A DNA stretch of 64,000 nt, taken from the IMG/VR virus record IMGVR_UViG_3300027396_000022, positions 1 through 64,000 of that record. One strand, written 5' to 3'. The translations under genes were made by a program, and so were the position numbers. This document shows positions 1 to 64,000 of this stretch, piece after piece. This DNA is from a virus. The notes under the pieces are model-generated. The model saw only the letters and a program-made list of their open reading frames with translations, did not search any database and was not told the DNA's origin. Each line of letters starts with the position of its first letter. The first letter of the stretch is position 1.

Positions 1-2
1 AA

Positions 3-341
3 CGCAATTGGGCAGAATGTCGCCGGATTGGCTACCATCTCACCGCATCGTTTGATGGCTGGCAGAATACTGCGAATCTTGCAATCTGCCGCGATGCATT
101 AAAGAATGGCGTGAATGTCGCCGCTGCGTTCAATCTAAAGAAGGGGCAAGATTTGCCTACATTGGCAGAAGTGAGCACAATTGTAGGCGGCAATAGCCTC
201 ACTTTCTTGCCTGTTTGTGATGGTGACTTGACCGACTTCAGGCCTTCTGATCCTACTGGCGGCCACATCATCGGCCTACGCTTCAAGCTACCCCACGGCA
301 TCGCCTACACTGACGCCGAAAAATCAGCCTTCTGTATGTAG
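3..341 (+). CDS. Hypothetical protein, C-terminal 112 residues (5' end outside the window)
   Basis: The reading frame is open from the window edge to a TAG at 339-341, so the start lies to the left. The visible part is soluble, with no membrane segment or signal peptide, and I do not recognise its family. A strong GC-rich hairpin follows the stop within ten bases, which fits the end of a rightward transcript. Confidence 0.5.
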   Translation, partial: RNWAECRRIGYHLTASFDGWQNTANLAICRDALKNGVNVAAAFNLKKGQDLPTLAEVSTIVGGNSLTFLPVCDGDLTDFRPSDPTGGHIIGLRFKLPHGIAYTDAEKSAFCM

Positions 342-347
342 CCTGCA

Positions 348-373
348 GGGCCGCAATTGCGGCCCCATTGTTT
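348..373 (+). terminator. Rho-independent terminator after the first gene
   Basis: GGGCCGCAATTGCGGCCC forms a long perfect inverted repeat and is followed by ATTGTTT. It lies just downstream of the stop at 341 and before the start at 393. Confidence 0.5.
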
Positions 374-392
374 ACCCTCTCACAATTGCACA

Positions 393-587
393 ATGTTCCA
401 CATCACAACCACAGAATACGGCCAAACTTTCAACGCCGAAACATTCGCCACGTTTGATGAGGCCTGCGACTTTCTGAACATGCTAGAAATCTCTCAGGAA
501 GATGCCTACAGTTTCGAGCGTGAATGTTCCATTGCTGAGCTTAAGCAGCAGATCCTAGATCTTATGACTGAGAATCAAGAACCCTAA
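393..587 (+). CDS. Hypothetical small acidic protein
   Basis: This 64-residue frame begins MFHITTTEYG. A longer in-frame start at 357 would lie inside the preceding terminator hairpin, so I prefer 393. The protein is acidic with a helical second half (FDEACDFLNMLEIS), has no membrane segment and matches no family I know. A second terminator-like hairpin follows at 624-656. Confidence 0.5.
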   Translation: MFHITTTEYGQTFNAETFATFDEACDFLNMLEISQEDAYSFERECSIAELKQQILDLMTENQEP

Positions 588-623
588 GAGGCCCCCACAA
601 GCTCCCACAAGCGGCCAAAACCT

Positions 624-656
624 AGCCCGGTATGTTTCATCATGCCGGGCCTTTCT
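624..656 (+). terminator. Rho-independent terminator
   Basis: The inverted repeat AGCCCGGTATG / CATGCCGGGC has a short loop and is followed by CTTTCT. It lies about 35 bases after the stop of the 64-residue protein. Confidence 0.5.
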
Positions 657-723
657 AGCGTCAGGATGCCGATCCTAGGAAGTGCTGGCGGCCAGTCCCG
701 GACTAGCTGTCCTGTAGGGATGA

Positions 724-788
724 GGGATTAACTTTCTCCACAGGGCTGTGGAAAACTAATCCCGACCTCCCAACTCGGGATTAACTTT
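724..788. repeat. Repeat cluster with paired DnaA-box-like sequences (candidate origin or operator)
   Basis: GGGATTAACTTT occurs twice as a direct repeat (724-735 and 777-788), with an inverted TAATCCC between them (757-763). In the centre TTCTCCACA (734-742) and TGTGGAAAA (747-755) are inverted; each is one change from the bacterial DnaA box TTATCCACA or its complement. The density of repeats in non-coding DNA suggests an origin or a protein-binding control region; I cannot tell which. Confidence 0.35.
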
Positions 789-825
789 TGCAACAATCCG
801 CCGTGTAACGTATTGTGACAAACGC

Positions 826-855
826 TTGACATTTGCGCCGATCTAGCCTAGCCTG
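826..855 (+). promoter_or_regulatory. Candidate sigma70 promoter, rightward
   Basis: A perfect TTGACA (826-831) is followed after 18 bases by TAGCCT (850-855). No rightward gene follows until 2153. A strong rightward terminator exists at 1807-1843, so the transcript could be a non-coding or antisense RNA across the leftward HNH gene. The -10 is weak. Confidence 0.3.
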
Positions 856-955
856 GAGCAGTAGAAGCTACGCCTGCGGTTTTGGGGCGGCGGTATACAC
901 CAAAAAAAGTGGCGCTATTTTTCACCTGGAAAATTCGACTTCTAAGTATAAATAC

Positions 956-1543
956 TCACCAATTACATAAATGCTCATTGGCTTTCATTTCGCGCCACCA
1001 AGCATGAGAACGTCCTTGTCCACGTTGACAGTCAAGTTGTTCTGGCCACCAATATGCATTCTTTTCAATATTCTGAGAAGCCTCTAGGACCATTAAGTTT
1101 GCTGGTACATGCAAGCCGCATACAAAATCGTTTTGCAAAGGAACAATATGGTCCACGTGAAATGGTGTTTCAATAATTTTTTCTAGCCATTCTGCATGAA
1201 GGTAGTGAGCTTGTATCTCTTTGCGAACAATACCTTTTTGTGCCCATGGAGGACAAGCATTAATTTTTTGTGCTTCTCTCATGCGTTTTATAGCACGAGC
1301 CTTGCCAGGGTTTTCTTTACGCCAACGTTTTACTCTTGCGCGAATCATATGAGCTTTGCGTTTGCCATAGTCACGATTGCGAATGCGTTCTTTTTCTCGA
1401 TTTGCCTCACGGTAGTTATGAGTTCTTGTTTTATCGCAAGTTGAACACCAATTCATTCGCCCGTCTTTATTAGATTTGACTTTATAAAAAGCATTAAAGG
1501 ACTGAAAAGTGCGACATATGGAACAAGCCTTGATTGCTGCCAT
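956..1543 (-). CDS. HNH endonuclease with N-terminal zinc finger (homing-type)
   Basis: This 195-residue protein begins with two CxxC pairs (CSIC near residue 7, CSTC near residue 33) separated by a Phe/Lys-rich spacer, typical of phage HNH enzymes. A basic helical linker follows, then an HNH core near residues 127-165 with VDHIVPL, a downstream Asn in ANLMVL and a final N-rich helix. It is expected to nick or cut DNA. It lies alone and leftward between a non-coding region and a 41-residue gene, as mobile HNH genes often do, and is more AT-rich than its neighbours. No intron boundaries are visible. Confidence 0.85.
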   Translation of the reverse strand: MAAIKACSICRTFQSFNAFYKVKSNKDGRMNWCSTCDKTRTHNYREANREKERIRNRDYGKRKAHMIRARVKRWRKENPGKARAIKRMREAQKINACPPWAQKGIVRKEIQAHYLHAEWLEKIIETPFHVDHIVPLQNDFVCGLHVPANLMVLEASQNIEKNAYWWPEQLDCQRGQGRSHAWWREMKANEHLCNW

Positions 1544-1582
1544 AAATTTAAAAATGCTCCATGGAATATAGCCAGCAAAAAG

Positions 1583-1708
1583 CTAGTTGCCATACGCTGA
1601 AAGCAAGCCGTAGGCGCCGCTTGAAGCGTTTCTAGCAATAGGCAAGACTAATGGAGACGGCCCCAAGCCGTCGTAATGACGCACAAAATCGCGCATTTTC
1701 CTTTCCAT
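1583..1708 (-). CDS. Hypothetical 41-residue protein
   Basis: A leftward ATG frame encodes a compact peptide beginning MERKMRDFVRHYDGLGPSP and ending LLSAYGN. Its composition looks coding: balanced residues, with Gly/Pro turns and aromatic residues. It has no membrane segment and lies 39 bases upstream of the HNH gene on the same strand. I do not recognise a family. The ribosome-binding site is weak, so the call rests on codon appearance alone. Confidence 0.45.
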   Translation of the reverse strand: MERKMRDFVRHYDGLGPSPLVLPIARNASSGAYGLLSAYGN

Positions 1709-1806
1709 CGTTTTTAGCAAGAAGGCGGCCCTCAAAGGCCGCCGTTCAAGCTTTTAAAGATAGAAAAAGCAATTTTTAAGCCCTGTCTGGCACCAAGCAC
1801 ATTTTT

Positions 1807-1843
1807 GGCGACTCATTACTTAGGAACTGAGTCAGCCTTTTTT
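1807..1843 (+). terminator. Rho-independent terminator with no coding transcript upstream
   Basis: GGC-GACTCA pairs with TGAGTC-GCC across a 12-base loop, and six T residues follow directly. No rightward gene precedes it for more than 1.2 kb; the nearest rightward promoter candidate is at 826. Confidence 0.55.
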
Positions 1844-1867
1844 GTATTTCGCCCCTCGTTGTGAAAG

Positions 1868-1970
1868 CTCCGTCCCTTTGGGGGGACTGCGCGGAGGAGA
1901 GCGTCGGGGCTTATCTAGCTTTTTTGTTTATCGTTCCGCGCTTGGGGCGCTTCACTAGCTAGAGACGCTC
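1868..1970. ncRNA. Candidate structured RNA or DNA element
   Basis: The first hairpin (1868-1896) has arms CTCCGTCCC and GGGAC..CGGAG. The second is nested: GAGCGTC (1899-1905) pairs with GACGCTC (1964-1970), and TCTAGCT (1914-1920) pairs with AGCTAGA (1957-1963). Between the inner arms GCGC/GCGC-type pairing is possible around 1938-1950. There is no reading frame. Strand and function are unknown; a phage non-coding RNA, a replication origin or a cos/pac-like site are all possible. Confidence 0.35.
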
Positions 1971-2152
1971 GGGAGGGGCTAAGCAAGGAGCTGAGTGATT
2001 TTTGACGGCACCTTGCCTACGGCTATCGTATCTCGGCCTGTGGCTCAAACGTGGCTTTTTTCGTATCATGGCGATACAAAACCTTAAAAATCTTCACAAT
2101 CTTTTAAGCATTCATGGAAATCATGGTCGTTTGCTGAAGAATGTATTAAATA

Positions 2153-2398
2153 ATGCATGTAGAGTTTGTAATAAGAACTAGCGTGGTAAAACTACGAACT
2201 ATTGTTATGTTCGGTCTGCCAGAACGTCAGCCATTTAACTATGGTCCCTACAAGCTTTGGCCCTGTTTCAGCAGGCCAGAATTTCAATGGTTTGCAGCGA
2301 TAGACGGGGCTCCTCATTACTTTCGGAGTTTGAACGAGGCGAAGCTCTTCATTAAAGACCGTCTCTCCATGGAAGATGCTGAAAATCCTTGCGACTAA
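2153..2398 (+). CDS. Hypothetical 81-residue protein
   Basis: An ATG frame encodes a soluble protein rich in aromatic residues (PFNYGPYKLWPCFS) with a helical C-terminal part (SLNEAKLFIKDRLS). An internal Met at 2207 is an alternative start. The stop overlaps the start of the next small gene by one base, which indicates translational coupling. I recognise no family. Confidence 0.5.
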   Translation: MHVEFVIRTSVVKLRTIVMFGLPERQPFNYGPYKLWPCFSRPEFQWFAAIDGAPHYFRSLNEAKLFIKDRLSMEDAENPCD

Positions 2399-2538
2399 TG
2401 ACTGAAGAAGAAATGAAAGCTTTTGTCCATCGTTCCATCCGCGAGCATGAGCTGCGTGTGGCGCTATGGTCGGGCCTGCTTGGTGCTGCATTATTAGCTG
2501 GCACTTGGCATGCCATCAGGCTCTGTTATTTGCATTAA
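2398..2538 (+). CDS. Small single-pass membrane protein, 46 residues
   Basis: The ATG shares a base with the preceding TAA (TAATG). The protein has a charged N-terminus (MTEEEMKAFVHRSIREHE) and one predicted membrane helix (ALWSGLLGAALLAGTW). Small phage membrane peptides of this type may be holin-like or affect the host envelope, but nothing here fixes the role. A terminator follows at 2589. Confidence 0.5.
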   Translation: MTEEEMKAFVHRSIREHELRVALWSGLLGAALLAGTWHAIRLCYLH

Positions 2539-2588
2539 GAAGCATGTGGATAATGGCATTTGCGCTAGCCTTCCTAAGTTAATCGCCA

Positions 2589-2607
2589 GGGGGCAGCGCC
2601 CCCTTTT
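2589..2607 (+). terminator. Rho-independent terminator
   Basis: GGGGGC-AGC-GCCCCC is followed by TTTT. It separates the small membrane protein from the ribonucleotide reductase gene, whose ATG begins only nine bases later. Confidence 0.7.
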
Positions 2608-2615
2608 GTTGTCTC

Positions 2616-4067
2616 ATGGGACTTAAGGACAAGGCAAAATGTGAGCCAATTGCACGCACGGGAAGGGTTCAAGACTGGCTGGATAATTCCGAAAGTCGCC
2701 TGCCTGTTAGTTGCACGGTTTTCAACGTAGAAGATTCAATGGAGGGGCCAGATGGCATTGAAGCATCTTGGCGGTTTGTTAGCCACGGCTTGCGCAATGG
2801 TGCGGGGGTCGCTGTTCATTTGTCTTCTTTGCGTCCGAGGAATGCTGAAAATGGCAAAGGCTTGGTGGCAAGCGGACCAGTAAGTTTTGGCAAGATTTAT
2901 TCCACGCTTAATGAAATCTTGAGAAGGGGCGGTGTATACAAAAATGGTGCGATAGTGCTGCATCTTGACTATGACTGCCCTGATGCGCTGGAATTTATTA
3001 ATGCATCACGCAGTGAACTGCCTTGGGTGAAGCGTTGCATCAATGTAGATGAGAAGTTTATTGAGAATAGTTCTCAAGAATTTATTGATGCATTGCTGAA
3101 AGGAATTGGCAATGGTGATATTTGGTTGAACAAAATTCGTTTCAATGCAAAAGGCGAACGCATTCGGGCGAATGTATGTTTAGAAGTTTATCTTCCACAT
3201 CGCGGCACTTGTTTGCTGCAGCACGTCAATCTTGGCGCCTGTAGTTTTGAAAATTTGCAAGGTGCTTTCGTTGAAGGCATGACGCAACTTTGCGAGCTTC
3301 ATCCTTCTACTGGCGTTGGTGACACTGGAGAATATCTTTCTCCCACCATTGACAAACAAATTGGTCTGGGCGTGCTCGGCCTGGCTAATTTCCTGGCCAT
3401 CCATGGCATTAGCTACGAAGATTTTGGCTATGCATTGAATGCATTCCTTGCTGAGGATCCTCGTGCATGGTTTGAACAATGGAAAGACACCGTAGCTGGT
3501 GAAGCGGTGTGGCAAATGGATCAGGGTATTCAGAAAGCTGCTGAAATTGCCCGCGAGCATGGCATGGAGCGTGCGTTCTGTATTGCCCCCACTGCATCGT
3601 GCTCCTATCGCTATCTCGATACTCGCGGCTTTACCACTGCTCCTGAAATTGCCCCTCCCATTGGCCGCATTGTTGATCGTGACAGCGGCACGTTTGGCGT
3701 GGAAAGCTTTGATTATGGCGATGTGGAAATTGCTGCTGAAGTTGGCTGGGCGAACTATAAGCGCGTTGCTGATGGCATTGTTTCGCTTTATCAACGCACT
3801 GGGCTTTTCCATGGTTATTCGTTTAATTCATGGAGTGATATGGTCATTTACGACGAAGCATTCCTTCGTGATTGGCTAGAATCTTCACAGACGAGCCTCT
3901 ATTACAGCCTGCAAGTCCTGCCTGATACTCAGCGCAAGGACGATGCATACGCTGCATTGGACGACGATTTTAAGAGCATGTTTGGCTTAGACGAAGAGTC
4001 TGAAGCTGATGAATCTTCTGCGTCTTGCAATTTAGAGGCTGGCTTTTGCGCTGCTTGCGCTGAATAA
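2616..4067 (+). CDS. Ribonucleotide reductase large (alpha) subunit, compact phage form
   Basis: The enzyme reduces ribonucleotides to deoxyribonucleotides for phage DNA synthesis. At 483 residues it is much shorter than bacterial NrdA (about 760). Catalytic features are visible: first active-site Cys33 in LPVSCTVFN, the N-x-C-x-E thiyl-radical motif at Asn186-Cys188-Glu190, a candidate second Cys at 199, a PTAS loop in CIAPTASCSYRY, and a C-terminal CxxC tail (Cys478, Cys481) for re-reduction. The allosteric ATP cone is absent. A separate ferritin-like subunit follows, so despite its small size the pair is class I-like. Cyanophages such as Syn5 are known for short reductases of this kind. 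Confidence 0.85.
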   Translation: MGLKDKAKCEPIARTGRVQDWLDNSESRLPVSCTVFNVEDSMEGPDGIEASWRFVSHGLRNGAGVAVHLSSLRPRNAENGKGLVASGPVSFGKIYSTLNEILRRGGVYKNGAIVLHLDYDCPDALEFINASRSELPWVKRCINVDEKFIENSSQEFIDALLKGIGNGDIWLNKIRFNAKGERIRANVCLEVYLPHRGTCLLQHVNLGACSFENLQGAFVEGMTQLCELHPSTGVGDTGEYLSPTIDKQIGLGVLGLANFLAIHGISYEDFGYALNAFLAEDPRAWFEQWKDTVAGEAVWQMDQGIQKAAEIAREHGMERAFCIAPTASCSYRYLDTRGFTTAPEIAPPIGRIVDRDSGTFGVESFDYGDVEIAAEVGWANYKRVADGIVSLYQRTGLFHGYSFNSWSDMVIYDEAFLRDWLESSQTSLYYSLQVLPDTQRKDDAYAALDDDFKSMFGLDEESEADESSASCNLEAGFCAACAE

Positions 4068-4074
4068 AAAAGAA

Positions 4075-4094
4075 GGGGGCTTTAAGCCCCCTTT
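4075..4094 (+). terminator. Rho-independent terminator between the reductase subunits
   Basis: GGGGGC-TTTAA-GCCCCC is followed by TTTCT, directly after the alpha-subunit stop. It may lower expression of the downstream beta subunit. Confidence 0.6.
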
Positions 4095-4126
4095 CTCCTC
4101 ACACACCACCGAATGATACTACGACC

Positions 4127-4861
4127 ATGACCGTGAAGAGCCCCTATCTGTCGATGATCGCCAAGAAACGGCCTTGGCAGGCGGTGCCTGTTAGCAAGGG
4201 CAAGCTAAAAGAAGGTGGCGAGGACACGATTTACAATTTGCTGGCTCTGCGTCATTTGGAACTGCCCGTGAAGGACTTCTTGGAGCAGGGGCTGCAGCGT
4301 GATCTTCCTTCCACGCCTGGCGTTATTGAAGCGCTGCGTCATAACCAAGACGATGAGCAGCGGCATGACGAGGCACTGAATTATGTGACGGCTGCCCACG
4401 GCACCAATGAGAAAGCTGAAAAGGAAGTGGCAAACATCCTCAAGGCATGGCAGGAGCATCCCGCTCATCCCATTTTGAAAGCTGCCATTTTGGAGCGGAG
4501 TATTTTCTTCGTTGCATTGCCATTTTTCCGTTTCAATGGAGATATTGGCATTCGCACTGTGGCGGCTGATATTAGTCGGGATGAGATTACGCACGTTGGC
4601 GTGCATAGTCTTGTTGCTCGGGAGCTGGGCGAAACTGCTGGTCAGAGCCTGAATAAACTGCGTCGGGCCACTGTATTGTGGGCTTTTGATGCGCTGCAGG
4701 CGAGCACGGATAAGTGGTTGAACAAGGATTTCTGGCTGCGTCAGAGTGATAGCTTGTTTGAGAAGGGCAAAGCTGAAGAGCTGAATGATACGGCTCGCAG
4801 TCGCATGCCTTCTTTCTTTGAAGCTGCTAACAATGATCTGCCCCAATACGGGCGGGCATGA
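4127..4861 (+). CDS. Ribonucleotide reductase small (beta) subunit-like, lacks the radical tyrosine
   Basis: This 244-residue ferritin-like protein shows the dimetal ligand pattern of class I beta subunits: Glu45, Glu77 and His80 (DDEQRH), Glu123 (ILERSIFF), Glu153 and His156 (RDEITH). By spacing from Glu77, the residue matching E. coli NrdB Tyr122 is Leu84, so a stable tyrosyl radical cannot form there; Tyr86 is nearby but out of register. It is shorter than usual NrdB (about 350) and follows the alpha subunit on the same strand. The alternative is a ferritin-like oxygenase, but the neighbour makes NrdB much more likely. Confidence 0.75.
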   Translation: MTVKSPYLSMIAKKRPWQAVPVSKGKLKEGGEDTIYNLLALRHLELPVKDFLEQGLQRDLPSTPGVIEALRHNQDDEQRHDEALNYVTAAHGTNEKAEKEVANILKAWQEHPAHPILKAAILERSIFFVALPFFRFNGDIGIRTVAADISRDEITHVGVHSLVARELGETAGQSLNKLRRATVLWAFDALQASTDKWLNKDFWLRQSDSLFEKGKAEELNDTARSRMPSFFEAANNDLPQYGRA

Positions 4862-4900
4862 TATAGTTAGCTAGTTCCCCCTCTCTTTTCGATGGGGCCT

Positions 4901-4963
4901 GGGAGGCTAAGACAGCGCTGAGCAGATAGCTCAGAAGAGCCAGGTGCAATTCCTGGCCCTCTC
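4901..4963 (+). other. Degenerate tRNA-like element
   Basis: A 63-base segment has a possible acceptor stem (GGGAGG with CCTCTC, one G-U), a clear T-arm (CCAGG-TGCAATT-CCTGG) and a central stem CTGAG/CTCAG with a 7-base loop. It contains TAGCTCAGAAGAGC, which looks like a tRNA D-arm, but there is no room for both D- and anticodon arms. It is too short and irregular for a working tRNA and is probably a decayed tRNA gene or a tRNA mimic. Confidence 0.4.
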
Positions 4964-4978
4964 GTTTTAATTCTTGTT

Positions 4979-5533
4979 ATGAGCGCGTTCGTCACGTCAG
5001 ACTTGCATCTTGGCCATATCAAGATGCTGAGCTTTTCCCGGCCTGATGGTGAGCTGCTAAGACCATTTTCCTCCATTGAAGAGATGCATGAAACGCTTGT
5101 AGAGCGTTGGAACAAAATGGTCCATGCAAAGGACAGAATTTACATCCTGGGAGACGTGGCTATTCCACGGTCTGGACTGAAAGTGTTAGAGCGTCTCAAC
5201 GGAAATAAAGTGTTAATTCGCGGAAATCATGATATTTTTAAAATTCAAGATTATCTTCCATATTTTGAGGACATTCGTGGTGCCTTCTATCGTGATGGGC
5301 TTATTTTTACGCACATCCCTGTGCATCCAGAAGGTTTAGACGGCAAGCGCTATGTTGGTAATGTGCATGGCCATTTACATTGCCATCGCGTGTTGAACGG
5401 CAATGGAGAAATAGACGAGCGTTATTTTAATGCGTGTGTGGAAGTGAATAATTTTTCTCCTGTAGCATTGGAACATATAAAGGCTTATTTTCAAGCCAAT
5501 GAACGAGCGCCGCACATTCAACACTCCCATTAG
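4979..5533 (+). CDS. Calcineurin-like metallophosphoesterase
   Basis: This 184-residue protein has the complete metal-site series: DLHLGH near residue 8, GDV in ILGDVAIP near 59, RGNHD near 80, THIPVH near 113 and GHLH near 132. Such enzymes hydrolyse phosphodiesters or phosphomonoesters with two metal ions; substrates range from cyclic nucleotides to nucleic acids, and the sequence does not tell which. It is close to the size of the single-domain bacterial YfcE/MJ0936-like group. The next gene overlaps its 3' end by 35 bases. Confidence 0.85.
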   Translation: MSAFVTSDLHLGHIKMLSFSRPDGELLRPFSSIEEMHETLVERWNKMVHAKDRIYILGDVAIPRSGLKVLERLNGNKVLIRGNHDIFKIQDYLPYFEDIRGAFYRDGLIFTHIPVHPEGLDGKRYVGNVHGHLHCHRVLNGNGEIDERYFNACVEVNNFSPVALEHIKAYFQANERAPHIQHSH

Positions 5534-5726
5534 GGAGCCATGGAACGCTCCTATTCATAATATTCTTAAAGCTATAGACGCTCACATGGCTTTATATTTT
5601 GTCCATCGTGATCCATGGCATTTAGAGAAGGCGGCCATGCTTAGAGCTTATCTTCATGAACTAAAATCTTACATTCATCGACAAGAAGCAAATGTGGCGA
5701 GTGTGGGCAAAAGCGCTGGGGAGTAA
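5499..5726 (+). CDS. Small protein of a family shared by both phage modules
   Basis: This 75-residue protein has a core rich in Trp, His and Arg (EPWNAPIHNILKAIDAHM, then DPWHLEKAAMLRAY, then YIHRQE). About 30 of 55 core positions are identical, without gaps, to the protein encoded at 60841-61035 in the other module. The function is unknown; the charged helical pattern suggests a small nucleic-acid-binding or protein-binding factor. It overlaps the phosphoesterase gene and the next membrane-protein gene, so the three are probably cotranslated. Confidence 0.65.
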   Translation: MNERRTFNTPIREPWNAPIHNILKAIDAHMALYFVHRDPWHLEKAAMLRAYLHELKSYIHRQEANVASVGKSAGE

Positions 5727-5883
5727 GGAGAGCAATTGTGACAAGGAAGCGGACAAAGTGGCAATTGTCCGCACGCTTATTTTTGCTTCTTATTTGATCA
5801 CTAATATTGCAATTGTTGCTAATGCCTGGCGGCATTGGAATGACAACGAATGTATCCCACAGGCTACAAAAAAGGGGCCTTGA
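5692..5883 (+). CDS. Small single-pass membrane protein
   Basis: A 63-residue frame overlaps the preceding gene by 35 bases. It has a basic N-terminal part and one strong hydrophobic helix (TLIFASYLITNIAIVANAW), followed by a short polar tail. The terminator hairpin at 5872-5891 begins inside its last codons. The role is unknown; a holin-like or envelope-modifying function is possible. Confidence 0.45.
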   Translation: MWRVWAKALGSKESNCDKEADKVAIVRTLIFASYLITNIAIVANAWRHWNDNECIPQATKKGP

Positions 5884-5891
5884 GGCCCCTT
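5872..5891. terminator. Bidirectional terminator between convergent genes
   Basis: AAGGGGCC / GGCCCCTT forms a perfect stem with an A-run on the left and T-rich DNA on the right. It separates the rightward 63-residue gene from the leftward 39-residue gene. Confidence 0.6.
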
Positions 5892-5900
5892 ACTTAATGC

Positions 5901-6020
5901 TTAGAACCAGTGAGGCTTGGGTACGTAGGCAACGCCACGATAGACAAGCGAAGCCATTTGAGCTTCACGCAGACGCGCAGCTTTCTCAAGCTGCTGCTTG
6001 ATGAGAGCGAGGGGGTTCAT
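5901..6020 (-). CDS. DUF4278-like 39-residue protein
   Basis: A leftward ATG frame encodes a helical, basic N-terminal part (MNPLALIKQQLEKAARLRE) followed by LVYRGVAYVPKPHWF. The YRGVxYxP ending resembles DUF4278 peptides, which I know as frequent tiny proteins of cyanobacteria and cyanophages. Function is unknown. It lies between a bidirectional terminator and the tRNA-Leu gene, both consistent with a leftward transcript. Confidence 0.55.
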   Translation of the reverse strand: MNPLALIKQQLEKAARLREAQMASLVYRGVAYVPKPHWF

Positions 6021-6109
6021 GATGGTTCCCGATGATGCGCGGTCCCGTTCCGTACCGTGCGAGTCATGCACTCCATCGCTGGAGCGAACGTCCTTTCAGC
6101 TTAGCATGA

Positions 6110-6199
6110 TGCCCTTGGTGGGATTTGAACCCACATGGGAAAGACTGTGTTCCCTACGGCTTTTAAGGCCGTTGCATAAACCAGTTCTGCTACAAGGGC
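6110..6199 (-). tRNA. tRNA-Leu (anticodon UAA)
   Basis: On the minus strand the acceptor GCCCTTG pairs with CAAGGGC and the discriminator is A. The anticodon stem ACGGC/GCCGT encloses the loop CTTAAAA, giving anticodon UAA. A long variable arm (GGGAA..TTCCC type) marks a class II tRNA such as Leu. The T-arm is GTGGG-TTCAAAT-CCCAC. No 3' CCA is encoded. The gene could support translation of UUA codons in this AT-leaning phage. Confidence 0.9.
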
Positions 6200-6375
6200 G
6201 TGAGGAGCGAAGGTACTGAGAGCGGAGCTTCAATCCGCCGTTATACAGCTTTTAACCATGGGTCGGCCCATGGCCTTTGCTCCATTGTGGCAACGAACAG
6301 CATCCCCCGATACTGTCCTTTAAAACGCTGGCCAGCGTGCTTCGCGAAAGCTTTGAAATCATAACACGACGATAG

Positions 6376-6639
6376 TCAGGCGTCATATTCTCTTAAGCTT
6401 TCATCGCCATGATGATCTGGCATGTAGTCATCAGTGGTGGCGTCTGCTTCCCAAGAGCGCTCCAGTTGCTCCTCTTCTTTCAGGCGCTTGGCATGAGCCT
6501 TGAGTTTTGGAAGCAATGTAGGAATATATAAGTGTTCAGCAGCAAGAAGCTGGAGAGAAGTTTGCTTGCTAGTAGGAGCATTTTCAAGCAATGCAACAAG
6601 AAACTTCGTTTCCTGCATGGTTAATTTGCAATAAGTCAC
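6376..6639 (-). CDS. Hypothetical 87-residue protein
   Basis: A helical, charged protein with an acidic tail (DATTDDYMPDHHGDESLREYDA). An alternative start is the Met in TMQETKFLV. It lies 31 bases downstream of the large terminase gene on the same strand, so it is probably the last gene of that leftward transcript. No family is recognised. Confidence 0.5.
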   Translation of the reverse strand: MTYCKLTMQETKFLVALLENAPTSKQTSLQLLAAEHLYIPTLLPKLKAHAKRLKEEEQLERSWEADATTDDYMPDHHGDESLREYDA

Positions 6640-6670
6640 TTCATGACAGAACTATTGTTTGAAAATCATA

Positions 6671-8041
6671 CTAGGAGATTAGGCTTTCGATCCAGCCAAT
6701 GTCATCATCTTTACTTGCGGCGAGAATGGCACCGGCCATGGCAAATGCTAAGTCGTCAATACCAGTGGCCTTGCCACCAGTCACACTCCATTGCCCGCTT
6801 GGTTTATAGACCACAGTTAGATTTTTGAGCTGCATGATTGCCTTTTCGTGGCGATAGATATTGATTTGCCCTGCATTAAAAAGCTCTCGCATTTTGCTGA
6901 AAGCTTTCATTTTTGAACTGACGGTCCAAGTGAGTTCTGTGATGGGAAGGTCACTGGCCAAGCTTTGAATGGTGCCAGCGCTATTGAACTGGTCCATCAC
7001 AATGGTGTCAAAAATATATAGGCGGTGTTGTTCTTTAATCCAATCTTCTACTGCATTGATATTGACTTCCATCCGTCCGTTGATTTCAAAATCAGCAACG
7101 AAAGAATGGAACTTGTCAACAACCAAAGTGCCGTTCTCATAGTGAACAATGCAAGCAGTGTAGTCGTCGCGGCCAACGCCACCACGGGCGGGGTCAAGGG
7201 CAAGGACGTAAGCTCCTTGGAATTCAGGACGTGGTGGTAGTGCTGCACGGCGATCATCAATACAGGCATCAATTACATCACTATTCACCAGCGCGGAAAG
7301 ATTGCTAGCGAATTGGGCTCCATACTCAACTTTAAATTTTTCGGGATCACGCTGTCTCTCTGTGTCAAGAAACTCTTGCGAAATATTTGGGTTCATCTCC
7401 CACGTTGGGAGATTCACTGCCTGCATGAAAGGGAAACGGCCTGATGATGCTTCTTTGAAATGCTGGTAGAAGATACCGTCAGTTAGCCACGGGGAGGACA
7501 GTTCAAGGATGCGCCCCTTTCCTCCAAACTGAGCGATGGCAGGAGACAATGCGTCATAAATGCCACGGCCTCCACTGTTTGCATCGCCTTCGGTGGCAAA
7601 TGCAAGCTCGTCGAAAACTGCTCCGGCGCAAGCAAGGCCACGAGCAGCCCGGCCAGAAGTGGGGATGGCCTTAAACACGCAATTATTGCTCAGCTCAATG
7701 ATGTCGGCGGTTTCGCGGACAATTTCTTGAGCAAAGGGACTCTCAATGATTAGCTGACGGATGTTGTTTAAAGCAATGCGAGCTTGATCCTGGCTGTTTG
7801 CCACTGTCACCACATACCATCGCTCCCCTTTTCTGACTTTGCGGCGATATTCCTCTTCTAAAACGAAGCACATATAGAGACATGCCACGGCAGCCATCAA
7901 AGTTTTGCCGCTTCTTCGCCCTAATGCCCATACTGCATGCGACTTTCCTGGCTGGAAGAATTCATCCAGAATGCGAGCCTGTGCCGGATAAAGCTCTAGC
8001 TTGAGAGCGTGCTTTGCAAATTGGCTGCAAGTAAGGTTCAC
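6671..8041 (-). CDS. terL: Terminase large subunit (module 1)
   Basis: This is the DNA-packaging motor and nuclease. The 456-residue protein has an N-terminal ATPase with Walker A GRRSGKT (41-47), Walker B AVFDE ending at Asp144-Glu145 and the coupling motif SSPW near 182. The RNase H-like nuclease domain shows Asp283 (LALDPARGG), Asp350 (IVMDQFNS) and the Asp429-Asp430 pair (GIDDLAFA). It is transcribed leftward, away from the portal and head operon, and its start overlaps the stop of the upstream PD-(D/E)XK-like gene by four bases. No small terminase is obvious nearby. Confidence 0.93.
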   Translation of the reverse strand: MNLTCSQFAKHALKLELYPAQARILDEFFQPGKSHAVWALGRRSGKTLMAAVACLYMCFVLEEEYRRKVRKGERWYVVTVANSQDQARIALNNIRQLIIESPFAQEIVRETADIIELSNNCVFKAIPTSGRAARGLACAGAVFDELAFATEGDANSGGRGIYDALSPAIAQFGGKGRILELSSPWLTDGIFYQHFKEASSGRFPFMQAVNLPTWEMNPNISQEFLDTERQRDPEKFKVEYGAQFASNLSALVNSDVIDACIDDRRAALPPRPEFQGAYVLALDPARGGVGRDDYTACIVHYENGTLVVDKFHSFVADFEINGRMEVNINAVEDWIKEQHRLYIFDTIVMDQFNSAGTIQSLASDLPITELTWTVSSKMKAFSKMRELFNAGQINIYRHEKAIMQLKNLTVVYKPSGQWSVTGGKATGIDDLAFAMAGAILAASKDDDIGWIESLIS

Positions 8042-8550
8042 TTGTATTTCAATCGAGATAGAGACTTTAATTCGTCTTTAGGAACAAAATATGCAGGGCG
8101 TCCTCCTGCTGGATCTTTCTTCCATTGTTCCTTCATTGCATCAGCAGCTTGTATCCAACCATGGATGAGCGTAATGCGATTTTCAATTGTGACGAGCACC
8201 AATATCTTATCTGGGCTTTCATCAAGCTGCACTATTAAATCGTAATAATGACGGGAGCGAGTTTTAACATCGATATTGGGAGGAAGATCTGCGGAACCGC
8301 GTTTTGCTTCTGTTTCTTGATAGAGCTTATCTTCCATACCGAGCATGACTGCTACTGCCATTTCGCCTGCAGCGCCGAGCATGTGATAGCGGAGCGCCAG
8401 TTCGCCTTTTTCCGCTTTTTCCCCACCATTGTTCCGGCTTTTTCTGCATTGCTGCTCATTGAGGGCCTGCCTGCGAAAGGCTTCAGTGCGAGCGCGTTGC
8501 CGCTGATCAGCGCTAAAGGCGAAGGTCAGTGGAGGCGCCAGGAAGTCCAT
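8038..8550 (-). CDS. PD-(D/E)XK nuclease-like protein
   Basis: In this 170-residue protein a basic, polar N-terminal third is followed by GAAGEMAVAVMLG, which supplies a Glu, and PPNIDVKTRS, giving a D-x-K motif. Beta strands and an ITLIHGW segment follow, the usual order in small PD-(D/E)XK proteins. It is the first gene of the leftward terminase operon and overlaps terL by four bases, so it may act in packaging or DNA processing; it takes the place where a small terminase would be expected. The nuclease assignment rests on a short motif. Confidence 0.55.
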   Translation of the reverse strand: MDFLAPPLTFAFSADQRQRARTEAFRRQALNEQQCRKSRNNGGEKAEKGELALRYHMLGAAGEMAVAVMLGMEDKLYQETEAKRGSADLPPNIDVKTRSRHYYDLIVQLDESPDKILVLVTIENRITLIHGWIQAADAMKEQWKKDPAGGRPAYFVPKDELKSLSRLKYK

Positions 8551-8624
8551 AGTGTGCAGTTTCTACGGACAATGTATACAGGAATTAGACTGAATGCAAT
8601 ACAACTTAGCCATTAGCGTTGGTT

Positions 8625-10496
8625 ATGGAAGGCGAAGCAATTGATTTAGGGCATGCCACTGCAGGTGGAGTGCGTGCAGATGGCCTTCAGAACGTACTGA
8701 TTGGCATGGGAACTGGCCGCGACAAGAGCCAGTACACCAAAACCACTGCGACTGTTTTCCTGCCGCAAGAAGATCTTGAAAATCTCTATGGCGAATGGTT
8801 ACCTCGCCGCATTGTCGATATTTATGCAGATCAAGCCACGCGAAAAGGTTTTAAGGTGCTGTTTGGTGGTGAAGGCGTAAGAGCCGAAGAAGTACAGGGC
8901 ATTGAGCAAACAATTGAAGATCTTTATATTCTTGAAAATTTAAATCTTGCAGCAAAAAATTCCCGCCTTTACGGAGGAGCTTGTCTGTTGCTCTTTATTG
9001 ACGATGGGCGTCCCGCTTATATGCCTGTCGATAAACGTAACATCCGTCGCATTGAAGAAATTGAATGTCTCGATCGATGGCAAATTGCCCCAGTTATCAA
9101 CGAAGAAAACTTATACGACTATTCAAAAGCCACGTATTATCAGATTATTTCTGGAGATCTAATTAACGAACAAACGCTGTCTTACATTCATAAGGATAGG
9201 ATTTTGCGTTTTGATGGAGACTGGCTCCCTTATCGCGTGAGGCAGCGTAATTATGGATGGGGTATGAGCAGTTTACAAACTATTTATGACAGCTTCCGTC
9301 ATTATTGGACTGGCCTTAATTCTGCAGCAACGCTTCTCACTGAGTTTGATATTTTTGTTCACAAGGTGAGGGGCTTGGCGGCAATGCTTGCTGCTGGCAA
9401 GGAAAGCTCCATTCGTGATCGTTTGCAAGTGAACGATATGAGCAAGAGCATCTATCGCGGCTATGCGATTGATGCAGAGAAGGAAGAGCTGGAATTTATT
9501 AGTCGTAACTTTGGCGGCATTGGAGAAGTGTTGGAGAAGCTGCGCGTTGACATTATTGGCGCTAGCAAAATTCCCCATACCGTGCTGTTTGGCGAAAGCC
9601 CTGGTGGGCTTGGCTCCACTGGTCGCAGCGAAGAACGTGATTTTGCGAAGACGCTGGCCGATTATCAGAGCGTGCATTTCAAGCGGCCAATGAAGAAGCT
9701 GATGGAATACATCATGCTGAGCAAAGAAGGTCCGACACAAGGAAAACTGCCTGAGTCATGGCGCATCTCCTTCAATCCATTGTTTGAATTGAATGAGCGT
9801 GAAATGGCTGACGTGCGTGCGCGTGTGGCAGCCGTGGATGGTCGTTACATCCAGCTTGGCGTGCTGAGTCCCAAGGAAGTAGCTGATGCACGTTATGGGG
9901 GCTCTGAGTGGTCAATGGAGCTTACTTTGGATCCGACTGTTGTTCGCGAGCTGCCCCAAGCCGCAGGTTCCACTCAAGGTGGGGGTGGCTCCACCCAAGG
10001 ACGGGGTGGTTTTGCTGTTCCTCCAGGTGGGCGTGATCCATTAGACGAGGAAAACGGCACACTTCCCATGGATGGCAGCAGGGATGTTGAAGATAGTGCA
10101 GGTCTTTATCTCCCACGCGATCTGGAGAAGATCCGTGGAGACGTGGAATTTACGGACAAAGACTTACACCAGCAGGCAATTGCATCAGCAAAGGCCAAAT
10201 TCAAAGAATGGCCAAGTGCAGTTGCAGGAGCTTATGTGACGCGCAAGTACAAAGACTTATACAAGCGTAAGCATGGCTCTATGGAAGGTGCATTCAAGGG
10301 CAAGAAAACTACCGCCGAATATTTCAAGGAGGATGCGATTGATCCACTAAAAACCAGTGGTCTTATTCTTGCTGATATTGACGAGGCTTCTCTCATTGAC
10401 GAAGAAGACATTTCTGCTGCATTGAATCAGTGGAAAGAAGAAGCGCCTGAGCGTTTCAAAGATATCTTGGAGGCAGAGGATGTCCAGCCTCAATGA
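8625..10496 (+). CDS. Portal protein (DUF1073-like) with C-terminal DUF5872-like domain
   Basis: This 623-residue protein forms the ring through which DNA enters the capsid. The first 430 residues match the DUF1073/Acb1-N type portal: LPRRIVDIYADQATRKGF near the start, the NSRLYGGACLLL core, and RDFAKTLADYQS with an Asn-rich FNPLFELNE near the end. After a Gly-rich linker (near 450) a C-terminal domain with AKFKEWPSAVAGAYVTRKYK resembles DUF5872, which usually occurs as a separate protein. I take ATG 8625 instead of the TTG at 8619. It starts the rightward head operon, divergent from terL. Confidence 0.85.
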   Translation: MEGEAIDLGHATAGGVRADGLQNVLIGMGTGRDKSQYTKTTATVFLPQEDLENLYGEWLPRRIVDIYADQATRKGFKVLFGGEGVRAEEVQGIEQTIEDLYILENLNLAAKNSRLYGGACLLLFIDDGRPAYMPVDKRNIRRIEEIECLDRWQIAPVINEENLYDYSKATYYQIISGDLINEQTLSYIHKDRILRFDGDWLPYRVRQRNYGWGMSSLQTIYDSFRHYWTGLNSAATLLTEFDIFVHKVRGLAAMLAAGKESSIRDRLQVNDMSKSIYRGYAIDAEKEELEFISRNFGGIGEVLEKLRVDIIGASKIPHTVLFGESPGGLGSTGRSEERDFAKTLADYQSVHFKRPMKKLMEYIMLSKEGPTQGKLPESWRISFNPLFELNEREMADVRARVAAVDGRYIQLGVLSPKEVADARYGGSEWSMELTLDPTVVRELPQAAGSTQGGGGSTQGRGGFAVPPGGRDPLDEENGTLPMDGSRDVEDSAGLYLPRDLEKIRGDVEFTDKDLHQQAIASAKAKFKEWPSAVAGAYVTRKYKDLYKRKHGSMEGAFKGKKTTAEYFKEDAIDPLKTSGLILADIDEASLIDEEDISAALNQWKEEAPERFKDILEAEDVQPQ

Positions 10497-11160
10497 TCTC
10501 TCTCAATTCTCTGAAACTATTGTTCGTTTTGATGAATCATCCTGGCGCTTCGACCCTATTAGTGGTCGGTATCGCGGCGCCAATGGACGCTTTCTCAGCG
10601 CTCGTGCAGTGGAAGCATTGGTGGATGGTCGAATTAACAAGCTTGGCGCTGAGTTACGGCGTTTTACACGTATGCTTAGCAATGGCGATATTACGCTCGA
10701 TCAATGGCAAGGAAGCGTAAGAGAAGCTCTTAAGCTTGTTCACGTACAGACAGCGATCATTGGCAATGGTGGCAGGGAAACAATGGGAGCCACGGAATGG
10801 GGGCGCATCGGGCAACGTCTCCGTTTGGAATATGCTTTCTTACAGGGCTTTGCTCGCGATCTTTTGGATGGGCGTGTTTCTTATCCCATGGCTGCTGCTC
10901 GTATCGGGCTGTATGCTCAGAGCGTGCGAGGTAGTTTTTGGGAAGGCGCCAGTATTCGTCAAGAAAAGCAAGGATATTCCTTGATGCGACGAGTGCTTGA
11001 TTCACAAGCAAAGCATTGTCAAGACTGCTTAGATTATGCAGCTCGCGGAATGGTTCCAATTGGCAGCGTGCCGCTTCCTGGGCAGCGTTGCGCATGCCGT
11101 TCAAACTGTCGGTGCAGCGTAAAATACTTCCGACAACAAGCGCCGACTGTGGCAGTTTGA
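10480..11160 (+). CDS. Minor head protein / head morphogenesis protein
   Basis: A 226-residue protein with a helical N-terminal region and a Cys-rich C-terminus: HCQDCLDYAARG, then GQRCACRSNCRCSVKY. This arrangement (CxxC followed by a C-x-C-rich end after a helical part) is common in Mu F-like or SPP1 gp7-like proteins encoded directly after portals. It overlaps the portal gene by 17 bases. It probably binds portal or DNA inside the capsid; the Cys pattern suggests a metal site. Confidence 0.7.
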   Translation: MSSLNDLSQFSETIVRFDESSWRFDPISGRYRGANGRFLSARAVEALVDGRINKLGAELRRFTRMLSNGDITLDQWQGSVREALKLVHVQTAIIGNGGRETMGATEWGRIGQRLRLEYAFLQGFARDLLDGRVSYPMAAARIGLYAQSVRGSFWEGASIRQEKQGYSLMRRVLDSQAKHCQDCLDYAARGMVPIGSVPLPGQRCACRSNCRCSVKYFRQQAPTVAV

Positions 11161-11161
11161 G

Positions 11162-11887
11162 ATGGATGTTTTAGTGGGCAGCACTGGCCTGATTGGCACC
11201 GTGCTTCGTGAGCACCATGATTTTGACTGCCGTTTCAATTCCGAAAACATCCACCTAGCTCCATTGTTGAAAGAGGATATTGATACGCTTTACCTGGCGT
11301 GCTTACCGGCGGAGAAATGGAAGGCAAATCAGGCGCCAATGGCTGATTTTGACAATATGTACCACGTGTTGTCAAAGATGAGACTATGGAAACCGAAGGA
11401 GATTATTCTCTATTCGACTATTGATATTTATAGTCAAACCTATAAATACGTGCAAGATTTTCCGGAACTGCATGCTATTGATTATGGCTCTGTTCGCTAC
11501 ATCTTTGAGCTACTAGTGAAGCAAACATTTCCCGACGCCATTGTTACCATTATTCGCCTTCCGGCGTTGTTTCATAGGCGCATTAAAAAGAATGCTTTAT
11601 TTGACTTGTTGAATCGGCACAATGTAGAGAAAATTAACGCTAATTCTTGTTATCAATGGTACGACTTAAGTGATCTGTGGACAGATACCGAAGCATGCGA
11701 AAAAGGACGAAACCACCAATGGTTTTCGTCTCCCATCGAAACATTAGAAATTATTGACAAATGGTTCCCATGGGCCAGAACAGAAGTTGATTGCAGCACT
11801 CGCATTGAATACAATTACGGGCCTTATTTTGCTAGCAAGGAAACAATTATGAAAAAGATGGAGGCTTTTATTAATGCTTGGAATTAG
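11162..11887 (+). CDS. NAD(P)-dependent sugar epimerase/dehydratase-like protein (SDR fold)
   Basis: This 241-residue protein starts with a Rossmann motif (VGSTGLIG) and contains the serine strand LYSTIDIYSQ and a YGSVRYIFE segment where the catalytic YxxxK is YxxxR. The family is expected to act on a nucleotide sugar. The Lys to Arg change and small size raise the possibility of altered or reduced activity. It is the first gene of a sugar island inserted after the minor head gene, with one base between stop and start. Confidence 0.7.
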   Translation: MDVLVGSTGLIGTVLREHHDFDCRFNSENIHLAPLLKEDIDTLYLACLPAEKWKANQAPMADFDNMYHVLSKMRLWKPKEIILYSTIDIYSQTYKYVQDFPELHAIDYGSVRYIFELLVKQTFPDAIVTIIRLPALFHRRIKKNALFDLLNRHNVEKINANSCYQWYDLSDLWTDTEACEKGRNHQWFSSPIETLEIIDKWFPWARTEVDCSTRIEYNYGPYFASKETIMKKMEAFINAWN

Positions 11888-12614
11888 TGCTATCGGCTGG
11901 AACGATGAAGAAGAAGAGCAAATTTTGAGCGCTAATGCTGGCGCTTTTAATGTACTGGAAATCATTCCGGCTCGCATTTTTGCTCAAAACAAAGACTACG
12001 CAGATATGGCCAAAGAATATAGAGAGCGCTATGGACTATGGGCGTATTCAGCGCAAGCATTATTCTTTCAAAGCAATGTGCAAAGCTTTGAAGACACGAC
12101 TGCTGTGTCCGAGCATTTATTGCGCGTGATTAGCCTTGGTTCTCTGATGGGGATCAAACGTTTTGTTTTGGGAAGCCCGAATTTGCGCAAGGGGAGTCCA
12201 TCATGCTTGATGAATGTTTTAAAGCGCATGGATGCAGTGCTGGAAGCGAACGATGCCATCCTTTGCATTGAACCTGTAGCAAGATGCTATGGAGGATCTT
12301 ATTTCTTTACAGTCAGCGAGATTGTTAATCATATTGATTTCTGTAATCTCAAGAACGTTAAAACAATGCTAGACACAAATAATGCATGGTTACAAGGAGA
12401 CAGTCCCAAGAAACTTTTAAATCATTACTGGCCTTACATTGCCCATGTTCATATTAGTGATACAGACAACGGACCCCTATTAAATAAATACGAGCACATG
12501 CAAATTAAGAAGATGCTCGATGGAATTAATTATGAAGGCGCTATTGTTCGTGAGCTGTTTCAAGCGAAAAAGTATATGCGCGATTATCCATTGTTCCGGA
12601 GCATTTACGCTTGA
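11874..12614 (+). CDS. Sugar phosphate isomerase/epimerase (xylose isomerase-like TIM barrel)
   Basis: This 246-residue protein shows the family's metal-ligand strands in order: LCIEPVAR (Glu), KTMLDTNNAW (Asp) and IAHVHISDTD (His), ending with a Glu in IVRELF. These barrels isomerise or epimerise sugars or cyclitols using a divalent metal. It overlaps the SDR gene by 14 bases, indicating coupled expression. The substrate cannot be read from the sequence. Confidence 0.8.
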   Translation: MLGISAIGWNDEEEEQILSANAGAFNVLEIIPARIFAQNKDYADMAKEYRERYGLWAYSAQALFFQSNVQSFEDTTAVSEHLLRVISLGSLMGIKRFVLGSPNLRKGSPSCLMNVLKRMDAVLEANDAILCIEPVARCYGGSYFFTVSEIVNHIDFCNLKNVKTMLDTNNAWLQGDSPKKLLNHYWPYIAHVHISDTDNGPLLNKYEHMQIKKMLDGINYEGAIVRELFQAKKYMRDYPLFRSIYA

Positions 12615-13582
12615 TCTAGTGCATCATTTACCATTTTTTCAATGGTATAAATACCTTGAATTTTGCCGGTATAAAACGAGAGAAGATTGCCATGCTGCCT
12701 AAAAATTGGCGTACGTTGAGCGCTGGCATTCTTACTTTTAGCTTTAATCGATACCACCGGAAAAACATATTTTAAGTGATCTTCGAAATCAGGCCAATAA
12801 CGCACCACGTGATCTTCCATTAATTGACGGTGGGTGGTGAGCTTGCCGTAATTATTACCGAAAGAATGAACATTTTTTGTTTCTATAACACCAAGACTTA
12901 CATGGCTTAAAGAAAACATCGATGAGCCATATGGATAGATGGAGAATAGATTGCCATCAATGAAAGTAATAGCGCCAAATGGGAGCGTTTTAAGGGGGCG
13001 ATAAATAAACATTACAACTGCTTCAAAATAATCACCGTCCCTAGGGGGCAGCAAAGCATTATTAGTGCAATCAAAAACAAAGTCATAGTCTTGCTGCAAT
13101 AATTCCAATGAGCCATTGCTAATTTCTTCGCGCCGAACAATGGGAAGCAATAATTCGTCAAAATGTTTTCCAGTGGCCGTTGGCGAAATGTATTTCTCAA
13201 TAGTGTGCATCACCATGGACGTGTGATTTAGCAAGCCTGCGTCTGCTTCTGCATGAGGCCAGTCTTTAAAAATCAAGCGAATAGTGTCTGCATCCAACAG
13301 GCTCTCATCTTCTGAAACTGCATAGAAATTATTATTGATGTTTTCTGTTAGATGGCCGTAGTCCATCATGAAGCGTTCAAATGTATTTTTACACAGCATG
13401 CGCGTGGCATGATTTCTGGCATAGTGGTAGCCATAGTGCAGTCTATTTTGATTGATAAGCGATGTTTCAGAAATGAGCGTTTCATTGCGCTCAAATAATG
13501 TCACATCAGCTTCATTCATAAAGCGCGAAGCCAAATGGCATCCAGTCCATCCGCCGCCAATAATTGCAATCTTGAGCGCCAT
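12605..13582 (-). CDS. FAD-dependent oxidoreductase (DAO-like)
   Basis: This 325-residue protein begins with the dinucleotide-binding motif IAIIGGGWTGCHLASRF followed by an acidic Glu in LFERN. Next comes NQNRLHYGYHYAR, a pattern found in FAD-dependent oxidoreductases near sugar-modifying genes. The C-terminal IYTIEKMVNDAL contacts FAD in relatives. I use the ATG at 13582, which overlaps the preceding TGA as TGATG. It is leftward and convergent with the TIM-barrel gene, overlapping its 3' end by ten bases. The substrate is probably a sugar or a sugar-linked amine. Confidence 0.75.
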   Translation of the reverse strand: MALKIAIIGGGWTGCHLASRFMNEADVTLFERNETLISETSLINQNRLHYGYHYARNHATRMLCKNTFERFMMDYGHLTENINNNFYAVSEDESLLDADTIRLIFKDWPHAEADAGLLNHTSMVMHTIEKYISPTATGKHFDELLLPIVRREEISNGSLELLQQDYDFVFDCTNNALLPPRDGDYFEAVVMFIYRPLKTLPFGAITFIDGNLFSIYPYGSSMFSLSHVSLGVIETKNVHSFGNNYGKLTTHRQLMEDHVVRYWPDFEDHLKYVFPVVSIKAKSKNASAQRTPIFRQHGNLLSFYTGKIQGIYTIEKMVNDALDQA

Positions 13583-14271
13583 CAAATGTCAATACAAAGC
13601 GTTGGCTGTACTCCTTGCCAATTTGACTTGGCTTTAAACAGGTCCAACTGTGGGAAGTATTCTATGCGCCGAGACATGCCAGTTCCATACATATCAGCAT
13701 GCCCTTGATAATTCCATTCATCAGGGCCATGCTTATCGGGGTGGTAAAGGCCGGCAGGTGAATCCTGTAGCTTCCAAAGCATGTAGTCTTCATTCGGCAC
13801 TCCCCATTGCTTCCATGCTTGCAACGCCGGTGGCGAGCTGTCCATGTTCTTAATTGCCGTGAGACGGTCTTTGTGGCGCATGAGATAGTCCATGCCGTAA
13901 AGGCCAATGCTCATTGATGGTGTGTGCTTCATCGCCACCTTCTCAAAGCCTTCCGGAGGTTCATAGACCAGACTTTTAAACGCTGGTCCAGCAATGCACG
14001 TGTCATGCAAGAGAAACCAGAAGGAACTAGTCAACTTATGCTCAACAATTTCAATGAGCGGAGTATATTCAAAGGAATTTTGTGGGGTGCAGATCATTGG
14101 TACATCACCATAATGATCAATGCGCCAGTCCTCGCATCCACCATTGACGATCAAAATTTCGCTTGTACCAATACCAGCGCGAGTAAGAGAAGGGATAATG
14201 ACGGGAAGTGTATAAGCTGCAAAACGCTGGCATGTACTGATACAAAAGCGCACAGAAGATGGTGGTAGCAT
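13582..14271 (-). CDS. Glycosyltransferase-like protein
   Basis: A 229-residue protein starting MLPPSSVRFCIST. The start is set by a strong AAGGAGAG ribosome-binding site eight bases upstream of the ATG at 14271. It has GT-A-like features: a first beta strand with RFCISTCQRF, ILIVNGGCEDW, and FWFLLHDTCIAGP, which lies where GT2 enzymes carry their DxD. A donor or acceptor cannot be assigned. It is the first gene of a leftward pair with the FAD oxidoreductase and divergent from the GT4 gene. Confidence 0.55.
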   Translation of the reverse strand: MLPPSSVRFCISTCQRFAAYTLPVIIPSLTRAGIGTSEILIVNGGCEDWRIDHYGDVPMICTPQNSFEYTPLIEIVEHKLTSSFWFLLHDTCIAGPAFKSLVYEPPEGFEKVAMKHTPSMSIGLYGMDYLMRHKDRLTAIKNMDSSPPALQAWKQWGVPNEDYMLWKLQDSPAGLYHPDKHGPDEWNYQGHADMYGTGMSRRIEYFPQLDLFKAKSNWQGVQPTLCIDI

Positions 14272-14333
14272 GATTCTCTCCTTGTGCCGTAAGTATAGAA
14301 GCTGTTTATGATGACGAAGATTTCTGGGAAACC

Positions 14334-15557
14334 ATGGCAAAAATTCTTTATTGCGGAGACGCTTTTGTAGAAACTGGTTTTGGGCGGGTCGCTCAGTATT
14401 TGCTGCCGGCGCTAGCCAAGGAACATGATGTGGCGGTGCTAGCAGTCAATTACCATGGCGACCCGCATTCAGAAGCACAGAAATACAGGGTATATCCTGC
14501 AATGTTGCATGGTTCCGATCCATTTGGTTCTCATCGGATTAATGAAATTATTCAAAGAGAAAAGCCAGACCTGGTTTGGGTGACGAATGATATTTGGATT
14601 GCCATTAGCCTTTGGCAGAAAGCCAAATCCTTGCAAGAACAAATCCCTTTCAAGTGGTTTGTTTATACGCCCATTGATTCTTATGGTCTATTTCCTGAGC
14701 TGAAAAGCCAGATGGAAGGGTGGGATGGTCTTGCCACATACACGCAATTTGCCGAAAAAGAACTTCGTCTAATGGGATATGATAAGCCCATTGATATTAT
14801 TGGGCATGGTACTGATTTTGATAAATTTTTCCCACTTGATAAGCAGCAATGCCGAAAAGATTTAGGGATTCCCGCTGATGCATTTGTTGTTTTCAATGGG
14901 AACAGGAATCAGCCACGCAAGCGCATTGATTTGACAATCAAGGCATTTATCAAGTTTGCCAAAGACAAGGACGATGCTCGCCTTTGGTTGAATATGGGCA
15001 GCAAAGACATGGGATGGGACTTAATTCCATTATTTAAGCGGGTAGCTCGCGACGAAGGGTTTGACGCCACCGGGAAACTGATTATTACTAGCCCTCATTT
15101 CTCCACTGAAAACTGCCTGCCAGTTGAGCAATTAAATAAAGTGTATAACGCAGTTGACATTGGCTTGAATACATGCATTGGTGAAGGTTGGGGGTTGGTT
15201 AATACAGAACATGGATCAGTGGGTGTGACGCAAGTTGTACCAGATCATACAAGCCTGGCGGAGATCTTTGATGAGCTTCCCCGTATTCAGTGCAATGCTT
15301 ACGAAACAGACAGAAACTATGGTCTTGAGCGTCCTCTTCCTGACCCGGAAAGTGCTGCAGAGATTTTGTCTTATTACTATGAGAACCGCGATGCACTGAG
15401 AAAGGATGGGAAATGGTGCTACAAGCGTCTGCGAGAAGATTTCTGCACGTGGCCTTATATTCAAGGGCAATTGCTTGACGCGGTAGAACGCACTCTTAAT
15501 ACAAAGTCTGCCGCGACTGAATTCAAAGGTTTTGATACTCCTGCAAAAATTATTTGA
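14334..15557 (+). CDS. Glycosyltransferase family 4 (GT-B fold)
   Basis: A 407-residue protein with an N-terminal GT-B domain (ETGFGRVAQYLLPAL acceptor loop) and a C-terminal nucleotide-sugar domain with FNGNRNQPRKRIDLTIKAF, then LNTCIGEGWGLVNTEHGS, which holds the Glu-Gly...Glu donor motif of GT4. It should transfer a sugar from a nucleotide donor to a glycan or protein. It starts a rightward run of four genes ending with the frameshift gene. Confidence 0.88.
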   Translation: MAKILYCGDAFVETGFGRVAQYLLPALAKEHDVAVLAVNYHGDPHSEAQKYRVYPAMLHGSDPFGSHRINEIIQREKPDLVWVTNDIWIAISLWQKAKSLQEQIPFKWFVYTPIDSYGLFPELKSQMEGWDGLATYTQFAEKELRLMGYDKPIDIIGHGTDFDKFFPLDKQQCRKDLGIPADAFVVFNGNRNQPRKRIDLTIKAFIKFAKDKDDARLWLNMGSKDMGWDLIPLFKRVARDEGFDATGKLIITSPHFSTENCLPVEQLNKVYNAVDIGLNTCIGEGWGLVNTEHGSVGVTQVVPDHTSLAEIFDELPRIQCNAYETDRNYGLERPLPDPESAAEILSYYYENRDALRKDGKWCYKRLREDFCTWPYIQGQLLDAVERTLNTKSAATEFKGFDTPAKII

Positions 15558-15559
15558 TT

Positions 15560-16276
15560 ATGCAAATTTCACAAATCTTTCTTTCCACTGATCCAACGGA
15601 AAAGCTTAGTCCATTTTTGGAACACGCCACGGGCACTATTGATGCTTGTTTCCCTGAAGCAAAGCATGTTATTTACAACAATGATTCGCTTCGCGCTTTC
15701 ATTGCTGATAATTACGAAGAAGAAGTGTTGTGGGCATATGATACGCTTAAGCCCTTCTCTTACAAGGCAGATCTTGGTCGTTTTTGTTTGTTGAACAAGC
15801 TGGGCGGCTGGTATTTTGATATTGGCATTAGGGCCTTTAATGCAGTGGAACTTGGCGATCGTATTAAGTTTCTTGCTTTCCGTGATATTCAGCGCTTTAG
15901 TTACACAAGCTGGGCGTGTGCAACTACAGTGCTTTATTCTCAGCCCGACAATCCCGCTTTGCAAACTGCCATTGAGATGATTGTGGCAAATTGCGTAGAA
16001 CAATACTATGGCATCACTCCATTGTGCCCCACTGGTCCTACATTGTTAGGTAAAGCCTTGGCGGCGAACGGAAGCCAAGCTGATTTTATCTATGGCGATT
16101 ATCTTGAACTAACGCCTACGCATGGACAAAAGAATAGGGCCTTTGTGCTTCCCGATGGCACAATCATGGCATGGAGTAAGCCTGCTGGTGGTGGTGACTT
16201 AACTGGACTTGGCGCCAAGGGCGTCAACAATTACAATGAGCTGTGGCAGGCCCGCAAGGTGTATGGCGATGGTTGA
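15560..16276 (+). CDS. GT32-like sugar transferase (DXD-type)
   Basis: This 238-residue protein contains the signature segment YKADLGRFCLLNKLGGWYFD, typical of GT32/Och1-like and capsular transferases, followed by IGIR where most have DxDV, so the DXD is altered to D-I-G. A C-terminal GPTLLGKAL motif also fits. I use ATG 15560, two bases after the preceding stop. Donor specificity is unknown. Confidence 0.75.
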   Translation: MQISQIFLSTDPTEKLSPFLEHATGTIDACFPEAKHVIYNNDSLRAFIADNYEEEVLWAYDTLKPFSYKADLGRFCLLNKLGGWYFDIGIRAFNAVELGDRIKFLAFRDIQRFSYTSWACATTVLYSQPDNPALQTAIEMIVANCVEQYYGITPLCPTGPTLLGKALAANGSQADFIYGDYLELTPTHGQKNRAFVLPDGTIMAWSKPAGGGDLTGLGAKGVNNYNELWQARKVYGDG

Positions 16277-16979
16277 TAGCACCATTTATGCGGTATGCAT
16301 CCCAGGGGAGAAAGTGCGTTACACGGCCAGGTCTCGCATTGTTCCCATTATGGGAGGAAGCCACGTGCTGAGCAAAGAAGAGCGCGAAAGTCTTCGTGCC
16401 GAAGGTTATGCTTTTGACGATGAAAATGCCGTGCTGTCTCCATTAAATGATCGATGGGGAGAGCTTTCGTGCGTGCATTGGATGATTCTTAATGCAAAAG
16501 AAAACAATATTGGCAATGCTCAATATCGGCGCAATTGGCTAGAACCGGAAGATCAATGGTATTGCCCAGAAACTTTGTATGTGCCAGAACCAGCTCAATT
16601 TTCTTGTACGCTTGAACAACAGTTTTATGGTGGCCATTCTGCTTTTGATGCACCAGTAATTACGCGCAAATTAGCAGACGAAGGCAAGTGGATTTTTACT
16701 CGCGAAGAAATTGATAAAATCTGGGCGCAATCTTCTTTCATCGGCTGCAATATGGCACGCGGACCGAGGCAGGCCTACCTGCGCTTCATGACAACACTAT
16801 TTGCTGGACTTGCACCAATTTGGCGCGAACACAAAGAACACTTTCTTTCCATTGAAGGCTATGACAAACGTGCAATTGCGTTCATTGCCGAACGCTTGAT
16901 TACTGGTATGGTTTTATGCAGAGACAGGATTTTTCCTGGCGTAAAAATTGCCACTGCTCCGATAGGATTTATTAATTGA
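16263..16979 (+). CDS. DUF4422-like glycosyltransferase
   Basis: A 238-residue protein whose first half has the DUF4422 pattern: a conserved HWMILNAKENNIGNAQYRR segment (family form: IGLxHYRRxF). Later come FYGGHSAFD and FMTTLFAGLAPIW. DUF4422 proteins act in polysaccharide synthesis and are taken to be glycosyltransferases. An ATG at 16263 or 16269 may be used; both overlap the end of the GT32-like gene. It closes the glycan island. Confidence 0.65.
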   Translation: MAMVDSTIYAVCIPGEKVRYTARSRIVPIMGGSHVLSKEERESLRAEGYAFDDENAVLSPLNDRWGELSCVHWMILNAKENNIGNAQYRRNWLEPEDQWYCPETLYVPEPAQFSCTLEQQFYGGHSAFDAPVITRKLADEGKWIFTREEIDKIWAQSSFIGCNMARGPRQAYLRFMTTLFAGLAPIWREHKEHFLSIEGYDKRAIAFIAERLITGMVLCRDRIFPGVKIATAPIGFIN

Positions 16980-16993
16980 TCGGCTGCAAATCG

Positions 16994-17683
16994 ATGGAAT
17001 GTCCATTAGAAATTATTGACGCTAGTGCAAACAAAACAAATCATCGCTTTGCCATTGCTAATGCAATGCTTGGGCCAGCTAATCCATCGCTACCCAACAC
17101 TGCTTATTGGCAAGAACTAGCTAAACGTTGGGAAGTTGGCCTGTCAGATGCCTTGGCTCGTCGATGCAATAATTGCGAGCATTACATTGATACTGCAGTC
17201 ATTCAGAATTGCATTCAAAGGCATGGTCGGTTTGATATTACTAGTCTTGGTTCCGAATTTAAAGACATGAAAGATGCAAGTGGCTATTGCACGTTGTATC
17301 ACATTACTTGTACAGCCAGTCGTGTATGTGTAGACTGGGAAGAAGGCGGTCCAATTACAACTACCAAAGAAGGTGCCATGGCTATCGAAAATGAAGGGCG
17401 CGAAGACGCTAAAAAAATGAGCGCGAAGCAAAAGAAAATTGCAAAAGTGATGCGCGAATTTAAGGCTGGTACTTTGAAGGGCAGTGACAAAAAGCCAATC
17501 AAGAATAAAAAACAAGCCATTGCTATTGCCCTCTCGGAAGCTGGCATGAGTCGCATGAACAAAAGCGATGAGTATTGGGATGCCTATGTTGACACCATGA
17601 TGTGCATGGAAGTTGAAGACCCTGAAGAAGAAGGCATGGGAAGCATGAAAACTGAAGACGGTTCCTGCGGAAAAAAGCGCTAA
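16994..17683 (+). CDS. Cys-rich protein with DUF6496-like segment (zero-frame product)
   Basis: In this 229-residue protein the N-terminal half has a metal-site-like Cys series (CNNCEHY, then NCIQRHG, then YCTLYHITC). The middle has a basic DUF6496-like segment (QKKIAKVMREFKAGTL to KKQAIAIALSEAG), also found in 59967-60152. The end is acidic. It sits among head genes between the glycan island and the protease. An A-AAA-AAG slippery site two codons before the stop leads into a start-less frame. The start is ATG 16994; a TTG at 16976 is the alternative. Confidence 0.65.
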   Translation: MECPLEIIDASANKTNHRFAIANAMLGPANPSLPNTAYWQELAKRWEVGLSDALARRCNNCEHYIDTAVIQNCIQRHGRFDITSLGSEFKDMKDASGYCTLYHITCTASRVCVDWEEGGPITTTKEGAMAIENEGREDAKKMSAKQKKIAKVMREFKAGTLKGSDKKPIKNKKQAIAIALSEAGMSRMNKSDEYWDAYVDTMMCMEVEDPEEEGMGSMKTEDGSCGKKR

Positions 17684-17709
17684 GGGGTGATGCTGGAAGC
17701 TTTGCCCCT
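17671..17709 (+). promoter_or_regulatory. Programmed -1 frameshift signal (A AAA AAG plus stem-loop)
   Basis: The heptamer A AAA AAG (17671-17677) lies in the zero frame as GGA AAA AAG, the same site used by E. coli dnaX. Five bases later AGGGG (17683-17687) can pair with CCCCT (17705-17709). The zero-frame stop TAA lies at 17681-17683. The -1 frame stays open to 18030 and has no ATG, GTG or TTG for its first 33 codons although it looks coding. Confidence 0.65.
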
Positions 17710-18030
17710 CCTGCTGCTGTTCGATCTGCTGCCCGTCGTGGCTTAGAGCTACGCAAGAAATATGGCAAAGGAGGCTTGACGACGCAAGAAGCGGGCAAGC
17801 AGGGCATTGGCAGTGGCGTGGCGAGAGCTACAAGTCTGGCCAATGGAGAGAATGTGAGCTATGAGACAATCAAGCGCATGGCCGCATTCTTCTCTCGCCA
17901 TGAAAAGAATAAGAGTGGCGAAGAAGATGATGCTGGAAAAATTGCATGGGATTTATGGGGCGGCGATGCTGGTAGGGCGTGGGCAAATCGCATTATTAAG
18001 ATGGTAGAAAATCGCAAAAAAGACCAATGA
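17677..18030 (+). CDS. Frameshift extension: KRM/WGGDAGRAW-type domain with no start of its own
   Basis: This frame encodes 117 residues: FAPPAAVRSAARRGLELRKK, a Gly-rich stretch, YETIKRMAAFFSRHEKN, then IAWDLWGGDAGRAWANRI. I recall this domain in phage head-gene clusters, often fused to other modules. The first available start (TTG 17776) would remove the conserved first third, so expression probably needs the -1 shift at 17671, giving a fusion of about 345 residues. Function is unknown. Its stop overlaps the next start as ATGA. Confidence 0.65.
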   Translation, partial: ALRGDAGSFAPPAAVRSAARRGLELRKKYGKGGLTTQEAGKQGIGSGVARATSLANGENVSYETIKRMAAFFSRHEKNKSGEEDDAGKIAWDLWGGDAGRAWANRIIKMVENRKKDQ

Positions 18031-18338
18031 GCGAATATGTGCGCGTCATCGAAGAAGAGGACGAAGGTATTGGTCTTTTAAAGGCGCTTTCAATTCTTTC
18101 TGCCAATGAACATCGCAATACTTCACGATGGGAATTGGTCGAAAAGCAATGCTTCAAAAATGGTCGGCTAGATGAAACACACATTTATGTGATGAGCGTT
18201 TACGAGAAGCCCGACCCTCATTTTGAGCCGACAAAGTTCTTGACTTTTGAAATTGAGGCAATGGCAAAGTCCTACATTATGGAAGACATTGAGCATCAAC
18301 TTGCCAGTATTCGCGGCGAAGACGACGACGAGGATTGA
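18027..18338 (+). CDS. Hypothetical acidic protein
   Basis: A 103-residue acidic protein ending EDDDED, with a middle beta-type region (THIYVMSVYEKPDP). It overlaps the preceding frame by four bases (ATGA), so it belongs to the same operon. No family is recognised. Its stop lies 38 bases from the convergent XRE gene. Confidence 0.5.
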   Translation: MSEYVRVIEEEDEGIGLLKALSILSANEHRNTSRWELVEKQCFKNGRLDETHIYVMSVYEKPDPHFEPTKFLTFEIEAMAKSYIMEDIEHQLASIRGEDDDED

Positions 18339-18376
18339 TTATTACGTTTCTCAATAAGTGCTGTTTATTGAGAAAA

Positions 18377-18652
18377 CTAATTGATTTTTGCGATGAAAGA
18401 TGGATAGCCCATCAGCCACAACACGCTAATTCCATAGAGACCACTGAGAGTGCGAATCTGTACGCAATCTGGCGGGGCGGTGCCCTTCTCAATGCGGCAA
18501 TAAGAACTTTGACTGATGTGCAGTTCTTTTGCCACATCATGCTGAGTGAGTCCGGCATTTAGCCGGGCTTCTTTAATGCGACCAGCAATAAGAATGCGTG
18601 CTTCCTGGTGGGGAAGTTTAAGAGCATCCGTTGCACTACGCGCCAAAAACAT
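18377..18652 (-). CDS. XRE-family helix-turn-helix regulator
   Basis: The 91-residue protein has a single Cro/C1-type HTH: RIKEARLNAGLTQHDVAKEL, then ISQSSYCRIEKGTAPP. A hydrophobic end (YGISVLWLMGYP) may dimerise. It is a likely DNA-binding repressor. It is the only leftward gene within the head operon, placed directly before the protease/scaffold gene, whose promoter it may control. ATG 18652 is preferred over the Met one codon earlier. Confidence 0.8.
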   Translation of the reverse strand: MFLARSATDALKLPHQEARILIAGRIKEARLNAGLTQHDVAKELHISQSSYCRIEKGTAPPDCVQIRTLSGLYGISVLWLMGYPSFIAKIN

Positions 18653-18714
18653 CACAAGCTTTTATTCCGTTTTGCATAAGCTTACAAAGTATAACATTCG
18701 CTTCTTGATAAAGT

Positions 18715-19914
18715 ATGAATATGAGCACCATTTCTTGCCGATACGATTTCTCTCCTATTGAGAAATACGAACTCACGCCAGAAGGTTATCTTCGGGCATG
18801 GGCTTCTATCGCACGCACTGGCATCCAGCATTACACAGATAGTGATGGTTCCATTCGTCGCGAATATCGTCCCGAGACAGAAGTGGCGTCTCCCGAAAGC
18901 CTTGCTTCATTTGCGGGCAAGGCAATCACTTCGGAACACCCCCCTGTGCTTCTCGATTCCGAGAATACTAAAGACTACCAAGTAGGATTTAGTGGCACTG
19001 AAGTGGTATACGACAATGGTTTCGTGAAGGCAGTGATGACAATCACTGACGAAGATACCATTAAGCGCATCATGAAGGGGGATGCTCGTGAGGTAAGCGC
19101 GGGCTATAGGGTGAATTATGATCCCACGCCCGGCGTTACAGAAAACGGCGAACATTACGATGGTATCCAAAAAGAAATCATCGGTAATCACATCGCTGTT
19201 GTCCGCCGGGGCCGCGCTGGCCCGCAAGTGAAGCTCCATCTTGATCGCCAAGATGCTGCTGACCCATCTTTAATCTCTAATACAGGAGACCATCTAATGA
19301 CTGCAAAAGTCGTTTTTGATGGCGCCGAGTTTGAAGTGACGGAGAGCGTTGCTCTTGCGATCACTAAAGAACGTGAAGACGCCAAGATGTCCTACGAGGA
19401 CATGAAGAAAAAGTACGACGAACTGCAGGCCGCTGCCGATTCCATGAAGTCCGAAATGGATGCTATGGGAAAGGAAATGCAAGGCAAGTGCGATTCCGCT
19501 GAGGGTCGTGCTGATGCACTGGCTGAGCAGATCGAAGAACTGAAGACTGAACTGGCTGCCGCCAAGGAAATCAATCTTGATTCCCTGGTTAAAGAGCGCG
19601 TGGCTCTCGTTGAGAAAGCCAAGCCTGTTCTGGATAGCGCCTATGAATTCGCTGGCAAAACTGCCCGTGAAGTGATGGTTGATTCCATCAAGGCAGTGCG
19701 TGGTGATGAGCTTGATCTCTCTGAGAAGAGCGATGACTACGTGCAGGCAATGTTTGACACTCTCTCTGAGGGCCGTTCTGACTCTGCCACCACCGACGAG
19801 CTGCGCAAAGCCGTAGCTTCCATTGCTTCTCCTGTTTCTGCACCCTCTGCCTATATGGACATGCTGCAGAATGCATGGAAGAAGCCCCTTTCCATCTCCA
19901 AGGAGGCTAAGTAA
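18715..19914 (+). CDS. Prohead protease (DUF2213-like) fused to scaffold
   Basis: The first 190 of 399 residues match DUF2213-type capsid maturation proteases: LTPEGYLRAWASIARTGIQ, ITSEHPPVLL with a His, and VSAGYRVNY followed by GNHIAVVRRGRAGP, which offers a second His. The second half is a long coiled coil (residues about 215-300) typical of scaffolds. A strong internal ribosome-binding site and in-frame ATG at 19297 predict a separately translated scaffold. It comes directly before the decoration and capsid genes. Confidence 0.8.
   Translation: MNMSTISCRYDFSPIEKYELTPEGYLRAWASIARTGIQHYTDSDGSIRREYRPETEVASPESLASFAGKAITSEHPPVLLDSENTKDYQVGFSGTEVVYDNGFVKAVMTITDEDTIKRIMKGDAREVSAGYRVNYDPTPGVTENGEHYDGIQKEIIGNHIAVVRRGRAGPQVKLHLDRQDAADPSLISNTGDHLMTAKVVFDGAEFEVTESVALAITKEREDAKMSYEDMKKKYDELQAAADSMKSEMDAMGKEMQGKCDSAEGRADALAEQIEELKTELAAAKEINLDSLVKERVALVEKAKPVLDSAYEFAGKTAREVMVDSIKAVRGDELDLSEKSDDYVQAMFDTLSEGRSDSATTDELRKAVASIASPVSAPSAYMDMLQNAWKKPLSISKEAK
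19297..19914 (+). CDS. Nested scaffold protein (internal start in the protease gene)
   Basis: CAGGAGACCATCTAATG places a good Shine-Dalgarno sequence nine bases before an in-frame ATG. The product would be 205 residues starting MTAKVVFDGAEF, containing only the coiled-coil scaffold part. This copies the lambda C/Nu3 arrangement, in which the scaffold is made in excess from within the protease gene. The signal is seen directly; use in vivo is inferred. Confidence 0.6.
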   Translation: MTAKVVFDGAEFEVTESVALAITKEREDAKMSYEDMKKKYDELQAAADSMKSEMDAMGKEMQGKCDSAEGRADALAEQIEELKTELAAAKEINLDSLVKERVALVEKAKPVLDSAYEFAGKTAREVMVDSIKAVRGDELDLSEKSDDYVQAMFDTLSEGRSDSATTDELRKAVASIASPVSAPSAYMDMLQNAWKKPLSISKEAK

Positions 19915-19916
19915 TC

Positions 19917-20477
19917 ATGGCCGTAACTTTCTCTGCTTCGGGCACTGCCTCCGCTGGTGGCGTGCAACAGAGCTACGCTCTGGAGCACACCGCACTGCTG
20001 GAAGGTCAACTGTCCGATATTCGCAGCAACACCATTGGCACTAGCGTCAATGAAACTGGTGCTGTCGTGGCTTTTGGTAACGTTGTTGTTTATAACAACG
20101 CTGGTACTGTTGAAAATTCCGCTTGCACTATCTCGGGCGCTTCCGATACCGTGCTTGGCGTAAACGTGCTCACCTATGTTGATGAAACCGCCCTGGACAC
20201 CAATAGCCGTCCTGGCGTGAAGAATCAGCAGGTGATGAACGTGGCCAACGAAGGCGCAGTGGCCGTCTATGTGACCGGCGCTGTAACTCCTAAGAGCCCC
20301 GTGCGTGTGCTGTATTCCGCCAGTGGCACTGGCAAGGCTGGTCAGTTTTCGCATGCTTTTGCTTCTGGCAAGACCGTTCGCCTCGCTGGCGCACGCTTCC
20401 TGAGCACCACCACTTCCAGCGGCATTGCAATTCTGGAGCTGAATGGCCCCAGCTTTACTCTTTCCGCTGATTCTTGA
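19917..20477 (+). CDS. Capsid decoration / structural cement protein
   Basis: A 186-residue beta-rich protein full of Gly, Ser, Thr, Val and Ala, with short beta repeats (VVAFGNVVVYNNAG, GAVAVYVTGAVTP). Its position, directly between the scaffold and the major capsid gene, is that of head decoration proteins. An AAGGAGG Shine-Dalgarno sequence lies upstream, inside the end of the scaffold gene. Its codon use is GC-rich like that of the capsid gene, which suggests high expression. Confidence 0.65.
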   Translation: MAVTFSASGTASAGGVQQSYALEHTALLEGQLSDIRSNTIGTSVNETGAVVAFGNVVVYNNAGTVENSACTISGASDTVLGVNVLTYVDETALDTNSRPGVKNQQVMNVANEGAVAVYVTGAVTPKSPVRVLYSASGTGKAGQFSHAFASGKTVRLAGARFLSTTTSSGIAILELNGPSFTLSADS

Positions 20478-20492
20478 TAGGAGGCCCTAACA

Positions 20493-21401
20493 ATGTCTGA
20501 ATTCCGTATGGATGACGCGGGTCTGTTCCTTGAGCGTCAGCTTGAGTACATCCGCCCCCAAGTGTTTGAAGTGCAGTATGCGGATATTAAGTATCCGACC
20601 ATTCTGCCTGTTACCAGTGAAGCTGGCCCTGGCGCTCAGACCTTCACTTACCGCATCATGGACTCCACTGGTGAGTTCAAGCTGATCGCTGATGCTGCTG
20701 ATGATCTGCCCCGTGCTGACATCAGCCAGACCGAGAAGAGCATCAACATCCGCTCCTTCGGTGGTTCCTTCGGTTATACCGTGCAGGAACTGCGTGCCGC
20801 TCAGATGGCCAACATCGCTCTGGAGCAGCGTCGTGCTGCTGCTGTGCGTCGTGCCTATGAAGAGAAGGTGGAAGAAGTGGCCCTGTTCGGTGAGAGCACC
20901 GTGGGTCTTTCCGGTTTCTTCAACAACTCCACCGTGGATGTTGTGGCCGCTGATAAGTGGTTCACCACTGCAAGCATCACCGCCCAGGAAATGCTTGAGC
21001 TGCTGAACTATGGCGTGACTGCCATTATCAATGGCTCCAAAATGAAGGAGCAGCCCGACACTATCCTCATGGCTTATGAGGATTACAACAAGGTGAGCAC
21101 CACTCGCAACTCCGACTCCTCGGATGTGACCGTGCTGGAATACTTCCTGCGCACCAACCCCTACATCCGCAATGTTGAGCCCATCAACCAACTGGATGCT
21201 GATAACAGCGTGCTGAACACCAACCGCATGGTTGTGTATAAGCGCGATCCCGAGAAAGTGCAACTGCACATTCCTCAGCCCCTGGAACTCTTCCCGCCCC
21301 AACAGCGCGGCCTTGAGTTCATCGTTCCCGCTCATGCTCGCGTGGGTGGCGTGGCTCTGTACTATCCCAAGAGCGTTATCTACGTTCAGGCTTCTAGCTG
21401 A
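20493..21401 (+). CDS. Major capsid protein (DUF2184-like)
   Basis: This 302-residue protein resembles the DUF2184 major capsid family: LEYIRPQVFEVQYADIKYP near the N-terminus, a P-domain-like helix with QRRAAAVRRAYEEKVEEVAL, GLSGFFNN, and a C-terminal ELFPPQQRGLEFIVPAHARV leading to YYPKSVIY. It builds the icosahedral shell. AGGAGG lies nine bases before the ATG. Codons are strongly biased, unlike the surrounding AT-leaning genes, as expected for the most abundant protein. A terminator-like hairpin follows at 21486. Confidence 0.85.
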   Translation: MSEFRMDDAGLFLERQLEYIRPQVFEVQYADIKYPTILPVTSEAGPGAQTFTYRIMDSTGEFKLIADAADDLPRADISQTEKSINIRSFGGSFGYTVQELRAAQMANIALEQRRAAAVRRAYEEKVEEVALFGESTVGLSGFFNNSTVDVVAADKWFTTASITAQEMLELLNYGVTAIINGSKMKEQPDTILMAYEDYNKVSTTRNSDSSDVTVLEYFLRTNPYIRNVEPINQLDADNSVLNTNRMVVYKRDPEKVQLHIPQPLELFPPQQRGLEFIVPAHARVGGVALYYPKSVIYVQASS

Positions 21402-21456
21402 GGATAGTTAATCAAGGGAGGGACGTTAAGCTATGAACAATTGTTTTTTTTGAACA

Positions 21457-21843
21457 ATGCTAATTGCTTATCGTCCCGAACTTGAAAACCCGCCCCGTGA
21501 AGGCGGGTTTGGCATTATTACGCAAACAGGTATGATCCAACTCACGCCTGGTCTTAATCAAGATATTCCAGAACATCAATGGAAAGTGGCTCGTGAGAAT
21601 AAGGCAGTAAAACGCCTTATGAACATTGGAGCCATTGAGGAAGTGCGAGAGCAGATCATGGTGGAAGACATTCCGCAAGATGTGCAAACGCTTTCTCAGA
21701 TGCCAATGGTGGAAGCCATCCGCATGATTGAACTCATTCATGATCCAGATCAATTGAATGGCTGGAAAAAGATTGAAGGCCGCGTGCGCGTGCGCAATGC
21801 CATTAATAAGCGCATTGAAAACATTCGCATTGGGAAAGCCTGA
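21457..21843 (+). CDS. Hypothetical head-region protein
   Basis: A 128-residue helical, charged protein between the major capsid and the head-tail adaptor. The start is uncertain. ATG 21457 places the terminator hairpin inside the coding region (residues about 10-18), while ATG 21532 avoids it; neither has a good ribosome-binding site. I recognise no family. By position it may be a capsid-associated or connector accessory protein. Confidence 0.5.
   Translation: MLIAYRPELENPPREGGFGIITQTGMIQLTPGLNQDIPEHQWKVARENKAVKRLMNIGAIEEVREQIMVEDIPQDVQTLSQMPMVEAIRMIELIHDPDQLNGWKKIEGRVRVRNAINKRIENIRIGKA
21486..21510 (+). terminator. Terminator-like hairpin after the major capsid gene
   Basis: AAACCCGCC pairs perfectly with GGCGGGTTT over a seven-base loop. 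It lies inside the first codons of the next frame if that gene starts at 21457. A T-rich palindrome (AACAATTGTT then T-run, 21436-21451) precedes it. Confidence 0.45.
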
Positions 21844-21845
21844 TT

Positions 21846-22157
21846 ATGGCCGTTACTTATGCGAGTTTTCTTGAGCGGTTCCCTGAATTCACTCCCCATC
21901 CATCGGGAATTGTGAATGGCGCCATCTCTGAAGCCACCTACGATGCTTCTGCAGACGTGTTTGGGGAACAAACTGATAGAGCAGTTAAATTTCTTGCTGC
22001 TCATATCATTGCCATCCAACTTGCACAAATGGGCATTCAAATTGGTGCCACTGAAGGCAAGGTGTATGGTGAGGGGCTAGATGCCACTCAATACGGTCAA
22101 GAGTTTAAGCGTATGCTGAATACGCTGCCTTCTTCTTCTGTTGGTTTCGTTGTATGA
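21846..22157 (+). CDS. Head-tail adaptor (DUF4054-like)
   Basis: A 103-residue helical protein with the DUF4054 start pattern FLERFPEFTPHPSGIVNGAI and a later helix KFLAAHIIAIQL. DUF4054 proteins act as head-tail connector subunits beneath the portal. It overlaps the next gene by four bases and lies in the expected neck position. Confidence 0.7.
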   Translation: MAVTYASFLERFPEFTPHPSGIVNGAISEATYDASADVFGEQTDRAVKFLAAHIIAIQLAQMGIQIGATEGKVYGEGLDATQYGQEFKRMLNTLPSSSVGFVV

Positions 22158-22543
22158 GCAATTTTCTGGAGCCACTTGCCAATTCCACACTGGTATGGTC
22201 GGTGGCTTCAGGCTATGCACTTGATAGCGAAACTGGAAATTACGTTGCCGTTGCAACAGGCGTCACTTATTACGCCACGTTAAGGCAGAAGCGTAATCCT
22301 CAGTACGATTATTTGCTTGGTGCAGATCAAACTGCTGTCTACATGGAGGGGCGTCTCACTTCTCCATTAACGCTTTCCGGCGTAACGCCTGGTGATTCTG
22401 CTCAAGCAACGATCAATGGAAGAGAAGGGCGCTTTGAACTGTTGCCAAACGAGGAGATTGCTATTCATTATTGGCAGTTCCTCGGCACGCCAATTAGAGG
22501 AATTTTTAGACTAATTGGCAAAGGAAGCGTTGATAACGCTTAA
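22154..22543 (+). CDS. Head closure / neck protein candidate
   Basis: A 129-residue beta-rich protein (VATGVTYYATLRQKRNP, then MEGRLTSPLTLSGVTPGD) of the size and position of head-closure proteins, which cap the connector after packaging. It follows the DUF4054-like adaptor with an ATGA overlap. The assignment is mainly by position. Confidence 0.5.
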   Translation: MSNFLEPLANSTLVWSVASGYALDSETGNYVAVATGVTYYATLRQKRNPQYDYLLGADQTAVYMEGRLTSPLTLSGVTPGDSAQATINGREGRFELLPNEEIAIHYWQFLGTPIRGIFRLIGKGSVDNA

Positions 22544-22575
22544 TCACTTTTCTTTCCATTGCTGAGGATCTTCTC

Positions 22576-23154
22576 ATGCTTTACCATCCCACAGAACTGG
22601 TGAAGAGCCAAGACGTGATTGTGCGTGTTGGCTCGATCAGTGGCACCAGCCGCCCCGTAATCACCCAGAGCGGCGCCACCTTCAGCGTAAGCGGCGCTCC
22701 CACTCTTTACACTCTGCAAGCTGCTACCACGGCTTCTGTTGCCTTCAATGATGGCAATACTGAGTTCTACCTGCTTGGCGGCGGTGGTTTTGCTGATAGC
22801 GTAATTGTTACCAGCCAAGCCACTGCATCCATTACTTCCTATTTCCAAAAGGATGTTGATGGCACCGTGTTTGTGCCGAATAGCTTTGACGAGGCTTTCC
22901 AGGTGATCAGCTCGGCTCGTTATGACAAGAACGCTGAGGTGTACGTGGAAATCAACAAGCAGCTTGGCGCTTCAGGCACCACTTATTACTATGACCGAGT
23001 GGCTTACGTGGGTCGCGTGATGAACTACAACGAGAGCTATCCTGCTGATAACCTCGTGGAATGCACCTTCGATCTGATTAGCCGTGGTCGCATTGGCATT
23101 CATCAGAATGCCTCCGAGACTGGCTCGATCATCCCGACTGCTCCTAATAGCTGA
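22576..23154 (+). CDS. Major tail tube protein candidate
   Basis: A 192-residue, Ser/Thr-rich beta protein with SFDEAFQVISSARYDKNAEV and VAYVGRVMNYNESYPADNLV. Codons are GC-rich and biased as in the capsid gene, which suggests a highly expressed structural protein. A strong terminator follows, which would end a head-tube transcript. It lies before, not after, the tail terminator gene. Another tube-like protein is encoded at 35091-35531, so which one forms the tube is open. Confidence 0.5.
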   Translation: MLYHPTELVKSQDVIVRVGSISGTSRPVITQSGATFSVSGAPTLYTLQAATTASVAFNDGNTEFYLLGGGGFADSVIVTSQATASITSYFQKDVDGTVFVPNSFDEAFQVISSARYDKNAEVYVEINKQLGASGTTYYYDRVAYVGRVMNYNESYPADNLVECTFDLISRGRIGIHQNASETGSIIPTAPNS

Positions 23155-23178
23155 TTCATCTTTCCATAGATCTTTGCT

Positions 23179-23207
23179 AGCCTTCCCTTACGGGGAGGCT
23201 ATTTTAT
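23179..23207 (+). terminator. Rho-independent terminator
   Basis: AGCCTTCCC pairs with GGGGAGGCT (one G-U) over a four-base loop and is followed by ATTTTATT. It separates the abundant head/tube genes from the lower-expressed tail-assembly genes. Confidence 0.75.
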
Positions 23208-23208
23208 T

Positions 23209-23619
23209 GTGAACATTGCACAACTTCGGGAAGTGGTTACTGAGCTACTTTCCGCATCGCCTAATTTAATTGGCACTTATACATTGCCAAATAATTCAAC
23301 GCTTCCTGCTGTTTACGTAGTGGGAAGGCAAAGCGTGCCGCACGAATGGAAAGTGAAGGGACTGGAAGTGACAATGAGAGAGTTTCCAATCCTTAATCCT
23401 GGCTCTCCATTGGGAGGCACTGTAAAAGTGAGTCAAGTATGGGAAGTGGTTTTAACTCAATTTACACCCAGTAGCAATACGCTCGCTACAGCGATGGACA
23501 GAATGGTTAGACGTTTTCCTGATGCCACGCCAAGATATTTTCAGGGAGATGATATTGCCTATGAGCGCTGTCGATTTTTGATTCCAGATTTAATTCTCCG
23601 TAATTTAATTGCGCCATGA
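23209..23619 (+). CDS. Tail terminator protein candidate
   Basis: A 136-residue protein starting with GTG. It opens with a helix (IAQLREVVTELL) and then alternates strands, ending LIPDLILRNLIAP. Size, order and fold pattern (short N-terminal helix, then a sheet) fit gpU-like tail terminators, which cap the tail tube. It overlaps the next gene by four bases. Confidence 0.5.
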   Translation: MNIAQLREVVTELLSASPNLIGTYTLPNNSTLPAVYVVGRQSVPHEWKVKGLEVTMREFPILNPGSPLGGTVKVSQVWEVVLTQFTPSSNTLATAMDRMVRRFPDATPRYFQGDDIAYERCRFLIPDLILRNLIAP

Positions 23620-24068
23620 GTGGAATCATCAATGGAGGCTCAATTATTAACGGAAAAATTCTTGAGCAAAAATTAGCGCAAGCTTTTGAAACTTGGGCAC
23701 GTTTTGATGCGAACGATTATTTTCGCGGACAATTTACGGAAGACAAGTGGAACTATCCTGGAGAGACAGAAAGGAAAAGCGGAGAACTTGCCAGGGATCC
23801 ACGTAATATTTTCGATCTTGGCGATCTTTATAGAAGTGGTAGGGATAGCTTTAAAATTACGCAAGGAAGCATAGATATCACTGCATCGTGGGATTGGGAT
23901 GCAAAGAATAGTTCAGGAAGAGGCTATGCGTGGTATGTTCATGAAGGACTGTCAACTAATTTGGCGCCAAGGCAGTGGACAGACGTGTTTCAGCAGCGCG
24001 ATCTATTTGCAAGTAGCAATGTAAGCAAGGAGCTAAGATCGCGAATACGTAAAGCATTGGGCAAATGA
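23616..24068 (+). CDS. Neck/minor head protein candidate (HK97 gp10-like)
   Basis: A 150-residue protein with an N-terminal Gly/Asn-rich start, a middle FDLGDLYRSGRDSFKI followed by a beta segment, and GYAWYVHEGLSTNLAPRQW, which matches the family's typical xYAxxVExG...RPW pattern. Such proteins link head and tail. The assignment is by motif and position. Confidence 0.6.
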   Translation: MSGIINGGSIINGKILEQKLAQAFETWARFDANDYFRGQFTEDKWNYPGETERKSGELARDPRNIFDLGDLYRSGRDSFKITQGSIDITASWDWDAKNSSGRGYAWYVHEGLSTNLAPRQWTDVFQQRDLFASSNVSKELRSRIRKALGK

Positions 24069-24322
24069 ACATCGATTATCTATGGAACCAGGATAATACT
24101 GTGCATGCCATTAATTGCGAGCTTAACGGCATGGCTCTAGACGTTGGCATATTATGCCTTATTTCTTGCCGGGAAGAGACGCTTAGAATAAGCAACGAAA
24201 ATCATTCAATGCTGGTTGAAGTGCCTAAGGAATTTCGCTCTAACAGCGAAAGAGTGAAGGTGTTCAACGCATTGTTAAACGTTCTTGATCATGAGCAAAT
24301 ACAGCTTCCTTCTGCAAACTAA
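24065..24322 (+). CDS. Hypothetical 85-residue protein
   Basis: This small protein overlaps both neighbours: four bases with the neck gene and 32 bases with the tail chaperone gene. It has mixed alpha/beta composition (ALDVGILCLISC, then SERVKVFNALLNVLDH) and no recognised family. The overlaps suggest a coupled tail-assembly operon. Confidence 0.45.
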   Translation: MNIDYLWNQDNTVHAINCELNGMALDVGILCLISCREETLRISNENHSMLVEVPKEFRSNSERVKVFNALLNVLDHEQIQLPSAN

Positions 24323-24827
24323 AGCTGAAGATTATTGTGAGCTTCTTCCCGAAATTCGACTCAAGAAATACGGTGGTTGGCTTGTGGCCGAAGCCATTGA
24401 ACAGGAAGAAATTAGTAAACTGCAAAGCCAAGCTACTATTAAAGCTGTGCAACTGGCTAAGCGTATTGCCACTGCAAAGGACATCCCATTAGACGAAGCT
24501 TTCGGTTTACTTCAAGGCGGTGGCGGCTCTATTACTGAGGCTGAGCTTCTTTCCGAATACACGGAAGAAACCCTCAGTATGATTACCAGCGGCTCTTCAG
24601 TGGAAAGCACTAACGCTCGTATGGTTACTGCCTTTATTCGCTCTCGCGGTCAAGGCTTAATTGACGGGGAATGGCAAGACCTTTCTGATTGGGAATTGGA
24701 TGATACCAAAAATCTGCCTCGCAAAGCCATTGCCAAAGTGGTTGAATTTATTGCCGAAGAACAAAATGCTGAGACGCAGGAGGCAGTGGCCGCAAAAAAA
24801 GCAACGAAGAGGAATTCTCCTCAGTAG
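24291..24827 (+). CDS. Tail assembly chaperone, short form (gpG-like)
   Basis: A 178-residue, mostly helical, acidic protein located directly before the second chaperone frame and the tape measure gene, as in lambda G. The poly-A run GCA AAA AAA near its end is a -1 slippery site. ATG 24291 is preferred over the TTG at 24285. It should coat the tape measure during tail assembly. Confidence 0.7.
   Translation: MSKYSFLLQTKAEDYCELLPEIRLKKYGGWLVAEAIEQEEISKLQSQATIKAVQLAKRIATAKDIPLDEAFGLLQGGGGSITEAELLSEYTEETLSMITSGSSVESTNARMVTAFIRSRGQGLIDGEWQDLSDWELDDTKNLPRKAIAKVVEFIAEEQNAETQEAVAAKKATKRNSPQ
24794..24822 (+). promoter_or_regulatory. Programmed -1 frameshift signal (A AAA AAA plus hairpin)
   Basis: The heptamer A AAA AAA (24794-24800) is in the zero frame. 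Eight bases later GAGGA-ATTC-TCCTC (24809-24822) forms a perfect hairpin. The -1 frame reads straight into the downstream chaperone frame with no stop between. Confidence 0.75.
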
Positions 24828-25267
24828 CAGAAATGCTGGAAGCGCGAGCGCGTAACCAGTTAAAGGGACTGACAGATTGGAATGAAATTTATTTCCGACT
24901 TTCTGCGTCGGATTTTCATGATAGACGATGGCATGCTGATCAATTTGGTCGGCAGCCATTGTCTGACATTAAGCGTGCATTGAAATATTTAGACAAACAC
25001 GACATTGCAAAATACAATGTGCAGAGCGTTGCTATTGCAAAGCTTGGCACTATGGCCGCTGGCATGATGGTAGGACGCAAGTCTAAAATTAAGCCGGAAG
25101 ACTTTCTGCCCTTTGACACTAAAGCCATCAAGAAAGATACTGGCGTTACTGATGCCAGCTTGATTGTTCTTCAACGTTTAATGAAGACAAGAAAAATGGA
25201 CGGCAGGGTGATTGCATTGCTCGCCGATGATTTAAAAGCTTTTTCTGGGCGTAATCAAGAGCAATGA
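24800..25267 (+). CDS. Tail assembly chaperone T-domain (made by -1 frameshift, gpGT-like)
   Basis: The -1 frame adds 155 residues after 170 residues of the short form, giving a fusion of about 325. It begins SNEEEFSSVAEMLEARARNQ and is helical and basic towards the end. A Met at 24833 could start a separate protein, but the slippery site, hairpin and position before the tape measure match the conserved G/GT mechanism. Confidence 0.7.
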   Translation, partial: SNEEEFSSVAEMLEARARNQLKGLTDWNEIYFRLSASDFHDRRWHADQFGRQPLSDIKRALKYLDKHDIAKYNVQSVAIAKLGTMAAGMMVGRKSKIKPEDFLPFDTKAIKKDTGVTDASLIVLQRLMKTRKMDGRVIALLADDLKAFSGRNQEQ

Positions 25268-25301
25268 TTATTGAATGAAGGGAATGTGATTAGAAAGCAA
25301 G

Positions 25302-28300
25302 ATGGCAGCTCAAGACGCCGAATTGAAGCTTAAGGTAAGTCTTGACCTGGCATTTTTCAGGCAGCAATTAGCAGGGCTTGGACAAGCTGCTGCTGGCACT
25401 CCATTGCCAGTGCAAATTAGATTTGATAGGCGTAGTGTGCAAAACGAGCTTAATGCTCTTGGCGCAAATATTAGACGCAGAAATTATACGCTTAATGTTA
25501 ACACTAATTTAAAGGCTGAAATTGAGAATGCGTCTAAATTGGCTAAAGCTCTGAATGAGCTAGGAAGATCCAGAGGCACCGCTCAGCAAGGGATCAATCA
25601 ACAGCTTGGGCTTGGTCAATTGTTAAAAGGCCCACAATCTGGGGGTATTGGCAGTAAAGATGTAGAAAGGCTTTATCGTGCAGCGGCTAGGGCTGGCATC
25701 CTTGAATACAGCAAAGAAGTAGCGAGAACAAAAGCTTCTGCGGTGGCAGCACTAGAAGAGGTTGGCAGCGATAGCGTAAAAGGTCTTCTTAATGGCCTTA
25801 AGAGCGAAGACGAAAAGTTGAGAGCAGCAGCCGAATATCTTGGAGAGTCTTTAATTAAGACGGTAAAGAATGTTCTTGGCATTGCATCGCCTTCTCGTGA
25901 ATTTAAGAAGATTGGCCAAAATGTAGGCGAAGGTTTCCAGCAGGGCATGATGTCCTCGATGGATAAAGCCTTCGATGCAGTAGAAGGGCTAATGCGGGCA
26001 CGCATGAAAGTGCTCGATACTATTGCTCGCGGCATGTTCCGCATGGCAGGCATTGACCCTGCTGCTATCAGGGCCGAAGCTGCTCAACGCCGCGCATTGC
26101 CTGGCGTTAATTTCCCTGCGACAGTGCCGCCTCGCAATGTTTCAATTGGTCCGTCTGGAACAGGTAGAGCATTGCCGCCTGGAGCCATTCCTTCTGCATT
26201 GCCTGGCACTGCATTTGGTGCGCAACGTTATTTACCTACTGCATTAAGTGACGAGCTGAAAACAATTTTACGTGGAGCCGCATTTGCTTTTGTTGACTCT
26301 CTTAAGCAGCAAGTAAGAAGCACTCGCATTGGCCTTGGAGCAACACAACAGCCTTTACTTGGGGCCAGTCGTATTGCTGGCTTACTTCCCGCTGGCGTTG
26401 GTCGTGCTCCCAGCGTTTATTCAACAGGTGCAGTTGGCGGCGAAACCCGCGCAGAAATGATGGCGCGTCGCGAACGTGAAGCCCGCATGCGCTCGGATTT
26501 ACGTGGCATGGATGTAATCGGAGGTGGGGCTGGTCGCACTCCTTCTCCTTACAGCTATGCGTATCGCGGGGCGCGTCCCACTAGCGCCATTGTTCCCTAT
26601 GCAACTGGAGGGGCAATTGTACCTCAGCCGTCGATGGCGGGAGGCGGTGCGCAGCCTCCTGCCGGCGGCGGTGGTGGACGATTTGGTGGCTTTGGTGGCA
26701 TGATTCCAGGCGCTGGTGATTTTGGTCGCGCCATTGGAGGAGTGAATCTACCTGGCACTGGAACAATTAGAGAGCTTGGACAGGAGTTTGGTTTTGCCGC
26801 TAAGCAAGTTGTGTTGTTTGGCCAGGCGTATAAATTACTTGCATTCATTCAAAATCTTCCAGCGCAAGTGGGTGCAGCAGTTGGACAATTACAAAGTTTT
26901 AGGAATACATTAAATGCAGTCACTCCTTCCACTGAAGAGGCTCGGGCGTCTAATGAGCTTTTGCTCGGACTCATGGAGAAATATAACGTGCCTTTGCAAT
27001 CAGCACGTGATGGCTTTACTAAGCTATACGCTTCCATGGCTCCCGCTGGTTTCAGTGGAAACGAAATCAGAGACTTATTCACCGGCATTACAAAAGCTGC
27101 GGCCACGTTTGGCATGAGCGCAGATAAAGTTGATCGCGTTAACTATGCCTTTGCTCAGATGGCTAGTAAGGGGCAAGTGATGAGCGAAGAACTTAAAGGT
27201 CAGTTGGGCGATGTTCTGCCTGGTGCAATGGCTTTGTTTGCTGAAGCAGCAGGATTTAAAGGGCCTAAGGCCATTCAAGACTTTTCCGCTGCCTTGGAAG
27301 ATGGCGCCTATAAAGGAGAGGCAATGGTTGCATTGCTGAAAAATGTAACTGTTGTAATGAATAAAGAGTTTGGTCCTGGCGCTGAAGGCGCGGCGCGAAC
27401 TTTCCAGGGCGTAATGAACCGCATGCAAAACTCAATGGCTCTTTTCTATGAGAGCTTTGAACCTGTTGCAGTGGGATTCTTGAATAGCGTTGTTGCCCCG
27501 ATGACGGACGGCATCAAACAGCTTACCGATGGACTTAATGCCTTTTTTACTGGTACAGCAGCAAAAACAGCAGGAGGATTTGCTATTGCTCAAGAGCTGG
27601 AGCGGCTGCGTCCGGCATTTGATGGCATTGGACAAAACGTGTCTACTTTTGTTGTTCAATTGGGAGAACTTGCAAGAGTTGCTCTTGATGTTGGCAAGGT
27701 ATTCTTGCAAATTGCTGGCAATCCAATTGTTGGTTATCTTGCAAAGCTTTATGCGATTGCTCTTCCCATCAATATTGCGCTTGGCGTGATGCGTGGATTG
27801 TGGGCTGCTAATGCATTGCAACTGTTAATTTTCAATGCAAGAGTTGCTTCTGGTACTTCGACTTTATCAGCGTTCAGGGGGATGATGGCTGCAACAGGCG
27901 CTACAGCGCAAACTACTGCAGCTTCCATCCGCACTGCTGGTATCACCTTGCGCACTTTCTTCGCGACAACTGGCGTTGGCTTGGTTGTTGTTGGTATCAG
28001 TATGCTCATTGAGAAATTCCTGACAATGAACCAGGCACTGGCTGATACCAAAGCAAAGGCGATGGGTGCGGTGCAGGCTATTCGCTCAATGTCACAAACG
28101 GAAGCTCGCGCAGCCGAACAGCAGGCGCAGTCGGCCTATCAAACAATTGGAGCGATTGCAGGGCGTGGTGGTACTCAGCAACCAGGCGGAGATCGTCTTG
28201 TTCCCGTGAGCGAAAGAGAACTTAAGCAACTTCAGGGACTTGGCGCCATTCGCTCGCAACAGACCCCAGGTGGCCCGATCTACGTGAAGAGAAGCGAGGT

Positions 28301-29918
28301 AATGGCTTTGGCTCCTCAAGCGCAGCGACTTCAAGCAGAGGCGGCCTTTAGGCAGCGGCAAATTAAAGCAGAAGAACAGTTGGCGCAAACCCCTGCTGTA
28401 CTTGGTGCAATTCCACCTAGCGAAGGAGAAGGAAAGAAAAAGAAAGGGAAAGAACTTGATGAATATAATAGAAGTCAGCTCGATTTTATTAAGCAGCGTT
28501 TTGATAAAGAAAAACAAGTATTAGATCAGCAATTGCAAGCCAATTTGGTTTCAAAAACTTCTTACGATATTAAACTTGCTGAATTGACACTTGAAACTGA
28601 AAGAGCTGAGTTACAGGAAAGATTCCGATTGGAATCAGAGAAAATCCAAAAGGATAATTTAAGTGCCGCCGATAAAGCTTTAGCGATTAAAGATCAAGAA
28701 GTGAAACTCGCCAATGGCTTGGCTATTGCCGAAAAACAGCGTGATATTGCGGTAAAGGGCGCCAAATTAGAACTGCGCCAGCCCTTCATCGAATCGCTGC
28801 GCAGCGAAAATATGGAAATTGACAAGCAAAATGCATTGATTGAAAGATTGAAAAAGGGATATAGCGATTTAACACCTGAACAAGAAGCATCATTTATCAT
28901 TGAAGAAAAAGTTGCAAGATTAAAGGCAGATGAACAAAAACTGATTCAAACAGATATCGATAATTTAAAACAGCAAATCCAATTACGCATTGAAAACGCA
29001 AAGCTTTTAGAAAAAGAGCAAGGTTTGCAGTCGGCGCGACAAGGCTTAAACCTGATAGGAGCTGGTATGCAAGCGGGCTTCGCAGGAAGCGCGGCTAATG
29101 TTTTTGAAAGGACAATGGAACAATATGGAGATAGAAATTATGCCGCCCAATTGGCTGAAATTGAGACGGCAGCGATGAAACTTCGTAGTGTATTTGAGGG
29201 ATTGCAGGGCGCCATTCAAAGCATTAGCGGAGCTTTTGCCAATGTTTTGACAGAGGGTGTGGCGGGAATGATTGCAGGCACTGCCACTGCAAAAGAAGTA
29301 TTTGCCAACTTCTTGCAAAGCGTTGCGCAAGCACTGTCTCAAGCAGCAGCGCAAATGATTGCCACTTACATTGCTATTGGTGTTGCAAAAATGTTTGCAG
29401 GAATGGGAGGAGGCTCAAACGCTGACATGTCAAAAACGGGCATCAGCGAAGGAACTCTTGCTCCCATGCGTCAGTATTCAATGGAGGGTCCCTTGACTGG
29501 CATGACTGGCATTGCGAATGGCGGATTCCTCTCTGGCGGTTTCCAAGCATTCGCCAACGGCGGCATGGTTGCTGGTCCCACTCTTGGACTCGTTGGCGAA
29601 GGCGGCGAAAGCGAATTTGTCATCCCATCTTCCAAGATGGAAGGTGCAATGAAGCGTTACAATGCAGGCGCACGAGGGGCTGGTGTGATTCCCGCTGGAA
29701 GGGATGTATCCTCCATGGAAACTGGTGGAATAATGGTTACAAGCCCAATCGACGTGAGATACACTGTAGAGCGTATCAATAGCATTGATTACGTCACTGC
29801 CGATCAATTCCAGCAAGGCATGTCTCGCGCAGTGCAGCAAGGCGCTTTACAGGGTGAACAGCGCACACTCCGCAAGCTTCGTAATTCACAAACCACTCGT
29901 TCTCGTGTTGGGATTTAA
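25302..29918 (+). CDS. Tail tape measure protein
   Basis: The longest gene of the window (1538 residues) sets tail length. The N-terminal part has helical and Gly/Pro-rich linkers (residues about 440-490). A tape-measure core follows near 545-660 (LLGLMEKYNVPLQSARDGF, then MASKGQVMSEELKGQLGDVL). Two hydrophobic segments near 830 and 890 (TGVGLVVVGISMLIEKF) may insert in the host membrane. A long coiled coil follows near 1080-1250, and the C-terminus carries the Gly-rich FANGGMVAGPTLGLVGEGG motif common in tape measures. Confidence 0.92.
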   Translation: MAAQDAELKLKVSLDLAFFRQQLAGLGQAAAGTPLPVQIRFDRRSVQNELNALGANIRRRNYTLNVNTNLKAEIENASKLAKALNELGRSRGTAQQGINQQLGLGQLLKGPQSGGIGSKDVERLYRAAARAGILEYSKEVARTKASAVAALEEVGSDSVKGLLNGLKSEDEKLRAAAEYLGESLIKTVKNVLGIASPSREFKKIGQNVGEGFQQGMMSSMDKAFDAVEGLMRARMKVLDTIARGMFRMAGIDPAAIRAEAAQRRALPGVNFPATVPPRNVSIGPSGTGRALPPGAIPSALPGTAFGAQRYLPTALSDELKTILRGAAFAFVDSLKQQVRSTRIGLGATQQPLLGASRIAGLLPAGVGRAPSVYSTGAVGGETRAEMMARREREARMRSDLRGMDVIGGGAGRTPSPYSYAYRGARPTSAIVPYATGGAIVPQPSMAGGGAQPPAGGGGGRFGGFGGMIPGAGDFGRAIGGVNLPGTGTIRELGQEFGFAAKQVVLFGQAYKLLAFIQNLPAQVGAAVGQLQSFRNTLNAVTPSTEEARASNELLLGLMEKYNVPLQSARDGFTKLYASMAPAGFSGNEIRDLFTGITKAAATFGMSADKVDRVNYAFAQMASKGQVMSEELKGQLGDVLPGAMALFAEAAGFKGPKAIQDFSAALEDGAYKGEAMVALLKNVTVVMNKEFGPGAEGAARTFQGVMNRMQNSMALFYESFEPVAVGFLNSVVAPMTDGIKQLTDGLNAFFTGTAAKTAGGFAIAQELERLRPAFDGIGQNVSTFVVQLGELARVALDVGKVFLQIAGNPIVGYLAKLYAIALPINIALGVMRGLWAANALQLLIFNARVASGTSTLSAFRGMMAATGATAQTTAASIRTAGITLRTFFATTGVGLVVVGISMLIEKFLTMNQALADTKAKAMGAVQAIRSMSQTEARAAEQQAQSAYQTIGAIAGRGGTQQPGGDRLVPVSERELKQLQGLGAIRSQQTPGGPIYVKRSEVMALAPQAQRLQAEAAFRQRQIKAEEQLAQTPAVLGAIPPSEGEGKKKKGKELDEYNRSQLDFIKQRFDKEKQVLDQQLQANLVSKTSYDIKLAELTLETERAELQERFRLESEKIQKDNLSAADKALAIKDQEVKLANGLAIAEKQRDIAVKGAKLELRQPFIESLRSENMEIDKQNALIERLKKGYSDLTPEQEASFIIEEKVARLKADEQKLIQTDIDNLKQQIQLRIENAKLLEKEQGLQSARQGLNLIGAGMQAGFAGSAANVFERTMEQYGDRNYAAQLAEIETAAMKLRSVFEGLQGAIQSISGAFANVLTEGVAGMIAGTATAKEVFANFLQSVAQALSQAAAQMIATYIAIGVAKMFAGMGGGSNADMSKTGISEGTLAPMRQYSMEGPLTGMTGIANGGFLSGGFQAFANGGMVAGPTLGLVGEGGESEFVIPSSKMEGAMKRYNAGARGAGVIPAGRDVSSMETGGIMVTSPIDVRYTVERINSIDYVTADQFQQGMSRAVQQGALQGEQRTLRKLRNSQTTRSRVGI

Positions 29919-29921
29919 CAA

Positions 29922-30452
29922 ATGACTGCTCGCGACTACCCATTCTTCAGTGATCGTTTAGCTCTCGCTCAATATGTCACTTTTTACGAAGTGGCCAAAA
30001 ATGGCTCTTTAAATGGAGTTTATAGAGGGCAAAATTTCTTTATTAACGAGCAAGTAGATTACGATAATGGCAATGGAGGGCAAGCTAAATACAACTTTGT
30101 ACCTTTTGCTTTTACTGGCGTTACTGTTTCTAGGAACGGTGATAACGAAAGCACATCCTTAATTTTTCCTAACAATGCAGTGGTCCGAGTCTGGACAACT
30201 GCTTTACTAGGAGCAGGAAGAAGATGGGTGGCACAAGTGGACACGTTAATTGTTGACCCTGATAATAGTGCAAAAAACAATCGCCTTTCTTCATACACAG
30301 GACAAGTAATTAGCGCGGGATGGGCTGGGCCACGATTGGAGATTCAACTCGGTTCAGTATTGGATGCTGTTGGAGCTGATGTGCCTCGCAGAAGAATTAC
30401 AGAAGGAGCTTTTGGACCATTGCCAACCACTGCTTCCATCCGTATGGCATGA
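29922..30452 (+). CDS. Minor tail protein (lambda gpL-like position, DUF1833-like)
   Basis: A 176-residue beta-rich protein after the tape measure. It has paired strands around VTVSRNGDNESTSLIF and a C-terminal LEIQLGSVLDAVGADVPRRR, typical of tail-tip L-type proteins in which the chain end contacts the NlpC/P60 protein. It overlaps the next gene by four bases. Assigned by order and motif. Confidence 0.6.
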   Translation: MTARDYPFFSDRLALAQYVTFYEVAKNGSLNGVYRGQNFFINEQVDYDNGNGGQAKYNFVPFAFTGVTVSRNGDNESTSLIFPNNAVVRVWTTALLGAGRRWVAQVDTLIVDPDNSAKNNRLSSYTGQVISAGWAGPRLEIQLGSVLDAVGADVPRRRITEGAFGPLPTTASIRMA

Positions 30453-30838
30453 CAATCTCGCCTTCATCCCTAATTGGGCGCCCATATAAGCTCGGTGCAG
30501 ATGGAAGCGGAACTGAAATTGATTGCATTCATTTGGTATATGCCACTTGGCGTTATCTTGGTATTCCTTCGCCAGCGTTTGAAAATCAATGGTATGTGGC
30601 ATCAAATAGGTATATAGCGAAAGCAATTTTGCGATGGGGCGCTAGGATACAAGCACCCTACCAGGACGGGGATTTATTGCTGCTACCAGACAAAACACAC
30701 GTTTTTGCCGTGGTGTGGCAATCAGGCATCCTTTACATTAATAGAGACTTAGGAGCTGTTTCTTGGTGTCCATTGAGCGCAATTCCTCCATGTCACGTTT
30801 TTCGATGCCGATCCTGCCTTACGAAAGGCAGCTCATAG
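30449..30838 (+). CDS. NlpC/P60-like tail peptidase (lambda gpK-like)
   Basis: A 129-residue protein with the NlpC/P60 start IGRPYKLGADGSGTEIDCIH, where Cys in DCIHLV replaces the usual DCSGLV, and a later His in KTHVFAVVWQ. Such domains cleave peptidoglycan peptides during entry. It overlaps the tail-tip gene by 49 bases, or more if that gene starts at the GTG 30763. Confidence 0.75.
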   Translation: MTISPSSLIGRPYKLGADGSGTEIDCIHLVYATWRYLGIPSPAFENQWYVASNRYIAKAILRWGARIQAPYQDGDLLLLPDKTHVFAVVWQSGILYINRDLGAVSWCPLSAIPPCHVFRCRSCLTKGSS

Positions 30839-33800
30839 AATTACTTGGCTGTAGCCCTGAGGAATATTGCGCTTTTAAAGAAGAAGTGATGCTGCGCTCC
30901 AAAGAGCGTCCAGCAGCGTACGAAGGCATCCCTGATATTGTCAATGGTGAAACGGCGTGGATTATTGCATCAATTATTATTTCCATTGGCAGCACTGCAG
31001 CGAGTTATTTTCTTGCTCCAAAACCTCCCGAAGCCGGTGGAACAAAACAACGAAATAGACAGCTAGATAGCATTGTCGGGCGTGATAGATTTGCTCCCAC
31101 TTTTGGTTTTCAAGCGGGACAAGATATTTCTCGCTACGGCGAATCCATCCCCATTGTTTTTACAAAGCATTTTTATCAAGGATTCCTGCGTCAATACATT
31201 GGCGGGGTAATGATTAGCCCCAAGCTTGTATGGTCTCGTTCTTATAGCTGGGGACGTTTTCAAAGCATCGATATGATGTTCTTAGCAGGGCAAGGCCAAA
31301 TGGGGCGTGGCCCTTATTCCACTGCAGCAGAAATTGCAGAAGATCGAGCTGGTGTTTATATTGGGCAGTCTCCCATTGATTCCCTTCTTCCTTCTGATTA
31401 TCGATGGTTTTATTATCAGGGAGCTGCTGCAAATAGTAATGGCATTGGCTATGCAAATGATAGTAGGCTTGTTGCGACGCACCATCGCCATGGAGATTGG
31501 GGGGATGATGGTCCTCCTAATTCTGCGTTCTATGCCCCGTCTTTTGCTGGTGGTGACGCAGCCGGCTTTAGTCACTGTTTTTCTCCTTCTACGCAGCTTC
31601 AATTTGGCGTATATGGAGCTATTCCTAATGGCACACCTTTACGCTTAAATTGGCAAATTATAAGCAACATTGATGACTACACAGACGAAACAAGAGATAG
31701 CAATAGGGCTAAGCGTGTGATGATTTGTGGCAATACCAGCATGAATGGCATTGGCAGGAATTATCCGAGGCAAATTGGAATTGTATTGCATAATAATTAC
31801 GCCACTTCATTCACTGGAGACAACGGGGAATATAGAACTATTCAAAAAGGAGATACTATTACTCTTATATATAATGCGCAGCGGCTTCAAAGACAGTTTT
31901 ACGCAGAAAGTTATATCGATGAAGACAACATAGATACGCGGGGCCTTGATAACACTGAAATAATCACAACATCGCAGTCTGAGCTTGAAAAATACGACGA
32001 GGTGTTGCAGCGTGGCACTTATTTCTTCGTGGGCAATTGTAAATTTATTGTCGACTCAAGAACACCAGCAGATGAAATTTATAATAAGCGCACCAGGAAG
32101 GCATTTTCTATCAAATTAAAATGTGTTGAAGTTTATCCAGATAAACTTGGCTTTGGCCGCATTGGCATTTGCAATCCATCATATGTCAATAGCACCACTC
32201 CACTTCCGCGCAGCAGGGCTGCAGTCGGTACAGATATTGGGGCTCCATGGTTTCCCTTGTGTCAGGCAGAGGTGGCTTCGTTCCAGAACACTCGCAAGTG
32301 TCAATACACGGAAATAGGGATTAAGTCTAATGTTTGGTTGCGTTTCAATAATTTATGTAACTTTACAAACCTTCCAGAACCGGAGGCTCTTGATAACTTT
32401 GATAGCAAAAATATTATACTGTCTGCTGGTACATTACAAACATATACCACAAGGGCTTCGTTTTTCTTTATTTACGTAAAGCCCGCCAATGCTTCTTCTT
32501 CTCAAGACTGGCATTTGATTACTGACATCCCATTTTGCGTCACAGGTTCATCTCCTCAGGATAAATTTAACTTTATTCGCATTGCCCATAATTTTGATCA
32601 GTTTGAGTATCAATTGCGCCCAGTATCATCTTCTGAAATTGTTCATATTATTGGGCGAGATCAATATTGTTTCAGGCTTAACGCCGAGGCGTCATTCTTG
32701 CCTCAAGAAACAAAGCAGACGCCTTATGGTCCCTTCACTGTTTATACCAAGGGAACAAAGGATCAAATAAGCAGCTTTGCTACTAATGATGAATTGATTA
32801 ATACAAATATTGATAAGGATGCTCAGTATTATACGGATACCGAAATTGGCGTAAAATTTGTTCGCGCAACATTGCTTAGCAACGGAAGTACGGCATCTCC
32901 AAACCAATTAAGCAACGCAATTAGCAAGGCTATTAATAAGGACGCCGATCCAAATGCTTCTGAACAGGGATTTCCCGATATCCCATGGGGAGGCATTGGC
33001 GAGGGCAGTATTTACACTTTCACAAATCCAGAAGCAAACTTGTTTAGTGTTGCCCTTTCTAAGAGTGGCCTCTCCAAGGAAATGTCATTAAAAATGGACA
33101 TTCAAGTGTATAAAGGAACTGCGTCAGGTGACAGAGATTTGTTTTGGCGCATTGTTGATATTCGGCCAATTAATGTCACATCTGATAATAATTTTAAGTG
33201 GAGCAAGGGAGACGTATTTACGATTACAAAATCACTAATCAATCCTATTGATTCTGTTGTTTTTCATTTTGAAGTTACTCGTGGCATCTCTGGAAAGCTG
33301 CCTAATGCAACCGTGGCACCTGGGCAGTACGAACGTATTTTTGAAGGTAATTCTGCCATCGCTGAAGTTTCGCACTATGGAGATTTAATTAGCAGGAGTT
33401 GCGACAATGGCCCGGAGCATGAAGTGGTATATGTAAATGAAAGCCTTACGCCAACAAATATTCCCACTTATGAAGGATGCGCAATGGCCGGTCTTCGCAT
33501 TCGCAGCGGACGCAACATGAGCCAGTTGGAGCAGCTTCATTTATATCAAAAGAATGGCATTCAAGTGGAGCTTGTAAGGAGCACTGGAAAGCCTTACGCG
33601 GTTGGTCCGTCGAATATATTTACGGATCTTGTGTATTATTTGCTGACCAACAAGCAAGCTGGCATGGGAGGATTAGTTGGTGATTCAGTGGTTGATGTAG
33701 AGAGTTTTCAAGAAACCGCAAAATTTCTTGAAAGTAATTATTTGTATTACGACGATGTAATTACGGAGCCTAAAAATCTTAGGGATTTTATTGCTTCCAT

Positions 33801-34665
33801 CGTCCCATCATTACTATGCACATTGTCCACTCGCAATGGGAAGATTGCTATTACTCCGGCATTACCCGCTCAGCGCACTGGATCTATTGAACCATTGGTA
33901 AGCGTGCCAATTCGTGCAATGTTTACTGATGGCAATATTATTGAAGACTCCTTTGAGCTGCAGCACATTTCTGCTGACGACAGAAAACCATTCAAGGCGT
34001 CCATTCGTTATAGGCAAGAAAAGACGAATCAATTCCCGGAAGAAAAAAATATTGTCGTCTACTACAACGACCAAGCTGATGCTCCTATTGAGCAATTTGA
34101 TTTCACTCACATTACTTCACGCATCCATGCAGAGCAGGCAGCCAAGTATTTGTTGAGTTCACGCAGAAATATTACGCATACTATTAGCTTCAAGGCTGTG
34201 CCATATGGCATTGCATTGGCTCCAGGCGATTACATTCGCGTTGTAACGCAAAGTAATATTTTTGATCCCGATGCAAATAATGGCGTCATCTTAGACGATC
34301 AAGATGACAATGCAAATGATCCGCGCAAAGGTAACTTTGCTGGTGGCACCATTGTTTCTTTTGAGCCAATTCCAGATGGAAACCACCCGGTGTTTTTATG
34401 GGACAGGACAAATCAAGATGTGCAGGATACAACTATTTTGGTAAAGGATGGAATGGCTTTTAATCAGCGCAATGCCATGTTCTGTCTTCGCAAAGACATT
34501 AATAGGGAAGAAGTGTACACGGTTGAATCTCTTCAGTTAGATGAAGATGGAATGGTAATGATTACTGCCAGTTATTTTCCTCTTTATGGCGGCACAGATT
34601 ACAGTAAAATTGCATATGAGGTGGTACGCGGTGGACAAATTGGTTTCACCGTCGAAGCAAACTAA
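30790..34665 (+). CDS. Central tail tip / host specificity protein (gpJ-like)
   Basis: A protein of about 1290 residues in the gpJ position after L- and K-like genes. Near the N-terminus a hydrophobic segment (AWIIASIIISIGSTAASYF) precedes GGTKQRNRQLDSIVGRDRF and GESIPIVFTKHF, the usual J/gp-hub start. The C-terminal third has ESFQETAKFLESNYLYYDDV and LAPGDYIRVVTQ, typical of the hub. It probably forms the tail tip that contacts the receptor. The start is uncertain: ATG 30790 or GTG 30763. Confidence 0.85.
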   Translation: MSRFSMPILPYERQLIELLGCSPEEYCAFKEEVMLRSKERPAAYEGIPDIVNGETAWIIASIIISIGSTAASYFLAPKPPEAGGTKQRNRQLDSIVGRDRFAPTFGFQAGQDISRYGESIPIVFTKHFYQGFLRQYIGGVMISPKLVWSRSYSWGRFQSIDMMFLAGQGQMGRGPYSTAAEIAEDRAGVYIGQSPIDSLLPSDYRWFYYQGAAANSNGIGYANDSRLVATHHRHGDWGDDGPPNSAFYAPSFAGGDAAGFSHCFSPSTQLQFGVYGAIPNGTPLRLNWQIISNIDDYTDETRDSNRAKRVMICGNTSMNGIGRNYPRQIGIVLHNNYATSFTGDNGEYRTIQKGDTITLIYNAQRLQRQFYAESYIDEDNIDTRGLDNTEIITTSQSELEKYDEVLQRGTYFFVGNCKFIVDSRTPADEIYNKRTRKAFSIKLKCVEVYPDKLGFGRIGICNPSYVNSTTPLPRSRAAVGTDIGAPWFPLCQAEVASFQNTRKCQYTEIGIKSNVWLRFNNLCNFTNLPEPEALDNFDSKNIILSAGTLQTYTTRASFFFIYVKPANASSSQDWHLITDIPFCVTGSSPQDKFNFIRIAHNFDQFEYQLRPVSSSEIVHIIGRDQYCFRLNAEASFLPQETKQTPYGPFTVYTKGTKDQISSFATNDELINTNIDKDAQYYTDTEIGVKFVRATLLSNGSTASPNQLSNAISKAINKDADPNASEQGFPDIPWGGIGEGSIYTFTNPEANLFSVALSKSGLSKEMSLKMDIQVYKGTASGDRDLFWRIVDIRPINVTSDNNFKWSKGDVFTITKSLINPIDSVVFHFEVTRGISGKLPNATVAPGQYERIFEGNSAIAEVSHYGDLISRSCDNGPEHEVVYVNESLTPTNIPTYEGCAMAGLRIRSGRNMSQLEQLHLYQKNGIQVELVRSTGKPYAVGPSNIFTDLVYYLLTNKQAGMGGLVGDSVVDVESFQETAKFLESNYLYYDDVITEPKNLRDFIASIVPSLLCTLSTRNGKIAITPALPAQRTGSIEPLVSVPIRAMFTDGNIIEDSFELQHISADDRKPFKASIRYRQEKTNQFPEEKNIVVYYNDQADAPIEQFDFTHITSRIHAEQAAKYLLSSRRNITHTISFKAVPYGIALAPGDYIRVVTQSNIFDPDANNGVILDDQDDNANDPRKGNFAGGTIVSFEPIPDGNHPVFLWDRTNQDVQDTTILVKDGMAFNQRNAMFCLRKDINREEVYTVESLQLDEDGMVMITASYFPLYGGTDYSKIAYEVVRGGQIGFTVEAN

Positions 34666-34667
34666 TC

Positions 34668-35048
34668 ATGAGTCTTCCAGACATCACGCCCACTTCTCGA
34701 TCACTAAATCTTGGTCCATGGCCGCTTAAAACTTTCCGTCTCAATAATGGAGCTGAAATTCGGCGTCTTTATGGCAATAGGCGAAATAATTTAGAGCTTG
34801 AACTTACCTACGAAAACTTACCAGACAGCGTGGCAAATCAATTTAGAGAGAAATATGATGATACAAAGGGAGGGTTTGATACATTTCGACTTCCAGGCAA
34901 TACATTTGCTGGGTGGACAAGTGACTCTGGCACCTATATTGGACCCACTGCCAACGTTTGGAGATATAAAGAGCCTCCCACTATTACCAATGTAAAAAGA
35001 GGTGTTAGCACTGTGCAGGTGGTCTTAATTAGCGTGTTTGTTCAATAA
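34668..35048 (+). CDS. Minor tail protein
   Basis: A 126-residue beta protein with PLKTFRLNNGAEIRRLYGN and KGGFDTFRLPGNTFAGW, a pattern found in short tail proteins (gpM or distal-tail-like) that join tube and tip. It begins two bases after the J-like gene. No catalytic features are seen. Confidence 0.55.
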   Translation: MSLPDITPTSRSLNLGPWPLKTFRLNNGAEIRRLYGNRRNNLELELTYENLPDSVANQFREKYDDTKGGFDTFRLPGNTFAGWTSDSGTYIGPTANVWRYKEPPTITNVKRGVSTVQVVLISVFVQ

Positions 35049-35090
35049 GACACGTTGGAACAATTAGACTAATTAGTAGGTGACTGTGCT

Positions 35091-35531
35091 ATGACTTATT
35101 TCACTGGACGAAATGGGAAAATGGTGGTCGGTGGTTCTACCATCGCCAAGGTTACATCATGGTCCATGAACGCAGACTTGGACCTTTTGGAAACCACTGC
35201 ATTAAATGATGCCAATAAAAGTTTTGTAGCCAATCTTCCTACTTATACTGGTAGTGCCACAATTTTATATTACAAAGATGCTGCTGGCGCCTTTGAAACT
35301 GATGGCATTTTTGGCAGATTATTAAGGCGAAACGCATCACTAGCAACTGCTACTTTGCGGCTACAAATAGCGGACGGTAACACTGTGCGAGAAGTAGTTT
35401 TAGAAGCATTTATTACATCATTAGCCATTGGAAGTTCTGTGGGAGAAATCGTATCAGCAGATATTAATTTCCAGGCAACGGGAGACCTTGCCGATCCTAC
35501 GGCTCAAGCACCTGCTGGTGTTGCATTGTAA
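35091..35531 (+). CDS. Tail tube-like protein
   Basis: A 146-residue protein with the tail-tube pattern: VGGSTIAKVTSWSMNADLDL, LETTALNDANKSF, YTGSATILYY, and a C-terminal IVSADINFQATG. This is the usual order in small siphophage tube subunits. It lies after the tip gene instead of between terminator and chaperones, which is unusual. It may be the true tube protein or a tube-like fibre adaptor. Confidence 0.65.
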   Translation: MTYFTGRNGKMVVGGSTIAKVTSWSMNADLDLLETTALNDANKSFVANLPTYTGSATILYYKDAAGAFETDGIFGRLLRRNASLATATLRLQIADGNTVREVVLEAFITSLAIGSSVGEIVSADINFQATGDLADPTAQAPAGVAL

Positions 35532-35533
35532 TC

Positions 35534-36454
35534 ATGAGTGTTTATCTTGGACATCGAGGGCGAATTGAACTGCAGCGCACTGGGCAGTCAAAGATTGTCA
35601 CCAATGTATTGGCTAATCATGTCAATGCCGATTTAGATCGGCTTCAATTGGATTTTGGTCAAGAGAACGGAGTGGATTTATTATGCCCTTTTAATAATGG
35701 CGATGAGATAGAATTTCGCGGGCCAATAAACGCCGCAGGAAATCGCACATTATTATCTTTTGTATCGGCTAGTGGCTGGTCAGATGGCAATCAGCATGGC
35801 TCTGGAAAATGGTTTGTTAATGTTGATGACCTAGGTGGAATACGCCTTTATTCAAGTTTTGAGGCAAGTCTGGCTGGAGATACTGGTACGTCTATTCCAT
35901 TGGAAACACTTGCTAATGATATTGACAATGTAGAACTAGAGCTTGCAAATAATATCCCGCGCATACTAGGCAGGGCTATTTCTTGGGAATTAAATACAAC
36001 CAGGGAGAATGTTGATACGACTGTATTAATGGATCAATTCAGGAGTCAATGGTCGAGTTTGATGTCTGGAAGTGGGCGAATTAATGCTCAATGGAATTAC
36101 AGAGAAGAAGTTGGAGAAACCGGAATTGATATTTCCAATTATTTTCTACAGCTAGCTTTGCGTACTGAAATTGGGGCTCAGTTTAAGGCTCAATTGTTCC
36201 TTAAAACTCCTGGAGCTGGAGGCTTAAATCCAGACGGCACTGACGACGCGCTTTGGTATGACATTTCTGGAGTGGTTACGCAAGCGGGGGTGCAAGTGTC
36301 GCCAGATGCATTGATAGAAGTTGGAATAGATTTTATTACAACGGGACCAATTAAATTACTTGCTCGTACTATTCCATTGGATGTTATCTTGCAGGAAAAT
36401 GGAGATGATCTTTTGTTAGATGGTTTAGTTGCTGGCCGCCTCTTGCTAGAGTGA
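35534..36454 (+). CDS. Tail structural protein
   Basis: A 306-residue, beta-rich protein beginning VYLGHRGRIELQRTG. It has ADLDRLQLDFGQENG early, and a final part with GVQVSPDALIEVGIDFITTG, the latter resembling the end of tube-like domains. It follows the tube-like gene with two bases between and precedes the fibre gene. I infer a baseplate or fibre-connecting role. Confidence 0.5.
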   Translation: MSVYLGHRGRIELQRTGQSKIVTNVLANHVNADLDRLQLDFGQENGVDLLCPFNNGDEIEFRGPINAAGNRTLLSFVSASGWSDGNQHGSGKWFVNVDDLGGIRLYSSFEASLAGDTGTSIPLETLANDIDNVELELANNIPRILGRAISWELNTTRENVDTTVLMDQFRSQWSSLMSGSGRINAQWNYREEVGETGIDISNYFLQLALRTEIGAQFKAQLFLKTPGAGGLNPDGTDDALWYDISGVVTQAGVQVSPDALIEVGIDFITTGPIKLLARTIPLDVILQENGDDLLLDGLVAGRLLLE

Positions 36455-36482
36455 GGCATAGCGTAAAAAGCAGCGCTGAATT

Positions 36483-38807
36483 ATGGCCGACCTTAAAATT
36501 TCTCAACTTACAGAACTTGCTGCCGCTGATTTGGCAAGCGATGATGTGTTGGCTGTTGTTAATCTTGGCACTGGAGAAACGCGAAAAATCAAGGCCACTT
36601 CATTAATTAATAGAAGCGTAATTTTTCTTTCTGGCAGTACCATTTCTGGAAGTGCTGTTAATTTTAGTAGCGTTACTATTAGTGGAACATCTTTAGCAAG
36701 CGGCACAGTTTCGTCTGGTAATATTGCGTTTAATTCAATTACTGCTCAATTATTGGCAGACAATAGCGTCAATGTAGTAGACAGCGCTCTGCCAGCGTCT
36801 GGTGAATTTTTAGGGCAATTTGCTACTACAACTGGAGATGATTTTATTTATGCATGGGATGGATCATCTTGGTCTCCTATTAAAGCGGCTGGATCTATTG
36901 CTTCTGTTAGTGGTGTAGCATCTGGCATTGTAAATATTGCTTCTATTACAACTAGCGGAAATGCCGTCATTAGTGGTTATTTATCTGCCACTACTTCCGG
37001 CTCTCAATTCCTAGCTGGGCCGACTGGAGCTGGAGGATCAGTATATTATCGCCCTATTGAATCTTCCGATCTTCCCATTGCTACCACGGCCCAAGCGGGA
37101 GCTGTCATTATCAATGGAAATGGCCTGACGCTAAGTGGCAACACTGTTGCCATTGACAATTTTATTTCCACTGCTTCTGGCTTTTTAGGCGTTGCAGTTA
37201 ATGAATATGGCTTGATTACTCATACCAGGGCTGTTGTTGGAGCGGATCTCCCCATTGCTCAATCTGGAATTACTGGAGCGGTTCAGCCCGGTACTGGCCT
37301 TGATGTGGATGGTGTGGGAACTATTGGCCATTCCAACTCCATTGCATCTGGAGTGGTAAACGGCATTACATTTGATACTGAAGGGCACATTACAAATGCC
37401 ATCCCATTAATTGCAGCAGATATTCCAAATCTTGATGCCAGCAAGATAACGACTGGCACCCTTGACAATGCGCGCATAGCTGCTCAAAGTATTGTGGGCG
37501 CCAAACTGGCCGATAGGTCTACGGCGCAATTCGGTGATAATCAACCCACTGCAGAATATATTGGCCAGCTTTATTTTAATAGCCTTTCACGAGATATTTA
37601 TATTTGGGACGGCAACGTTTGGCAGCCGATTGGTATTTCAGTTGGTGAAATTGTATTCGCCGGTACATACGATGCAGGTACCAATTTAGTTGCTTCTGTG
37701 ACCAGCGATGGTTCTGCTGTTGGCTTAGTAGTTGGACAAGCACTGCCTGCTGCCGCCACTGCAAATAATAGATATTATCTTGTTGTTTCGGAAGCAGGCA
37801 CTGGCACTGGTAATGCACCAAATGTAGCGCTTGCACCTCCAGATATTATTCTTTCCAATGGAAGCGCATGGACTGAAATTGACGTTAGTCAAACTCTTAC
37901 TAACGTAACAGCAAACCAAGTTTCCTATACGCCCGCTGGAAACATTGCTGCAACAAATGTACAAGCGGCATTGGATGAATTAGATAATGAAAAGCTTGCC
38001 GTAAGCGGCGGGACAGTTACGGGAGTAATTACCCTTAGCAATACAAGTAGTGGCATTGCTTTTGAAGGCACTACTGATAATGCTTTTGAGACTTTACTCA
38101 ATGCTGTAGATCCAACCGCCGACAATACAATATTATTACCAAACCTTAGTGGCACATTAATTACCACCGGAGATACGGCCACAATTAGTGGTGTCATGAT
38201 TGCTAGTGGCACTATTACTAACGCCAAAATCAGTCCAACTGCGGCTATTGACGGAGCAAAAATTCAAGCAGCAAGCACGACGACGAGTGGCGTTGTTGTG
38301 TTAGTGGATTCAACTAGCAGCACAAGCACGTCTACTGCCGCCACTCCGAATTCAGTTAAGACTGCTTATGATCTAGCAAATGCAGCGCTACCATCATCTG
38401 GTGGCACAATGACAGGAGCAATTACATTTGCCTCTGGACAAACTATTAGCGGATATGCACAACTAGCGAGTGCGCAAAGCTTTACTGCGGCTCAGCGGGG
38501 TTCAGTTGTTAGCGTTGCTGGAAGCGGAACTGTAACGCTTAATTTAGCATTGGGCAATAATTTTGCTGCCACATTGAGTGGAACCACTACTTATGCATTG
38601 CCGTCTGGAATGACTGCGGGCCAAAGCGGGGCTTTAGTGCTAACGCAAGATGGCACAGGAAGTCGCCTGGTTTCCTTCTCTGGATGGAAATTCCCTGGCG
38701 GGACAGCTCCAACTGCCACTACAACGGCATCGGGAGTTGACGTGGTTGTTTATTACGTCGAAAGTGCTTCTAGAATTAGCGCTCGCATGGTTAATGATGT
38801 GAAGTAG
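36483..38807 (+). CDS. Tail fibre protein with repeated Ser/Gly-rich beta segments
   Basis: A 774-residue protein. The N-terminus (DLKISQLTELAAADLASDD) is the conserved attachment type seen on many cyanophage fibres. It continues with short repeats around TISGTxxxSG and NAKISPTAAIDGAKI, plus VQAALDELDNEKLA, typical of trimeric fibre shafts. The C-terminal WKFPGGTAPTAT segment is a tip domain. It should bind the host surface. Confidence 0.75.
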   Translation: MADLKISQLTELAAADLASDDVLAVVNLGTGETRKIKATSLINRSVIFLSGSTISGSAVNFSSVTISGTSLASGTVSSGNIAFNSITAQLLADNSVNVVDSALPASGEFLGQFATTTGDDFIYAWDGSSWSPIKAAGSIASVSGVASGIVNIASITTSGNAVISGYLSATTSGSQFLAGPTGAGGSVYYRPIESSDLPIATTAQAGAVIINGNGLTLSGNTVAIDNFISTASGFLGVAVNEYGLITHTRAVVGADLPIAQSGITGAVQPGTGLDVDGVGTIGHSNSIASGVVNGITFDTEGHITNAIPLIAADIPNLDASKITTGTLDNARIAAQSIVGAKLADRSTAQFGDNQPTAEYIGQLYFNSLSRDIYIWDGNVWQPIGISVGEIVFAGTYDAGTNLVASVTSDGSAVGLVVGQALPAAATANNRYYLVVSEAGTGTGNAPNVALAPPDIILSNGSAWTEIDVSQTLTNVTANQVSYTPAGNIAATNVQAALDELDNEKLAVSGGTVTGVITLSNTSSGIAFEGTTDNAFETLLNAVDPTADNTILLPNLSGTLITTGDTATISGVMIASGTITNAKISPTAAIDGAKIQAASTTTSGVVVLVDSTSSTSTSTAATPNSVKTAYDLANAALPSSGGTMTGAITFASGQTISGYAQLASAQSFTAAQRGSVVSVAGSGTVTLNLALGNNFAATLSGTTTYALPSGMTAGQSGALVLTQDGTGSRLVSFSGWKFPGGTAPTATTTASGVDVVVYYVESASRISARMVNDVK

Positions 38808-38817
38808 GAGAAAACTA

Positions 38818-38961
38818 ATGATTCCAGGAAATATTAATTCTTTACTGCTTGCTGCCGATGCAGCGCCTACTGGTTATAGTATCTCACGTTCACTGCGGTT
38901 CAACAGTAGTGACAGTGACTTGTGGCAAAACCTTTGTAATACACAGGAGGCAGCAAAATGA
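38818..38961 (+). pseudogene. Truncated tail fibre N-terminus (47 residues)
   Basis: A good ribosome-binding site (TAGGAG) precedes an ATG frame starting MIPGNINSLLLAADAAP, parallel to the MTIPGSAISLLLAGAA start of the next gene. It continues YSISRSLRFNSSDS, the usual opening of a LamG-type fibre, and then stops after 13 unrelated residues, overlapping the next ATG. It looks like the stub of an older fibre gene left when a new fibre was acquired. Confidence 0.55.
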
Positions 38962-40487
38962 CTATCCCAGGAAGCGCAATATCTCTTCTTCTTGCAGGCG
39001 CAGCTACCGACCCTAACCTTGTCGAGATCTACGCCTGGGGCGGTGGCGGTGGGAGCGGCTATGCAGGTGGATCAGGTGCTGGCGGAGGCGGTGGTGCGGT
39101 TTACGCAACTGCTGTAATAAGCCCATCTCAGGTTTACAACGTCATTGTCGGTGGCGGCGGTTTAACAATGGCACCCAATGCAGGCACGGGCGGCACCGTG
39201 TCCGGCGGCGGTGGATTAGCTGGCACAAGTGGCTATGGCGGCCAAGGCGGCGGATATTCAGGGATTTTTATTGGCGCTGCAGCAACCCAAAATGCCGCGC
39301 TTGTTATTGCCGGTGGTGGTGGTGGTGGCGCTTATGAAGGTGCTGCCGGTGGCGCTGGTGGTGGATCTACAGGTGCCGCAGGAGGCAGCGGAGCTGCTGC
39401 TGGTGGCGGAGGCGGAACGCAAAGTGCAGGTGGCACCTCTTCGCATTCGGGTGTTGGCACTGCGCTGAAAGGAGGCGATTGCGGAACATCGGGAGACGGT
39501 GGAGGCGGCGGCGGTGGAGGCGGCGGTTATTGGGGCGGCGGTGCTGGCTCTGGAGCAAACCCTGGCTCAGCCGGTGGTGGCGGTTCTGGGTATATCAACA
39601 CGCTGCAAACACTAACCGGCACGCTTTACGCAGGTTCTGGTGCTACTCCAGGAAATAGCGGCAGTTCTTTTAGAGGAAGCTATGGCAATGGCGGGGCCAG
39701 CGGCGCGAACAACGGCTTGCAAGGTGTTGTTATTATTCGCTATCAAGGCACACCGCGCTATACAGGCGGGACGATCACTCAATCTGGCGGGTACACAACA
39801 CATACATTTACAGCAAATGGCTATCTAAATCTGAATACGGTTCTTTTGATGCCATTCAAGACATCGGCAACTGCAGACCATTCCCCCATTCCAAAGACAG
39901 TCACCATGAACGGTACTGTCACGATTTCATCGACTCAGTCAAAGTATTATGGTGCTAGCGCCTATTTCTCCAATGGAAACTGGCTGTCTGTCGCCGCTTC
40001 AAACGATTTTCTTTTTGCAGCTAATGATTTTACGATGGAATTGTGGATTTACCCAACCACAAACGCTTATGATATCTTTGGTGCTCTGGGGGGAAAACTT
40101 GCGCTTGGCTTGATTATTGGCAATTCATATAACTTTTCCAGGGCCGATGGAACAATCACTTTTGCCGACGACGGCTCGGGCGGCATTGTTACTAATTACC
40201 CGAATCAAAACTCAGTGAGCGGGCCAATGGTGGTCAACCAATGGCAGCACCTTGCGTTTGTCCGCAGTGGCACGTCATTTTTGATATTTAGAGACGGTCA
40301 GCTTTTAAGCACCACAACTGTCAGCTCTTCCAATAATAACGTCGGCAGCAGTTCTCTCGCCATGGGAATTGGGCGTTTAACTGGATCAACCAATAGGCCA
40401 GTCACTGGATACATCCAAGATCTTGCTGTTTATAAGGGTTATGCAAAATACACCGGAACGTTTACGCCTCCAGGTCCCCTTACATAA
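38958..40487 (+). CDS. Tail fibre: glycine-rich domain plus LamG-like lectin domain
   Basis: In this 509-residue protein residues about 27-265 are a glycine-rich domain with GGGGG runs, resembling polyglycine host-recognition tips. After TPRYTGGTITQSGGYTTHTF, residues about 325-505 form a LamG/concanavalin-like domain (YGASAYFSNGNWLSV, DFTMELWIYP, WQHLAFVRSG, RDGQLLS, GYIQDLAVYKGYAKYTG). It should bind glycans on the host. CAGGAGG lies ahead of the start. It is more GC-rich than its upstream neighbours. Confidence 0.8.
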   Translation: MTIPGSAISLLLAGAATDPNLVEIYAWGGGGGSGYAGGSGAGGGGGAVYATAVISPSQVYNVIVGGGGLTMAPNAGTGGTVSGGGGLAGTSGYGGQGGGYSGIFIGAAATQNAALVIAGGGGGGAYEGAAGGAGGGSTGAAGGSGAAAGGGGGTQSAGGTSSHSGVGTALKGGDCGTSGDGGGGGGGGGGYWGGGAGSGANPGSAGGGGSGYINTLQTLTGTLYAGSGATPGNSGSSFRGSYGNGGASGANNGLQGVVIIRYQGTPRYTGGTITQSGGYTTHTFTANGYLNLNTVLLMPFKTSATADHSPIPKTVTMNGTVTISSTQSKYYGASAYFSNGNWLSVAASNDFLFAANDFTMELWIYPTTNAYDIFGALGGKLALGLIIGNSYNFSRADGTITFADDGSGGIVTNYPNQNSVSGPMVVNQWQHLAFVRSGTSFLIFRDGQLLSTTTVSSSNNNVGSSSLAMGIGRLTGSTNRPVTGYIQDLAVYKGYAKYTGTFTPPGPLT

Positions 40488-40490
40488 GGC

Positions 40491-40598
40491 ATGTCAATTC
40501 TTCAATTACGCCCGCGCCCGCTGACCCCACTAGAGAACAAGGTTAAAGCGTCGGCATTTCATAGTCCTGCGTTGTATTGCAGTAGTGCTTCCAAATAA
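40491..40598 (+). CDS. Short 35-residue frame, possibly the 5' end of an interrupted gene
   Basis: An ATG follows the fibre stop by three bases and opens MSILQLRPRPLTPLENKVKA, which looks like a real phage protein start. It then runs into the 3' end of the convergent integrase gene and stops. The change falls near 40545. It may be a gene of module 1 cut by insertion of module 2, or a small real gene. Confidence 0.3.
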   Translation: MSILQLRPRPLTPLENKVKASAFHSPALYCSSASK

Positions 40599-41397
40599 CC
40601 TCAGCCGTATTGCCGGCCCACTTTGCGACTTGCGCCACGGGTATTCCTGCCTCAATCCACCGGCTGATTGCTGTGTGGCGCAGATCGTAAGGCCGGTAAC
40701 GGTGACTCGTTAATCCAGCAGTGTGCAATTCCTTGGCTCTGTCATAGAAAAAACTCTGGAACGCATACCTGTTGTACGGGAAAATATATTCATTGTCCTT
40801 GTCTACGGAATCAAGAATTTCTAAACACTTTTCGTTTAAAGGTACAACACGTTTCTTGTTTGTTTTTGTAGAAAACTTCAGGCCATGCGTAAGGGTGTAA
40901 TTGCAATGGATCAATAACTTCCCATCCTTTAGGTCAGTCCACTTGGCAGCGCGAACTTCACCTGTACGCATTGCTGTCTGGAGCATAAATTCAGAGTAAG
41001 CCGACCAACGTGCGCCACATTTTGTTTGGCGAGCTTCTAGAGCAGTGAGTAAAAGCGCTACTTCGCTGCGTGGAATTACGATGATTTCTTCATCCATCTG
41101 GGGCGCCTTAGGCATCCGAAAACTGGCAATCGGATTTTTAGGCAGGTAGGCAATGTCTTCGCTGCTGGCCCAGCGATAAAGGGCCTTGACATACATAGCC
41201 ACCCTGCGGCTGGACTTGACGGGCTGCTGGCTCAAAACCCATGTAAGAACCTGCCTGCCTTGCTCCAGTTCTGTAACCGGACAGCGACCGATCCACTTGT
41301 CGACTTGCCTGTAGTCCGCCATGAGACTGGTGGGACACAAGACAGCAGAACGCTCTGCGTGGAACTCGGCCCATGCGCTTTGGAGGGTGTGTGGCAC
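40543..41397 (-). CDS. int: Tyrosine recombinase / phage integrase
   Basis: This 284-residue protein has an N-terminal SAM-like core-binding part (residues about 5-85) and a catalytic domain with Arg144 (AMRTGEVRA), a Lys in the STKTNKKR hairpin near 178, Arg240-His241 in YDLRHTAIS and the nucleophile Tyr272 (WKHYCNTT). The usual first His of HxxR is Tyr237, a known variant. It carries out site-specific integration. Leftward and at the boundary between the two modules, it marks one end of a temperate phage; I cannot see a tRNA or a clear att repeat beside it. Confidence 0.88.
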   Translation of the reverse strand: MPHTLQSAWAEFHAERSAVLCPTSLMADYRQVDKWIGRCPVTELEQGRQVLTWVLSQQPVKSSRRVAMYVKALYRWASSEDIAYLPKNPIASFRMPKAPQMDEEIIVIPRSEVALLLTALEARQTKCGARWSAYSEFMLQTAMRTGEVRAAKWTDLKDGKLLIHCNYTLTHGLKFSTKTNKKRVVPLNEKCLEILDSVDKDNEYIFPYNRYAFQSFFYDRAKELHTAGLTSHRYRPYDLRHTAISRWIEAGIPVAQVAKWAGNTAEVIWKHYCNTTQDYEMPTL

Positions 41398-41461
41398 AGT
41401 AGTCGCCTACAGGGCCGAGTAAAGTACCGCTATACGTGCCTCCTGTCTAGGTCCAGTACAG

Positions 41462-41971
41462 ATGTTCCTGTTAGACGGCAAGCCACTGAGCCCAGATGTG
41501 GCGTTCACCCACGACGGTGTTCAGTACCCCGCCAACTGGCTCCGGCTTGCTACTCCCGAGCAGCGTGCAGCGATCGGCATCACCGAGGTGCCCGATCCCG
41601 CTCCAGTCGATCAGCGCTTCTACTGGGATACAGGCATCCCCAAGGACCACACCCAACTGGTCGAGCAGTGGACGCAGCAGACCCGCACCACCGCCAACAC
41701 CCTGCTGGCACCAACGGATTGGATCATCATCCGCGAGGCTGACAACGGCAAACCTGCTGATCCCGTGCTACGCACCTGGCGCGAGGAAATCCGCCTTGCA
41801 TCAGGCAGCAAGGTCTACGAAATCAAGCAGACAGCTGACACCGCTGCACTAGCTGCTTACATTACCGGCGCCGACTACCCAGCTTGGCCCAGTGATCCCT
41901 ACGCTCCTGCTCAGCCTGCTCCTACTGATGGGGTGGAGTTTTCTGGCAATGGCGTCACTAGCGGATTCTGA
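41462..41971 (+). CDS. Phage structural or fibre-associated protein
   Basis: A 169-residue soluble protein starting MFLLDGKPLSPDVAFTHDG with YPANWLRLATPEQRAAIGI. This opening is one I associate with proteins encoded beside fibre or lysis genes of cyanophages, possibly fibre chaperones. The C-terminus is Pro/Ala-rich. It starts the rightward lysis cassette, divergent from the integrase. Function is not established. Confidence 0.6.
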   Translation: MFLLDGKPLSPDVAFTHDGVQYPANWLRLATPEQRAAIGITEVPDPAPVDQRFYWDTGIPKDHTQLVEQWTQQTRTTANTLLAPTDWIIIREADNGKPADPVLRTWREEIRLASGSKVYEIKQTADTAALAAYITGADYPAWPSDPYAPAQPAPTDGVEFSGNGVTSGF

Positions 41972-41973
41972 TC

Positions 41974-42111
41974 ATGGCGGTAAAAAGTAAAACAGCTCTT
42001 GGGCGCGTCGAGCACAAAGCCGGACGTCCAAAAACAACTTCACAAGGTTTTGGTCAGCACAGCCGTCCACGCCGTCGCGGCAAGAAAAAGCTGGTCGGCC
42101 AAGGGCGCTAA
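41974..42111 (+). CDS. Small basic protein, 45 residues
   Basis: An ATG two bases after the preceding stop encodes a strongly basic peptide: KTALGRVEHKAGRPKTTSQG, then HSRPRRRGKKKLVGQ. I recognise it as a tiny protein often found beside cyanophage lysis genes. Its charge suggests nucleic-acid or envelope contact. Function is unknown. Confidence 0.6.
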   Translation: MAVKSKTALGRVEHKAGRPKTTSQGFGQHSRPRRRGKKKLVGQGR

Positions 42112-42142
42112 ATTAGTAAAAAGGTCGGCGGTATGCCTCGCA

Positions 42143-42394
42143 ATGGAACACCACGAGGAAGTACATTCCGCCGCACCACAACAACCTAGTCTGATCAATC
42201 AGGCTGTACCGGCATTGCTTGCTACGGCTGTGGTGGGCTTAGCCGGTCTTTTTATGCAAGTTGCCAAGCTGGATCAATCGGTAAACACGGTTGCCGCCGA
42301 TATTCAGGAGTTAAAAAACGACAGCAAGGAACGGCTATCGGACCTTGAAGGTAGGGTTAGGTACATTGAAATGTCGATTGGCAAGAGCAAATAA
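42143..42394 (+). CDS. Holin-like / XhlA-like membrane protein
   Basis: An 83-residue protein starting MEHHEEVHSAAPQQP, with one membrane helix (AVPALLATAVVGLAGLFMQVA) and a C-terminal charged coiled coil (DIQELKNDSKERLSDLEGRV). This layout fits XhlA-like haemolysin/holin partners. It lies just before the endolysin. I use ATG 42143; a longer frame begins at 41999 but overlaps the 45-residue basic protein. Confidence 0.55.
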   Translation: MEHHEEVHSAAPQQPSLINQAVPALLATAVVGLAGLFMQVAKLDQSVNTVAADIQELKNDSKERLSDLEGRVRYIEMSIGKSK

Positions 42395-42426
42395 CAGCTT
42401 TACACTGAAGGAAACGCGATTCCGCC

Positions 42427-42564
42427 ATGGATCCGACCACTGCTGCTGTCATTGCCATCATCATCGCTGCTGGGTCTGAAATCATCAGCCTGCTGCCGAT
42501 CAAAGAGAACGGGTGGATTCAACTCATTCTTAAGGCGCTTAAGGTGCTATTCCCAAAGCGCTGA
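42427..42564 (+). CDS. Small membrane protein, putative holin
   Basis: A 45-residue protein starting MDPTTAAVIAIIIAAGSEII with one membrane helix and a basic end (LKALKVLFPKR). I know very similar peptides from Synechococcus phages near lysis genes. It may be a holin. A C CCA AAG slippery site lies two codons before its stop, and the -1 frame stays open up to the endolysin. Confidence 0.55.
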   Translation: MDPTTAAVIAIIIAAGSEIISLLPIKENGWIQLILKALKVLFPKR

Positions 42565-42842
42565 AAGCTGACACGGTATGGCTGGCGCGATTTGGCCAGA
42601 AAACTTGGCGTGATCAACTGCGTAAGGCTGCGCAAGATTACAAGTTTGAAAAAACGCTGGGTCCACGGCTAGATCGCGCTGAGGCCGATTGGCATAAGGC
42701 ACAACCACAGGAACCGGCGCCTGTCATCGTGCATGAACTACCCGATCCTGAGCTACAGACTGGTGATAGCCGTTTGCTTGGCGGCGCCATGAGTATTCAC
42801 GCACCTTGGAGCGATGACGCAAAACGCAATCAGGCTGATTGA
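42558..42842 (+). CDS. Start-less frame after the putative holin (possible -1 frameshift product)
   Basis: The -1 frame opens at 42543 and encodes about 94 residues from the slip point, including TVWLARFGQKTWRDQLRKAA and APVIVHELPDPELQTG. It has no ATG, GTG or TTG in its first 60 or so codons. The slippery heptamer C CCA AAG (42552-42558) would fuse it to the holin-like peptide. I see no strong downstream stem-loop, so an unrecognised start or a sequencing error are real alternatives. It overlaps the endolysin start by 29 bases. Confidence 0.35.
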   Translation, partial: ALKADTVWLARFGQKTWRDQLRKAAQDYKFEKTLGPRLDRAEADWHKAQPQEPAPVIVHELPDPELQTGDSRLLGGAMSIHAPWSDDAKRNQAD

Positions 42843-43863
42843 TCTGTTTCGGTATTACAAGGCATTACCGCATCAGATGGCTGCAATTACGGAATTGGAA
42901 TCCGTGATTTCAAAGGCGAATCCGCATATCTTTAGCCGTGATCAGAGCTGGTTCAAAACGTGGAGTCAAAGCGGAAAACAGGAAGACAATGATCTACAGC
43001 CAGCACTGGAGCTGATTAAGAAATTTGAAGGTTCCAGGCTTGAGGCGTATTTATGTCCGGCGAATGTCTGGACAATCGGTTATGGCCACACTGGCCCGAA
43101 CGTAAAGCCTGGGCTGAAGATCACGCAGGCAGATGCAGAGGCGTTATTGCTGTCTGATGTTGAGCGCTTTGCGCGTGCTGTTGATACGTGGATCAAGGTA
43201 AAACTGAGCAATAATCAACGTTGCGCCCTGATTAGTTTTACGTTCAATGTGGGCATTGGTGCGCTGCAGGAAAGCACACTGCGTAAGCGTTTGAACAACG
43301 GCGAGGATGCCGTCAAGGTGGCAATGGAAGAGCTGCCACGGTGGAACAAAGGTGACAGCAAGATCCTTGAGGGTTTGGTGCGGCGTCGCAAGGCAGAGGT
43401 TGATTTGTTTTGCCGTGGCGTGAAGCCTTTGACTGATGATGTGAAGTTAACGCCCAATAAGCCGTTTAGCTTTAAGGTGACGCCACACATTGCCTATGGC
43501 GAGCTGGCATTAAATGAAGAGGCCAGACGTTTTACTAAGCAACATCAGTGCGATACGGCGATTGTTCTGTGTAATTTTCTTGAAAAGGCTCGCGTTGCGT
43601 TTGGCAATAAACCCATTGTGATTACCAGTGGATATAGACCGCCGAAGGTAAATGCATCTGTAGGCGGTGCATCTAGATCGGAACATCTTTACGATGCGCC
43701 TGATACTGGAGCTGTTGATTTTTACATTGAAGGCGTCAATATTTACGATCTTCAGGAATGGTGCAAGGCTCACTGGCCGTTCAGCTTGGGGCTAGGTGCG
43801 CCAAAAGGTTTCGTCCACTGTGGAATCCGCCCCGGTCGGCCTAAAGTCGTTTGGATTTATTGA
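42814..43863 (+). CDS. Endolysin: GH24 lysozyme plus M15 peptidase
   Basis: In this 349-residue protein the first domain (residues about 62-200) is T4/lambda-type lysozyme with Glu72, Cys81 and Thr87 in E-8-C-5-T spacing (FEGSRLEAYL to WTIGYGHT), cutting the glycan strand. The second (about 225-349) is a Peptidase M15_3-like domain with SGYRPPKVNASVGGASRSEH, AVDFYI and the C-terminal FVHCG metal ligand, cutting peptide cross-links. No signal peptide is present, so release depends on a holin. Confidence 0.88.
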   Translation: MTQNAIRLIDLFRYYKALPHQMAAITELESVISKANPHIFSRDQSWFKTWSQSGKQEDNDLQPALELIKKFEGSRLEAYLCPANVWTIGYGHTGPNVKPGLKITQADAEALLLSDVERFARAVDTWIKVKLSNNQRCALISFTFNVGIGALQESTLRKRLNNGEDAVKVAMEELPRWNKGDSKILEGLVRRRKAEVDLFCRGVKPLTDDVKLTPNKPFSFKVTPHIAYGELALNEEARRFTKQHQCDTAIVLCNFLEKARVAFGNKPIVITSGYRPPKVNASVGGASRSEHLYDAPDTGAVDFYIEGVNIYDLQEWCKAHWPFSLGLGAPKGFVHCGIRPGRPKVVWIY

Positions 43864-43869
43864 TGCCTC

Positions 43870-44421
43870 GTGCTGCTGCCTGATTCTGAGATCCGTGCCC
43901 TGTGCCAATCTCACGCTCTGATTCATCCGTTCAATCCTGATCGCCTAAATCCTGCCAGCTATGACGTGGCGCTAGGGGACAACATCATGATTGAGGTGGC
44001 CGAAACCCCCGAGCTGATCAGGCACAGCATTAAGACGCACACCAAGGAGGATCCGTACTGGCTGCAGCCTGGTGAATTCATCCTTGCCGAAACACAGGAG
44101 ATTTTCAACCTGCCTGATAGCCCGGCGATTGCCGCTCAGTTTGTACTGAAATCAAGTCGTGCGCGCTCTGGTATTCAGCATATGTTGGCCGGATTTTGTG
44201 ATCCTGGCTGGCATGGCAGCAGGCTGACACTGGAATTAAAGAATGTGCGGCGAAAGCATCGTGTTGGTGTTTGGCCGGGTTTGCTAATTGGTCAGATGGT
44301 CTTTATGCCACTCAGCGATGACCCTGAAAAGTCTTACGCTGAGGTTGGGCACTACAACCGACACGAAACCGTAATGCCATCTTGGGAAACATTTAAGACT
44401 TTCCCGAGCGTTAATGCTTAG
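43870..44421 (+). CDS. dcd: dCTP deaminase-like protein
   Basis: A 183-residue protein with the dCTP deaminase/dUTPase fold markers: NPASYDVALGDN near residue 28, the catalytic region KSSRARSGIQH, then FCDPGWHGSRLTLELKN with the Glu of LELKN, and GLLIGQMVF. It would turn dCTP into dUTP, or remove dUTP in bifunctional forms, feeding dTMP synthesis. The start is GTG 43870, six bases after the endolysin stop. The gene ends before a strong terminator. Confidence 0.85.
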   Translation: MLLPDSEIRALCQSHALIHPFNPDRLNPASYDVALGDNIMIEVAETPELIRHSIKTHTKEDPYWLQPGEFILAETQEIFNLPDSPAIAAQFVLKSSRARSGIQHMLAGFCDPGWHGSRLTLELKNVRRKHRVGVWPGLLIGQMVFMPLSDDPEKSYAEVGHYNRHETVMPSWETFKTFPSVNA

Positions 44422-44445
44422 CCTGTAAAAGGAGAGATGGGGATC

Positions 44446-44477
44446 ACCGCTCAGTGCCAAGGCTGGGCGGTTTTTTA
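44446..44477. terminator. Rho-independent terminator ending the lysis operon
   Basis: ACCGC-CAG pairs with CTG-GCGGT across a short loop and is followed by TTTTTTATT. It lies between the rightward deaminase gene and a leftward small gene. Confidence 0.8.
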
Positions 44478-44481
44478 TTGC

Positions 44482-44652
44482 CTAATGATCTGGCCCTTGT
44501 TGACGCCTTAGAAAGCAAGGCACATCAGGATCCTGCAGCATATGCAGGCTGAACTCATCGGCATAACGATCAGCGCACCATTTCTGAGCGCCGCCTACGG
44601 TGCGGAATGGTCCGACTCGTGTTCCGTCAGGAAGCTTGACGTAATAAGTCAT
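44482..44652 (-). CDS. Hypothetical 56-residue protein
   Basis: A leftward ATG frame encodes MTYYVKLPDGTRVGPFRTVG, then AQKWCADRYADEFSLHM. The start resembles small YYVxLPDGTxxGPF proteins found in phages and bacteria, a short beta sheet followed by a helix. It converges on the lysis operon across a shared terminator. Function is unknown. Confidence 0.5.
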   Translation of the reverse strand: MTYYVKLPDGTRVGPFRTVGGAQKWCADRYADEFSLHMLQDPDVPCFLRRQQGPDH

Positions 44653-44696
44653 TTTCGTTGTAGTAGCTACCGTTTAGAGAACCAAGCGGTCGCCTG

Positions 44697-45008
44697 GTGG
44701 TTGAACACATTGACGGTACAGAGCTTGTACGCAAGCACGAAGCAAAACGCCGTTTCCGTGATCAGATCCTGTTGCATTTCAATTATCACTGCGCTTATTG
44801 CTTTGAGCCGTTAGGGCGTTCCCCAACACTTGATCATGTAATCCCAAAAATCAAGGGCGGCACCAGTGCAATGAATAATTTGGTTGCCTGTTGTTTTGGG
44901 TGCAATATGTCAAAAGGACATAAGGACTGGCGAGTTTGGTACAGAAATCTGCCGTTTTGGTCGGAGATTGGGGAGGCAAGAATTATGGATTGGATTAACA
45001 GGGATTAA
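44697..45008 (+). CDS. HNH endonuclease, small form
   Basis: This 103-residue protein has a compact HNH fold: CAYC knuckle, then LDHVIPKIKGG with the catalytic His, NNLVACCFGCN with the second CxxC and MSKG. It matches the short bacterial/phage McrA-like HNH type. The start is probably GTG 44697, since the frame is closed upstream at 44666. It is a lone rightward gene overlapping a leftward gene by four bases, as expected for a mobile gene. Confidence 0.75.
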   Translation: MVEHIDGTELVRKHEAKRRFRDQILLHFNYHCAYCFEPLGRSPTLDHVIPKIKGGTSAMNNLVACCFGCNMSKGHKDWRVWYRNLPFWSEIGEARIMDWINRD

Positions 45009-45178
45009 GGGCAAGTCATCTGATGAAGATAAATTTCAGCTTGCCAGAGATCAGAGGTATAACGACAAACTCCTTTGTAACAAGTGCGGTAATACATTTC
45101 TCCACCTTCCGCAGGTTCTAGAACTTCGATGTAACTACCGTCTTCAAAATCAGTCCGGCTCAAAATTGTCGGTTCCAT
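45005..45178 (-). CDS. Hypothetical 57-residue protein
   Basis: Starts at MEPTILSRTDFEDGSYIEVL and has a beta hairpin core with two Cys (MYYRTCYKGVCRY). It overlaps the end of the upstream gene by 29 bases. It is the last gene of the leftward early region. No family is recognised. Confidence 0.45.
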   Translation of the reverse strand: MEPTILSRTDFEDGSYIEVLEPAEGGEMYYRTCYKGVCRYTSDLWQAEIYLHQMTCP

Positions 45179-45530
45179 CGTTGTACAGGCTGCATTGATT
45201 AGCAAAACGACCGTTCGGGAAGCTCTTGGCCTCAGGAAAACCAAGCGAGCAGCCGTTTCCTCCATTGTGGGTCAGGGTTGGTGCCCATTGAATGCAATCC
45301 CAGCAACGAAGGCCTGTAGGTTCAGGATCTTCTAATGGTTCAAGCTTTTCACCGGCTCTGAAGGCTTGATAAATGTTGTTGGCCCGCACAAAGGCAAGCC
45401 GTAATTCTTTGGTGTGAAGATCCACCTCTACCTGTTGCTCTGGCCGTGGGCCAAGGCGTATACGACAGCGCCAGTTCTCAAACAGCTTGTGCCGTTCAAG
45501 GATCAGTCTGTTATTGAAGAGGTGGATCAC
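45150..45530 (-). CDS. Small Cys-motif protein (CxxC...GFPEA...C family)
   Basis: The 126-residue protein has an N-terminal half with WRCRIRLGPRPEQQVEV and a C-terminal metal-site-like module: CWDCIQWAP, then GCSLGFPEAKSF, then QCSLYND. The same C-S-x-GFPEA...C module occurs in 46336-46683. Function is unknown; a zinc-binding role is plausible. Confidence 0.55.
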   Translation of the reverse strand: MIHLFNNRLILERHKLFENWRCRIRLGPRPEQQVEVDLHTKELRLAFVRANNIYQAFRAGEKLEPLEDPEPTGLRCWDCIQWAPTLTHNGGNGCSLGFPEAKSFPNGRFANQCSLYNDGTDNFEPD

Positions 45531-45532
45531 GA

Positions 45533-45766
45533 TCAGTCTTCCTCGCCGTAGGAAGGCATATGGAAGAGGCGTTCAAGGTTGAAATGATCCGGTGGCATTT
45601 CATCTGGCGCCTGGCCTTCACGGAACGGATCGTTTAGATCACGCACGATGTAGGTAACAGGTGTGTGGCGCAGACGGATTTGAATGGTTCCGACCCGAGG
45701 GCTTTTGGCCAGCACTCTGAAACACCAGTTTTCAAAGCGATTAAGGAAAGGAACTTTGATGGCCAT
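45533..45766 (-). CDS. Hypothetical 77-residue protein
   Basis: It begins MAIKVPFLNRFENWCFRVL, comparable in pattern to the start of the next gene downstream (FENWRCRIRL), so the two may be related. The C-terminus is acidic. It ends two bases before the next start. No known domain. Confidence 0.45.
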   Translation of the reverse strand: MAIKVPFLNRFENWCFRVLAKSPRVGTIQIRLRHTPVTYIVRDLNDPFREGQAPDEMPPDHFNLERLFHMPSYGEED

Positions 45767-45768
45767 GT

Positions 45769-46035
45769 TCAGGGTTTTGGCGGAACCAAATACGTTGTTA
45801 GAAGGGTGATAGCAACATCAGCGTACCGATTAGCCAGCTCGCTGTCAGTACCACCAACAGCACGGATGAGATCAGAACGGAAAACGTTGTAATCAAGGTC
45901 ACGTAGGTTGCTGGCGACTTCACGAGAAAATTCATCCCAAAGGCCGGTGTAAAGCTGATCGTTGCGGCCTTTGCGTTGGTAAATCATGTCCATGAAATCA
46001 GCACGGCGTTGGTCAAGTTCAATGGCGGTCAGCAT
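45769..46035 (-). CDS. Hypothetical 88-residue protein
   Basis: Starts MLTAIELDQRRADFMDMIYQ and is helical throughout (LWDEFSREVASNLRDLDYNV). A longer frame upstream overlaps the gene at 46019-46216, so I prefer the Met at 46035. The overlap with that gene is then 17 bases. No family is recognised. Confidence 0.5.
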   Translation of the reverse strand: MLTAIELDQRRADFMDMIYQRKGRNDQLYTGLWDEFSREVASNLRDLDYNVFRSDLIRAVGGTDSELANRYADVAITLLTTYLVPPKP

Positions 46036-46216
46036 AGTTTTTAGCGATTGCAAGGGCTTGGGAACGGGTATCGCAGAGCGGGCCGTACCAGACTGAATTG
46101 CCATCCCAGCACCAAGGCTGAAAGGCAGACATGACACCGTAACCAACCCAATCAGCTCCATAGCAGTGATGCCGTGGACTGTCATATCGGTTGGCTTCCG
46201 CTTTGATCGGTGCCAT
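46019..46216 (-). CDS. Hypothetical 65-residue protein
   Basis: An aromatic-rich small protein: YDSPRHHCYGADWVGYGVMS, then FQPWCWDGNSVWYGPLCDTR, ending with a helix QALAIAKNYADRH. It contains three Cys and four Trp, which suggests a small compact fold. It overlaps both neighbours. No known domain. Confidence 0.5.
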   Translation of the reverse strand: MAPIKAEANRYDSPRHHCYGADWVGYGVMSAFQPWCWDGNSVWYGPLCDTRSQALAIAKNYADRH

Positions 46217-46397
46217 TGGCTATTGGGCAGTTTGCCGTTTGATAGCGAATAAACGGCTGAAGCGCAGCGTACATACGAACACAGTCGTCAATCGTGTGAT
46301 TGTTGAACCGTGGCGCCCAGTATTCAGCAAGGCATTCAATCAGTACAGCTTGGATTTCGCTGGTAGAGGTGACAGGCTGCTGCGAAGGATGGTTCAT
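46182..46397 (-). CDS. Hypothetical 71-residue protein
   Basis: A soluble helical protein (SEIQAVLIECLAEYWAPRF, then DDCVRMYAALQPFI). It overlaps the downstream gene by 35 bases and the upstream HTH gene by 62 bases. No family is recognised. Confidence 0.45.
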   Translation of the reverse strand: MNHPSQQPVTSTSEIQAVLIECLAEYWAPRFNNHTIDDCVRMYAALQPFIRYQTANCPIANGTDQSGSQPI

Positions 46398-46683
46398 CTA
46401 TGGCCTCGGGGAAGCCGTAGGAACATTCACCGTGACGAAATTCCGCACAGTTTGTACAGAGTTTGGCGCGGGCGACGTAATCACGGCGGACTGATTCTTT
46501 GACGCGGACTGGAATACGTGGAATTTTAGGGGCAATGTCTGTCCATGATTTTCCGTTGCGTATTAAGGAAATCGCCTGCCGAGTTACATCTAATTGATCA
46601 GCCAGCTCTTGATTGGTTTGAGTTGACTGCAGGATGTAAATGATCTTGGCAGGCGTGAGCTTTGTTTTATTGGTACGCGCCAT
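46336..46683 (-). CDS. HTH DNA-binding protein with Cys module
   Basis: A 115-residue protein. Residues about 8-50 form a helix-turn-helix (LTPAKIIYILQ, then QELADQLDVTRQAISLIRNG and KSWTDI), close in pattern to the one in 47660-48007. Residues about 75-110 carry CTNCAEFRHGECSYGFPEAI and ACHLYQ, the Cys module also found in 45150-45530. It is probably a small regulator that needs a metal. Confidence 0.6.
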   Translation of the reverse strand: MARTNKTKLTPAKIIYILQSTQTNQELADQLDVTRQAISLIRNGKSWTDIAPKIPRIPVRVKESVRRDYVARAKLCTNCAEFRHGECSYGFPEAIDEPSFAAACHLYQRNPSCTD

Positions 46684-46864
46684 TGAGTGTGGGTAGTTTT
46701 ACCTCACTGTGCTTGTCGGGTGTGATCCAGCGAAGGTCGTTATAGACCGGTCCCCATGTTTCAAAGGCGAGTTGTTTGGCTTCAGGAAAGCCACAGGCCA
46801 CCACCCAGTCGTAGACGTTGATGGATGGAATGGTGAAATAAAAACGACGTGGTTGTGGTTGCAT
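46667..46864 (-). CDS. Hypothetical 65-residue protein
   Basis: Starts MQPQPRRFYFTIPSINVYDW and contains VACGFPEAKQLAFETWGP, a partial match to the GFPEA motif of two nearby proteins but with one Cys. It overlaps the HTH gene by 17 bases. Function is unknown. Confidence 0.45.
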   Translation of the reverse strand: MQPQPRRFYFTIPSINVYDWVVACGFPEAKQLAFETWGPVYNDLRWITPDKHSEVKLPTLNGAYQ

Positions 46865-46866
46865 GA

Positions 46867-47166
46867 TCAGCGGGTTTCGATGGGTCGTTTGGAGAGGTAA
46901 AGCTGTGAGACTTGATAAGTTGCGCCTGTGGCAAAGCTTTGAACGAGGTAAGTGGGCCATGAGCAGCCTTCTACCTTGCTGATGACTGTTGCTTCAACCT
47001 GAGGCCAGCCACGGACATAGCAAGGCATTCCGGGATAGAAACGCCACAGGTCACGCTCAACTCTGACGCCGCGTGCATTGGGCGACATTTTGTAGACCTT
47101 TTGACCGGTTGGGATGACAGGTGCCACCATGCCGGAGCACTGAGCAGTGAGAACAACGAGGCTCAT
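46867..47166 (-). CDS. Hypothetical 99-residue protein
   Basis: A beta-rich small protein (RVERDLWRFYPGMPCYVRGW, then VEATVISKVEGCSWPTYLV). The strand-turn pattern and the start KVYKMSPN suggest a small SH3-like fold. Its start overlaps the upstream stop by four bases. No family is recognised. Confidence 0.45.
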   Translation of the reverse strand: MSLVVLTAQCSGMVAPVIPTGQKVYKMSPNARGVRVERDLWRFYPGMPCYVRGWPQVEATVISKVEGCSWPTYLVQSFATGATYQVSQLYLSKRPIETR

Positions 47167-47300
47167 TTTGTGGTGGTGTAGACGGCGTGTTGAGTACCGC
47201 TGTGGTGAGCGGTTTTAAGAGTTAGGCCATCGTGAATGATGGCGCCGAAGATAAGGCCAGGGATCAGGATTTGCAGGATCCCGCAGAGGCAATTTTTCAT
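47163..47300 (-). CDS. Small membrane or hydrophobic peptide, 45 residues
   Basis: The ATG at 47300 opens MKNCLCGILQILIPGLIFGA, one hydrophobic segment, followed by a polar His/Thr-rich tail. A longer frame reaches 47387 but would overlap the promoter at 47369-47397. It is the first gene after that promoter. Function is unknown. Confidence 0.45.
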   Translation of the reverse strand: MKNCLCGILQILIPGLIFGAIIHDGLTLKTAHHSGTQHAVYTTTK

Positions 47301-47368
47301 GGTGTGGTGTGGGTTGTCGGTTGGCCGGATCGCTCCGGTTGGGTGAATGGTAGCGACTATTCGGGCGG

Positions 47369-47397
47369 AGTAAACCCCTAAATTCATGGTGTTGCAA
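47369..47397 (-). promoter_or_regulatory. Leftward promoter with shared TTTAGGGG-TTTACTC element
   Basis: On the minus strand TTGCAA (-35), a 17-base spacer ending TTTAGGGG, and TTTACT (-10). The spacer end and -10 match promoters at 49233 and 51285. It would drive the run of small genes from 47300 leftward. Confidence 0.5.
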
Positions 47398-47447
47398 TTC
47401 GTTACCTTGCCCCGTGTCTACCGTGAATGTGATATGCACTTCAAACC

Positions 47448-47675
47448 ATGGACAACGAAGCCTGGCGGTGGATGCAACTCAAGCCAGATGCCACTAGCGC
47501 CTTTCAAGTCGAAAAAGAAGCCCGGCGCCTAGAGAACACCCCAAACGCCGGGCCTATTGCTGCTCAGTTGTATCGCGCTTGGTCTATGCAGCAGACCTTG
47601 CTACAGCAGGCCACCAACCGTATTGCAGCTTTAGAGCTGCAGTTGATGAAGACAGGCAATCAGGCAGACACCTGA
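47448..47675 (+). CDS. Hypothetical 75-residue protein
   Basis: A helical protein (AFQVEKEARRLENTPNAGPI, then LLQQATNRIAALELQLM), the only rightward gene inside the leftward early region. It diverges from the gene at 47300 and overlaps the convergent HTH gene by 16 bases. The coiled-coil C-terminus suggests oligomerisation. No family is recognised. Confidence 0.5.
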   Translation: MDNEAWRWMQLKPDATSAFQVEKEARRLENTPNAGPIAAQLYRAWSMQQTLLQQATNRIAALELQLMKTGNQADT

Positions 47676-48007
47676 ACATCCTTCCACGTCTTGCCGTATT
47701 TGATCAGGTTGACTGTGGTGACATGTACGCCGTAATCGTTGGCGATCTTTTGCGCTGATTCATTGCCAGCAGCAAGACGGCGTTTGATTTCAGCCACCTT
47801 GTCAGGATTTAGGGCTCCGCGCTTGCGCTTGGCCTTACGACGCTTGCTAGTCAGGGCGGTTGGCTGATCGTGCTCGGTTACAGCTTTGGGCTGTGCGGCG
47901 CCGCCAGCTTTGATGACCTGCGCTGATTCGATCAACCGTTGGATCTGGCCAATGCGGTTGTTCAGTTCGACGACTTGAGAATCGGTAAGGATGATCATGG
48001 AATCCAT
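47660..48007 (-). CDS. HTH DNA-binding protein
   Basis: In this 115-residue protein a coiled N-terminal part (DSQVVELNNRIGQIQRLIES) and a Lys/Arg-rich linker precede a helix-turn-helix (LNPDKVAEIKRRLAAGNESA to VHVTTVNLIKYGKTWKDV). The HTH is similar to that of 46336-46683 and to HTH repeats attached to homing endonucleases. A regulatory role is likely. Confidence 0.6.
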   Translation of the reverse strand: MDSMIILTDSQVVELNNRIGQIQRLIESAQVIKAGGAAQPKAVTEHDQPTALTSKRRKAKRKRGALNPDKVAEIKRRLAAGNESAQKIANDYGVHVTTVNLIKYGKTWKDVQVSA

Positions 48008-48288
48008 CAGAAGAGATCGGTTTGGGCTTTGGGACGATATTCGCTGATTGCCATTTTTAGGTATTCACGACCGGATTGTTCGGCTGTGCGAGGCATCAGG
48101 CTGGCGCGAATTTTTACACACGATTCGCCGCGTTGGTTTTGCACTGGATTTTGCTTGAGTGCCCAGTTGTAAAGCTTCTCAAGTTGATCCACTGGGATTT
48201 CAGCGATTGACCAGTAATTACCTGGCTTATCTTCGCTGGGCATACAGTTGAACCACAGTGTGAATTCGTTTTGCGGGTAATCAGCCAT
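48007..48288 (-). CDS. Hypothetical 93-residue protein
   Basis: A small alpha/beta protein (EFTLWFNCMPSEDKPGNYWS, then ESCVKIRASLMPRTAEQSG). It overlaps the neighbours by one and eight bases within the recombination gene cluster. Its size and strand pattern would suit a small OB-like accessory protein, but no motif proves it. Confidence 0.45.
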   Translation of the reverse strand: MADYPQNEFTLWFNCMPSEDKPGNYWSIAEIPVDQLEKLYNWALKQNPVQNQRGESCVKIRASLMPRTAEQSGREYLKMAISEYRPKAQTDLF

Positions 48289-48463
48289 TGTTTGTAAGGA
48301 AGCTTGAGATGATGTGACGCAAGGCTTGATTGATGTTCTGACCTGATTTGGCGCAGTACACCTTCAGTTGCCGGTAGGTATCAGGCGGAAGTTTGGCCGC
48401 AACGATGGTGCGGTTTTTTCTCCGATTGATTTCCTCTTGTGTTTTGGGCCGTCGCCCTGTCAT
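48281..48463 (-). CDS. Ribbon-helix-helix (Arc/CopG-like) regulator
   Basis: A 60-residue protein with a basic start (GRRPKTQEEINRRKNRTI), a beta strand VAAKLPPDTY and two helices (RQLKVYCAKSG, NINQALRHIISSFL). This is the standard RHH layout, so a dimeric DNA-binding repressor is likely. It overlaps both neighbours by a few bases. Confidence 0.65.
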   Translation of the reverse strand: MTGRRPKTQEEINRRKNRTIVAAKLPPDTYRQLKVYCAKSGQNINQALRHIISSFLTNNG

Positions 48464-49176
48464 GCGGGATTGTCAGCGATGTACTTGGCAATGAACTCCT
48501 TATGTTCAGGGAACTGGATGCGGTCAGCGATACGCGGCGCCATGATCTTGAACTGCTTTTTGAAGGCAGTAATCAGATCATCACGTTTTTCGTAACCCTT
48601 GACCCAACCCTTGATTTCCTCAACCTCTTCATCGGTCAGAAAAACGACCTTTGATTCAGCCTTGGATTCGGTCTTGGTCTTTGCCTTGGGTTGAGTGTCC
48701 TGCACTTGGGACGGTTGCGCCTTGGGCGTGTCCTGCTGCAGGGCTGGCTTGGTCGGTTCTTCGCGGTGCGGGTTTTCTATGGCTTCCCGTGCCCAGAGTT
48801 GCCATGCAAGGCCGAATTGCGCGGCTGCAGCAGTACAGAGGCAACGCCGATGAGCATCAGTGAGATCACGGGCAGTGACCTTTTCAAACGCGATGGCGTT
48901 GTTGCGGTTATCCATGATCGCCTGCGGGAATGGCGGCGTATCGGATCCGTTGACGTGTTCAAAACACCCGACCACATAAGCGGTTCCGTCGGGAGACTTC
49001 CAGACATGGCCGGTTTCTGGGTGAGCCTTGAGCGCAAACTGCCAGCCAGGCGCATGATCATGGAGTAGGTGGGCAACACGGCACCAGTTGACGTAATCAG
49101 CGGCGTAGGAGCCGGTTCCTTTGGTTGATACGTCTTGCTGCGTAATGATGCCCCCAAGATTGGGGTAATCGGTCAT
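48460..49176 (-). CDS. Single-strand annealing protein (DUF1071-like)
   Basis: A 238-residue protein. The first 130 residues match DUF1071: DYVNWCRVAHLLHDHAPGW, FPQAIMDNRNNAIAFE, then LTDAHRRCLCTAAAAQFGLA. These are ERF/Sak-type recombinases that anneal single strands during phage recombination. A Lys/Gln-rich linker follows, and a C-terminal helical domain (EVEEIKGWVKGYEKRDDLI). A leftward promoter lies just upstream. The RusA and exonuclease-like genes nearby complete a recombination set. Confidence 0.65.
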   Translation of the reverse strand: MTDYPNLGGIITQQDVSTKGTGSYAADYVNWCRVAHLLHDHAPGWQFALKAHPETGHVWKSPDGTAYVVGCFEHVNGSDTPPFPQAIMDNRNNAIAFEKVTARDLTDAHRRCLCTAAAAQFGLAWQLWAREAIENPHREEPTKPALQQDTPKAQPSQVQDTQPKAKTKTESKAESKVVFLTDEEVEEIKGWVKGYEKRDDLITAFKKQFKIMAPRIADRIQFPEHKEFIAKYIADNPA

Positions 49177-49232
49177 AGGGATTGCGCGGGTTGTGTGGTG
49201 ATCGGTTGAGGACGGGCTTCGGACCCATCAAG

Positions 49233-49261
49233 AGTATACCCTTAAATGCAAGGGCTGTCTA
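49233..49261 (-). promoter_or_regulatory. Leftward promoter with shared TTTAAGGG-TATACTC element
   Basis: On the minus strand TAGACA (-35), 17 bases ending TTTAAGGG, then TATACT (-10) and TCTTG. It lies 57 bases before the annealing-protein gene. Confidence 0.65.
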
Positions 49262-50002
49262 GATCCTTTCAAATCTGTATCCGGCAGTCTTATGTCCTTT
49301 GTCAACCGCCCGCGCAATGCACTGCCTTACAACAAATACATCACGAGCAGCGGCTCCCATGCTTGGGTAGATCTTGCCAGTTTCAATACAGCGCACACGT
49401 TTTTGTTTCCATTGCCGATCCGGTCGTTTCGGGTACTTCCGCAAGATTTCCTTTGCCCATCGTGAATCTTCTAGCAACATCTGAAGGCCAACCTCATTAG
49501 CCCCGCCAAGACGTGAAGGATGATGGCGTGCAAAATCCTTGAACATCTTGGTCGTTACATAATTAAACGTTTTCCTTTTGCTGTCGCGTCGGTATGTTTC
49601 AAGTGGATAATCCTTAAGACGCTTCCAACCCGCAATGGTGTCTCTGGATAGCCCAAGCATCTGGCCAAGTTTCATAAATGTATAAAACTCAACTGTTGGC
49701 CGGTTGGAATAGCCAAGCGTTCTAAGTTTTTTATCTATTGCGTGTTTGCTGCGATCAGGTAGCCCATTAACACGTGCCCATAAATTAAACGAACGAACAA
49801 GCCGTGACAGCGGCATCGTATTGACGTGATCAATTAGCCAATCTGTTTCTTCCTGCGTCCATAGCCGGACCCGTGTTCGTGGCTTATTGGCGCAGCTACT
49901 ACTGCAGGTTTTTCGCGTTGACGGCCTGCCATTACGCAGGATTTTGATGTCAAATGCAGTGCCGCAAATCTTGCAAATGCGGACGTATTTTGATGCGTTC
50001 AC
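49259..50002 (-). CDS. Zinc-finger protein with NUMOD1-like C-terminus, no nuclease domain
   Basis: In this 247-residue protein the N-terminus has CKICGTAFD and CSSSCANKP, forming a Cys4 finger. A middle helical part follows, with QEETDWLIDHVNTMPLSRLV and LGLSRDTIAGWKRL, which look like two HTH units. The end RCIETGKIYPSMGAAARDVF resembles the NUMOD1 DNA-binding module of homing endonucleases. No HNH or GIY-YIG core is seen. It is probably a regulator derived from a homing enzyme. Its start overlaps rusA by four bases. Confidence 0.6.
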   Translation of the reverse strand: MNASKYVRICKICGTAFDIKILRNGRPSTRKTCSSSCANKPRTRVRLWTQEETDWLIDHVNTMPLSRLVRSFNLWARVNGLPDRSKHAIDKKLRTLGYSNRPTVEFYTFMKLGQMLGLSRDTIAGWKRLKDYPLETYRRDSKRKTFNYVTTKMFKDFARHHPSRLGGANEVGLQMLLEDSRWAKEILRKYPKRPDRQWKQKRVRCIETGKIYPSMGAAARDVFVVRQCIARAVDKGHKTAGYRFERI

Positions 50003-50427
50003 AGTTTGTTAAGAGTGATCAGGGCTCCTGGTAATTCGCCTTCGTTGGCGTACTGTTTTGTGGCTATCAACGTCACGACCTGTGAATCGTCTTTGATCAA
50101 CACATTTGTAATCCCGTCCAAAGTTGAGCGGCAAAGCTTATCAAGATCAGGTTTAGTGAACTTGTAAAACGGCGCCTTAGGCTTGATTTCGCCTTTGCTG
50201 TTGTAATGCGCTTTTGGGCGGCTGAACAGAAAGGTAATCAATACGCTGACAGGTTCATCAATCAATGCCTCGCCGGTTTCAAGCGCTGCCTGGCTGACGG
50301 CAAAACGCCATGGCTTGACCTTCTTTGATGCTTCTACCATGCGGCCATTGCCAACATGTCGCTTGCTGCCCTGAGGCGCTGGCTCAATGCCCTGAACGGC
50401 AAACTTCATTTCGTATGCGTCAGACAA
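49999..50427 (-). CDS. rusA: RusA-family Holliday junction resolvase
   Basis: A 142-residue protein with the RusA pattern: LITFLFSRPKAHYNSKG, then TKPDLDKLCRSTLDGI with the metal-binding Asp residues, LIKDDSQVVTLIATKQY and a final PGALITL. It cleaves four-way junctions made during phage recombination or replication. The gene upstream overlaps its start by 22 bases. Confidence 0.88.
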   Translation of the reverse strand: MSDAYEMKFAVQGIEPAPQGSKRHVGNGRMVEASKKVKPWRFAVSQAALETGEALIDEPVSVLITFLFSRPKAHYNSKGEIKPKAPFYKFTKPDLDKLCRSTLDGITNVLIKDDSQVVTLIATKQYANEGELPGALITLNKL

Positions 50428-50543
50428 CGATTCAGGTGTTCAACTGGCGTGCTCAGTGTGATGCCTTGAACGTCAGGGCGCATGGATAGCAACCAAAACA
50501 GAAACCGCGTCTGCCAAGTCAGGTTGTAAGGGTTGTCAATCAT
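50406..50543 (-). CDS. Hypothetical 45-residue protein
   Basis: A leftward ATG frame encodes MIDNPYNLTWQTRFLFWLLS, then MRPDVQGITLSTPVEHL. It overlaps the start of rusA by 22 bases and the upstream gene by eight, so it is embedded in a coupled operon. It is hydrophobic in the first half but not clearly membrane-spanning. Function is unknown. Confidence 0.45.
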   Translation of the reverse strand: MIDNPYNLTWQTRFLFWLLSMRPDVQGITLSTPVEHLNRCLTHTK

Positions 50544-50742
50544 TCGATTGCATCAAACAATTTTCAAGATGTTTTTTTTGTGGAATGGACTGGTAGTACA
50601 GACTTTTGCGTTCGTCTTTCGGGTCAACGGTCAGCAGGTACTGCACCAGCTCTGCCACGGCGTTTGTGTATTGCTCTGGATCCCATAGGTCGTACTTGGC
50701 CAAGATGGCTTCAATGCGGTCGTCTACGGGAGAGCCAGCCAT
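50536..50742 (-). CDS. Hypothetical 68-residue protein
   Basis: The ATG at 50742 overlaps the upstream TGA (TGATG). The protein is helical and acidic (DDRIEAILAKYDLWDPEQYT, then NAVAELVQYLLTV). No domain is recognised. Confidence 0.5.
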   Translation of the reverse strand: MAGSPVDDRIEAILAKYDLWDPEQYTNAVAELVQYLLTVDPKDERKSLYYQSIPQKKHLENCLMQSND

Positions 50743-51050
50743 CAGAACTCTGCCTTTGGCAGCGTCACTCTCCAATATTCTGTTTCGCGCTTGGTGGCGA
50801 CGCCTTCAAACTGCTCTAGCTGCTGCAGTTCCTTGACGGCATTGCTGTATTGCCAACTCGTGCGCGTGCAGCGGGATACCTTGATGCCGTGAAGGGCAAG
50901 GTTGCCTTCGTCATCTTTGATGTCGTCTAGGTCGCCTGCGGTGTACATCAGGGCAAGGTCATCCATGAGGCGATCAAGGATTTCCTGATGACGGGCGATT
51001 TCTTTTTTGGTGCTGGCGATGACGCCGAGCAGGGTGTTGGGGTTGGTCAT
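50742..51050 (-). CDS. Hypothetical 102-residue protein
   Basis: The first half is a coiled helix (GVIASTKKEIARHQEILDRL), followed by GNLALHGIKVSRCTRTSWQY, which suggests a small beta region. Such short proteins are common in phage early regions. It follows a leftward terminator and precedes a coupled gene. Confidence 0.5.
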   Translation of the reverse strand: MTNPNTLLGVIASTKKEIARHQEILDRLMDDLALMYTAGDLDDIKDDEGNLALHGIKVSRCTRTSWQYSNAVKELQQLEQFEGVATKRETEYWRVTLPKAEF

Positions 51051-51052
51051 GG

Positions 51053-51077
51053 TGAAGAAAAGGCCCCATACGGGGCC
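51053..51077 (-). terminator. Leftward rho-independent terminator
   Basis: On the minus strand GGCCCC-GTAT-GGGGCC is followed by TTTTCTTC. It separates the membrane peptide gene from the downstream recombination genes, so these may depend on readthrough. Confidence 0.65.
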
Positions 51078-51083
51078 ACGAGA

Positions 51084-51248
51084 TCAGAACAGGAGGCCGA
51101 GGCAGAAGCTCACGGCTGCAATCCAAAGAGCAACAGTGATCTGTTCTTTTGATTCGTTCACCTGTTGTTCAAGGGTTGAAGTGGTGTCGGCTTGCTGCTG
51201 TAGCAGGTCGATTAACTGCGCCTTGGTGGTACGGGTCAGGTTGGTCAT
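51084..51248 (-). CDS. Small membrane protein, 54 residues
   Basis: A leftward ATG frame encodes MTNLTRTTKAQLIDLLQQQA, a polar coiled helix (TLEQQVNESKEQI) and a C-terminal membrane helix (TVALWIAAVSFCLGLLF). It is the first gene after the strong promoter at 51285-51313. The layout resembles small phage tail-anchored proteins. Function is unknown. Confidence 0.55.
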   Translation of the reverse strand: MTNLTRTTKAQLIDLLQQQADTTSTLEQQVNESKEQITVALWIAAVSFCLGLLF

Positions 51249-51284
51249 GGCGTTTCGTGTCGTGGTGGCATCGCTGCCATAGGG

Positions 51285-51313
51285 AGTATACCCCTAAACA
51301 GAGGCCGTGGCAA
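51285..51313 (-). promoter_or_regulatory. Leftward promoter with shared TTTAGGGG-TATACTC element
   Basis: On the minus strand TTGCCA (-35), a 17-base spacer ending TTTAGGGG, then TATACT (-10) and CCC. This is the best sigma70 match in the early region. Confidence 0.65.
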
Positions 51314-51319
51314 CCCGCC

Positions 51320-52000
51320 TCAAAACTCCGGTTGGTTCAGCATCAGGAACGCATCACGGGCGCCCTGCCACTCGATCACCGCCTCGTCAACGTCCACCTT
51401 TTGCAACGTCGTACTGCCAGGTCGGCTCCACAGCACCCCAGCCTTCTGCACATACAGCTTCGGCCAGTGCAGGCTCAGCATTCCCAAGTACCCGCCCAAC
51501 TGTGGGCTCACGTCATACGGGCTGGCATCGGCCTTGCCCTGCGTTTTCAAATCCACCAGCACAAGCTGTTCGTAATCATCCTTACGCCGCAGCAGGCAAT
51601 CGAAGCTGCCCGCAATGTTGCGTTCTAAATCCGCCAACCGATATTCACAGGCCACTGCCTCATACGTATTCCAAACGGAATGTTCAAGCAGCGGCTCAAC
51701 CCATTCGCTGTAGTCAGCCGGATACACCCCTGGCTCACCAGTCGTCAGAAAGTTTTCCAACGCCAAATGAACTGCCTTCCCACGCGGTTCCCAAATGTGT
51801 TTGGTCTCCATAATCCGTTTCATCGCCCACGCATCCTTCGTGCCCTTGCACACCTGCGTTACTGAATGATTCAGCCACTGACCCGTGGGCTGCCATTGGT
51901 AGCGGTGCGCTTCCTCGTTGAACAGGATCGGCAGCGGCGGTAACCACCGGGAAGTCTCTTGGATCTGTGATTTGGACTCGTTCGGCTGGTGTGGGCTCAT
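51320..52000 (-). CDS. PD-(D/E)XK exonuclease (RecB/Cas4-like)
   Basis: A protein of about 226 residues from ATG 52000; an earlier ATG at 52054 adds 18. It shows the RecB-family order: RGKAVHLALENFL (His), IAGSFDCLLRR (Asp), LVLVDLKTQG (D-x-K) and SPQLGGYLGM (Gln). It would resect double-strand ends to give single strands for the DUF1071-like annealing protein. The upstream gene overlaps its first 266 bases in another frame. Confidence 0.8.
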   Translation of the reverse strand: MSPHQPNESKSQIQETSRWLPPLPILFNEEAHRYQWQPTGQWLNHSVTQVCKGTKDAWAMKRIMETKHIWEPRGKAVHLALENFLTTGEPGVYPADYSEWVEPLLEHSVWNTYEAVACEYRLADLERNIAGSFDCLLRRKDDYEQLVLVDLKTQGKADASPYDVSPQLGGYLGMLSLHWPKLYVQKAGVLWSRPGSTTLQKVDVDEAVIEWQGARDAFLMLNQPEF

Positions 52001-52175
52001 CTCTGAGGGGATTACGGAAGACGGGCGGTGTAAAACCGGGAATGCGTTTGGCATCCTCCATTGTGATGACCCAGCCGCGTGATGGCACGTCTAGGTCTTG
52101 CAAGGTCCAATGTCCGGCTTCAATGCCACGTCTAAGCAGACGGCAAACCTCGGCGGCATCAAATGCTGGTTTCAT
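51735..52175 (-). CDS. Hypothetical protein overlapping the exonuclease gene
   Basis: Its start at 52175 overlaps the KilA-N stop as ATGA, so translation is probably coupled. The first 60 residues look coding (MKPAFDAAEVCRLLRRGIEA, then SRGWVITMEDAKRIPGFTPP). The rest lies over the exonuclease coding region in another frame and looks less protein-like. Either the gene is truly overlapping, or a shift into the exonuclease frame occurs near 51950-52000. Confidence 0.4.
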   Translation of the reverse strand: MKPAFDAAEVCRLLRRGIEAGHWTLQDLDVPSRGWVITMEDAKRIPGFTPPVFRNPLRDEPTPAERVQITDPRDFPVVTAAADPVQRGSAPLPMAAHGSVAESFSNAGVQGHEGCVGDETDYGDQTHLGTAWEGSSFGVGKLSDDW

Positions 52176-53104
52176 GCCTCGCTTGGTTTGAATTGTTGAC
52201 ACTCAGCAAGCAACTTTGCAGCCATATCAGGCCGCAACAGACCCATCTCCCTAGCTGAATAAACGATCAAATCCCAGTCATAGGCGACATAACAAGCAAT
52301 CGGAACATTCTTTCCGGTTTTGGTCGGAAACAGCAACGGAAATCCACGGCTATGGCGTTTTTCGCTCAAATATCCGTTGCTGTATTCAGGATCTTTGTCG
52401 TAACGGAGTCTGTAAGCCGCCTTGGTTCGTTTGCCTAATTCTGCTTCACGATTGGTGACTAACTTTGTAAGATTTGAATCGTTAAGTTGCAGGAAAAACT
52501 CGGTTACGCCAATGGGTATTTCAGGGTCAACAACGACACCCATAAAACGCGGCAGTTTGTCTAATGGCGAGAGAACCGATGACGTACCGGGCAGCATTCC
52601 GGTTGCCGATTGAACCGCAACAGATTTAAGAAGCAAAAGATCGCGCTTAAGCTCAATCTCCATGCGGGCATCAATAAGTCCCGGCGTATGTGTTGCGATC
52701 ATTTGATGTATGTCGCAAACAATCTTTGCGGCGGTTCCAATAGTTTCTATTGGACTTAAAGCCAGTGGTTGATTGTCTTGCGCCAGTGATTTGCGTTCAA
52801 GTTCTTCCAAAAACCATTTATCCATCCACACGGCAAATGGTGCATTTATCCAACGCGCCAAATCAACAGCTACTTGAGGATGAATCCATGTCTCGTTGCC
52901 ATGGCGTACCTGCACAAGTTGAGAGATGGGAATCTGCGTCTCTTCAAAAAGCGCTTCCGCGTATTCGCCAGCGCGATCAGTCCGCCAGTAATCGGCCCAT
53001 CGTTTGTCGTTGGCTTTGCACATCGCAGTTGCGTTGACAAAACCGTCTGTAGTGCGACGGGCAATGGGCGTGCCATTCCAGGCACGAGTGACCAAATCGG
53101 GCAT
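52172..53104 (-). CDS. KilA-N domain protein (antirepressor-like)
   Basis: A 310-residue protein from ATG 53104. The KilA-N DNA-binding domain occupies residues about 6-105: NGTPIARRTTDGFVNATAMC, KRWADYWRTD, then IHPQVAVDLARWINAPFAVW. The C-terminal half is a helical domain (ETIGTAAKIVCDIHQM, then a Rha-like end). Such proteins act as antirepressors or regulators in temperate phages. The frame stays open upstream to a TTG at 53185, but a 13-bp repeat lies in that extension. Confidence 0.75.
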   Translation of the reverse strand: MPDLVTRAWNGTPIARRTTDGFVNATAMCKANDKRWADYWRTDRAGEYAEALFEETQIPISQLVQVRHGNETWIHPQVAVDLARWINAPFAVWMDKWFLEELERKSLAQDNQPLALSPIETIGTAAKIVCDIHQMIATHTPGLIDARMEIELKRDLLLLKSVAVQSATGMLPGTSSVLSPLDKLPRFMGVVVDPEIPIGVTEFFLQLNDSNLTKLVTNREAELGKRTKAAYRLRYDKDPEYSNGYLSEKRHSRGFPLLFPTKTGKNVPIACYVAYDWDLIVYSAREMGLLRPDMAAKLLAECQQFKPSEA

Positions 53105-53131
53105 TTTTTTTGGGTGTAGACCCGATTCCTT

Positions 53132-53290
53132 GCTAGGGGGACCGGGATTTGGGGTGACGATAGAAGGTTTTGGGCGCTTTCGCAAGCCTTTGAATCCGAA
53201 GCCGGAGATAATTGCACTCAGTTGTGACTAGGTGCGTCAGCTTGCGCCAACGGGTGACAGCGAGTTAAGATTGTGTCGCTAGGGGGACCG
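53132..53290. repeat. 13-bp direct repeat pair upstream of the KilA-N gene
   Basis: GCTAGGGGGACCG occurs at 53132-53144 and again at 53278-53290, on either side of the intergenic space before the KilA-N gene. Two copies with a 146-base period in a control region suggest an operator. Confidence 0.5.
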
Positions 53291-53337
53291 CAAGGTCTTT
53301 GAAGGGGCGGGGCTTACGGGCTCTGCCCTTTCTGCTT

Positions 53338-53625
53338 TTAAATCTCCCTCCATAGCCGCTGCGTATCTGCCTTGTCTCGTTCTGACGCGGCCATGGGATG
53401 CAGGACGTAACGCGCTGCTAGCGGGCTCTTGGGGTCATCAGCGCCCACGTTCGGGCAGAAGGTCATGTACAAGCCCTGATCGTCGTACTTGCCCATCGGG
53501 TGCCCGTAGCAGGCATCAGGCGGTGCTGTGCGGGTCGTGGTGACGCTGTAGCTGACCTGCTTGGTCTTGGCATCAGCGGTCTGCCAGACGTACTTGCCCT
53601 TGTTTTCTGGTGCGTACAGTTTCAT
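53338..53625 (-). CDS. Hypothetical 95-residue protein
   Basis: From ATG 53625 the protein reads MKLYAPENKGKYVWQTADAK, with later CYGHPMGKYDDQGLYMTFCP. The two Cys and many Tyr suggest a small beta fold. It lies 32 bases after the replication-like gene on the same strand. No family is recognised. Confidence 0.5.
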   Translation of the reverse strand: MKLYAPENKGKYVWQTADAKTKQVSYSVTTTRTAPPDACYGHPMGKYDDQGLYMTFCPNVGADDPKSPLAARYVLHPMAASERDKADTQRLWREI

Positions 53626-53657
53626 GGTGAGTCTCAAATGAGCAATAAAAGGCAGGA

Positions 53658-54326
53658 TCAGTCGTCGTAAACCCAGCAGCGGTTTTCCTCGTCCCAATAT
53701 TTCCCGCCGCTCTGACGCTTGTGCTCTTCGAGATACACCTCGTATTTGCCATCACGAAGCCAGCGAAACAGGTCAGGAAGGCTGCCAACAAACTCCCCAA
53801 CGGTCTTTCTGCGCTTTTGCTCAGCAATGGCATTGTTGACCGCTCCAAGCAATCGTTCTTCGCCCTCGGCCTTCACCACCTTTTTCCATTCCTCAAACGC
53901 CTTCGGCTTGGACTGGGATGAGACTCGATCAGGTGCCGACTGATAGGTTTTCCACAGGAGCGCAAAGCCTTCGGAATACTCAACCTTTGCCGATTTTGCA
54001 ACCTTTTTATTGCCTATTTCTTTTTTTGTGTCCAATTCTTTTGGCAAGAAAGCCAAATCCAAACAGCCATCTGAACCAACAGCCGAAACAGCCTTCCCTT
54101 CGCTGGAAGGTTGCTGAGGCGTAGATTCTTGAACCTGCTTCGGTTGGGAGTTACCTAGAGGTGGTGTCCCCGCACCGACACGGTACGCGGGTAGCTTAGC
54201 CTCCCTGTCAATACCCACCTCTAGTAAAAAGGCGCAAAAGGTAGTCAGGGACAGGGTTCTCGGGCGAAAACGCTCCAAGTCTTCGACCAAATCGTCGGGT
54301 AATCGCAGGAAAATGGCCTTTGGCAT
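53658..54326 (-). CDS. Replication-associated protein candidate (RHH-like N-terminus, DnaT/loader-like C-terminus)
   Basis: A 222-residue protein. The start (PKAIFLRLPDDLVEDLERF) looks like a ribbon-helix-helix strand and helix. A long Gln/Ser/Lys linker follows. The C-terminal part has FALLWKTYQSAPDRVSSQSK, PKAFEEWKKVV, and FVGSLPDLFRWLRDGKYEVY, matching the W-x-xY...W pattern of replication loader proteins. It is the first gene of the leftward early region, divergent from the terminase operon. Confidence 0.5.
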   Translation of the reverse strand: MPKAIFLRLPDDLVEDLERFRPRTLSLTTFCAFLLEVGIDREAKLPAYRVGAGTPPLGNSQPKQVQESTPQQPSSEGKAVSAVGSDGCLDLAFLPKELDTKKEIGNKKVAKSAKVEYSEGFALLWKTYQSAPDRVSSQSKPKAFEEWKKVVKAEGEERLLGAVNNAIAEQKRRKTVGEFVGSLPDLFRWLRDGKYEVYLEEHKRQSGGKYWDEENRCWVYDD

Positions 54327-54522
54327 TGCTTGCTGATTTTTGCTTGGTGCAACGAAAGCTTGCAAAGACTAGCCACGGTTTTCAGGCTGGCAAGTGCCCT
54401 CCGGCACACTTCCAAAAATCTTCAGGATCGCTTTTCCACAGCCTTGTCTGTCTCGTTCGCGTCTCATCCGCGCCATTCTCTCCTTTTGGGTTTATCCTTA
54501 TTTCATCGCTTTTATTTCAACC

Positions 54523-54840
54523 TTGGCGCGTTCTACCGCCGCTGAAGTCAACTTCCGTATTGACACCGTTTACGGTCTTCTGACCGAAGGAAAATCGCGT
54601 GGTCAGATTGTTCAGTTCGGCGCAGAACAGTGGAATGTAGATATTCGTCAAGTCGATAACTACATCAAACGCGCACGAATCCGCCTAGAAGAAGACGCCG
54701 CCATGACCCGGCCTTCATGGATTGCCGAAGCCCTAGGCCGTCTTCGTACCTACGAACAATCCGCCTACAAGCGCGGCCAAACGCAAGTCGCCCTGAATTC
54801 GGTCCAACTCCAAGCCAAACTGATCGGCCTTGAAATTTGA
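54523..54840 (+). CDS. terS: Terminase small subunit candidate
   Basis: A 105-residue helical protein. With TTG 54523 as start it reads MARSTAAEVNFRIDTVYGLL, then a HTH-like GKSRGQIVQFGAEQWNVDIR and RPSWIAEALGRLRTYEQSAY. DNA-recognition by an N-terminal HTH is usual for small terminases. It is the first rightward gene before the HNH and large terminase genes. There is no ATG in a suitable place. Confidence 0.65.
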   Translation: MARSTAAEVNFRIDTVYGLLTEGKSRGQIVQFGAEQWNVDIRQVDNYIKRARIRLEEDAAMTRPSWIAEALGRLRTYEQSAYKRGQTQVALNSVQLQAKLIGLEI

Positions 54841-54893
54841 GCCTGCTCGCCCCTAGCTTTGCCTTTCGCTCCGTCACGGGCTACTATAAAGGA

Positions 54894-55472
54894 ATGGCGA
54901 AGCTTACGACCGCGCAGTTCGTTGAACGCGCAAAGGCCGCCCATGGCGACCGCTTTGATTATTGCTGTTCTGATTACCAAGGCGCACTCACCAAAATCGC
55001 CATCATTTGCCCTTTTCACGGGTTGTTCATGCAATTGCCTACAAATCACTGGCGCGGAGCGGGCTGCAAGGAGTGTCGAAAAACAAGCAGCCCAGAAATT
55101 CGTCGCGCCAATGCAGCCAAAAGGCAAGCAAAATTGCGTGAGCGCCAGCGGCATACGCCTGAATACAAAATTGCCAATTTTTCCCGTGTTCGCCTTTACA
55201 AGGCTTTGTCTTCGCAGGGCATAAGAAAAAATTGTCGCACTGCCGATTGGCTTGGCTGTTCACCTGCCGAACTTCGTGATTACATTGCTGCCAAGTTTGA
55301 GGATGGTATGACTTGGGATAATTTTGGGCAATGGGAGGTTGACCACATTCGCCCTTGCGCCAGCTTTGATCTAACCGATCCCGTACAACGACTTGCTTGT
55401 TTTCATTTCACAAACCTTCAACCACTTTGGAGAAACGATAATCGCCGCAAAAGCGCCAAGATGCTGGAATGA
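54894..55472 (+). CDS. HNH endonuclease between terminase subunits
   Basis: A 192-residue protein from ATG 54894, with AAAGGA just upstream. The N-terminal part has repeats of the kind FVERAKAAHGDRFDYCCSDY with ICPFHG and CKECRK. The C-terminus is an HNH core: WEVDHIRPCASFDL, HFTNLQPLWRNDNRRKSAK. It overlaps the large terminase start by four bases. HNH enzymes beside terminases can help packaging; the N-terminal repeat type also fits a homing enzyme. Confidence 0.8.
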   Translation: MAKLTTAQFVERAKAAHGDRFDYCCSDYQGALTKIAIICPFHGLFMQLPTNHWRGAGCKECRKTSSPEIRRANAAKRQAKLRERQRHTPEYKIANFSRVRLYKALSSQGIRKNCRTADWLGCSPAELRDYIAAKFEDGMTWDNFGQWEVDHIRPCASFDLTDPVQRLACFHFTNLQPLWRNDNRRKSAKMLE

Positions 55473-56794
55473 GCCCATCCATACTTGACGGCTGTCCTGG
55501 CGGCTTTCTGCTTGAAGCCCCGATTACAGTTTGCGACGAAAGGGATTGGACTCCGTTTGCGAGGCGCCTTTACGACTCTCTTACTCCTCCACAACGCGAG
55601 GTATGGGACGCGCCAGAACGCTTCAAACTTCTTTGTTCTGGTCGTCGCTTTGGTAAAACATACCTTTGTATTGCCCGTTTAGTCGCTTGGGCGATTGAGC
55701 ATCCAAATTCGCTCAATTGGTACTGCACTCAAACCTATAAATCGGCAAAACAAATCGCATGGCGTCAGCTTCGTGCCATGGTACCGCCCGAAATGTTTGC
55801 CAGAAAAAATGAATCCGAACTGTCGGTTGAATTAAGCAACGGCAGCGTGATCGCCTTGAAAGGCGCTGAATCAGCCGATGCCCTCCGTGGCGTGTCGCTT
55901 AGCAGCCTGATCGTTGACGAAGCCGCTTACGTCAAGCAGGAAGCATGGGAGATGGTGCTACGCCCAGCGCTGTCAGACCAAGGCGGTCCGGCATGGTTCA
56001 TTACAACGCCTGCTGGCCTCAACTGGTTTCACGACTTGTGGGAACAGGCGCAAGATCAGCCGGACTGGTCAACCTTCAGTTACACCACCATTGAAGGTGG
56101 CAACGTTCCTGAAGATGAAGTTGAAGCGGCACGCCGCACGCTTGACGACCGCACATTTCGGCAGGAATACCTCGCCAGCTTTGAAACCCTGTCCGGTCGT
56201 GTTTACCCAGACTTCAACGACGACAATATTTCTGATGAAGTGCGCGATACCGGCGGCCCGATCCTGTGGGGCACTGACTTCAACGTGAGCGTGCTGGCCG
56301 GTGTGCTTGGTAGCCGTGTTGGCGACACCCTCCATATATGGGATGAGGTGTCCGTGACGCAAACCAATACTGATGAGGTGTGCGCCATGCTGCGTGATCG
56401 GTTCAGGGATCGGAAGCTGATCGCTTACCCGGACCCAACCGGCAGTGCTCGTAAGACTTCATCGGCTGGCCGCACGGACCATGAGATCATTCGCCAATAC
56501 GGGTTCGGCTGCGTCAGTCCCAAGGCGCCGTGGTCGGTGAAGGACAAGATCAACGCCACCAACAGTTTGATCCGTAACGCCAACGGCCAGATCCGCCTGT
56601 TTGTCCATCCACGCTGCAAGAACACAATTAAGGCGCTGCGCAACGTGACCTACAAGCAGGGTGCTGACGATTACGTGATTGACAAGTCGGCCGGGATCGA
56701 GCACTGGACAGACGGGTTGGGGTATTTGGTCATGTCTGAGTTCAACCCGCTGTACGCCAACGCCGGCAAGGGCACGGGCATCAGGCTGTATTGA
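55469..56794 (+). CDS. terL: Terminase large subunit (module 2)
   Basis: This 441-residue protein has Walker A GRRFGKT (58-64), Walker B SSLIVDEAAY with Asp150-Glu151, and the coupling motif ITTPAG near 178. The nuclease has Asp270 (WGTDFNVS), Asp322 (AYPDPTG) and an Asp in HWTDGLGYL near 410. It shares little beyond motifs with the terminase at 6671-8041, so the modules come from different phages. It packages DNA into the prohead formed by the genes that follow. Confidence 0.93.
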   Translation: MSPSILDGCPGGFLLEAPITVCDERDWTPFARRLYDSLTPPQREVWDAPERFKLLCSGRRFGKTYLCIARLVAWAIEHPNSLNWYCTQTYKSAKQIAWRQLRAMVPPEMFARKNESELSVELSNGSVIALKGAESADALRGVSLSSLIVDEAAYVKQEAWEMVLRPALSDQGGPAWFITTPAGLNWFHDLWEQAQDQPDWSTFSYTTIEGGNVPEDEVEAARRTLDDRTFRQEYLASFETLSGRVYPDFNDDNISDEVRDTGGPILWGTDFNVSVLAGVLGSRVGDTLHIWDEVSVTQTNTDEVCAMLRDRFRDRKLIAYPDPTGSARKTSSAGRTDHEIIRQYGFGCVSPKAPWSVKDKINATNSLIRNANGQIRLFVHPRCKNTIKALRNVTYKQGADDYVIDKSAGIEHWTDGLGYLVMSEFNPLYANAGKGTGIRLY

Positions 56795-56800
56795 CCGTCA

Positions 56801-56811
56801 TGGGGTATACT
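56801..56811 (+). promoter_or_regulatory. Rightward extended -10 element of the shared motif
   Basis: TGGGGTATACT followed by CTCG matches the core of the three leftward promoters. TTGACC at 56791-56796 is too close to be its -35. It may be an extended -10 promoter for the genes from 56878, or an operator. Confidence 0.35.
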
Positions 56812-56877
56812 CTCGATATCTACCGCTACCCTTGAATCGTTCCCGCTCTGCCTTGGCATCGGGCTGCGCTTTTTCTC

Positions 56878-57066
56878 ATGTCTGCACCTCTCTGGCACGA
56901 TCTTGAAGCCGCCTTCGATTCCGTTCAAGACAACGGCTCTTACGACTTCAACGAAGCCGCCTCAGCCATGCTCACCACCCTGCAGCAATGGCTTTACGAC
57001 AACGGCCTTGACGATGCCGGCGATGCCCTTGAAGACGAAATAACCTCAGCCGATCAGGCCGCGTAA
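56878..57066 (+). CDS. Hypothetical 62-residue acidic protein
   Basis: A small acidic helical protein (LWHDLEAAFDSVQDNGSYDF, then LTTLQQWLYDNGLDDAGDAL). It lies between the large terminase and portal genes. No family is recognised. The 116 bases to the portal hold a GCCGGGTC-type inverted region but no gene. Confidence 0.5.
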   Translation: MSAPLWHDLEAAFDSVQDNGSYDFNEAASAMLTTLQQWLYDNGLDDAGDALEDEITSADQAA

Positions 57067-57182
57067 ACTTTCACCTTGCCGGGTCGGTTCTAACCGTAAG
57101 GCTGAACGCCGTGTGTGGCGGTATCGGAGGCCCGGCTTACATTTGCCCAATAGAATCAAACTACGGCTAAACGCGGCAGATC

Positions 57183-58667
57183 ATGTACACCGGTTTCAAC
57201 GCATACGACCGGCTTCTGACGCGCAAAGCCACGCAGGTGCAAGACCCCAATAACGCTTGGGCTGCACAGGAACCACATTGGATCTTGATTGAAGATCTGA
57301 TGGAAGGCACCTTCGGGATGCGCCGCAAGCATCGGCGTTACCTTCCGCAAGAACCACGCGAGCAAGACGAAAGTTACGACAACCGCCTAGCCCGTAGCGT
57401 TTGCCCGCCGTATTACCAGCGGCTTGAGCGGATGCTGGCCGGCATGTTGACCCGCAAGCCTGTACGCCTTGACGACGTACCTGATCTGATCCGCGAACAA
57501 CTGTTTGATGTAGACCTGCAAGGCAATGATCTAAACATTTTCGTTTACGAATTAGCCCGCAAGATTGTGCGTTACGGCCACGCTGGCGTGTTGGTTGATT
57601 TCCCGAGCCAAACAGACGATGAAATCCAAAACATCACGGATATTGCATCGTTGCGTCCCTACTGGTGTACTTATGTGCCACGCGACATTTTGGGTTGGCG
57701 CTCTGAACTGGTCAACGGCGCACAGAAGCTAACCATGCTGCGCTTGCGTGAGTTAATCGTTGTTCCCGACGGCGATTTTGGTGAGAAATACTTAGAGCAG
57801 ATCCGCGTACTTAAACCCGGCTCTTACGAACTGCACCGGCAATCGGATACCAAAGGTCAATACGAAATGGTGGCAGAAGGCACCACCAGCCTTGATTACA
57901 TTCCTTTTTCCGTTGCCTATTCCAACCGTGTTGGGCTGCTTGAATCGCGCCCGCCGCTGGAAGATATTGCCGAGCTGAACCTAAAGACTTACCAAATCCA
58001 GAGTGATCTGGACAACATGCTGCATATCAGCGGCGTGCCAATGCTTGCCTTCTACGGCTTCCCATCATCTGCCGAGGAAGTATCTGCCGGCCCTGGTGAA
58101 GCCATTGCCTTTCCTGCTGAAGGCCGTGCTGAGTACATCGAACCGGAAGGCAAGAGCTACGAAGCGCAGTTCCGCCGTCTTGAACAGCTTGCCGGACAAA
58201 TCAATGAACTTGGCCTGTCTGCTGTCCTAGGTCAAAAGCTCAGTGCTGAAACTGCCGAAGCCAAGCGGATCGACCGCAGCCAAGGCGACAGCACCATGAT
58301 GGTGATCGCACAGCAAGTGCAAGACCTGATTGATAACTGCCTGCGGTATCACGCTGATTACCTTGGTCAACAGCAATCAGGCAGCAGCTATGTCAATCGG
58401 GATTTTGTGGGCGCACGCCTTGAACCCGCCGAAATCCTTGCACTGTTGCAGCTCTACACCGCAGGCACCATCACACAGAAAACACTGTTGGATCAACTGG
58501 CGCAAGGTGAAGTGCTGGGTGATGACTTTGACGTAGAAGAGGAACTGGAGGGCACTCAATCGGGTGGCTTGATTGAGCTTGGTGGCCCTGAAAACCTTGG
58601 CGCTGAAGATGTAACTAGCGAAGAAATGATGGCTGAAAATAACGATGACGCTATTGCTGAACAATGA
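57183..58667 (+). CDS. Portal protein (DUF4055-like)
   Basis: A 494-residue protein matching DUF4055 portals: RYLPQEPREQDESYDNRLAR near residue 45, RLERMLAGMLTRKP, RYGHAGVLVDFPSQ, PYWCTYVPRDILGWR and EDIAELNLKTYQIQSDLDN. The C-terminal part is acidic. It forms the dodecameric entry ring. Its stop overlaps the next start by four bases. Its type differs from the portal at 8625-10496. Confidence 0.88.
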   Translation: MYTGFNAYDRLLTRKATQVQDPNNAWAAQEPHWILIEDLMEGTFGMRRKHRRYLPQEPREQDESYDNRLARSVCPPYYQRLERMLAGMLTRKPVRLDDVPDLIREQLFDVDLQGNDLNIFVYELARKIVRYGHAGVLVDFPSQTDDEIQNITDIASLRPYWCTYVPRDILGWRSELVNGAQKLTMLRLRELIVVPDGDFGEKYLEQIRVLKPGSYELHRQSDTKGQYEMVAEGTTSLDYIPFSVAYSNRVGLLESRPPLEDIAELNLKTYQIQSDLDNMLHISGVPMLAFYGFPSSAEEVSAGPGEAIAFPAEGRAEYIEPEGKSYEAQFRRLEQLAGQINELGLSAVLGQKLSAETAEAKRIDRSQGDSTMMVIAQQVQDLIDNCLRYHADYLGQQQSGSSYVNRDFVGARLEPAEILALLQLYTAGTITQKTLLDQLAQGEVLGDDFDVEEELEGTQSGGLIELGGPENLGAEDVTSEEMMAENNDDAIAEQ

Positions 58668-59974
58668 CGCAATCAGGCGTAACACCTCGCCTGCTCAACG
58701 TTGAGCAATTCAAGCGGCGGATCAACCGCAAAGATCCTGTTGCCAACATCTACCGCAACGCCATTGATCTAAACCGTTTCAGTAACGCTGTCGCCGGTCA
58801 GATTGTTCGTGATTACAACAGCATCATCTTGAGTGCCGTTGACGATCTAAAACGTATTGACCTTGGCGTACCCACGGCAGGCGGTGGCATCGTCAGCCCA
58901 GCATCAGTTCAGGCGCAACGGCTTCGTGTCCTATTGGCTCAACTGAGGGAATCGCTGGATAGTTGGGCAGAACGAAGCACGGCATACGCAGCCACTGAAC
59001 TGCAGGGTCTAGCCGAGCTTCAAACAGAATTTGTCACTGATCAATTGCGGCTTGCTGTCGCTGGCGGTGAGGCTGGCGCTCGTGGCATTGAGCCAAGCGT
59101 TGTTGCTCAGCAGGCAGTCAACACCGTTGAAGTGGCACCAAACTTTGCCGCCACAGTGGCCACTGTTGATCCAACGGATATCAACTTCACGTTGCCTGGT
59201 ACAGGCGGCTTCAACCTTACGGCTGGCCAAGGTGCCGCGATCACGTTGCCGAATGGGCAGGTTATTGAGAAGACATTTCGCGGTTTAGCCGAATCGCAGG
59301 CGCAGCGTTTCAACACCACAATTAGAACAGGCATTCTTGCTGGCGAGCCAACACCACAGATTGCACGGCGTTTGATCGGTAACCTTGATTTCGGGCAACT
59401 GGCCAAGACCGCAAAACAGCAAGCCTTAGCCGGTGGCGAGCTGATCAAGATGGCTGACCATCAGGTATTGACCGTTGTGCGTACAAGTGTGCAGCAGGTG
59501 GCCAACACAGCCAGTCAAAATGTCTATCAAGCCAATCAAGACGTAACTAAGAAATACCGTTACGTTGCCACGCTGGATAGCCGCACCTCAGCAATTTGCC
59601 GCAGTCTTGACGGGAAGGAATACGTCTACGGCAAGGGACCACAACCGCCTGTTCATTTCAACTGCAGGTCAACAACCATCCCAATCGTTGATTACCGCGC
59701 CCTTGGTCTGCGTCCGCCAGAGGAAGTAATCGGTGAAGGCAAGCGTGCTGCAGAAGGTGGTCAAGTTTCAGCCAGTACAAACTACGGTCAGTGGCTACAG
59801 AAGCAACCAAAGGCATATCAGGAAGAGGTGCTCGGCAAATCACGCGCCGCCTACTTTGACCGTCTTAGCCAGAAGTTTGGCCCGCAACAGGCATTAAGCC
59901 GGATGGTGCGTGAAGACGGATCTGAAGTGCCACTTAAAGTGTTGCAAGAACGCTACGGTTCAAACAATGGCTAA
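58664..59974 (+). CDS. Minor head protein (Mu F / SPP1 gp7-like)
   Basis: In this 436-residue protein a helical N-terminal half is followed by the head-morphogenesis domain: HQVLTVVRTSVQQVANTASQ, KKYRYVATLDSRTSAICRSL, and PPVHFNCRSTTIPIV, with the usual Cys and His. The last 70 residues (YGQWLQKQPKAYQEEVLG) resemble a C-terminal extension common in such proteins. It binds portal and helps inject or organise DNA. Confidence 0.85.
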   Translation: MTQSGVTPRLLNVEQFKRRINRKDPVANIYRNAIDLNRFSNAVAGQIVRDYNSIILSAVDDLKRIDLGVPTAGGGIVSPASVQAQRLRVLLAQLRESLDSWAERSTAYAATELQGLAELQTEFVTDQLRLAVAGGEAGARGIEPSVVAQQAVNTVEVAPNFAATVATVDPTDINFTLPGTGGFNLTAGQGAAITLPNGQVIEKTFRGLAESQAQRFNTTIRTGILAGEPTPQIARRLIGNLDFGQLAKTAKQQALAGGELIKMADHQVLTVVRTSVQQVANTASQNVYQANQDVTKKYRYVATLDSRTSAICRSLDGKEYVYGKGPQPPVHFNCRSTTIPIVDYRALGLRPPEEVIGEGKRAAEGGQVSASTNYGQWLQKQPKAYQEEVLGKSRAAYFDRLSQKFGPQQALSRMVREDGSEVPLKVLQERYGSNNG

Positions 59975-60152
59975 AAAGCCGACCAAGGCCGAAAAGAAGA
60001 TTGGCAAGGTAATGAAGGAATACAAGGAAGGCACGCTGCACAGCGGCAAGCCAGGAAAAGGCAAAGGCCCAACTGTTAAAAGTCGCAAACAGGCAATCGC
60101 CATTGCACTGAGCGAAGCCGGCAAGGCACGCAAACCCAAGGGTAAAAAGTGA
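59967..60152 (+). CDS. DUF6496-like basic protein
   Basis: A 61-residue, very basic protein starting MAKKPTKAEKKIGKVMKEYK, then KSRKQAIAIALSEAGKARKP. The same segment is found inside 16994-17683 of module 1. Such small proteins are common in phage head clusters; a DNA-binding role in the capsid is plausible. It overlaps the minor head gene by eight bases. Confidence 0.7.
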   Translation: MAKKPTKAEKKIGKVMKEYKEGTLHSGKPGKGKGPTVKSRKQAIAIALSEAGKARKPKGKK

Positions 60153-60382
60153 TGGCTATCGGTATCGGTTCCCGCGTTAGCTGGACTTATCAAGGCACCA
60201 CCACCTATGGCGTAGTCACCGGCAAGGCTGGGCGTCGCGCCAGTATCACCGGTCCATCCGGCGGCACTGTCACTCGTGTTGGCACTGACGATGACCCGGT
60301 ATTGCGGATTGAATCAGAATCAACCGGTAATCCTGTTTTGAAAAAGCGGTCAGAATTAAAAGAAGCGCCGAAGCGTAAATGA
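60152..60382 (+). CDS. HVA1/DUF2945 TUDOR-like protein
   Basis: A 76-residue protein with the DUF2945 pattern: IGSRVSWTYQGTTTYGVVTG, SITGPSGGTVTRVG, then DPVLRIESE and VLKKRSEL. The domain is a small SH3/Tudor barrel known in fungi, bacteria and phages; its role is not settled. It starts by TGATG overlap with the previous gene. Confidence 0.7.
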   Translation: MAIGIGSRVSWTYQGTTTYGVVTGKAGRRASITGPSGGTVTRVGTDDDPVLRIESESTGNPVLKKRSELKEAPKRK

Positions 60383-60576
60383 AAGGCAAGATCTGGCAGG
60401 GCGGTTGCACTTACCTCAAGTGCTCGGATGGCATGATTGAGGGCCGTTTTGTCTTTCCTTGCCCAAATAGCCCTGAGGTGCTTGGCGCCTTAATGGGAAG
60501 ACTGGCTGAGGGCGTAGAAGTCATCACCTGTACCGAGGATGATGATGAAGACGACAACGAGGATGACGATGATTGA
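60379..60576 (+). CDS. Hypothetical 65-residue acidic-tailed protein
   Basis: It starts MKGKIWQGGCTYLKCSDGMI and ends in a run of Asp/Glu (DDDEDDNEDDDD). It overlaps both neighbours (ATGA at the start, eight bases at the end). The Cys in GCTYLKC may bind metal. No family is recognised. Confidence 0.5.
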   Translation: MKGKIWQGGCTYLKCSDGMIEGRFVFPCPNSPEVLGALMGRLAEGVEVITCTEDDDEDDNEDDDD

Positions 60577-60844
60577 GTATCGCGGCGAAAAGTTTGACGG
60601 CTACAACAAGCCCAAACGCACGCCTGACCATCCAACCAAGTCGCACGCTGTCTTGGCCAAGGAAGGCGACAAGGTAAAGCTGATTAGGTTCGGTCAGCAG
60701 GGCGTATCAGGCTCACCACCACGAAAATCAGAATCGGAATCAGACAAAATACGAAGGGCATCATTTAAGGCCAGGCACGCCAAGAACATCGCCAAAGGCA
60801 AGATGTCTGCCGCATTCTGGGCTGACCGCAGTAAATGGAGCTAA
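60569..60844 (+). CDS. DUF6321-like basic protein
   Basis: A 91-residue protein starting MIEYRGEKFDGYNKPKRTPD, with HPTKSHAVLAKEGDKVKLIR, FGQQGVSGSP, then RRASFKARHAKNIAKGKMSA. I know this as a small conserved phage protein (DUF6321 as I recall) beside portal and capsid genes. Its basic C-terminus could bind DNA. It converges on the next gene with overlapping stops. Confidence 0.65.
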   Translation: MIEYRGEKFDGYNKPKRTPDHPTKSHAVLAKEGDKVKLIRFGQQGVSGSPPRKSESESDKIRRASFKARHAKNIAKGKMSAAFWADRSKWS

Positions 60845-61035
60845 CTGTGTTCTTGTTTGTGAATCCAGTCCTTTAGGCCCATCACATACGCCCGCAATGC
60901 CTGCGCATTCCTTGCGTGCCACGGGTCACCCGTCGCCAAATACTCCATCATGTGCAGATCCACTGCCTTCAAACAGTGGTGAATAATTGGGTTCCATGGT
61001 CCGCGTACCGGTGTATCCCACTCGCGCCGTGACAT
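60841..61035 (-). CDS. Small protein of the family shared with 5499-5726
   Basis: A 64-residue leftward protein with TPVRGPWNPIIHHCLKAVDL, DPWHARNAQALRAYV, and WIHKQE. About 30 of 55 positions are identical to the protein at 5499-5726 without gaps. It is the only leftward gene in the late operon of module 2, ending over the preceding stop. Function is unknown; its presence in two unrelated phages suggests a useful accessory role. Confidence 0.65.
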   Translation of the reverse strand: MSRREWDTPVRGPWNPIIHHCLKAVDLHMMEYLATGDPWHARNAQALRAYVMGLKDWIHKQEHS

Positions 61036-61038
61036 GAC

Positions 61039-61067
61039 GTGACAAGGTGTAAACCTACCTATACACT
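61039..61067 (+). promoter_or_regulatory. Candidate rightward promoter before the scaffold gene
   Basis: GTGACA (61039-61044), 17 bases, then TACACT (61062-61067), 26 bases before the ATG of the scaffold gene. The -35 differs from consensus at one base. Confidence 0.4.
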
Positions 61068-61092
61068 CTGATCGTTACCCTACGGGTCATTC

Positions 61093-61788
61093 ATGTCTGA
61101 AGAGCAACTGCAGGAAGCTACGCCGACTGCATCCGGTGATGATCTTGACGCGCTTAAACGCAGCGTTGAGGCCCTAGAACGCAAAAACTTTGAGCTGATT
61201 GGCAAGCTTAAAGAAGCCAAAGAAAAAACGCCCAATTTGCCCGATGGTTTGAACGTTCAAGAACTTGTTGACTTCAAGCGAAAGAAGGAACAGGAAGAGC
61301 TTGAGTCGAAAGGCAAATACGACGAAGCCCTGAAACAATACGCTCAGCAATTTCAAGAGCGTGAAGACGGCTACAAAAAGCGTATTGCCGAGCTTGAATC
61401 ACAATTGACGGTCAATCAGCTTGATAATCGTGTCGTTGCAATTCTTGCTGAACAGGGTGCTCACAACCCACACGATGCGCTGCGCCTAGTGCGTGATCAG
61501 TTAAAGCTTGATGACAGCGGCAATCCCATTGCTGTTGATGGTTACAACGAAATTCCCATGGATCAGTGGGTCGAACGCCTTAAAGCTGAACGTGGCTATC
61601 TGTTCAAGGCCCCTAACGTCAAGGGCTCTGGCGCACCTGTCGGCACAAAGGTCAGCAGCACCGATATCCCGGTCGGTATCAAAAACCCATTCCTGCCCGA
61701 AAACTTCAACCTGACCGAGCAGTCACGCCTGTTCCGCACGGATCGTGATCTGTACGAAAAGTTGAAAACTGCAGCGGCTTCTGCTTAA
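61093..61788 (+). CDS. Capsid scaffold protein
   Basis: In this 231-residue protein residues about 18-105 are a charged coiled coil (DALKRSVEALERKNFELIGK, then KGKYDEALKQYAQQFQERED). The C-terminal part has NPFLPENFNLTEQSRLFR, typical of scaffolds that precede capsid genes. It guides prohead assembly and is then removed. No separate protease is seen in this module. Confidence 0.8.
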   Translation: MSEEQLQEATPTASGDDLDALKRSVEALERKNFELIGKLKEAKEKTPNLPDGLNVQELVDFKRKKEQEELESKGKYDEALKQYAQQFQEREDGYKKRIAELESQLTVNQLDNRVVAILAEQGAHNPHDALRLVRDQLKLDDSGNPIAVDGYNEIPMDQWVERLKAERGYLFKAPNVKGSGAPVGTKVSSTDIPVGIKNPFLPENFNLTEQSRLFRTDRDLYEKLKTAAASA

Positions 61789-61870
61789 GATGTAACCGTT
61801 AAACGCGAATGGTTACGCCGTTCCGTTATTGGGTTACGCCCGCAAACAGCAAATTCCCTGAGGATTCATC

Positions 61871-62893
61871 ATGGCGACTCTTCGCTCTGATGTCATCATC
61901 CCCGAGATTTTTACTCCGTATGTGATCGAGCAATCGACTCTGCGGAATCAGTTTCTTGCCAGCGGCGTTGTGCAGCCCATGGCGGAACTGAATGCAACCG
62001 AGGGTGGTGACTTCGTAAACGTGCCTTTCTGGAAGGCAAACCTGTCTGGCGACCTGGAAGTTCTTACCGATTCCACCAGCCTGACTCCTGGCAAAATCAC
62101 TGCTGACAAGCAAGTTGGCGTGATCCTGCACCGTGGTCGTGCCTTTGAGGCCCGTGACCTTGCTGCTCTGGCCGCAGGTTCTGACCCCATGGCTGCCATC
62201 GGTCAAAAAGTTGGTGAGTACGTTGCCAACCAACAGCAGGCCGACCTGTATAAGTGTCTGGAAGGTGTGTTCGGCAGCCTGACCGGCTCTGACTCCCCTG
62301 CTTTTGATGCTCTGCGTTTTGACACCAGCGGCGCAACTGCTCTTGGTCCCCGCCAGGTGGCTAAGGCTCGCGCAATCCTGGGTGATCAAGGCGACAAGCT
62401 GACCGCTGTGGCCATGCACTCGGCTTGCTACTACGACCTCGTGGAGCGCAAGGCGATTGACTACGTGACCAACACGGAAGCACGCCTGAGCACTGCTGCA
62501 ACTGGCGCCAGCACCATCAACGCTGTTGGCGGTTCTGTGGCTGCTGCCTACGGTGACGTTCGTGTTCCGACCTACATGGGTCTGAATGTGATTGTCTCTG
62601 ACGACATCAGCAACAGTGCCGGCAACTATGCCTGTTATTTCTTCACCTCTGGCGCTATTGCCTCCGGTGAGCAGGCTGCCATGCGTACTGAAACCGACCG
62701 CGATATCCTCGCCAAGTCGGATGCCATGTCGCTGGACATGCACTACATCTACCACCCGGTAGGTGCTAAGTGGGCCGTGACCACCACCAACCCGACCCGC
62801 GCACAGCTGGCCACCGTTGGTAACTGGTCGAAGGTGTACGAAACCAAGAACATTGGAATCGTGCGTGCCACCATCACTTCCAACTTTGATTGA
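61871..62893 (+). CDS. Major capsid protein (module 2)
   Basis: A 340-residue protein with a HK97-fold pattern: DVIIPEIFTPYVIEQSTLRN at the start, GDFVNVPFWKANLSGD, GVILHRGRAFEARDLAALAA, then a central YYDLVERKAIDY and a C-terminal LDMHYIYHPVGAKWAV. Codons are strongly biased and GC-rich. TGAGGATT lies before the ATG. It is unrelated in sequence to the capsid protein at 20493-21401. Confidence 0.88.
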   Translation: MATLRSDVIIPEIFTPYVIEQSTLRNQFLASGVVQPMAELNATEGGDFVNVPFWKANLSGDLEVLTDSTSLTPGKITADKQVGVILHRGRAFEARDLAALAAGSDPMAAIGQKVGEYVANQQQADLYKCLEGVFGSLTGSDSPAFDALRFDTSGATALGPRQVAKARAILGDQGDKLTAVAMHSACYYDLVERKAIDYVTNTEARLSTAATGASTINAVGGSVAAAYGDVRVPTYMGLNVIVSDDISNSAGNYACYFFTSGAIASGEQAAMRTETDRDILAKSDAMSLDMHYIYHPVGAKWAVTTTNPTRAQLATVGNWSKVYETKNIGIVRATITSNFD

Positions 62894-62904
62894 GGTAATT
62901 AGTC

Positions 62905-63318
62905 ATGCCTTCCTCAATCTTTGAACTGACTTCTGACCTTGCTGTCCTGAACATCAAGGCTTCCCAGAAGACTGTTACTGCCGCCAGTAACGAAGCAACC
63001 ACCCTCACTGCTGCACAGTGTGTTGAGGGCGTTGTGACCATGACCCCTTCTACCGGTCGTGCTCTGACCACCCCCACGGGCGCTGAACTCAAGACCTTCT
63101 TTGGTGGGCAACTTGAAATCGGCACTAGCTTTGAGCTGACCGTGGTGAATGTGGCTGCCTCCACTCACGCAATCACCTTGACCGCTGCCGCTTCTGGCAT
63201 CACCCTGGGTGGCGTGGCTGGCATGGCCACTGTTGCTGCTGCTACCAGCGCAACTTATACGTTCGTTTGCACCGCAGTGGGCACCCCTGCCTTCACTGTG
63301 TACCGCAAGAACAGCTGA
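62905..63318 (+). CDS. Capsid decoration protein candidate
   Basis: A 137-residue beta-rich, Ala/Thr-rich protein (LTAAASGITLGGVAGMATVA) directly after the major capsid gene. High-usage codons match the capsid gene. Size and position fit head decoration or head-fibre proteins. No specific family is recognised. Confidence 0.6.
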   Translation: MPSSIFELTSDLAVLNIKASQKTVTAASNEATTLTAAQCVEGVVTMTPSTGRALTTPTGAELKTFFGGQLEIGTSFELTVVNVAASTHAITLTAAASGITLGGVAGMATVAAATSATYTFVCTAVGTPAFTVYRKNS

Positions 63319-63524
63319 TGGGTATGCTCGCCTTTCGGCGGCTGCGTGAACAGGAGGCTCTGGCTACGGCTGGGGCCTCTTTTTCTAATGCAGAGCCTAC
63401 GCCTACACTTGAAGTAACAGAAGATCAGCCGCTGTCTACCGATGGCAATAACAATCGACGCAACGGTGGGCGGCGCAAACGCCAACAGCTATCTGACACT
63501 GGTAGCAGCGGAAGCGATCATTGA
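63318..63524 (+). CDS. Hypothetical 68-residue protein
   Basis: The ATG overlaps the preceding TGA. The protein begins MGMLAFRRLREQEALATAGA and becomes disordered and basic (NNNRRNGGRRKRQQLSDT). The last 83 bases overlap the next gene in another frame. Short disordered proteins of this type often follow capsid genes. Confidence 0.45.
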   Translation: MGMLAFRRLREQEALATAGASFSNAEPTPTLEVTEDQPLSTDGNNNRRNGGRRKRQQLSDTGSSGSDH

Positions 63525-64000
63525 GGGTTTTGTTCAGGATGACGATGTAACCGCCTGGGCATCGGCCACCACTGATCAAAAAAACCGGGCGTTGTTTACT
63601 GCCGCGCAACGCCTTGATCGTGAGCGTTTTCTTGGTGCTCGGGCAACAGATACGCAGGCTTTGCAGTGGCCCCGTACTGGCGTGCGCAAGCCTGATACCT
63701 ATATCAATACTTATGCCGTCGGCTTTCCGTTCCGCATCACCACGGATTATTTCACCGACACCGAAATTCCAACGCAGATCAAATACGCACAATGCGTGCT
63801 GGCAACGTATTTGAACAACAACAAAGATGGGATGGCTCTGAGCGGACTGGAGGATTACAAGTCCGTGTCCATTGGCAGCCTTAGCGTCACCACTGCAGGC
63901 GCTAGCAGCACAGCCACTGGCGTTGATCGCATCCCGCCCATTGTGGAGCGGTATTTAACCGGTCTTAGAATCAGTGGACCGGGCAACATTGCTATTCGCC
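63442..64000 (+). CDS. Head-tail adaptor (DnaT-like), 3' end outside the window
   Basis: The frame is open from ATG 63442 to the window edge (186 codons). It begins MAITIDATVGGANANSYLTL, then NRALFTAAQRLDRERFLGAR, ALQWPRTGVRKPD, and VERYLTGLRI near the edge. This is the family annotated as phage DnaT-like and used as head-tail adaptors. It continues the late operon towards neck and tail genes not in view. Confidence 0.75.
   Translation, partial: MAITIDATVGGANANSYLTLVAAEAIIEGFVQDDDVTAWASATTDQKNRALFTAAQRLDRERFLGARATDTQALQWPRTGVRKPDTYINTYAVGFPFRITTDYFTDTEIPTQIKYAQCVLATYLNNNKDGMALSGLEDYKSVSIGSLSVTTAGASSTATGVDRIPPIVERYLTGLRISGPGNIAIR

Follow-up and report, generated by a model that had tools for sequence, protein, structure and literature searches.

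A near-palindromic 12-letter word at early and cargo promoters of a cyanosiphovirus clade as the putative operator of a phage repressor

A freshwater cyanobacterial virus carries a 12-letter, nearly mirror-symmetric word at several of its promoters, and we consider that GGGGTATAC(C/T)CC is probably (at a probability of roughly 0.7) the operator for a repressor that the viruses of this cyanosiphovirus clade make themselves and that would occlude RNA polymerase at early promoters and at those of small cargo genes. The block was analysed in a window of 64,000 nucleotides (positions 1 to 64,000 of IMG/VR record IMGVR_UViG_3300027396_000022; Table 1), and the clade that carries it comprises dozens of IMG/VR contigs.

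Table 1. Promoters, putative operators, genes and hairpins of the region (window positions).
Feature	Position	Strand	Remarks
P1	51313..51285	minus	TTGCCA-17-TATACT
P2	49261..49233	minus	TAGACA-17-TATACT
P3	47397..47369	minus	TTGCAA-17-TTTACT
Site 1, putative operator GGGGTATACTCC	51283..51294	minus	overlaps P1 -10 TATACT (51290..51285); -35 TTGCCA at 51313..51308
Site 2, putative operator AGGGTATACTCT	49231..49242	minus	overlaps P2 -10; -35 TAGACA at 49261..49256
Site 3, putative operator GGGGTTTACTCC	47367..47378	minus	overlaps P3 -10 TTTACT; -35 TTGCAA at 47397..47392
Rightward copy GGGGTATACTCT	56802..56813	plus	starts shortly after terL; the word has no canonical promoter in this phage
First gene after P1	51084..51248	minus	54 aa, no known function; homolog is palindrome-cassette cargo in relative L040
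Sak-like single-strand annealing protein (SSAP), first gene after P2	48460..49176	minus	Pfam SSAP_Sak 4e-07; phrog_659
Putative ribbon-helix-helix (RHH) protein, P2 operon	48281..48463	minus	60 aa; profile match SvtR 2kel, E=1e-4
HTH protein (HTH-a)	47660..48007	minus	basic linker; HTH_7 2.6e-4, below cut-off
Terminator-like hairpin with T-run	47518..47555	minus	between P2 operon and P3
First gene after P3	47163..47300	minus	45 aa, no known function
HTH protein (HTH-b), P3 operon	46336..46683	minus	weaker binder candidate
KilA-N	52172-53185		
P1 leader hairpin	51266..51279	minus	TGGCA-GCGA-TGCCA, GNRA loop
P2 leader hairpin	49214..49226	minus	weak, GGGT..GCCC, loop not GNRA; read from sequence
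P3 leader hairpin	47325..47338	minus	CCGGA-GCGA-TCCGG; a hairpin in 11/11 distinct leaders

An earlier note had claimed that three leftward promoters share the end of a 17-base spacer and a -10 of TATACT or TTTACT followed by C, and this was confirmed: the spacers end in TTTAGGGG at P1 and P3 and in TTTAAGGG at P2, the base right after the -10 is C at all three, and GGGGTWTACTC is common to them (51285, 49233 and 47369; first base A at 49233). The core is far above chance as estimated from 400 dinucleotide shuffles of positions 40416-64000, where the window covers module 2, with four occurrences of [AG]GGGTWTACTC against a mean of 0.015 (0.01-0.02) and three of the long form of the block against none. 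Furthermore, the motif search over the full genome that the note had proposed returned, for TTTARGGGTWTACTC with at most two mismatches, three copies in the whole 78,772-base record, on one strand and exactly at P1, P2 and P3, and no match to the reversed-pattern controls. A first, looser pattern with three mismatches gave a weak excess (6 against 3.4 expected) and sigma70-like matches in 44000-60000 were not enriched (5 against 10.7 in shuffles), so that the evidence lies in the core and its conservation and not in a promoter score. TTTA is a feature of the three early sites, and the core common with other sites is GGGGTATACYC(C).

Among relatives, site 1 is kept in 39/39 covering loci (30 distinct sequences) and site 2 in 40/40 (25 distinct), and site 3 is kept, always as GTTTAC, in 27 of the 34 loci that cover it and replaced in the other seven, where its gene is retained. 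At the three orthologous promoters the core holds near 2 bits per position, while the -35 and the upstream spacer vary (sites 1 and 2); some sites in relatives carry TTGACA-N17. Across 18/18 records there were 74 matches against four to the reversed pattern, with palindromes scored on both strands in this count. At the early promoters the operator would be laid over the -10, one base off symmetry (T for C), which keeps TATACT. Symmetry is lower at sites 2 and 3 (AGGG or GGGA; TTTAC) than at site 1, so these two may be weak operators. In the relatives a perfect palindrome, GGGGTATACCCC, is found in the 18-bp spacer of TTGNCA-N18-CATAAT in 21 distinct relatives and in 56 IMG/VR stretches, and these units precede 16 clusters of small genes. 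The operator would thus fill the spacer of the cargo promoters, where CATAAT occupies the -10 place; as the block is not the -10 there, it behaves as an operator and not as a promoter element.

The claim that the shared block exceeds what sigma70 needs is supported. The block could instead be an extended promoter element for a phage-modified or phage-encoded RNA polymerase or sigma factor, as known from phages that have a sigma of their own, since it coincides with the -10 at sites 1-3 and the annotation of the cousin phages KBS-S-2A, S-CBS1 and S-CBS3 includes a sigma factor (Pfam Sigma70_r2, 2.7e-17, in KBS-S-2A), but we regard this as unlikely, given that the cousins lack the block and that the palindrome cassettes hold it in the spacer. 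Additionally, Sigma70_r2 or a KBS-type sigma factor was found in 0/19 motif-bearing records by a search that recovered its positive controls, KBS-S-2A and S-CBS1, and a phage sigma factor was rejected for the records searched. A k-mer count in the three cousins brought out no repeated -10-like word that stood out as in the control L004, and in 23 of the 40 operator-free loci, inspected by eye, the SSAP gene seemed to come after coding DNA without a promoter gap. Very unlikely, in our view, is a likeness produced by repeated insertion of one promoter cassette, of recent common origin and with no binding protein: cargo genes do turn up at more than one position among the cassettes and the leader of the palindrome units hardly differs between contigs, but the -35, spacer and leader of the early sites have diverged around 12 fixed base pairs, and site 3 holds its own variant (TTTAC) clade-wide.

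The earlier note had also placed a fourth, rightward copy at 56801 before the late genes; the word is present, starting at 56802, but no late-gene promoter could be recognised there in this phage, which has neither a -35 at 17 bp nor a leader hairpin. The same spot in some relatives (L010, L018, L022 and L040) holds TTGACA-N17-TATACT and a hairpin. This copy without a -35, together with some poor -35 boxes (TAGACA, TTGCAA), would suit an activator bound to the block, which is nevertheless quite unlikely, as some sites in relatives have TTGACA-N17 and a protein that covers the -10 or a spacer of the normal 18 bp blocks polymerase, the usual place of activators being at the -35 or above it.

The word occurs in 61 host-family genomes at two chance places only, both in coding-looking DNA; it is not in use by the picocyanobacterial hosts, and a host-regulon operator was rejected. 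A motif common across the host genome, which the earlier note had named as contrary evidence, was thus looked for and not encountered. An operator serving lysogenic immunity only was likewise rejected, because an integrase is present in only 5/19 motif records and the sites, found in 18/18 relatives, are not tied to lysogeny. Our searches of the literature on cyanophage promoters and operators, including the available part of PMC6157547, turned up nothing on this site, and its motif words appeared only in unrelated papers.

Regarding the protein, the RHH protein is the most likely binder, although as a candidate whose chances we put somewhat below even, and HTH-a is a second candidate, possible but distinctly less probable. 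RHH is found in 37-38/40 operator loci (two loci end before it) and HTH-a in 36/40, and both in 0/40 SSAP loci without the operator; in a further IMG/VR scan the operator was present in 37/37 rescanned RHH loci. Because the two lie in one operon, co-occurrence cannot tell them apart, and common descent alone would explain much of it. Among PDB sequences the RHH profile matches SvtR best, and Omega_Repress was matched by 24/24 RHH members (best 3e-5), the window's member falling below the curated Pfam cut-off. The AF2 model of the RHH monomer was poor and uninformative (pLDDT 68, no strand), and the helix-turn-helix of HTH-a was modelled at pLDDT about 88. RHH was found in none of 300 host-family genomes, in a search without a positive control. 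The earlier proposal of a phage regulator fits a phage-specific block that is palindromic in the spacer of relatives, but its suggestion of KilA-N as binder was dropped (homologs in 3/40 loci only), and the other HTH protein that it named, HTH-b, is weakened because three phages that lack the site also have relatives of it. We suggest that host RNA polymerase would first transcribe the units, that the regulator would come from the P2 operon, which it would itself control, and that its accumulation would then occlude the core promoters and end early and cargo expression together.

Most units open with a short 5' hairpin, whose loop is frequently GNRA. A GNRA-like hairpin was found in 24/24 palindrome units, 11/11 site 3 leaders and only 20/61 TATACT-class leaders with a stem of at least 4, these 61 including a few chance pattern matches (L158, L164 and L173). 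Both arms of the P3 stem vary among relatives, in which the P2 hairpin is better paired (for example AGGGC-CGGA-GCCCT); Rfam gave no match in 46000-58000. In the cassettes, operator (GGGG-TATA-CCCC) and hairpin (GGGG-GCGA-CCCC) have arms in common, which might let a single regulator recognise DNA and RNA alike. More speculatively, and with considerable doubt, promoter, palindromic operator and GNRA hairpin leader might form a standard portable plug-in unit of picocyanobacterial siphoviruses, placing many unrelated small genes, likely for host takeover or anti-defence, under the phage early regulator. The first genes of the cassettes are other small ORFs and not the candidate regulators, which sit in the P2/P3 operons; the site 2 row was left out of this survey, where the first-ORF rule took the wrong ORF. 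PADLOC, which lists defence systems and not anti-CRISPRs, gave no convincing match for five cassette proteins (one to a candidate model, E=0.03). With 19 exact bases and 56 stretches, the cassette pattern is selective enough to lead to new small phage genes with no known function, which could be tested against host defences, and if the plug-in idea is true it could serve as bait for anti-defence genes. If the repressor reading is true, a single repressor word serves both the recombination operon of the clade and its exchangeable small genes, in contrast to the cousin phages, which carry a sigma factor.

Several known systems share parts of this arrangement. A GNRA-like hairpin in the leader is found here as in the boxB of lambda-type nut sites. 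Lambdoid morons are small accessory genes with their own promoter inserted between conserved genes, as here, although all units here share one operator with the phage early operons. P22 Arc/Mnt, plasmid Omega and lambda CI/Cro likewise act through multiple related operators over early promoters, with affinity varying by sequence; their operator words are different, and no divergent repressor gene was recognised here. Aca2 exerts dual DNA/RNA control of acrIF8, with a promoter inverted repeat and a leader hairpin in one unit, but here like arms (GGGG..CCCC) are confined to the palindrome cassettes and hairpin stems differ elsewhere, so that dual binding is only a guess. According to the available part of PMC9410906, Aca repressors recognise a conserved inverted repeat in the core promoter of acr-aca operons, a placement also seen in the 21 distinct relatives and 56 stretches and consistent with RNA polymerase exclusion, and small, exchangeable accessory genes follow the promoter there as here. 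In contrast to that system, the candidate regulators here are in the P2/P3 operons and do not follow the cargo within its own operon, a single operator word is common to several early and cargo promoters, the leading candidate is of the RHH and not the HTH type, and no cargo is a known anti-CRISPR. Lastly, the archaeal virus proteins SvtR, a repressor of its own promoter that has additional sites elsewhere in the virus genome, and AvtR, with eight potential sites (both from the available part of PMC5569661), are small virus RHH proteins, as the candidate here may be, the likeness to SvtR being weak in sequence; in our clade the promoters are of the bacterial sigma70 type and the putative site is a short 12-bp palindrome overlapping the -10 or the spacer.

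Re-reading of the sequence bore out the earlier note's description of three leftward promoters, P1 to P3, and of the words over their -10 elements, here called sites 1 to 3 (Table). A search of the whole 78,772-base virus record, which contains the window, for TTTARGGGTWTACTC with up to two mismatches, as that note had proposed, returned three matches, all exact and all on the minus strand, and none for the control. Core matches in 40416-64000 numbered 3-4 against 0.01-0.02 in shuffles, and an unsupervised count of repeated 12-mers containing a -10-like word ranked AGGGGTATACTC first in L004, a locus of the same phage. A wider core gave 74 matches in 18 phage records and 4 for the control. Nor is the motif common across host genomes, an alternative that the earlier note had raised: in 61 genomes from the family of a cyanobacterial MAG carrying a relative of the Sak-like single-strand annealing protein (SSAP), GGGGTATACYCC occurred in two places (four for the reversed control), both judged by eye to lie within coding-looking DNA without a promoter. 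The operator word is not a host word.

Table. Features of the window and their coordinates
Feature	Position	Strand	Remark
P1, site 1	51285	-	
P2, site 2	49233	-	
P3, site 3	47369	-	
SSAP	48460-49176		P2 operon
RHH	48281-48463		P2 operon
HTH-a	47660-48007		P2 operon
HTH-b	46336-46683		P3 operon
KilA-N	52172-53185		
Gene between RusA and P2	49259-50002	-	weak Myb-like match
75-aa ORF	47448-47675	+	no Pfam family
Gene of a cargo family	51084-51248		
terL	55469-56794		
Tyrosine integrase	40543-41397	-	
Stretch identical to contig locus	40416-59176		
Exact repeat of final 127 bases of record	38899-39025		region 38893-39025; L087 18640-18772
Part similar to S-CBS4	1-8000		72% over 47%

The right part of the window is one single phage, being identical over the tabulated stretch to a locus of a 38,343-base IMG/VR contig, with 0 differences in 18,758 bases in the further compared part (to 14 bases before the record end). 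By SSAP, its closest named phages are Synechococcus and Prochlorococcus cyanophages (14 records, all below 60% identity). The left part resembles S-CBS4 and the right part belongs to another type, as though two cyanophages had been joined in the record via a common tail-region stretch; the right-hand phage as a circle would be about 39.7 kb. Two terL types, about 90% or 30% identical to that of the window, interchange among otherwise similar phages.

With SSAP as query 80 loci were gathered, 40 at 69% identity or more (the operator set; L042 and L052 partial) and 40 at 51-76%, the higher figures coming from short matches. Site 2 was kept in 40/40 operator-set loci, site 1 in all 39 reaching its position and site 3 in 27 of 34; the second set had no such sites, except one two-mismatch match in L073. 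Among 30 (site 1) and 25 (site 2) distinct sequences the core reached about 2 bits at most positions, and four of six -35 positions only 0.5-0.7 bits. The alignment was anchored by a search allowing at most one mismatch, which selected nothing at these two sites because all covering loci had both. Site 3 (17 distinct sequences) is a weaker conservation argument, since its flanks are also well conserved. Seven loci (L016-L020, L024, L029) have operator-free sequence instead of site 3, about 1.8 kb after the SSAP start, with gene and leader hairpin retained.

In many relatives a perfect GGGGTATACCCC lies between terL and portal, within the 18-bp spacer of a TTGNCA-N18-CATAAT oriented towards portal; there are 21 distinct sequences, of which one has a single A. 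A scan for 19 exact bases of this cassette found 56 stretches. The leader is near-constant, mostly GGGGGCGACCCCACCACACACAAGACC and then ATG, and the genes behind it vary, forming 16 BLAST clusters (one contig's loci may count twice); two clusters also occur behind site 1 in other phages, one being a family represented in the window (Table). Because in relatives the palindrome sits in the spacer with variable genes behind it, we read the 12-mer as a putative operator that doubles as the -10 at early promoters, where the sole asymmetric base (T for C) is one that the -10 requires.

Among candidate binding proteins, tblastn found RHH in 38 of the 40 operator loci (the other two end before its position), HTH-a in 36, HTH-b in 32 and KilA-N in 3; the first three were absent from the 40 operator-free loci, some of which are short. 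Scanning IMG/VR with profiles yielded 38 RHH, 37 HTH-a and 39 HTH-b loci. The operator was present in all 37 rescanned RHH loci, and the 38th, L037, has it in the earlier locus scan; three HTH-b matches at 36-37% identity are phages without an exact copy. Part of this co-occurrence reflects common descent within a single clade, and it does not settle the choice between RHH and HTH-a because both lie in the P2 operon. With the RHH profile, a match to SvtR, a repressor of an archaeal virus, was obtained at E=1e-4; according to PMC5569661, SvtR acts as a repressor of its own promoter and has three further binding sites. As separate observations, the gene between RusA and P2 is 28-33% identical in many loci, far below its neighbours. 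The rightward ORF inside the leftward early block, overlapping the P2-operon terminator, is conserved above most genes (35/40 loci at 77-100% identity); 8 operator-free loci have it too, and S-CBS1 and KBS-S-2A give weak matches.

Hairpins (stem of at least 4, loop of 4 bases) with GNRA loops were found in 24/24 distinct palindrome leaders (shuffles 0.18), 11/11 site-3 leaders (0.04) and 20/61 TATACT-class leaders (0.20). Many of the leaders at site 1 carry a stem of 3 pairs, GCA-GNGA-TGC, and site-2 leaders have hairpins with other loops. Stems vary on both sides among relatives, e.g. CCGGA/TCCGG and CCGAG/CTCGG at site 3. Loss of site 3 in those seven loci left the hairpin in place, so the two elements can be separated. 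No Rfam family matches it; the simplest guess would be a 5' stabiliser or translation leader.

A phage sigma factor is an improbable reader of the shared word; the sigma-bearing cousins (cyanophages KBS-S-2A, S-CBS1 and S-CBS3) lack the operator, and the 19 motif records lack a sigma factor. The records used are metagenomic, mostly fragments, and all inference is from sequence. For a regulator acting at the putative operator, early shut-off is likelier than a lysogeny switch, because just 5 of the 19 records have the integrase. Polymerase is kept out when an operator covers the -10 or the spacer. The same argument has been made for Aca proteins, in PMC9410906.
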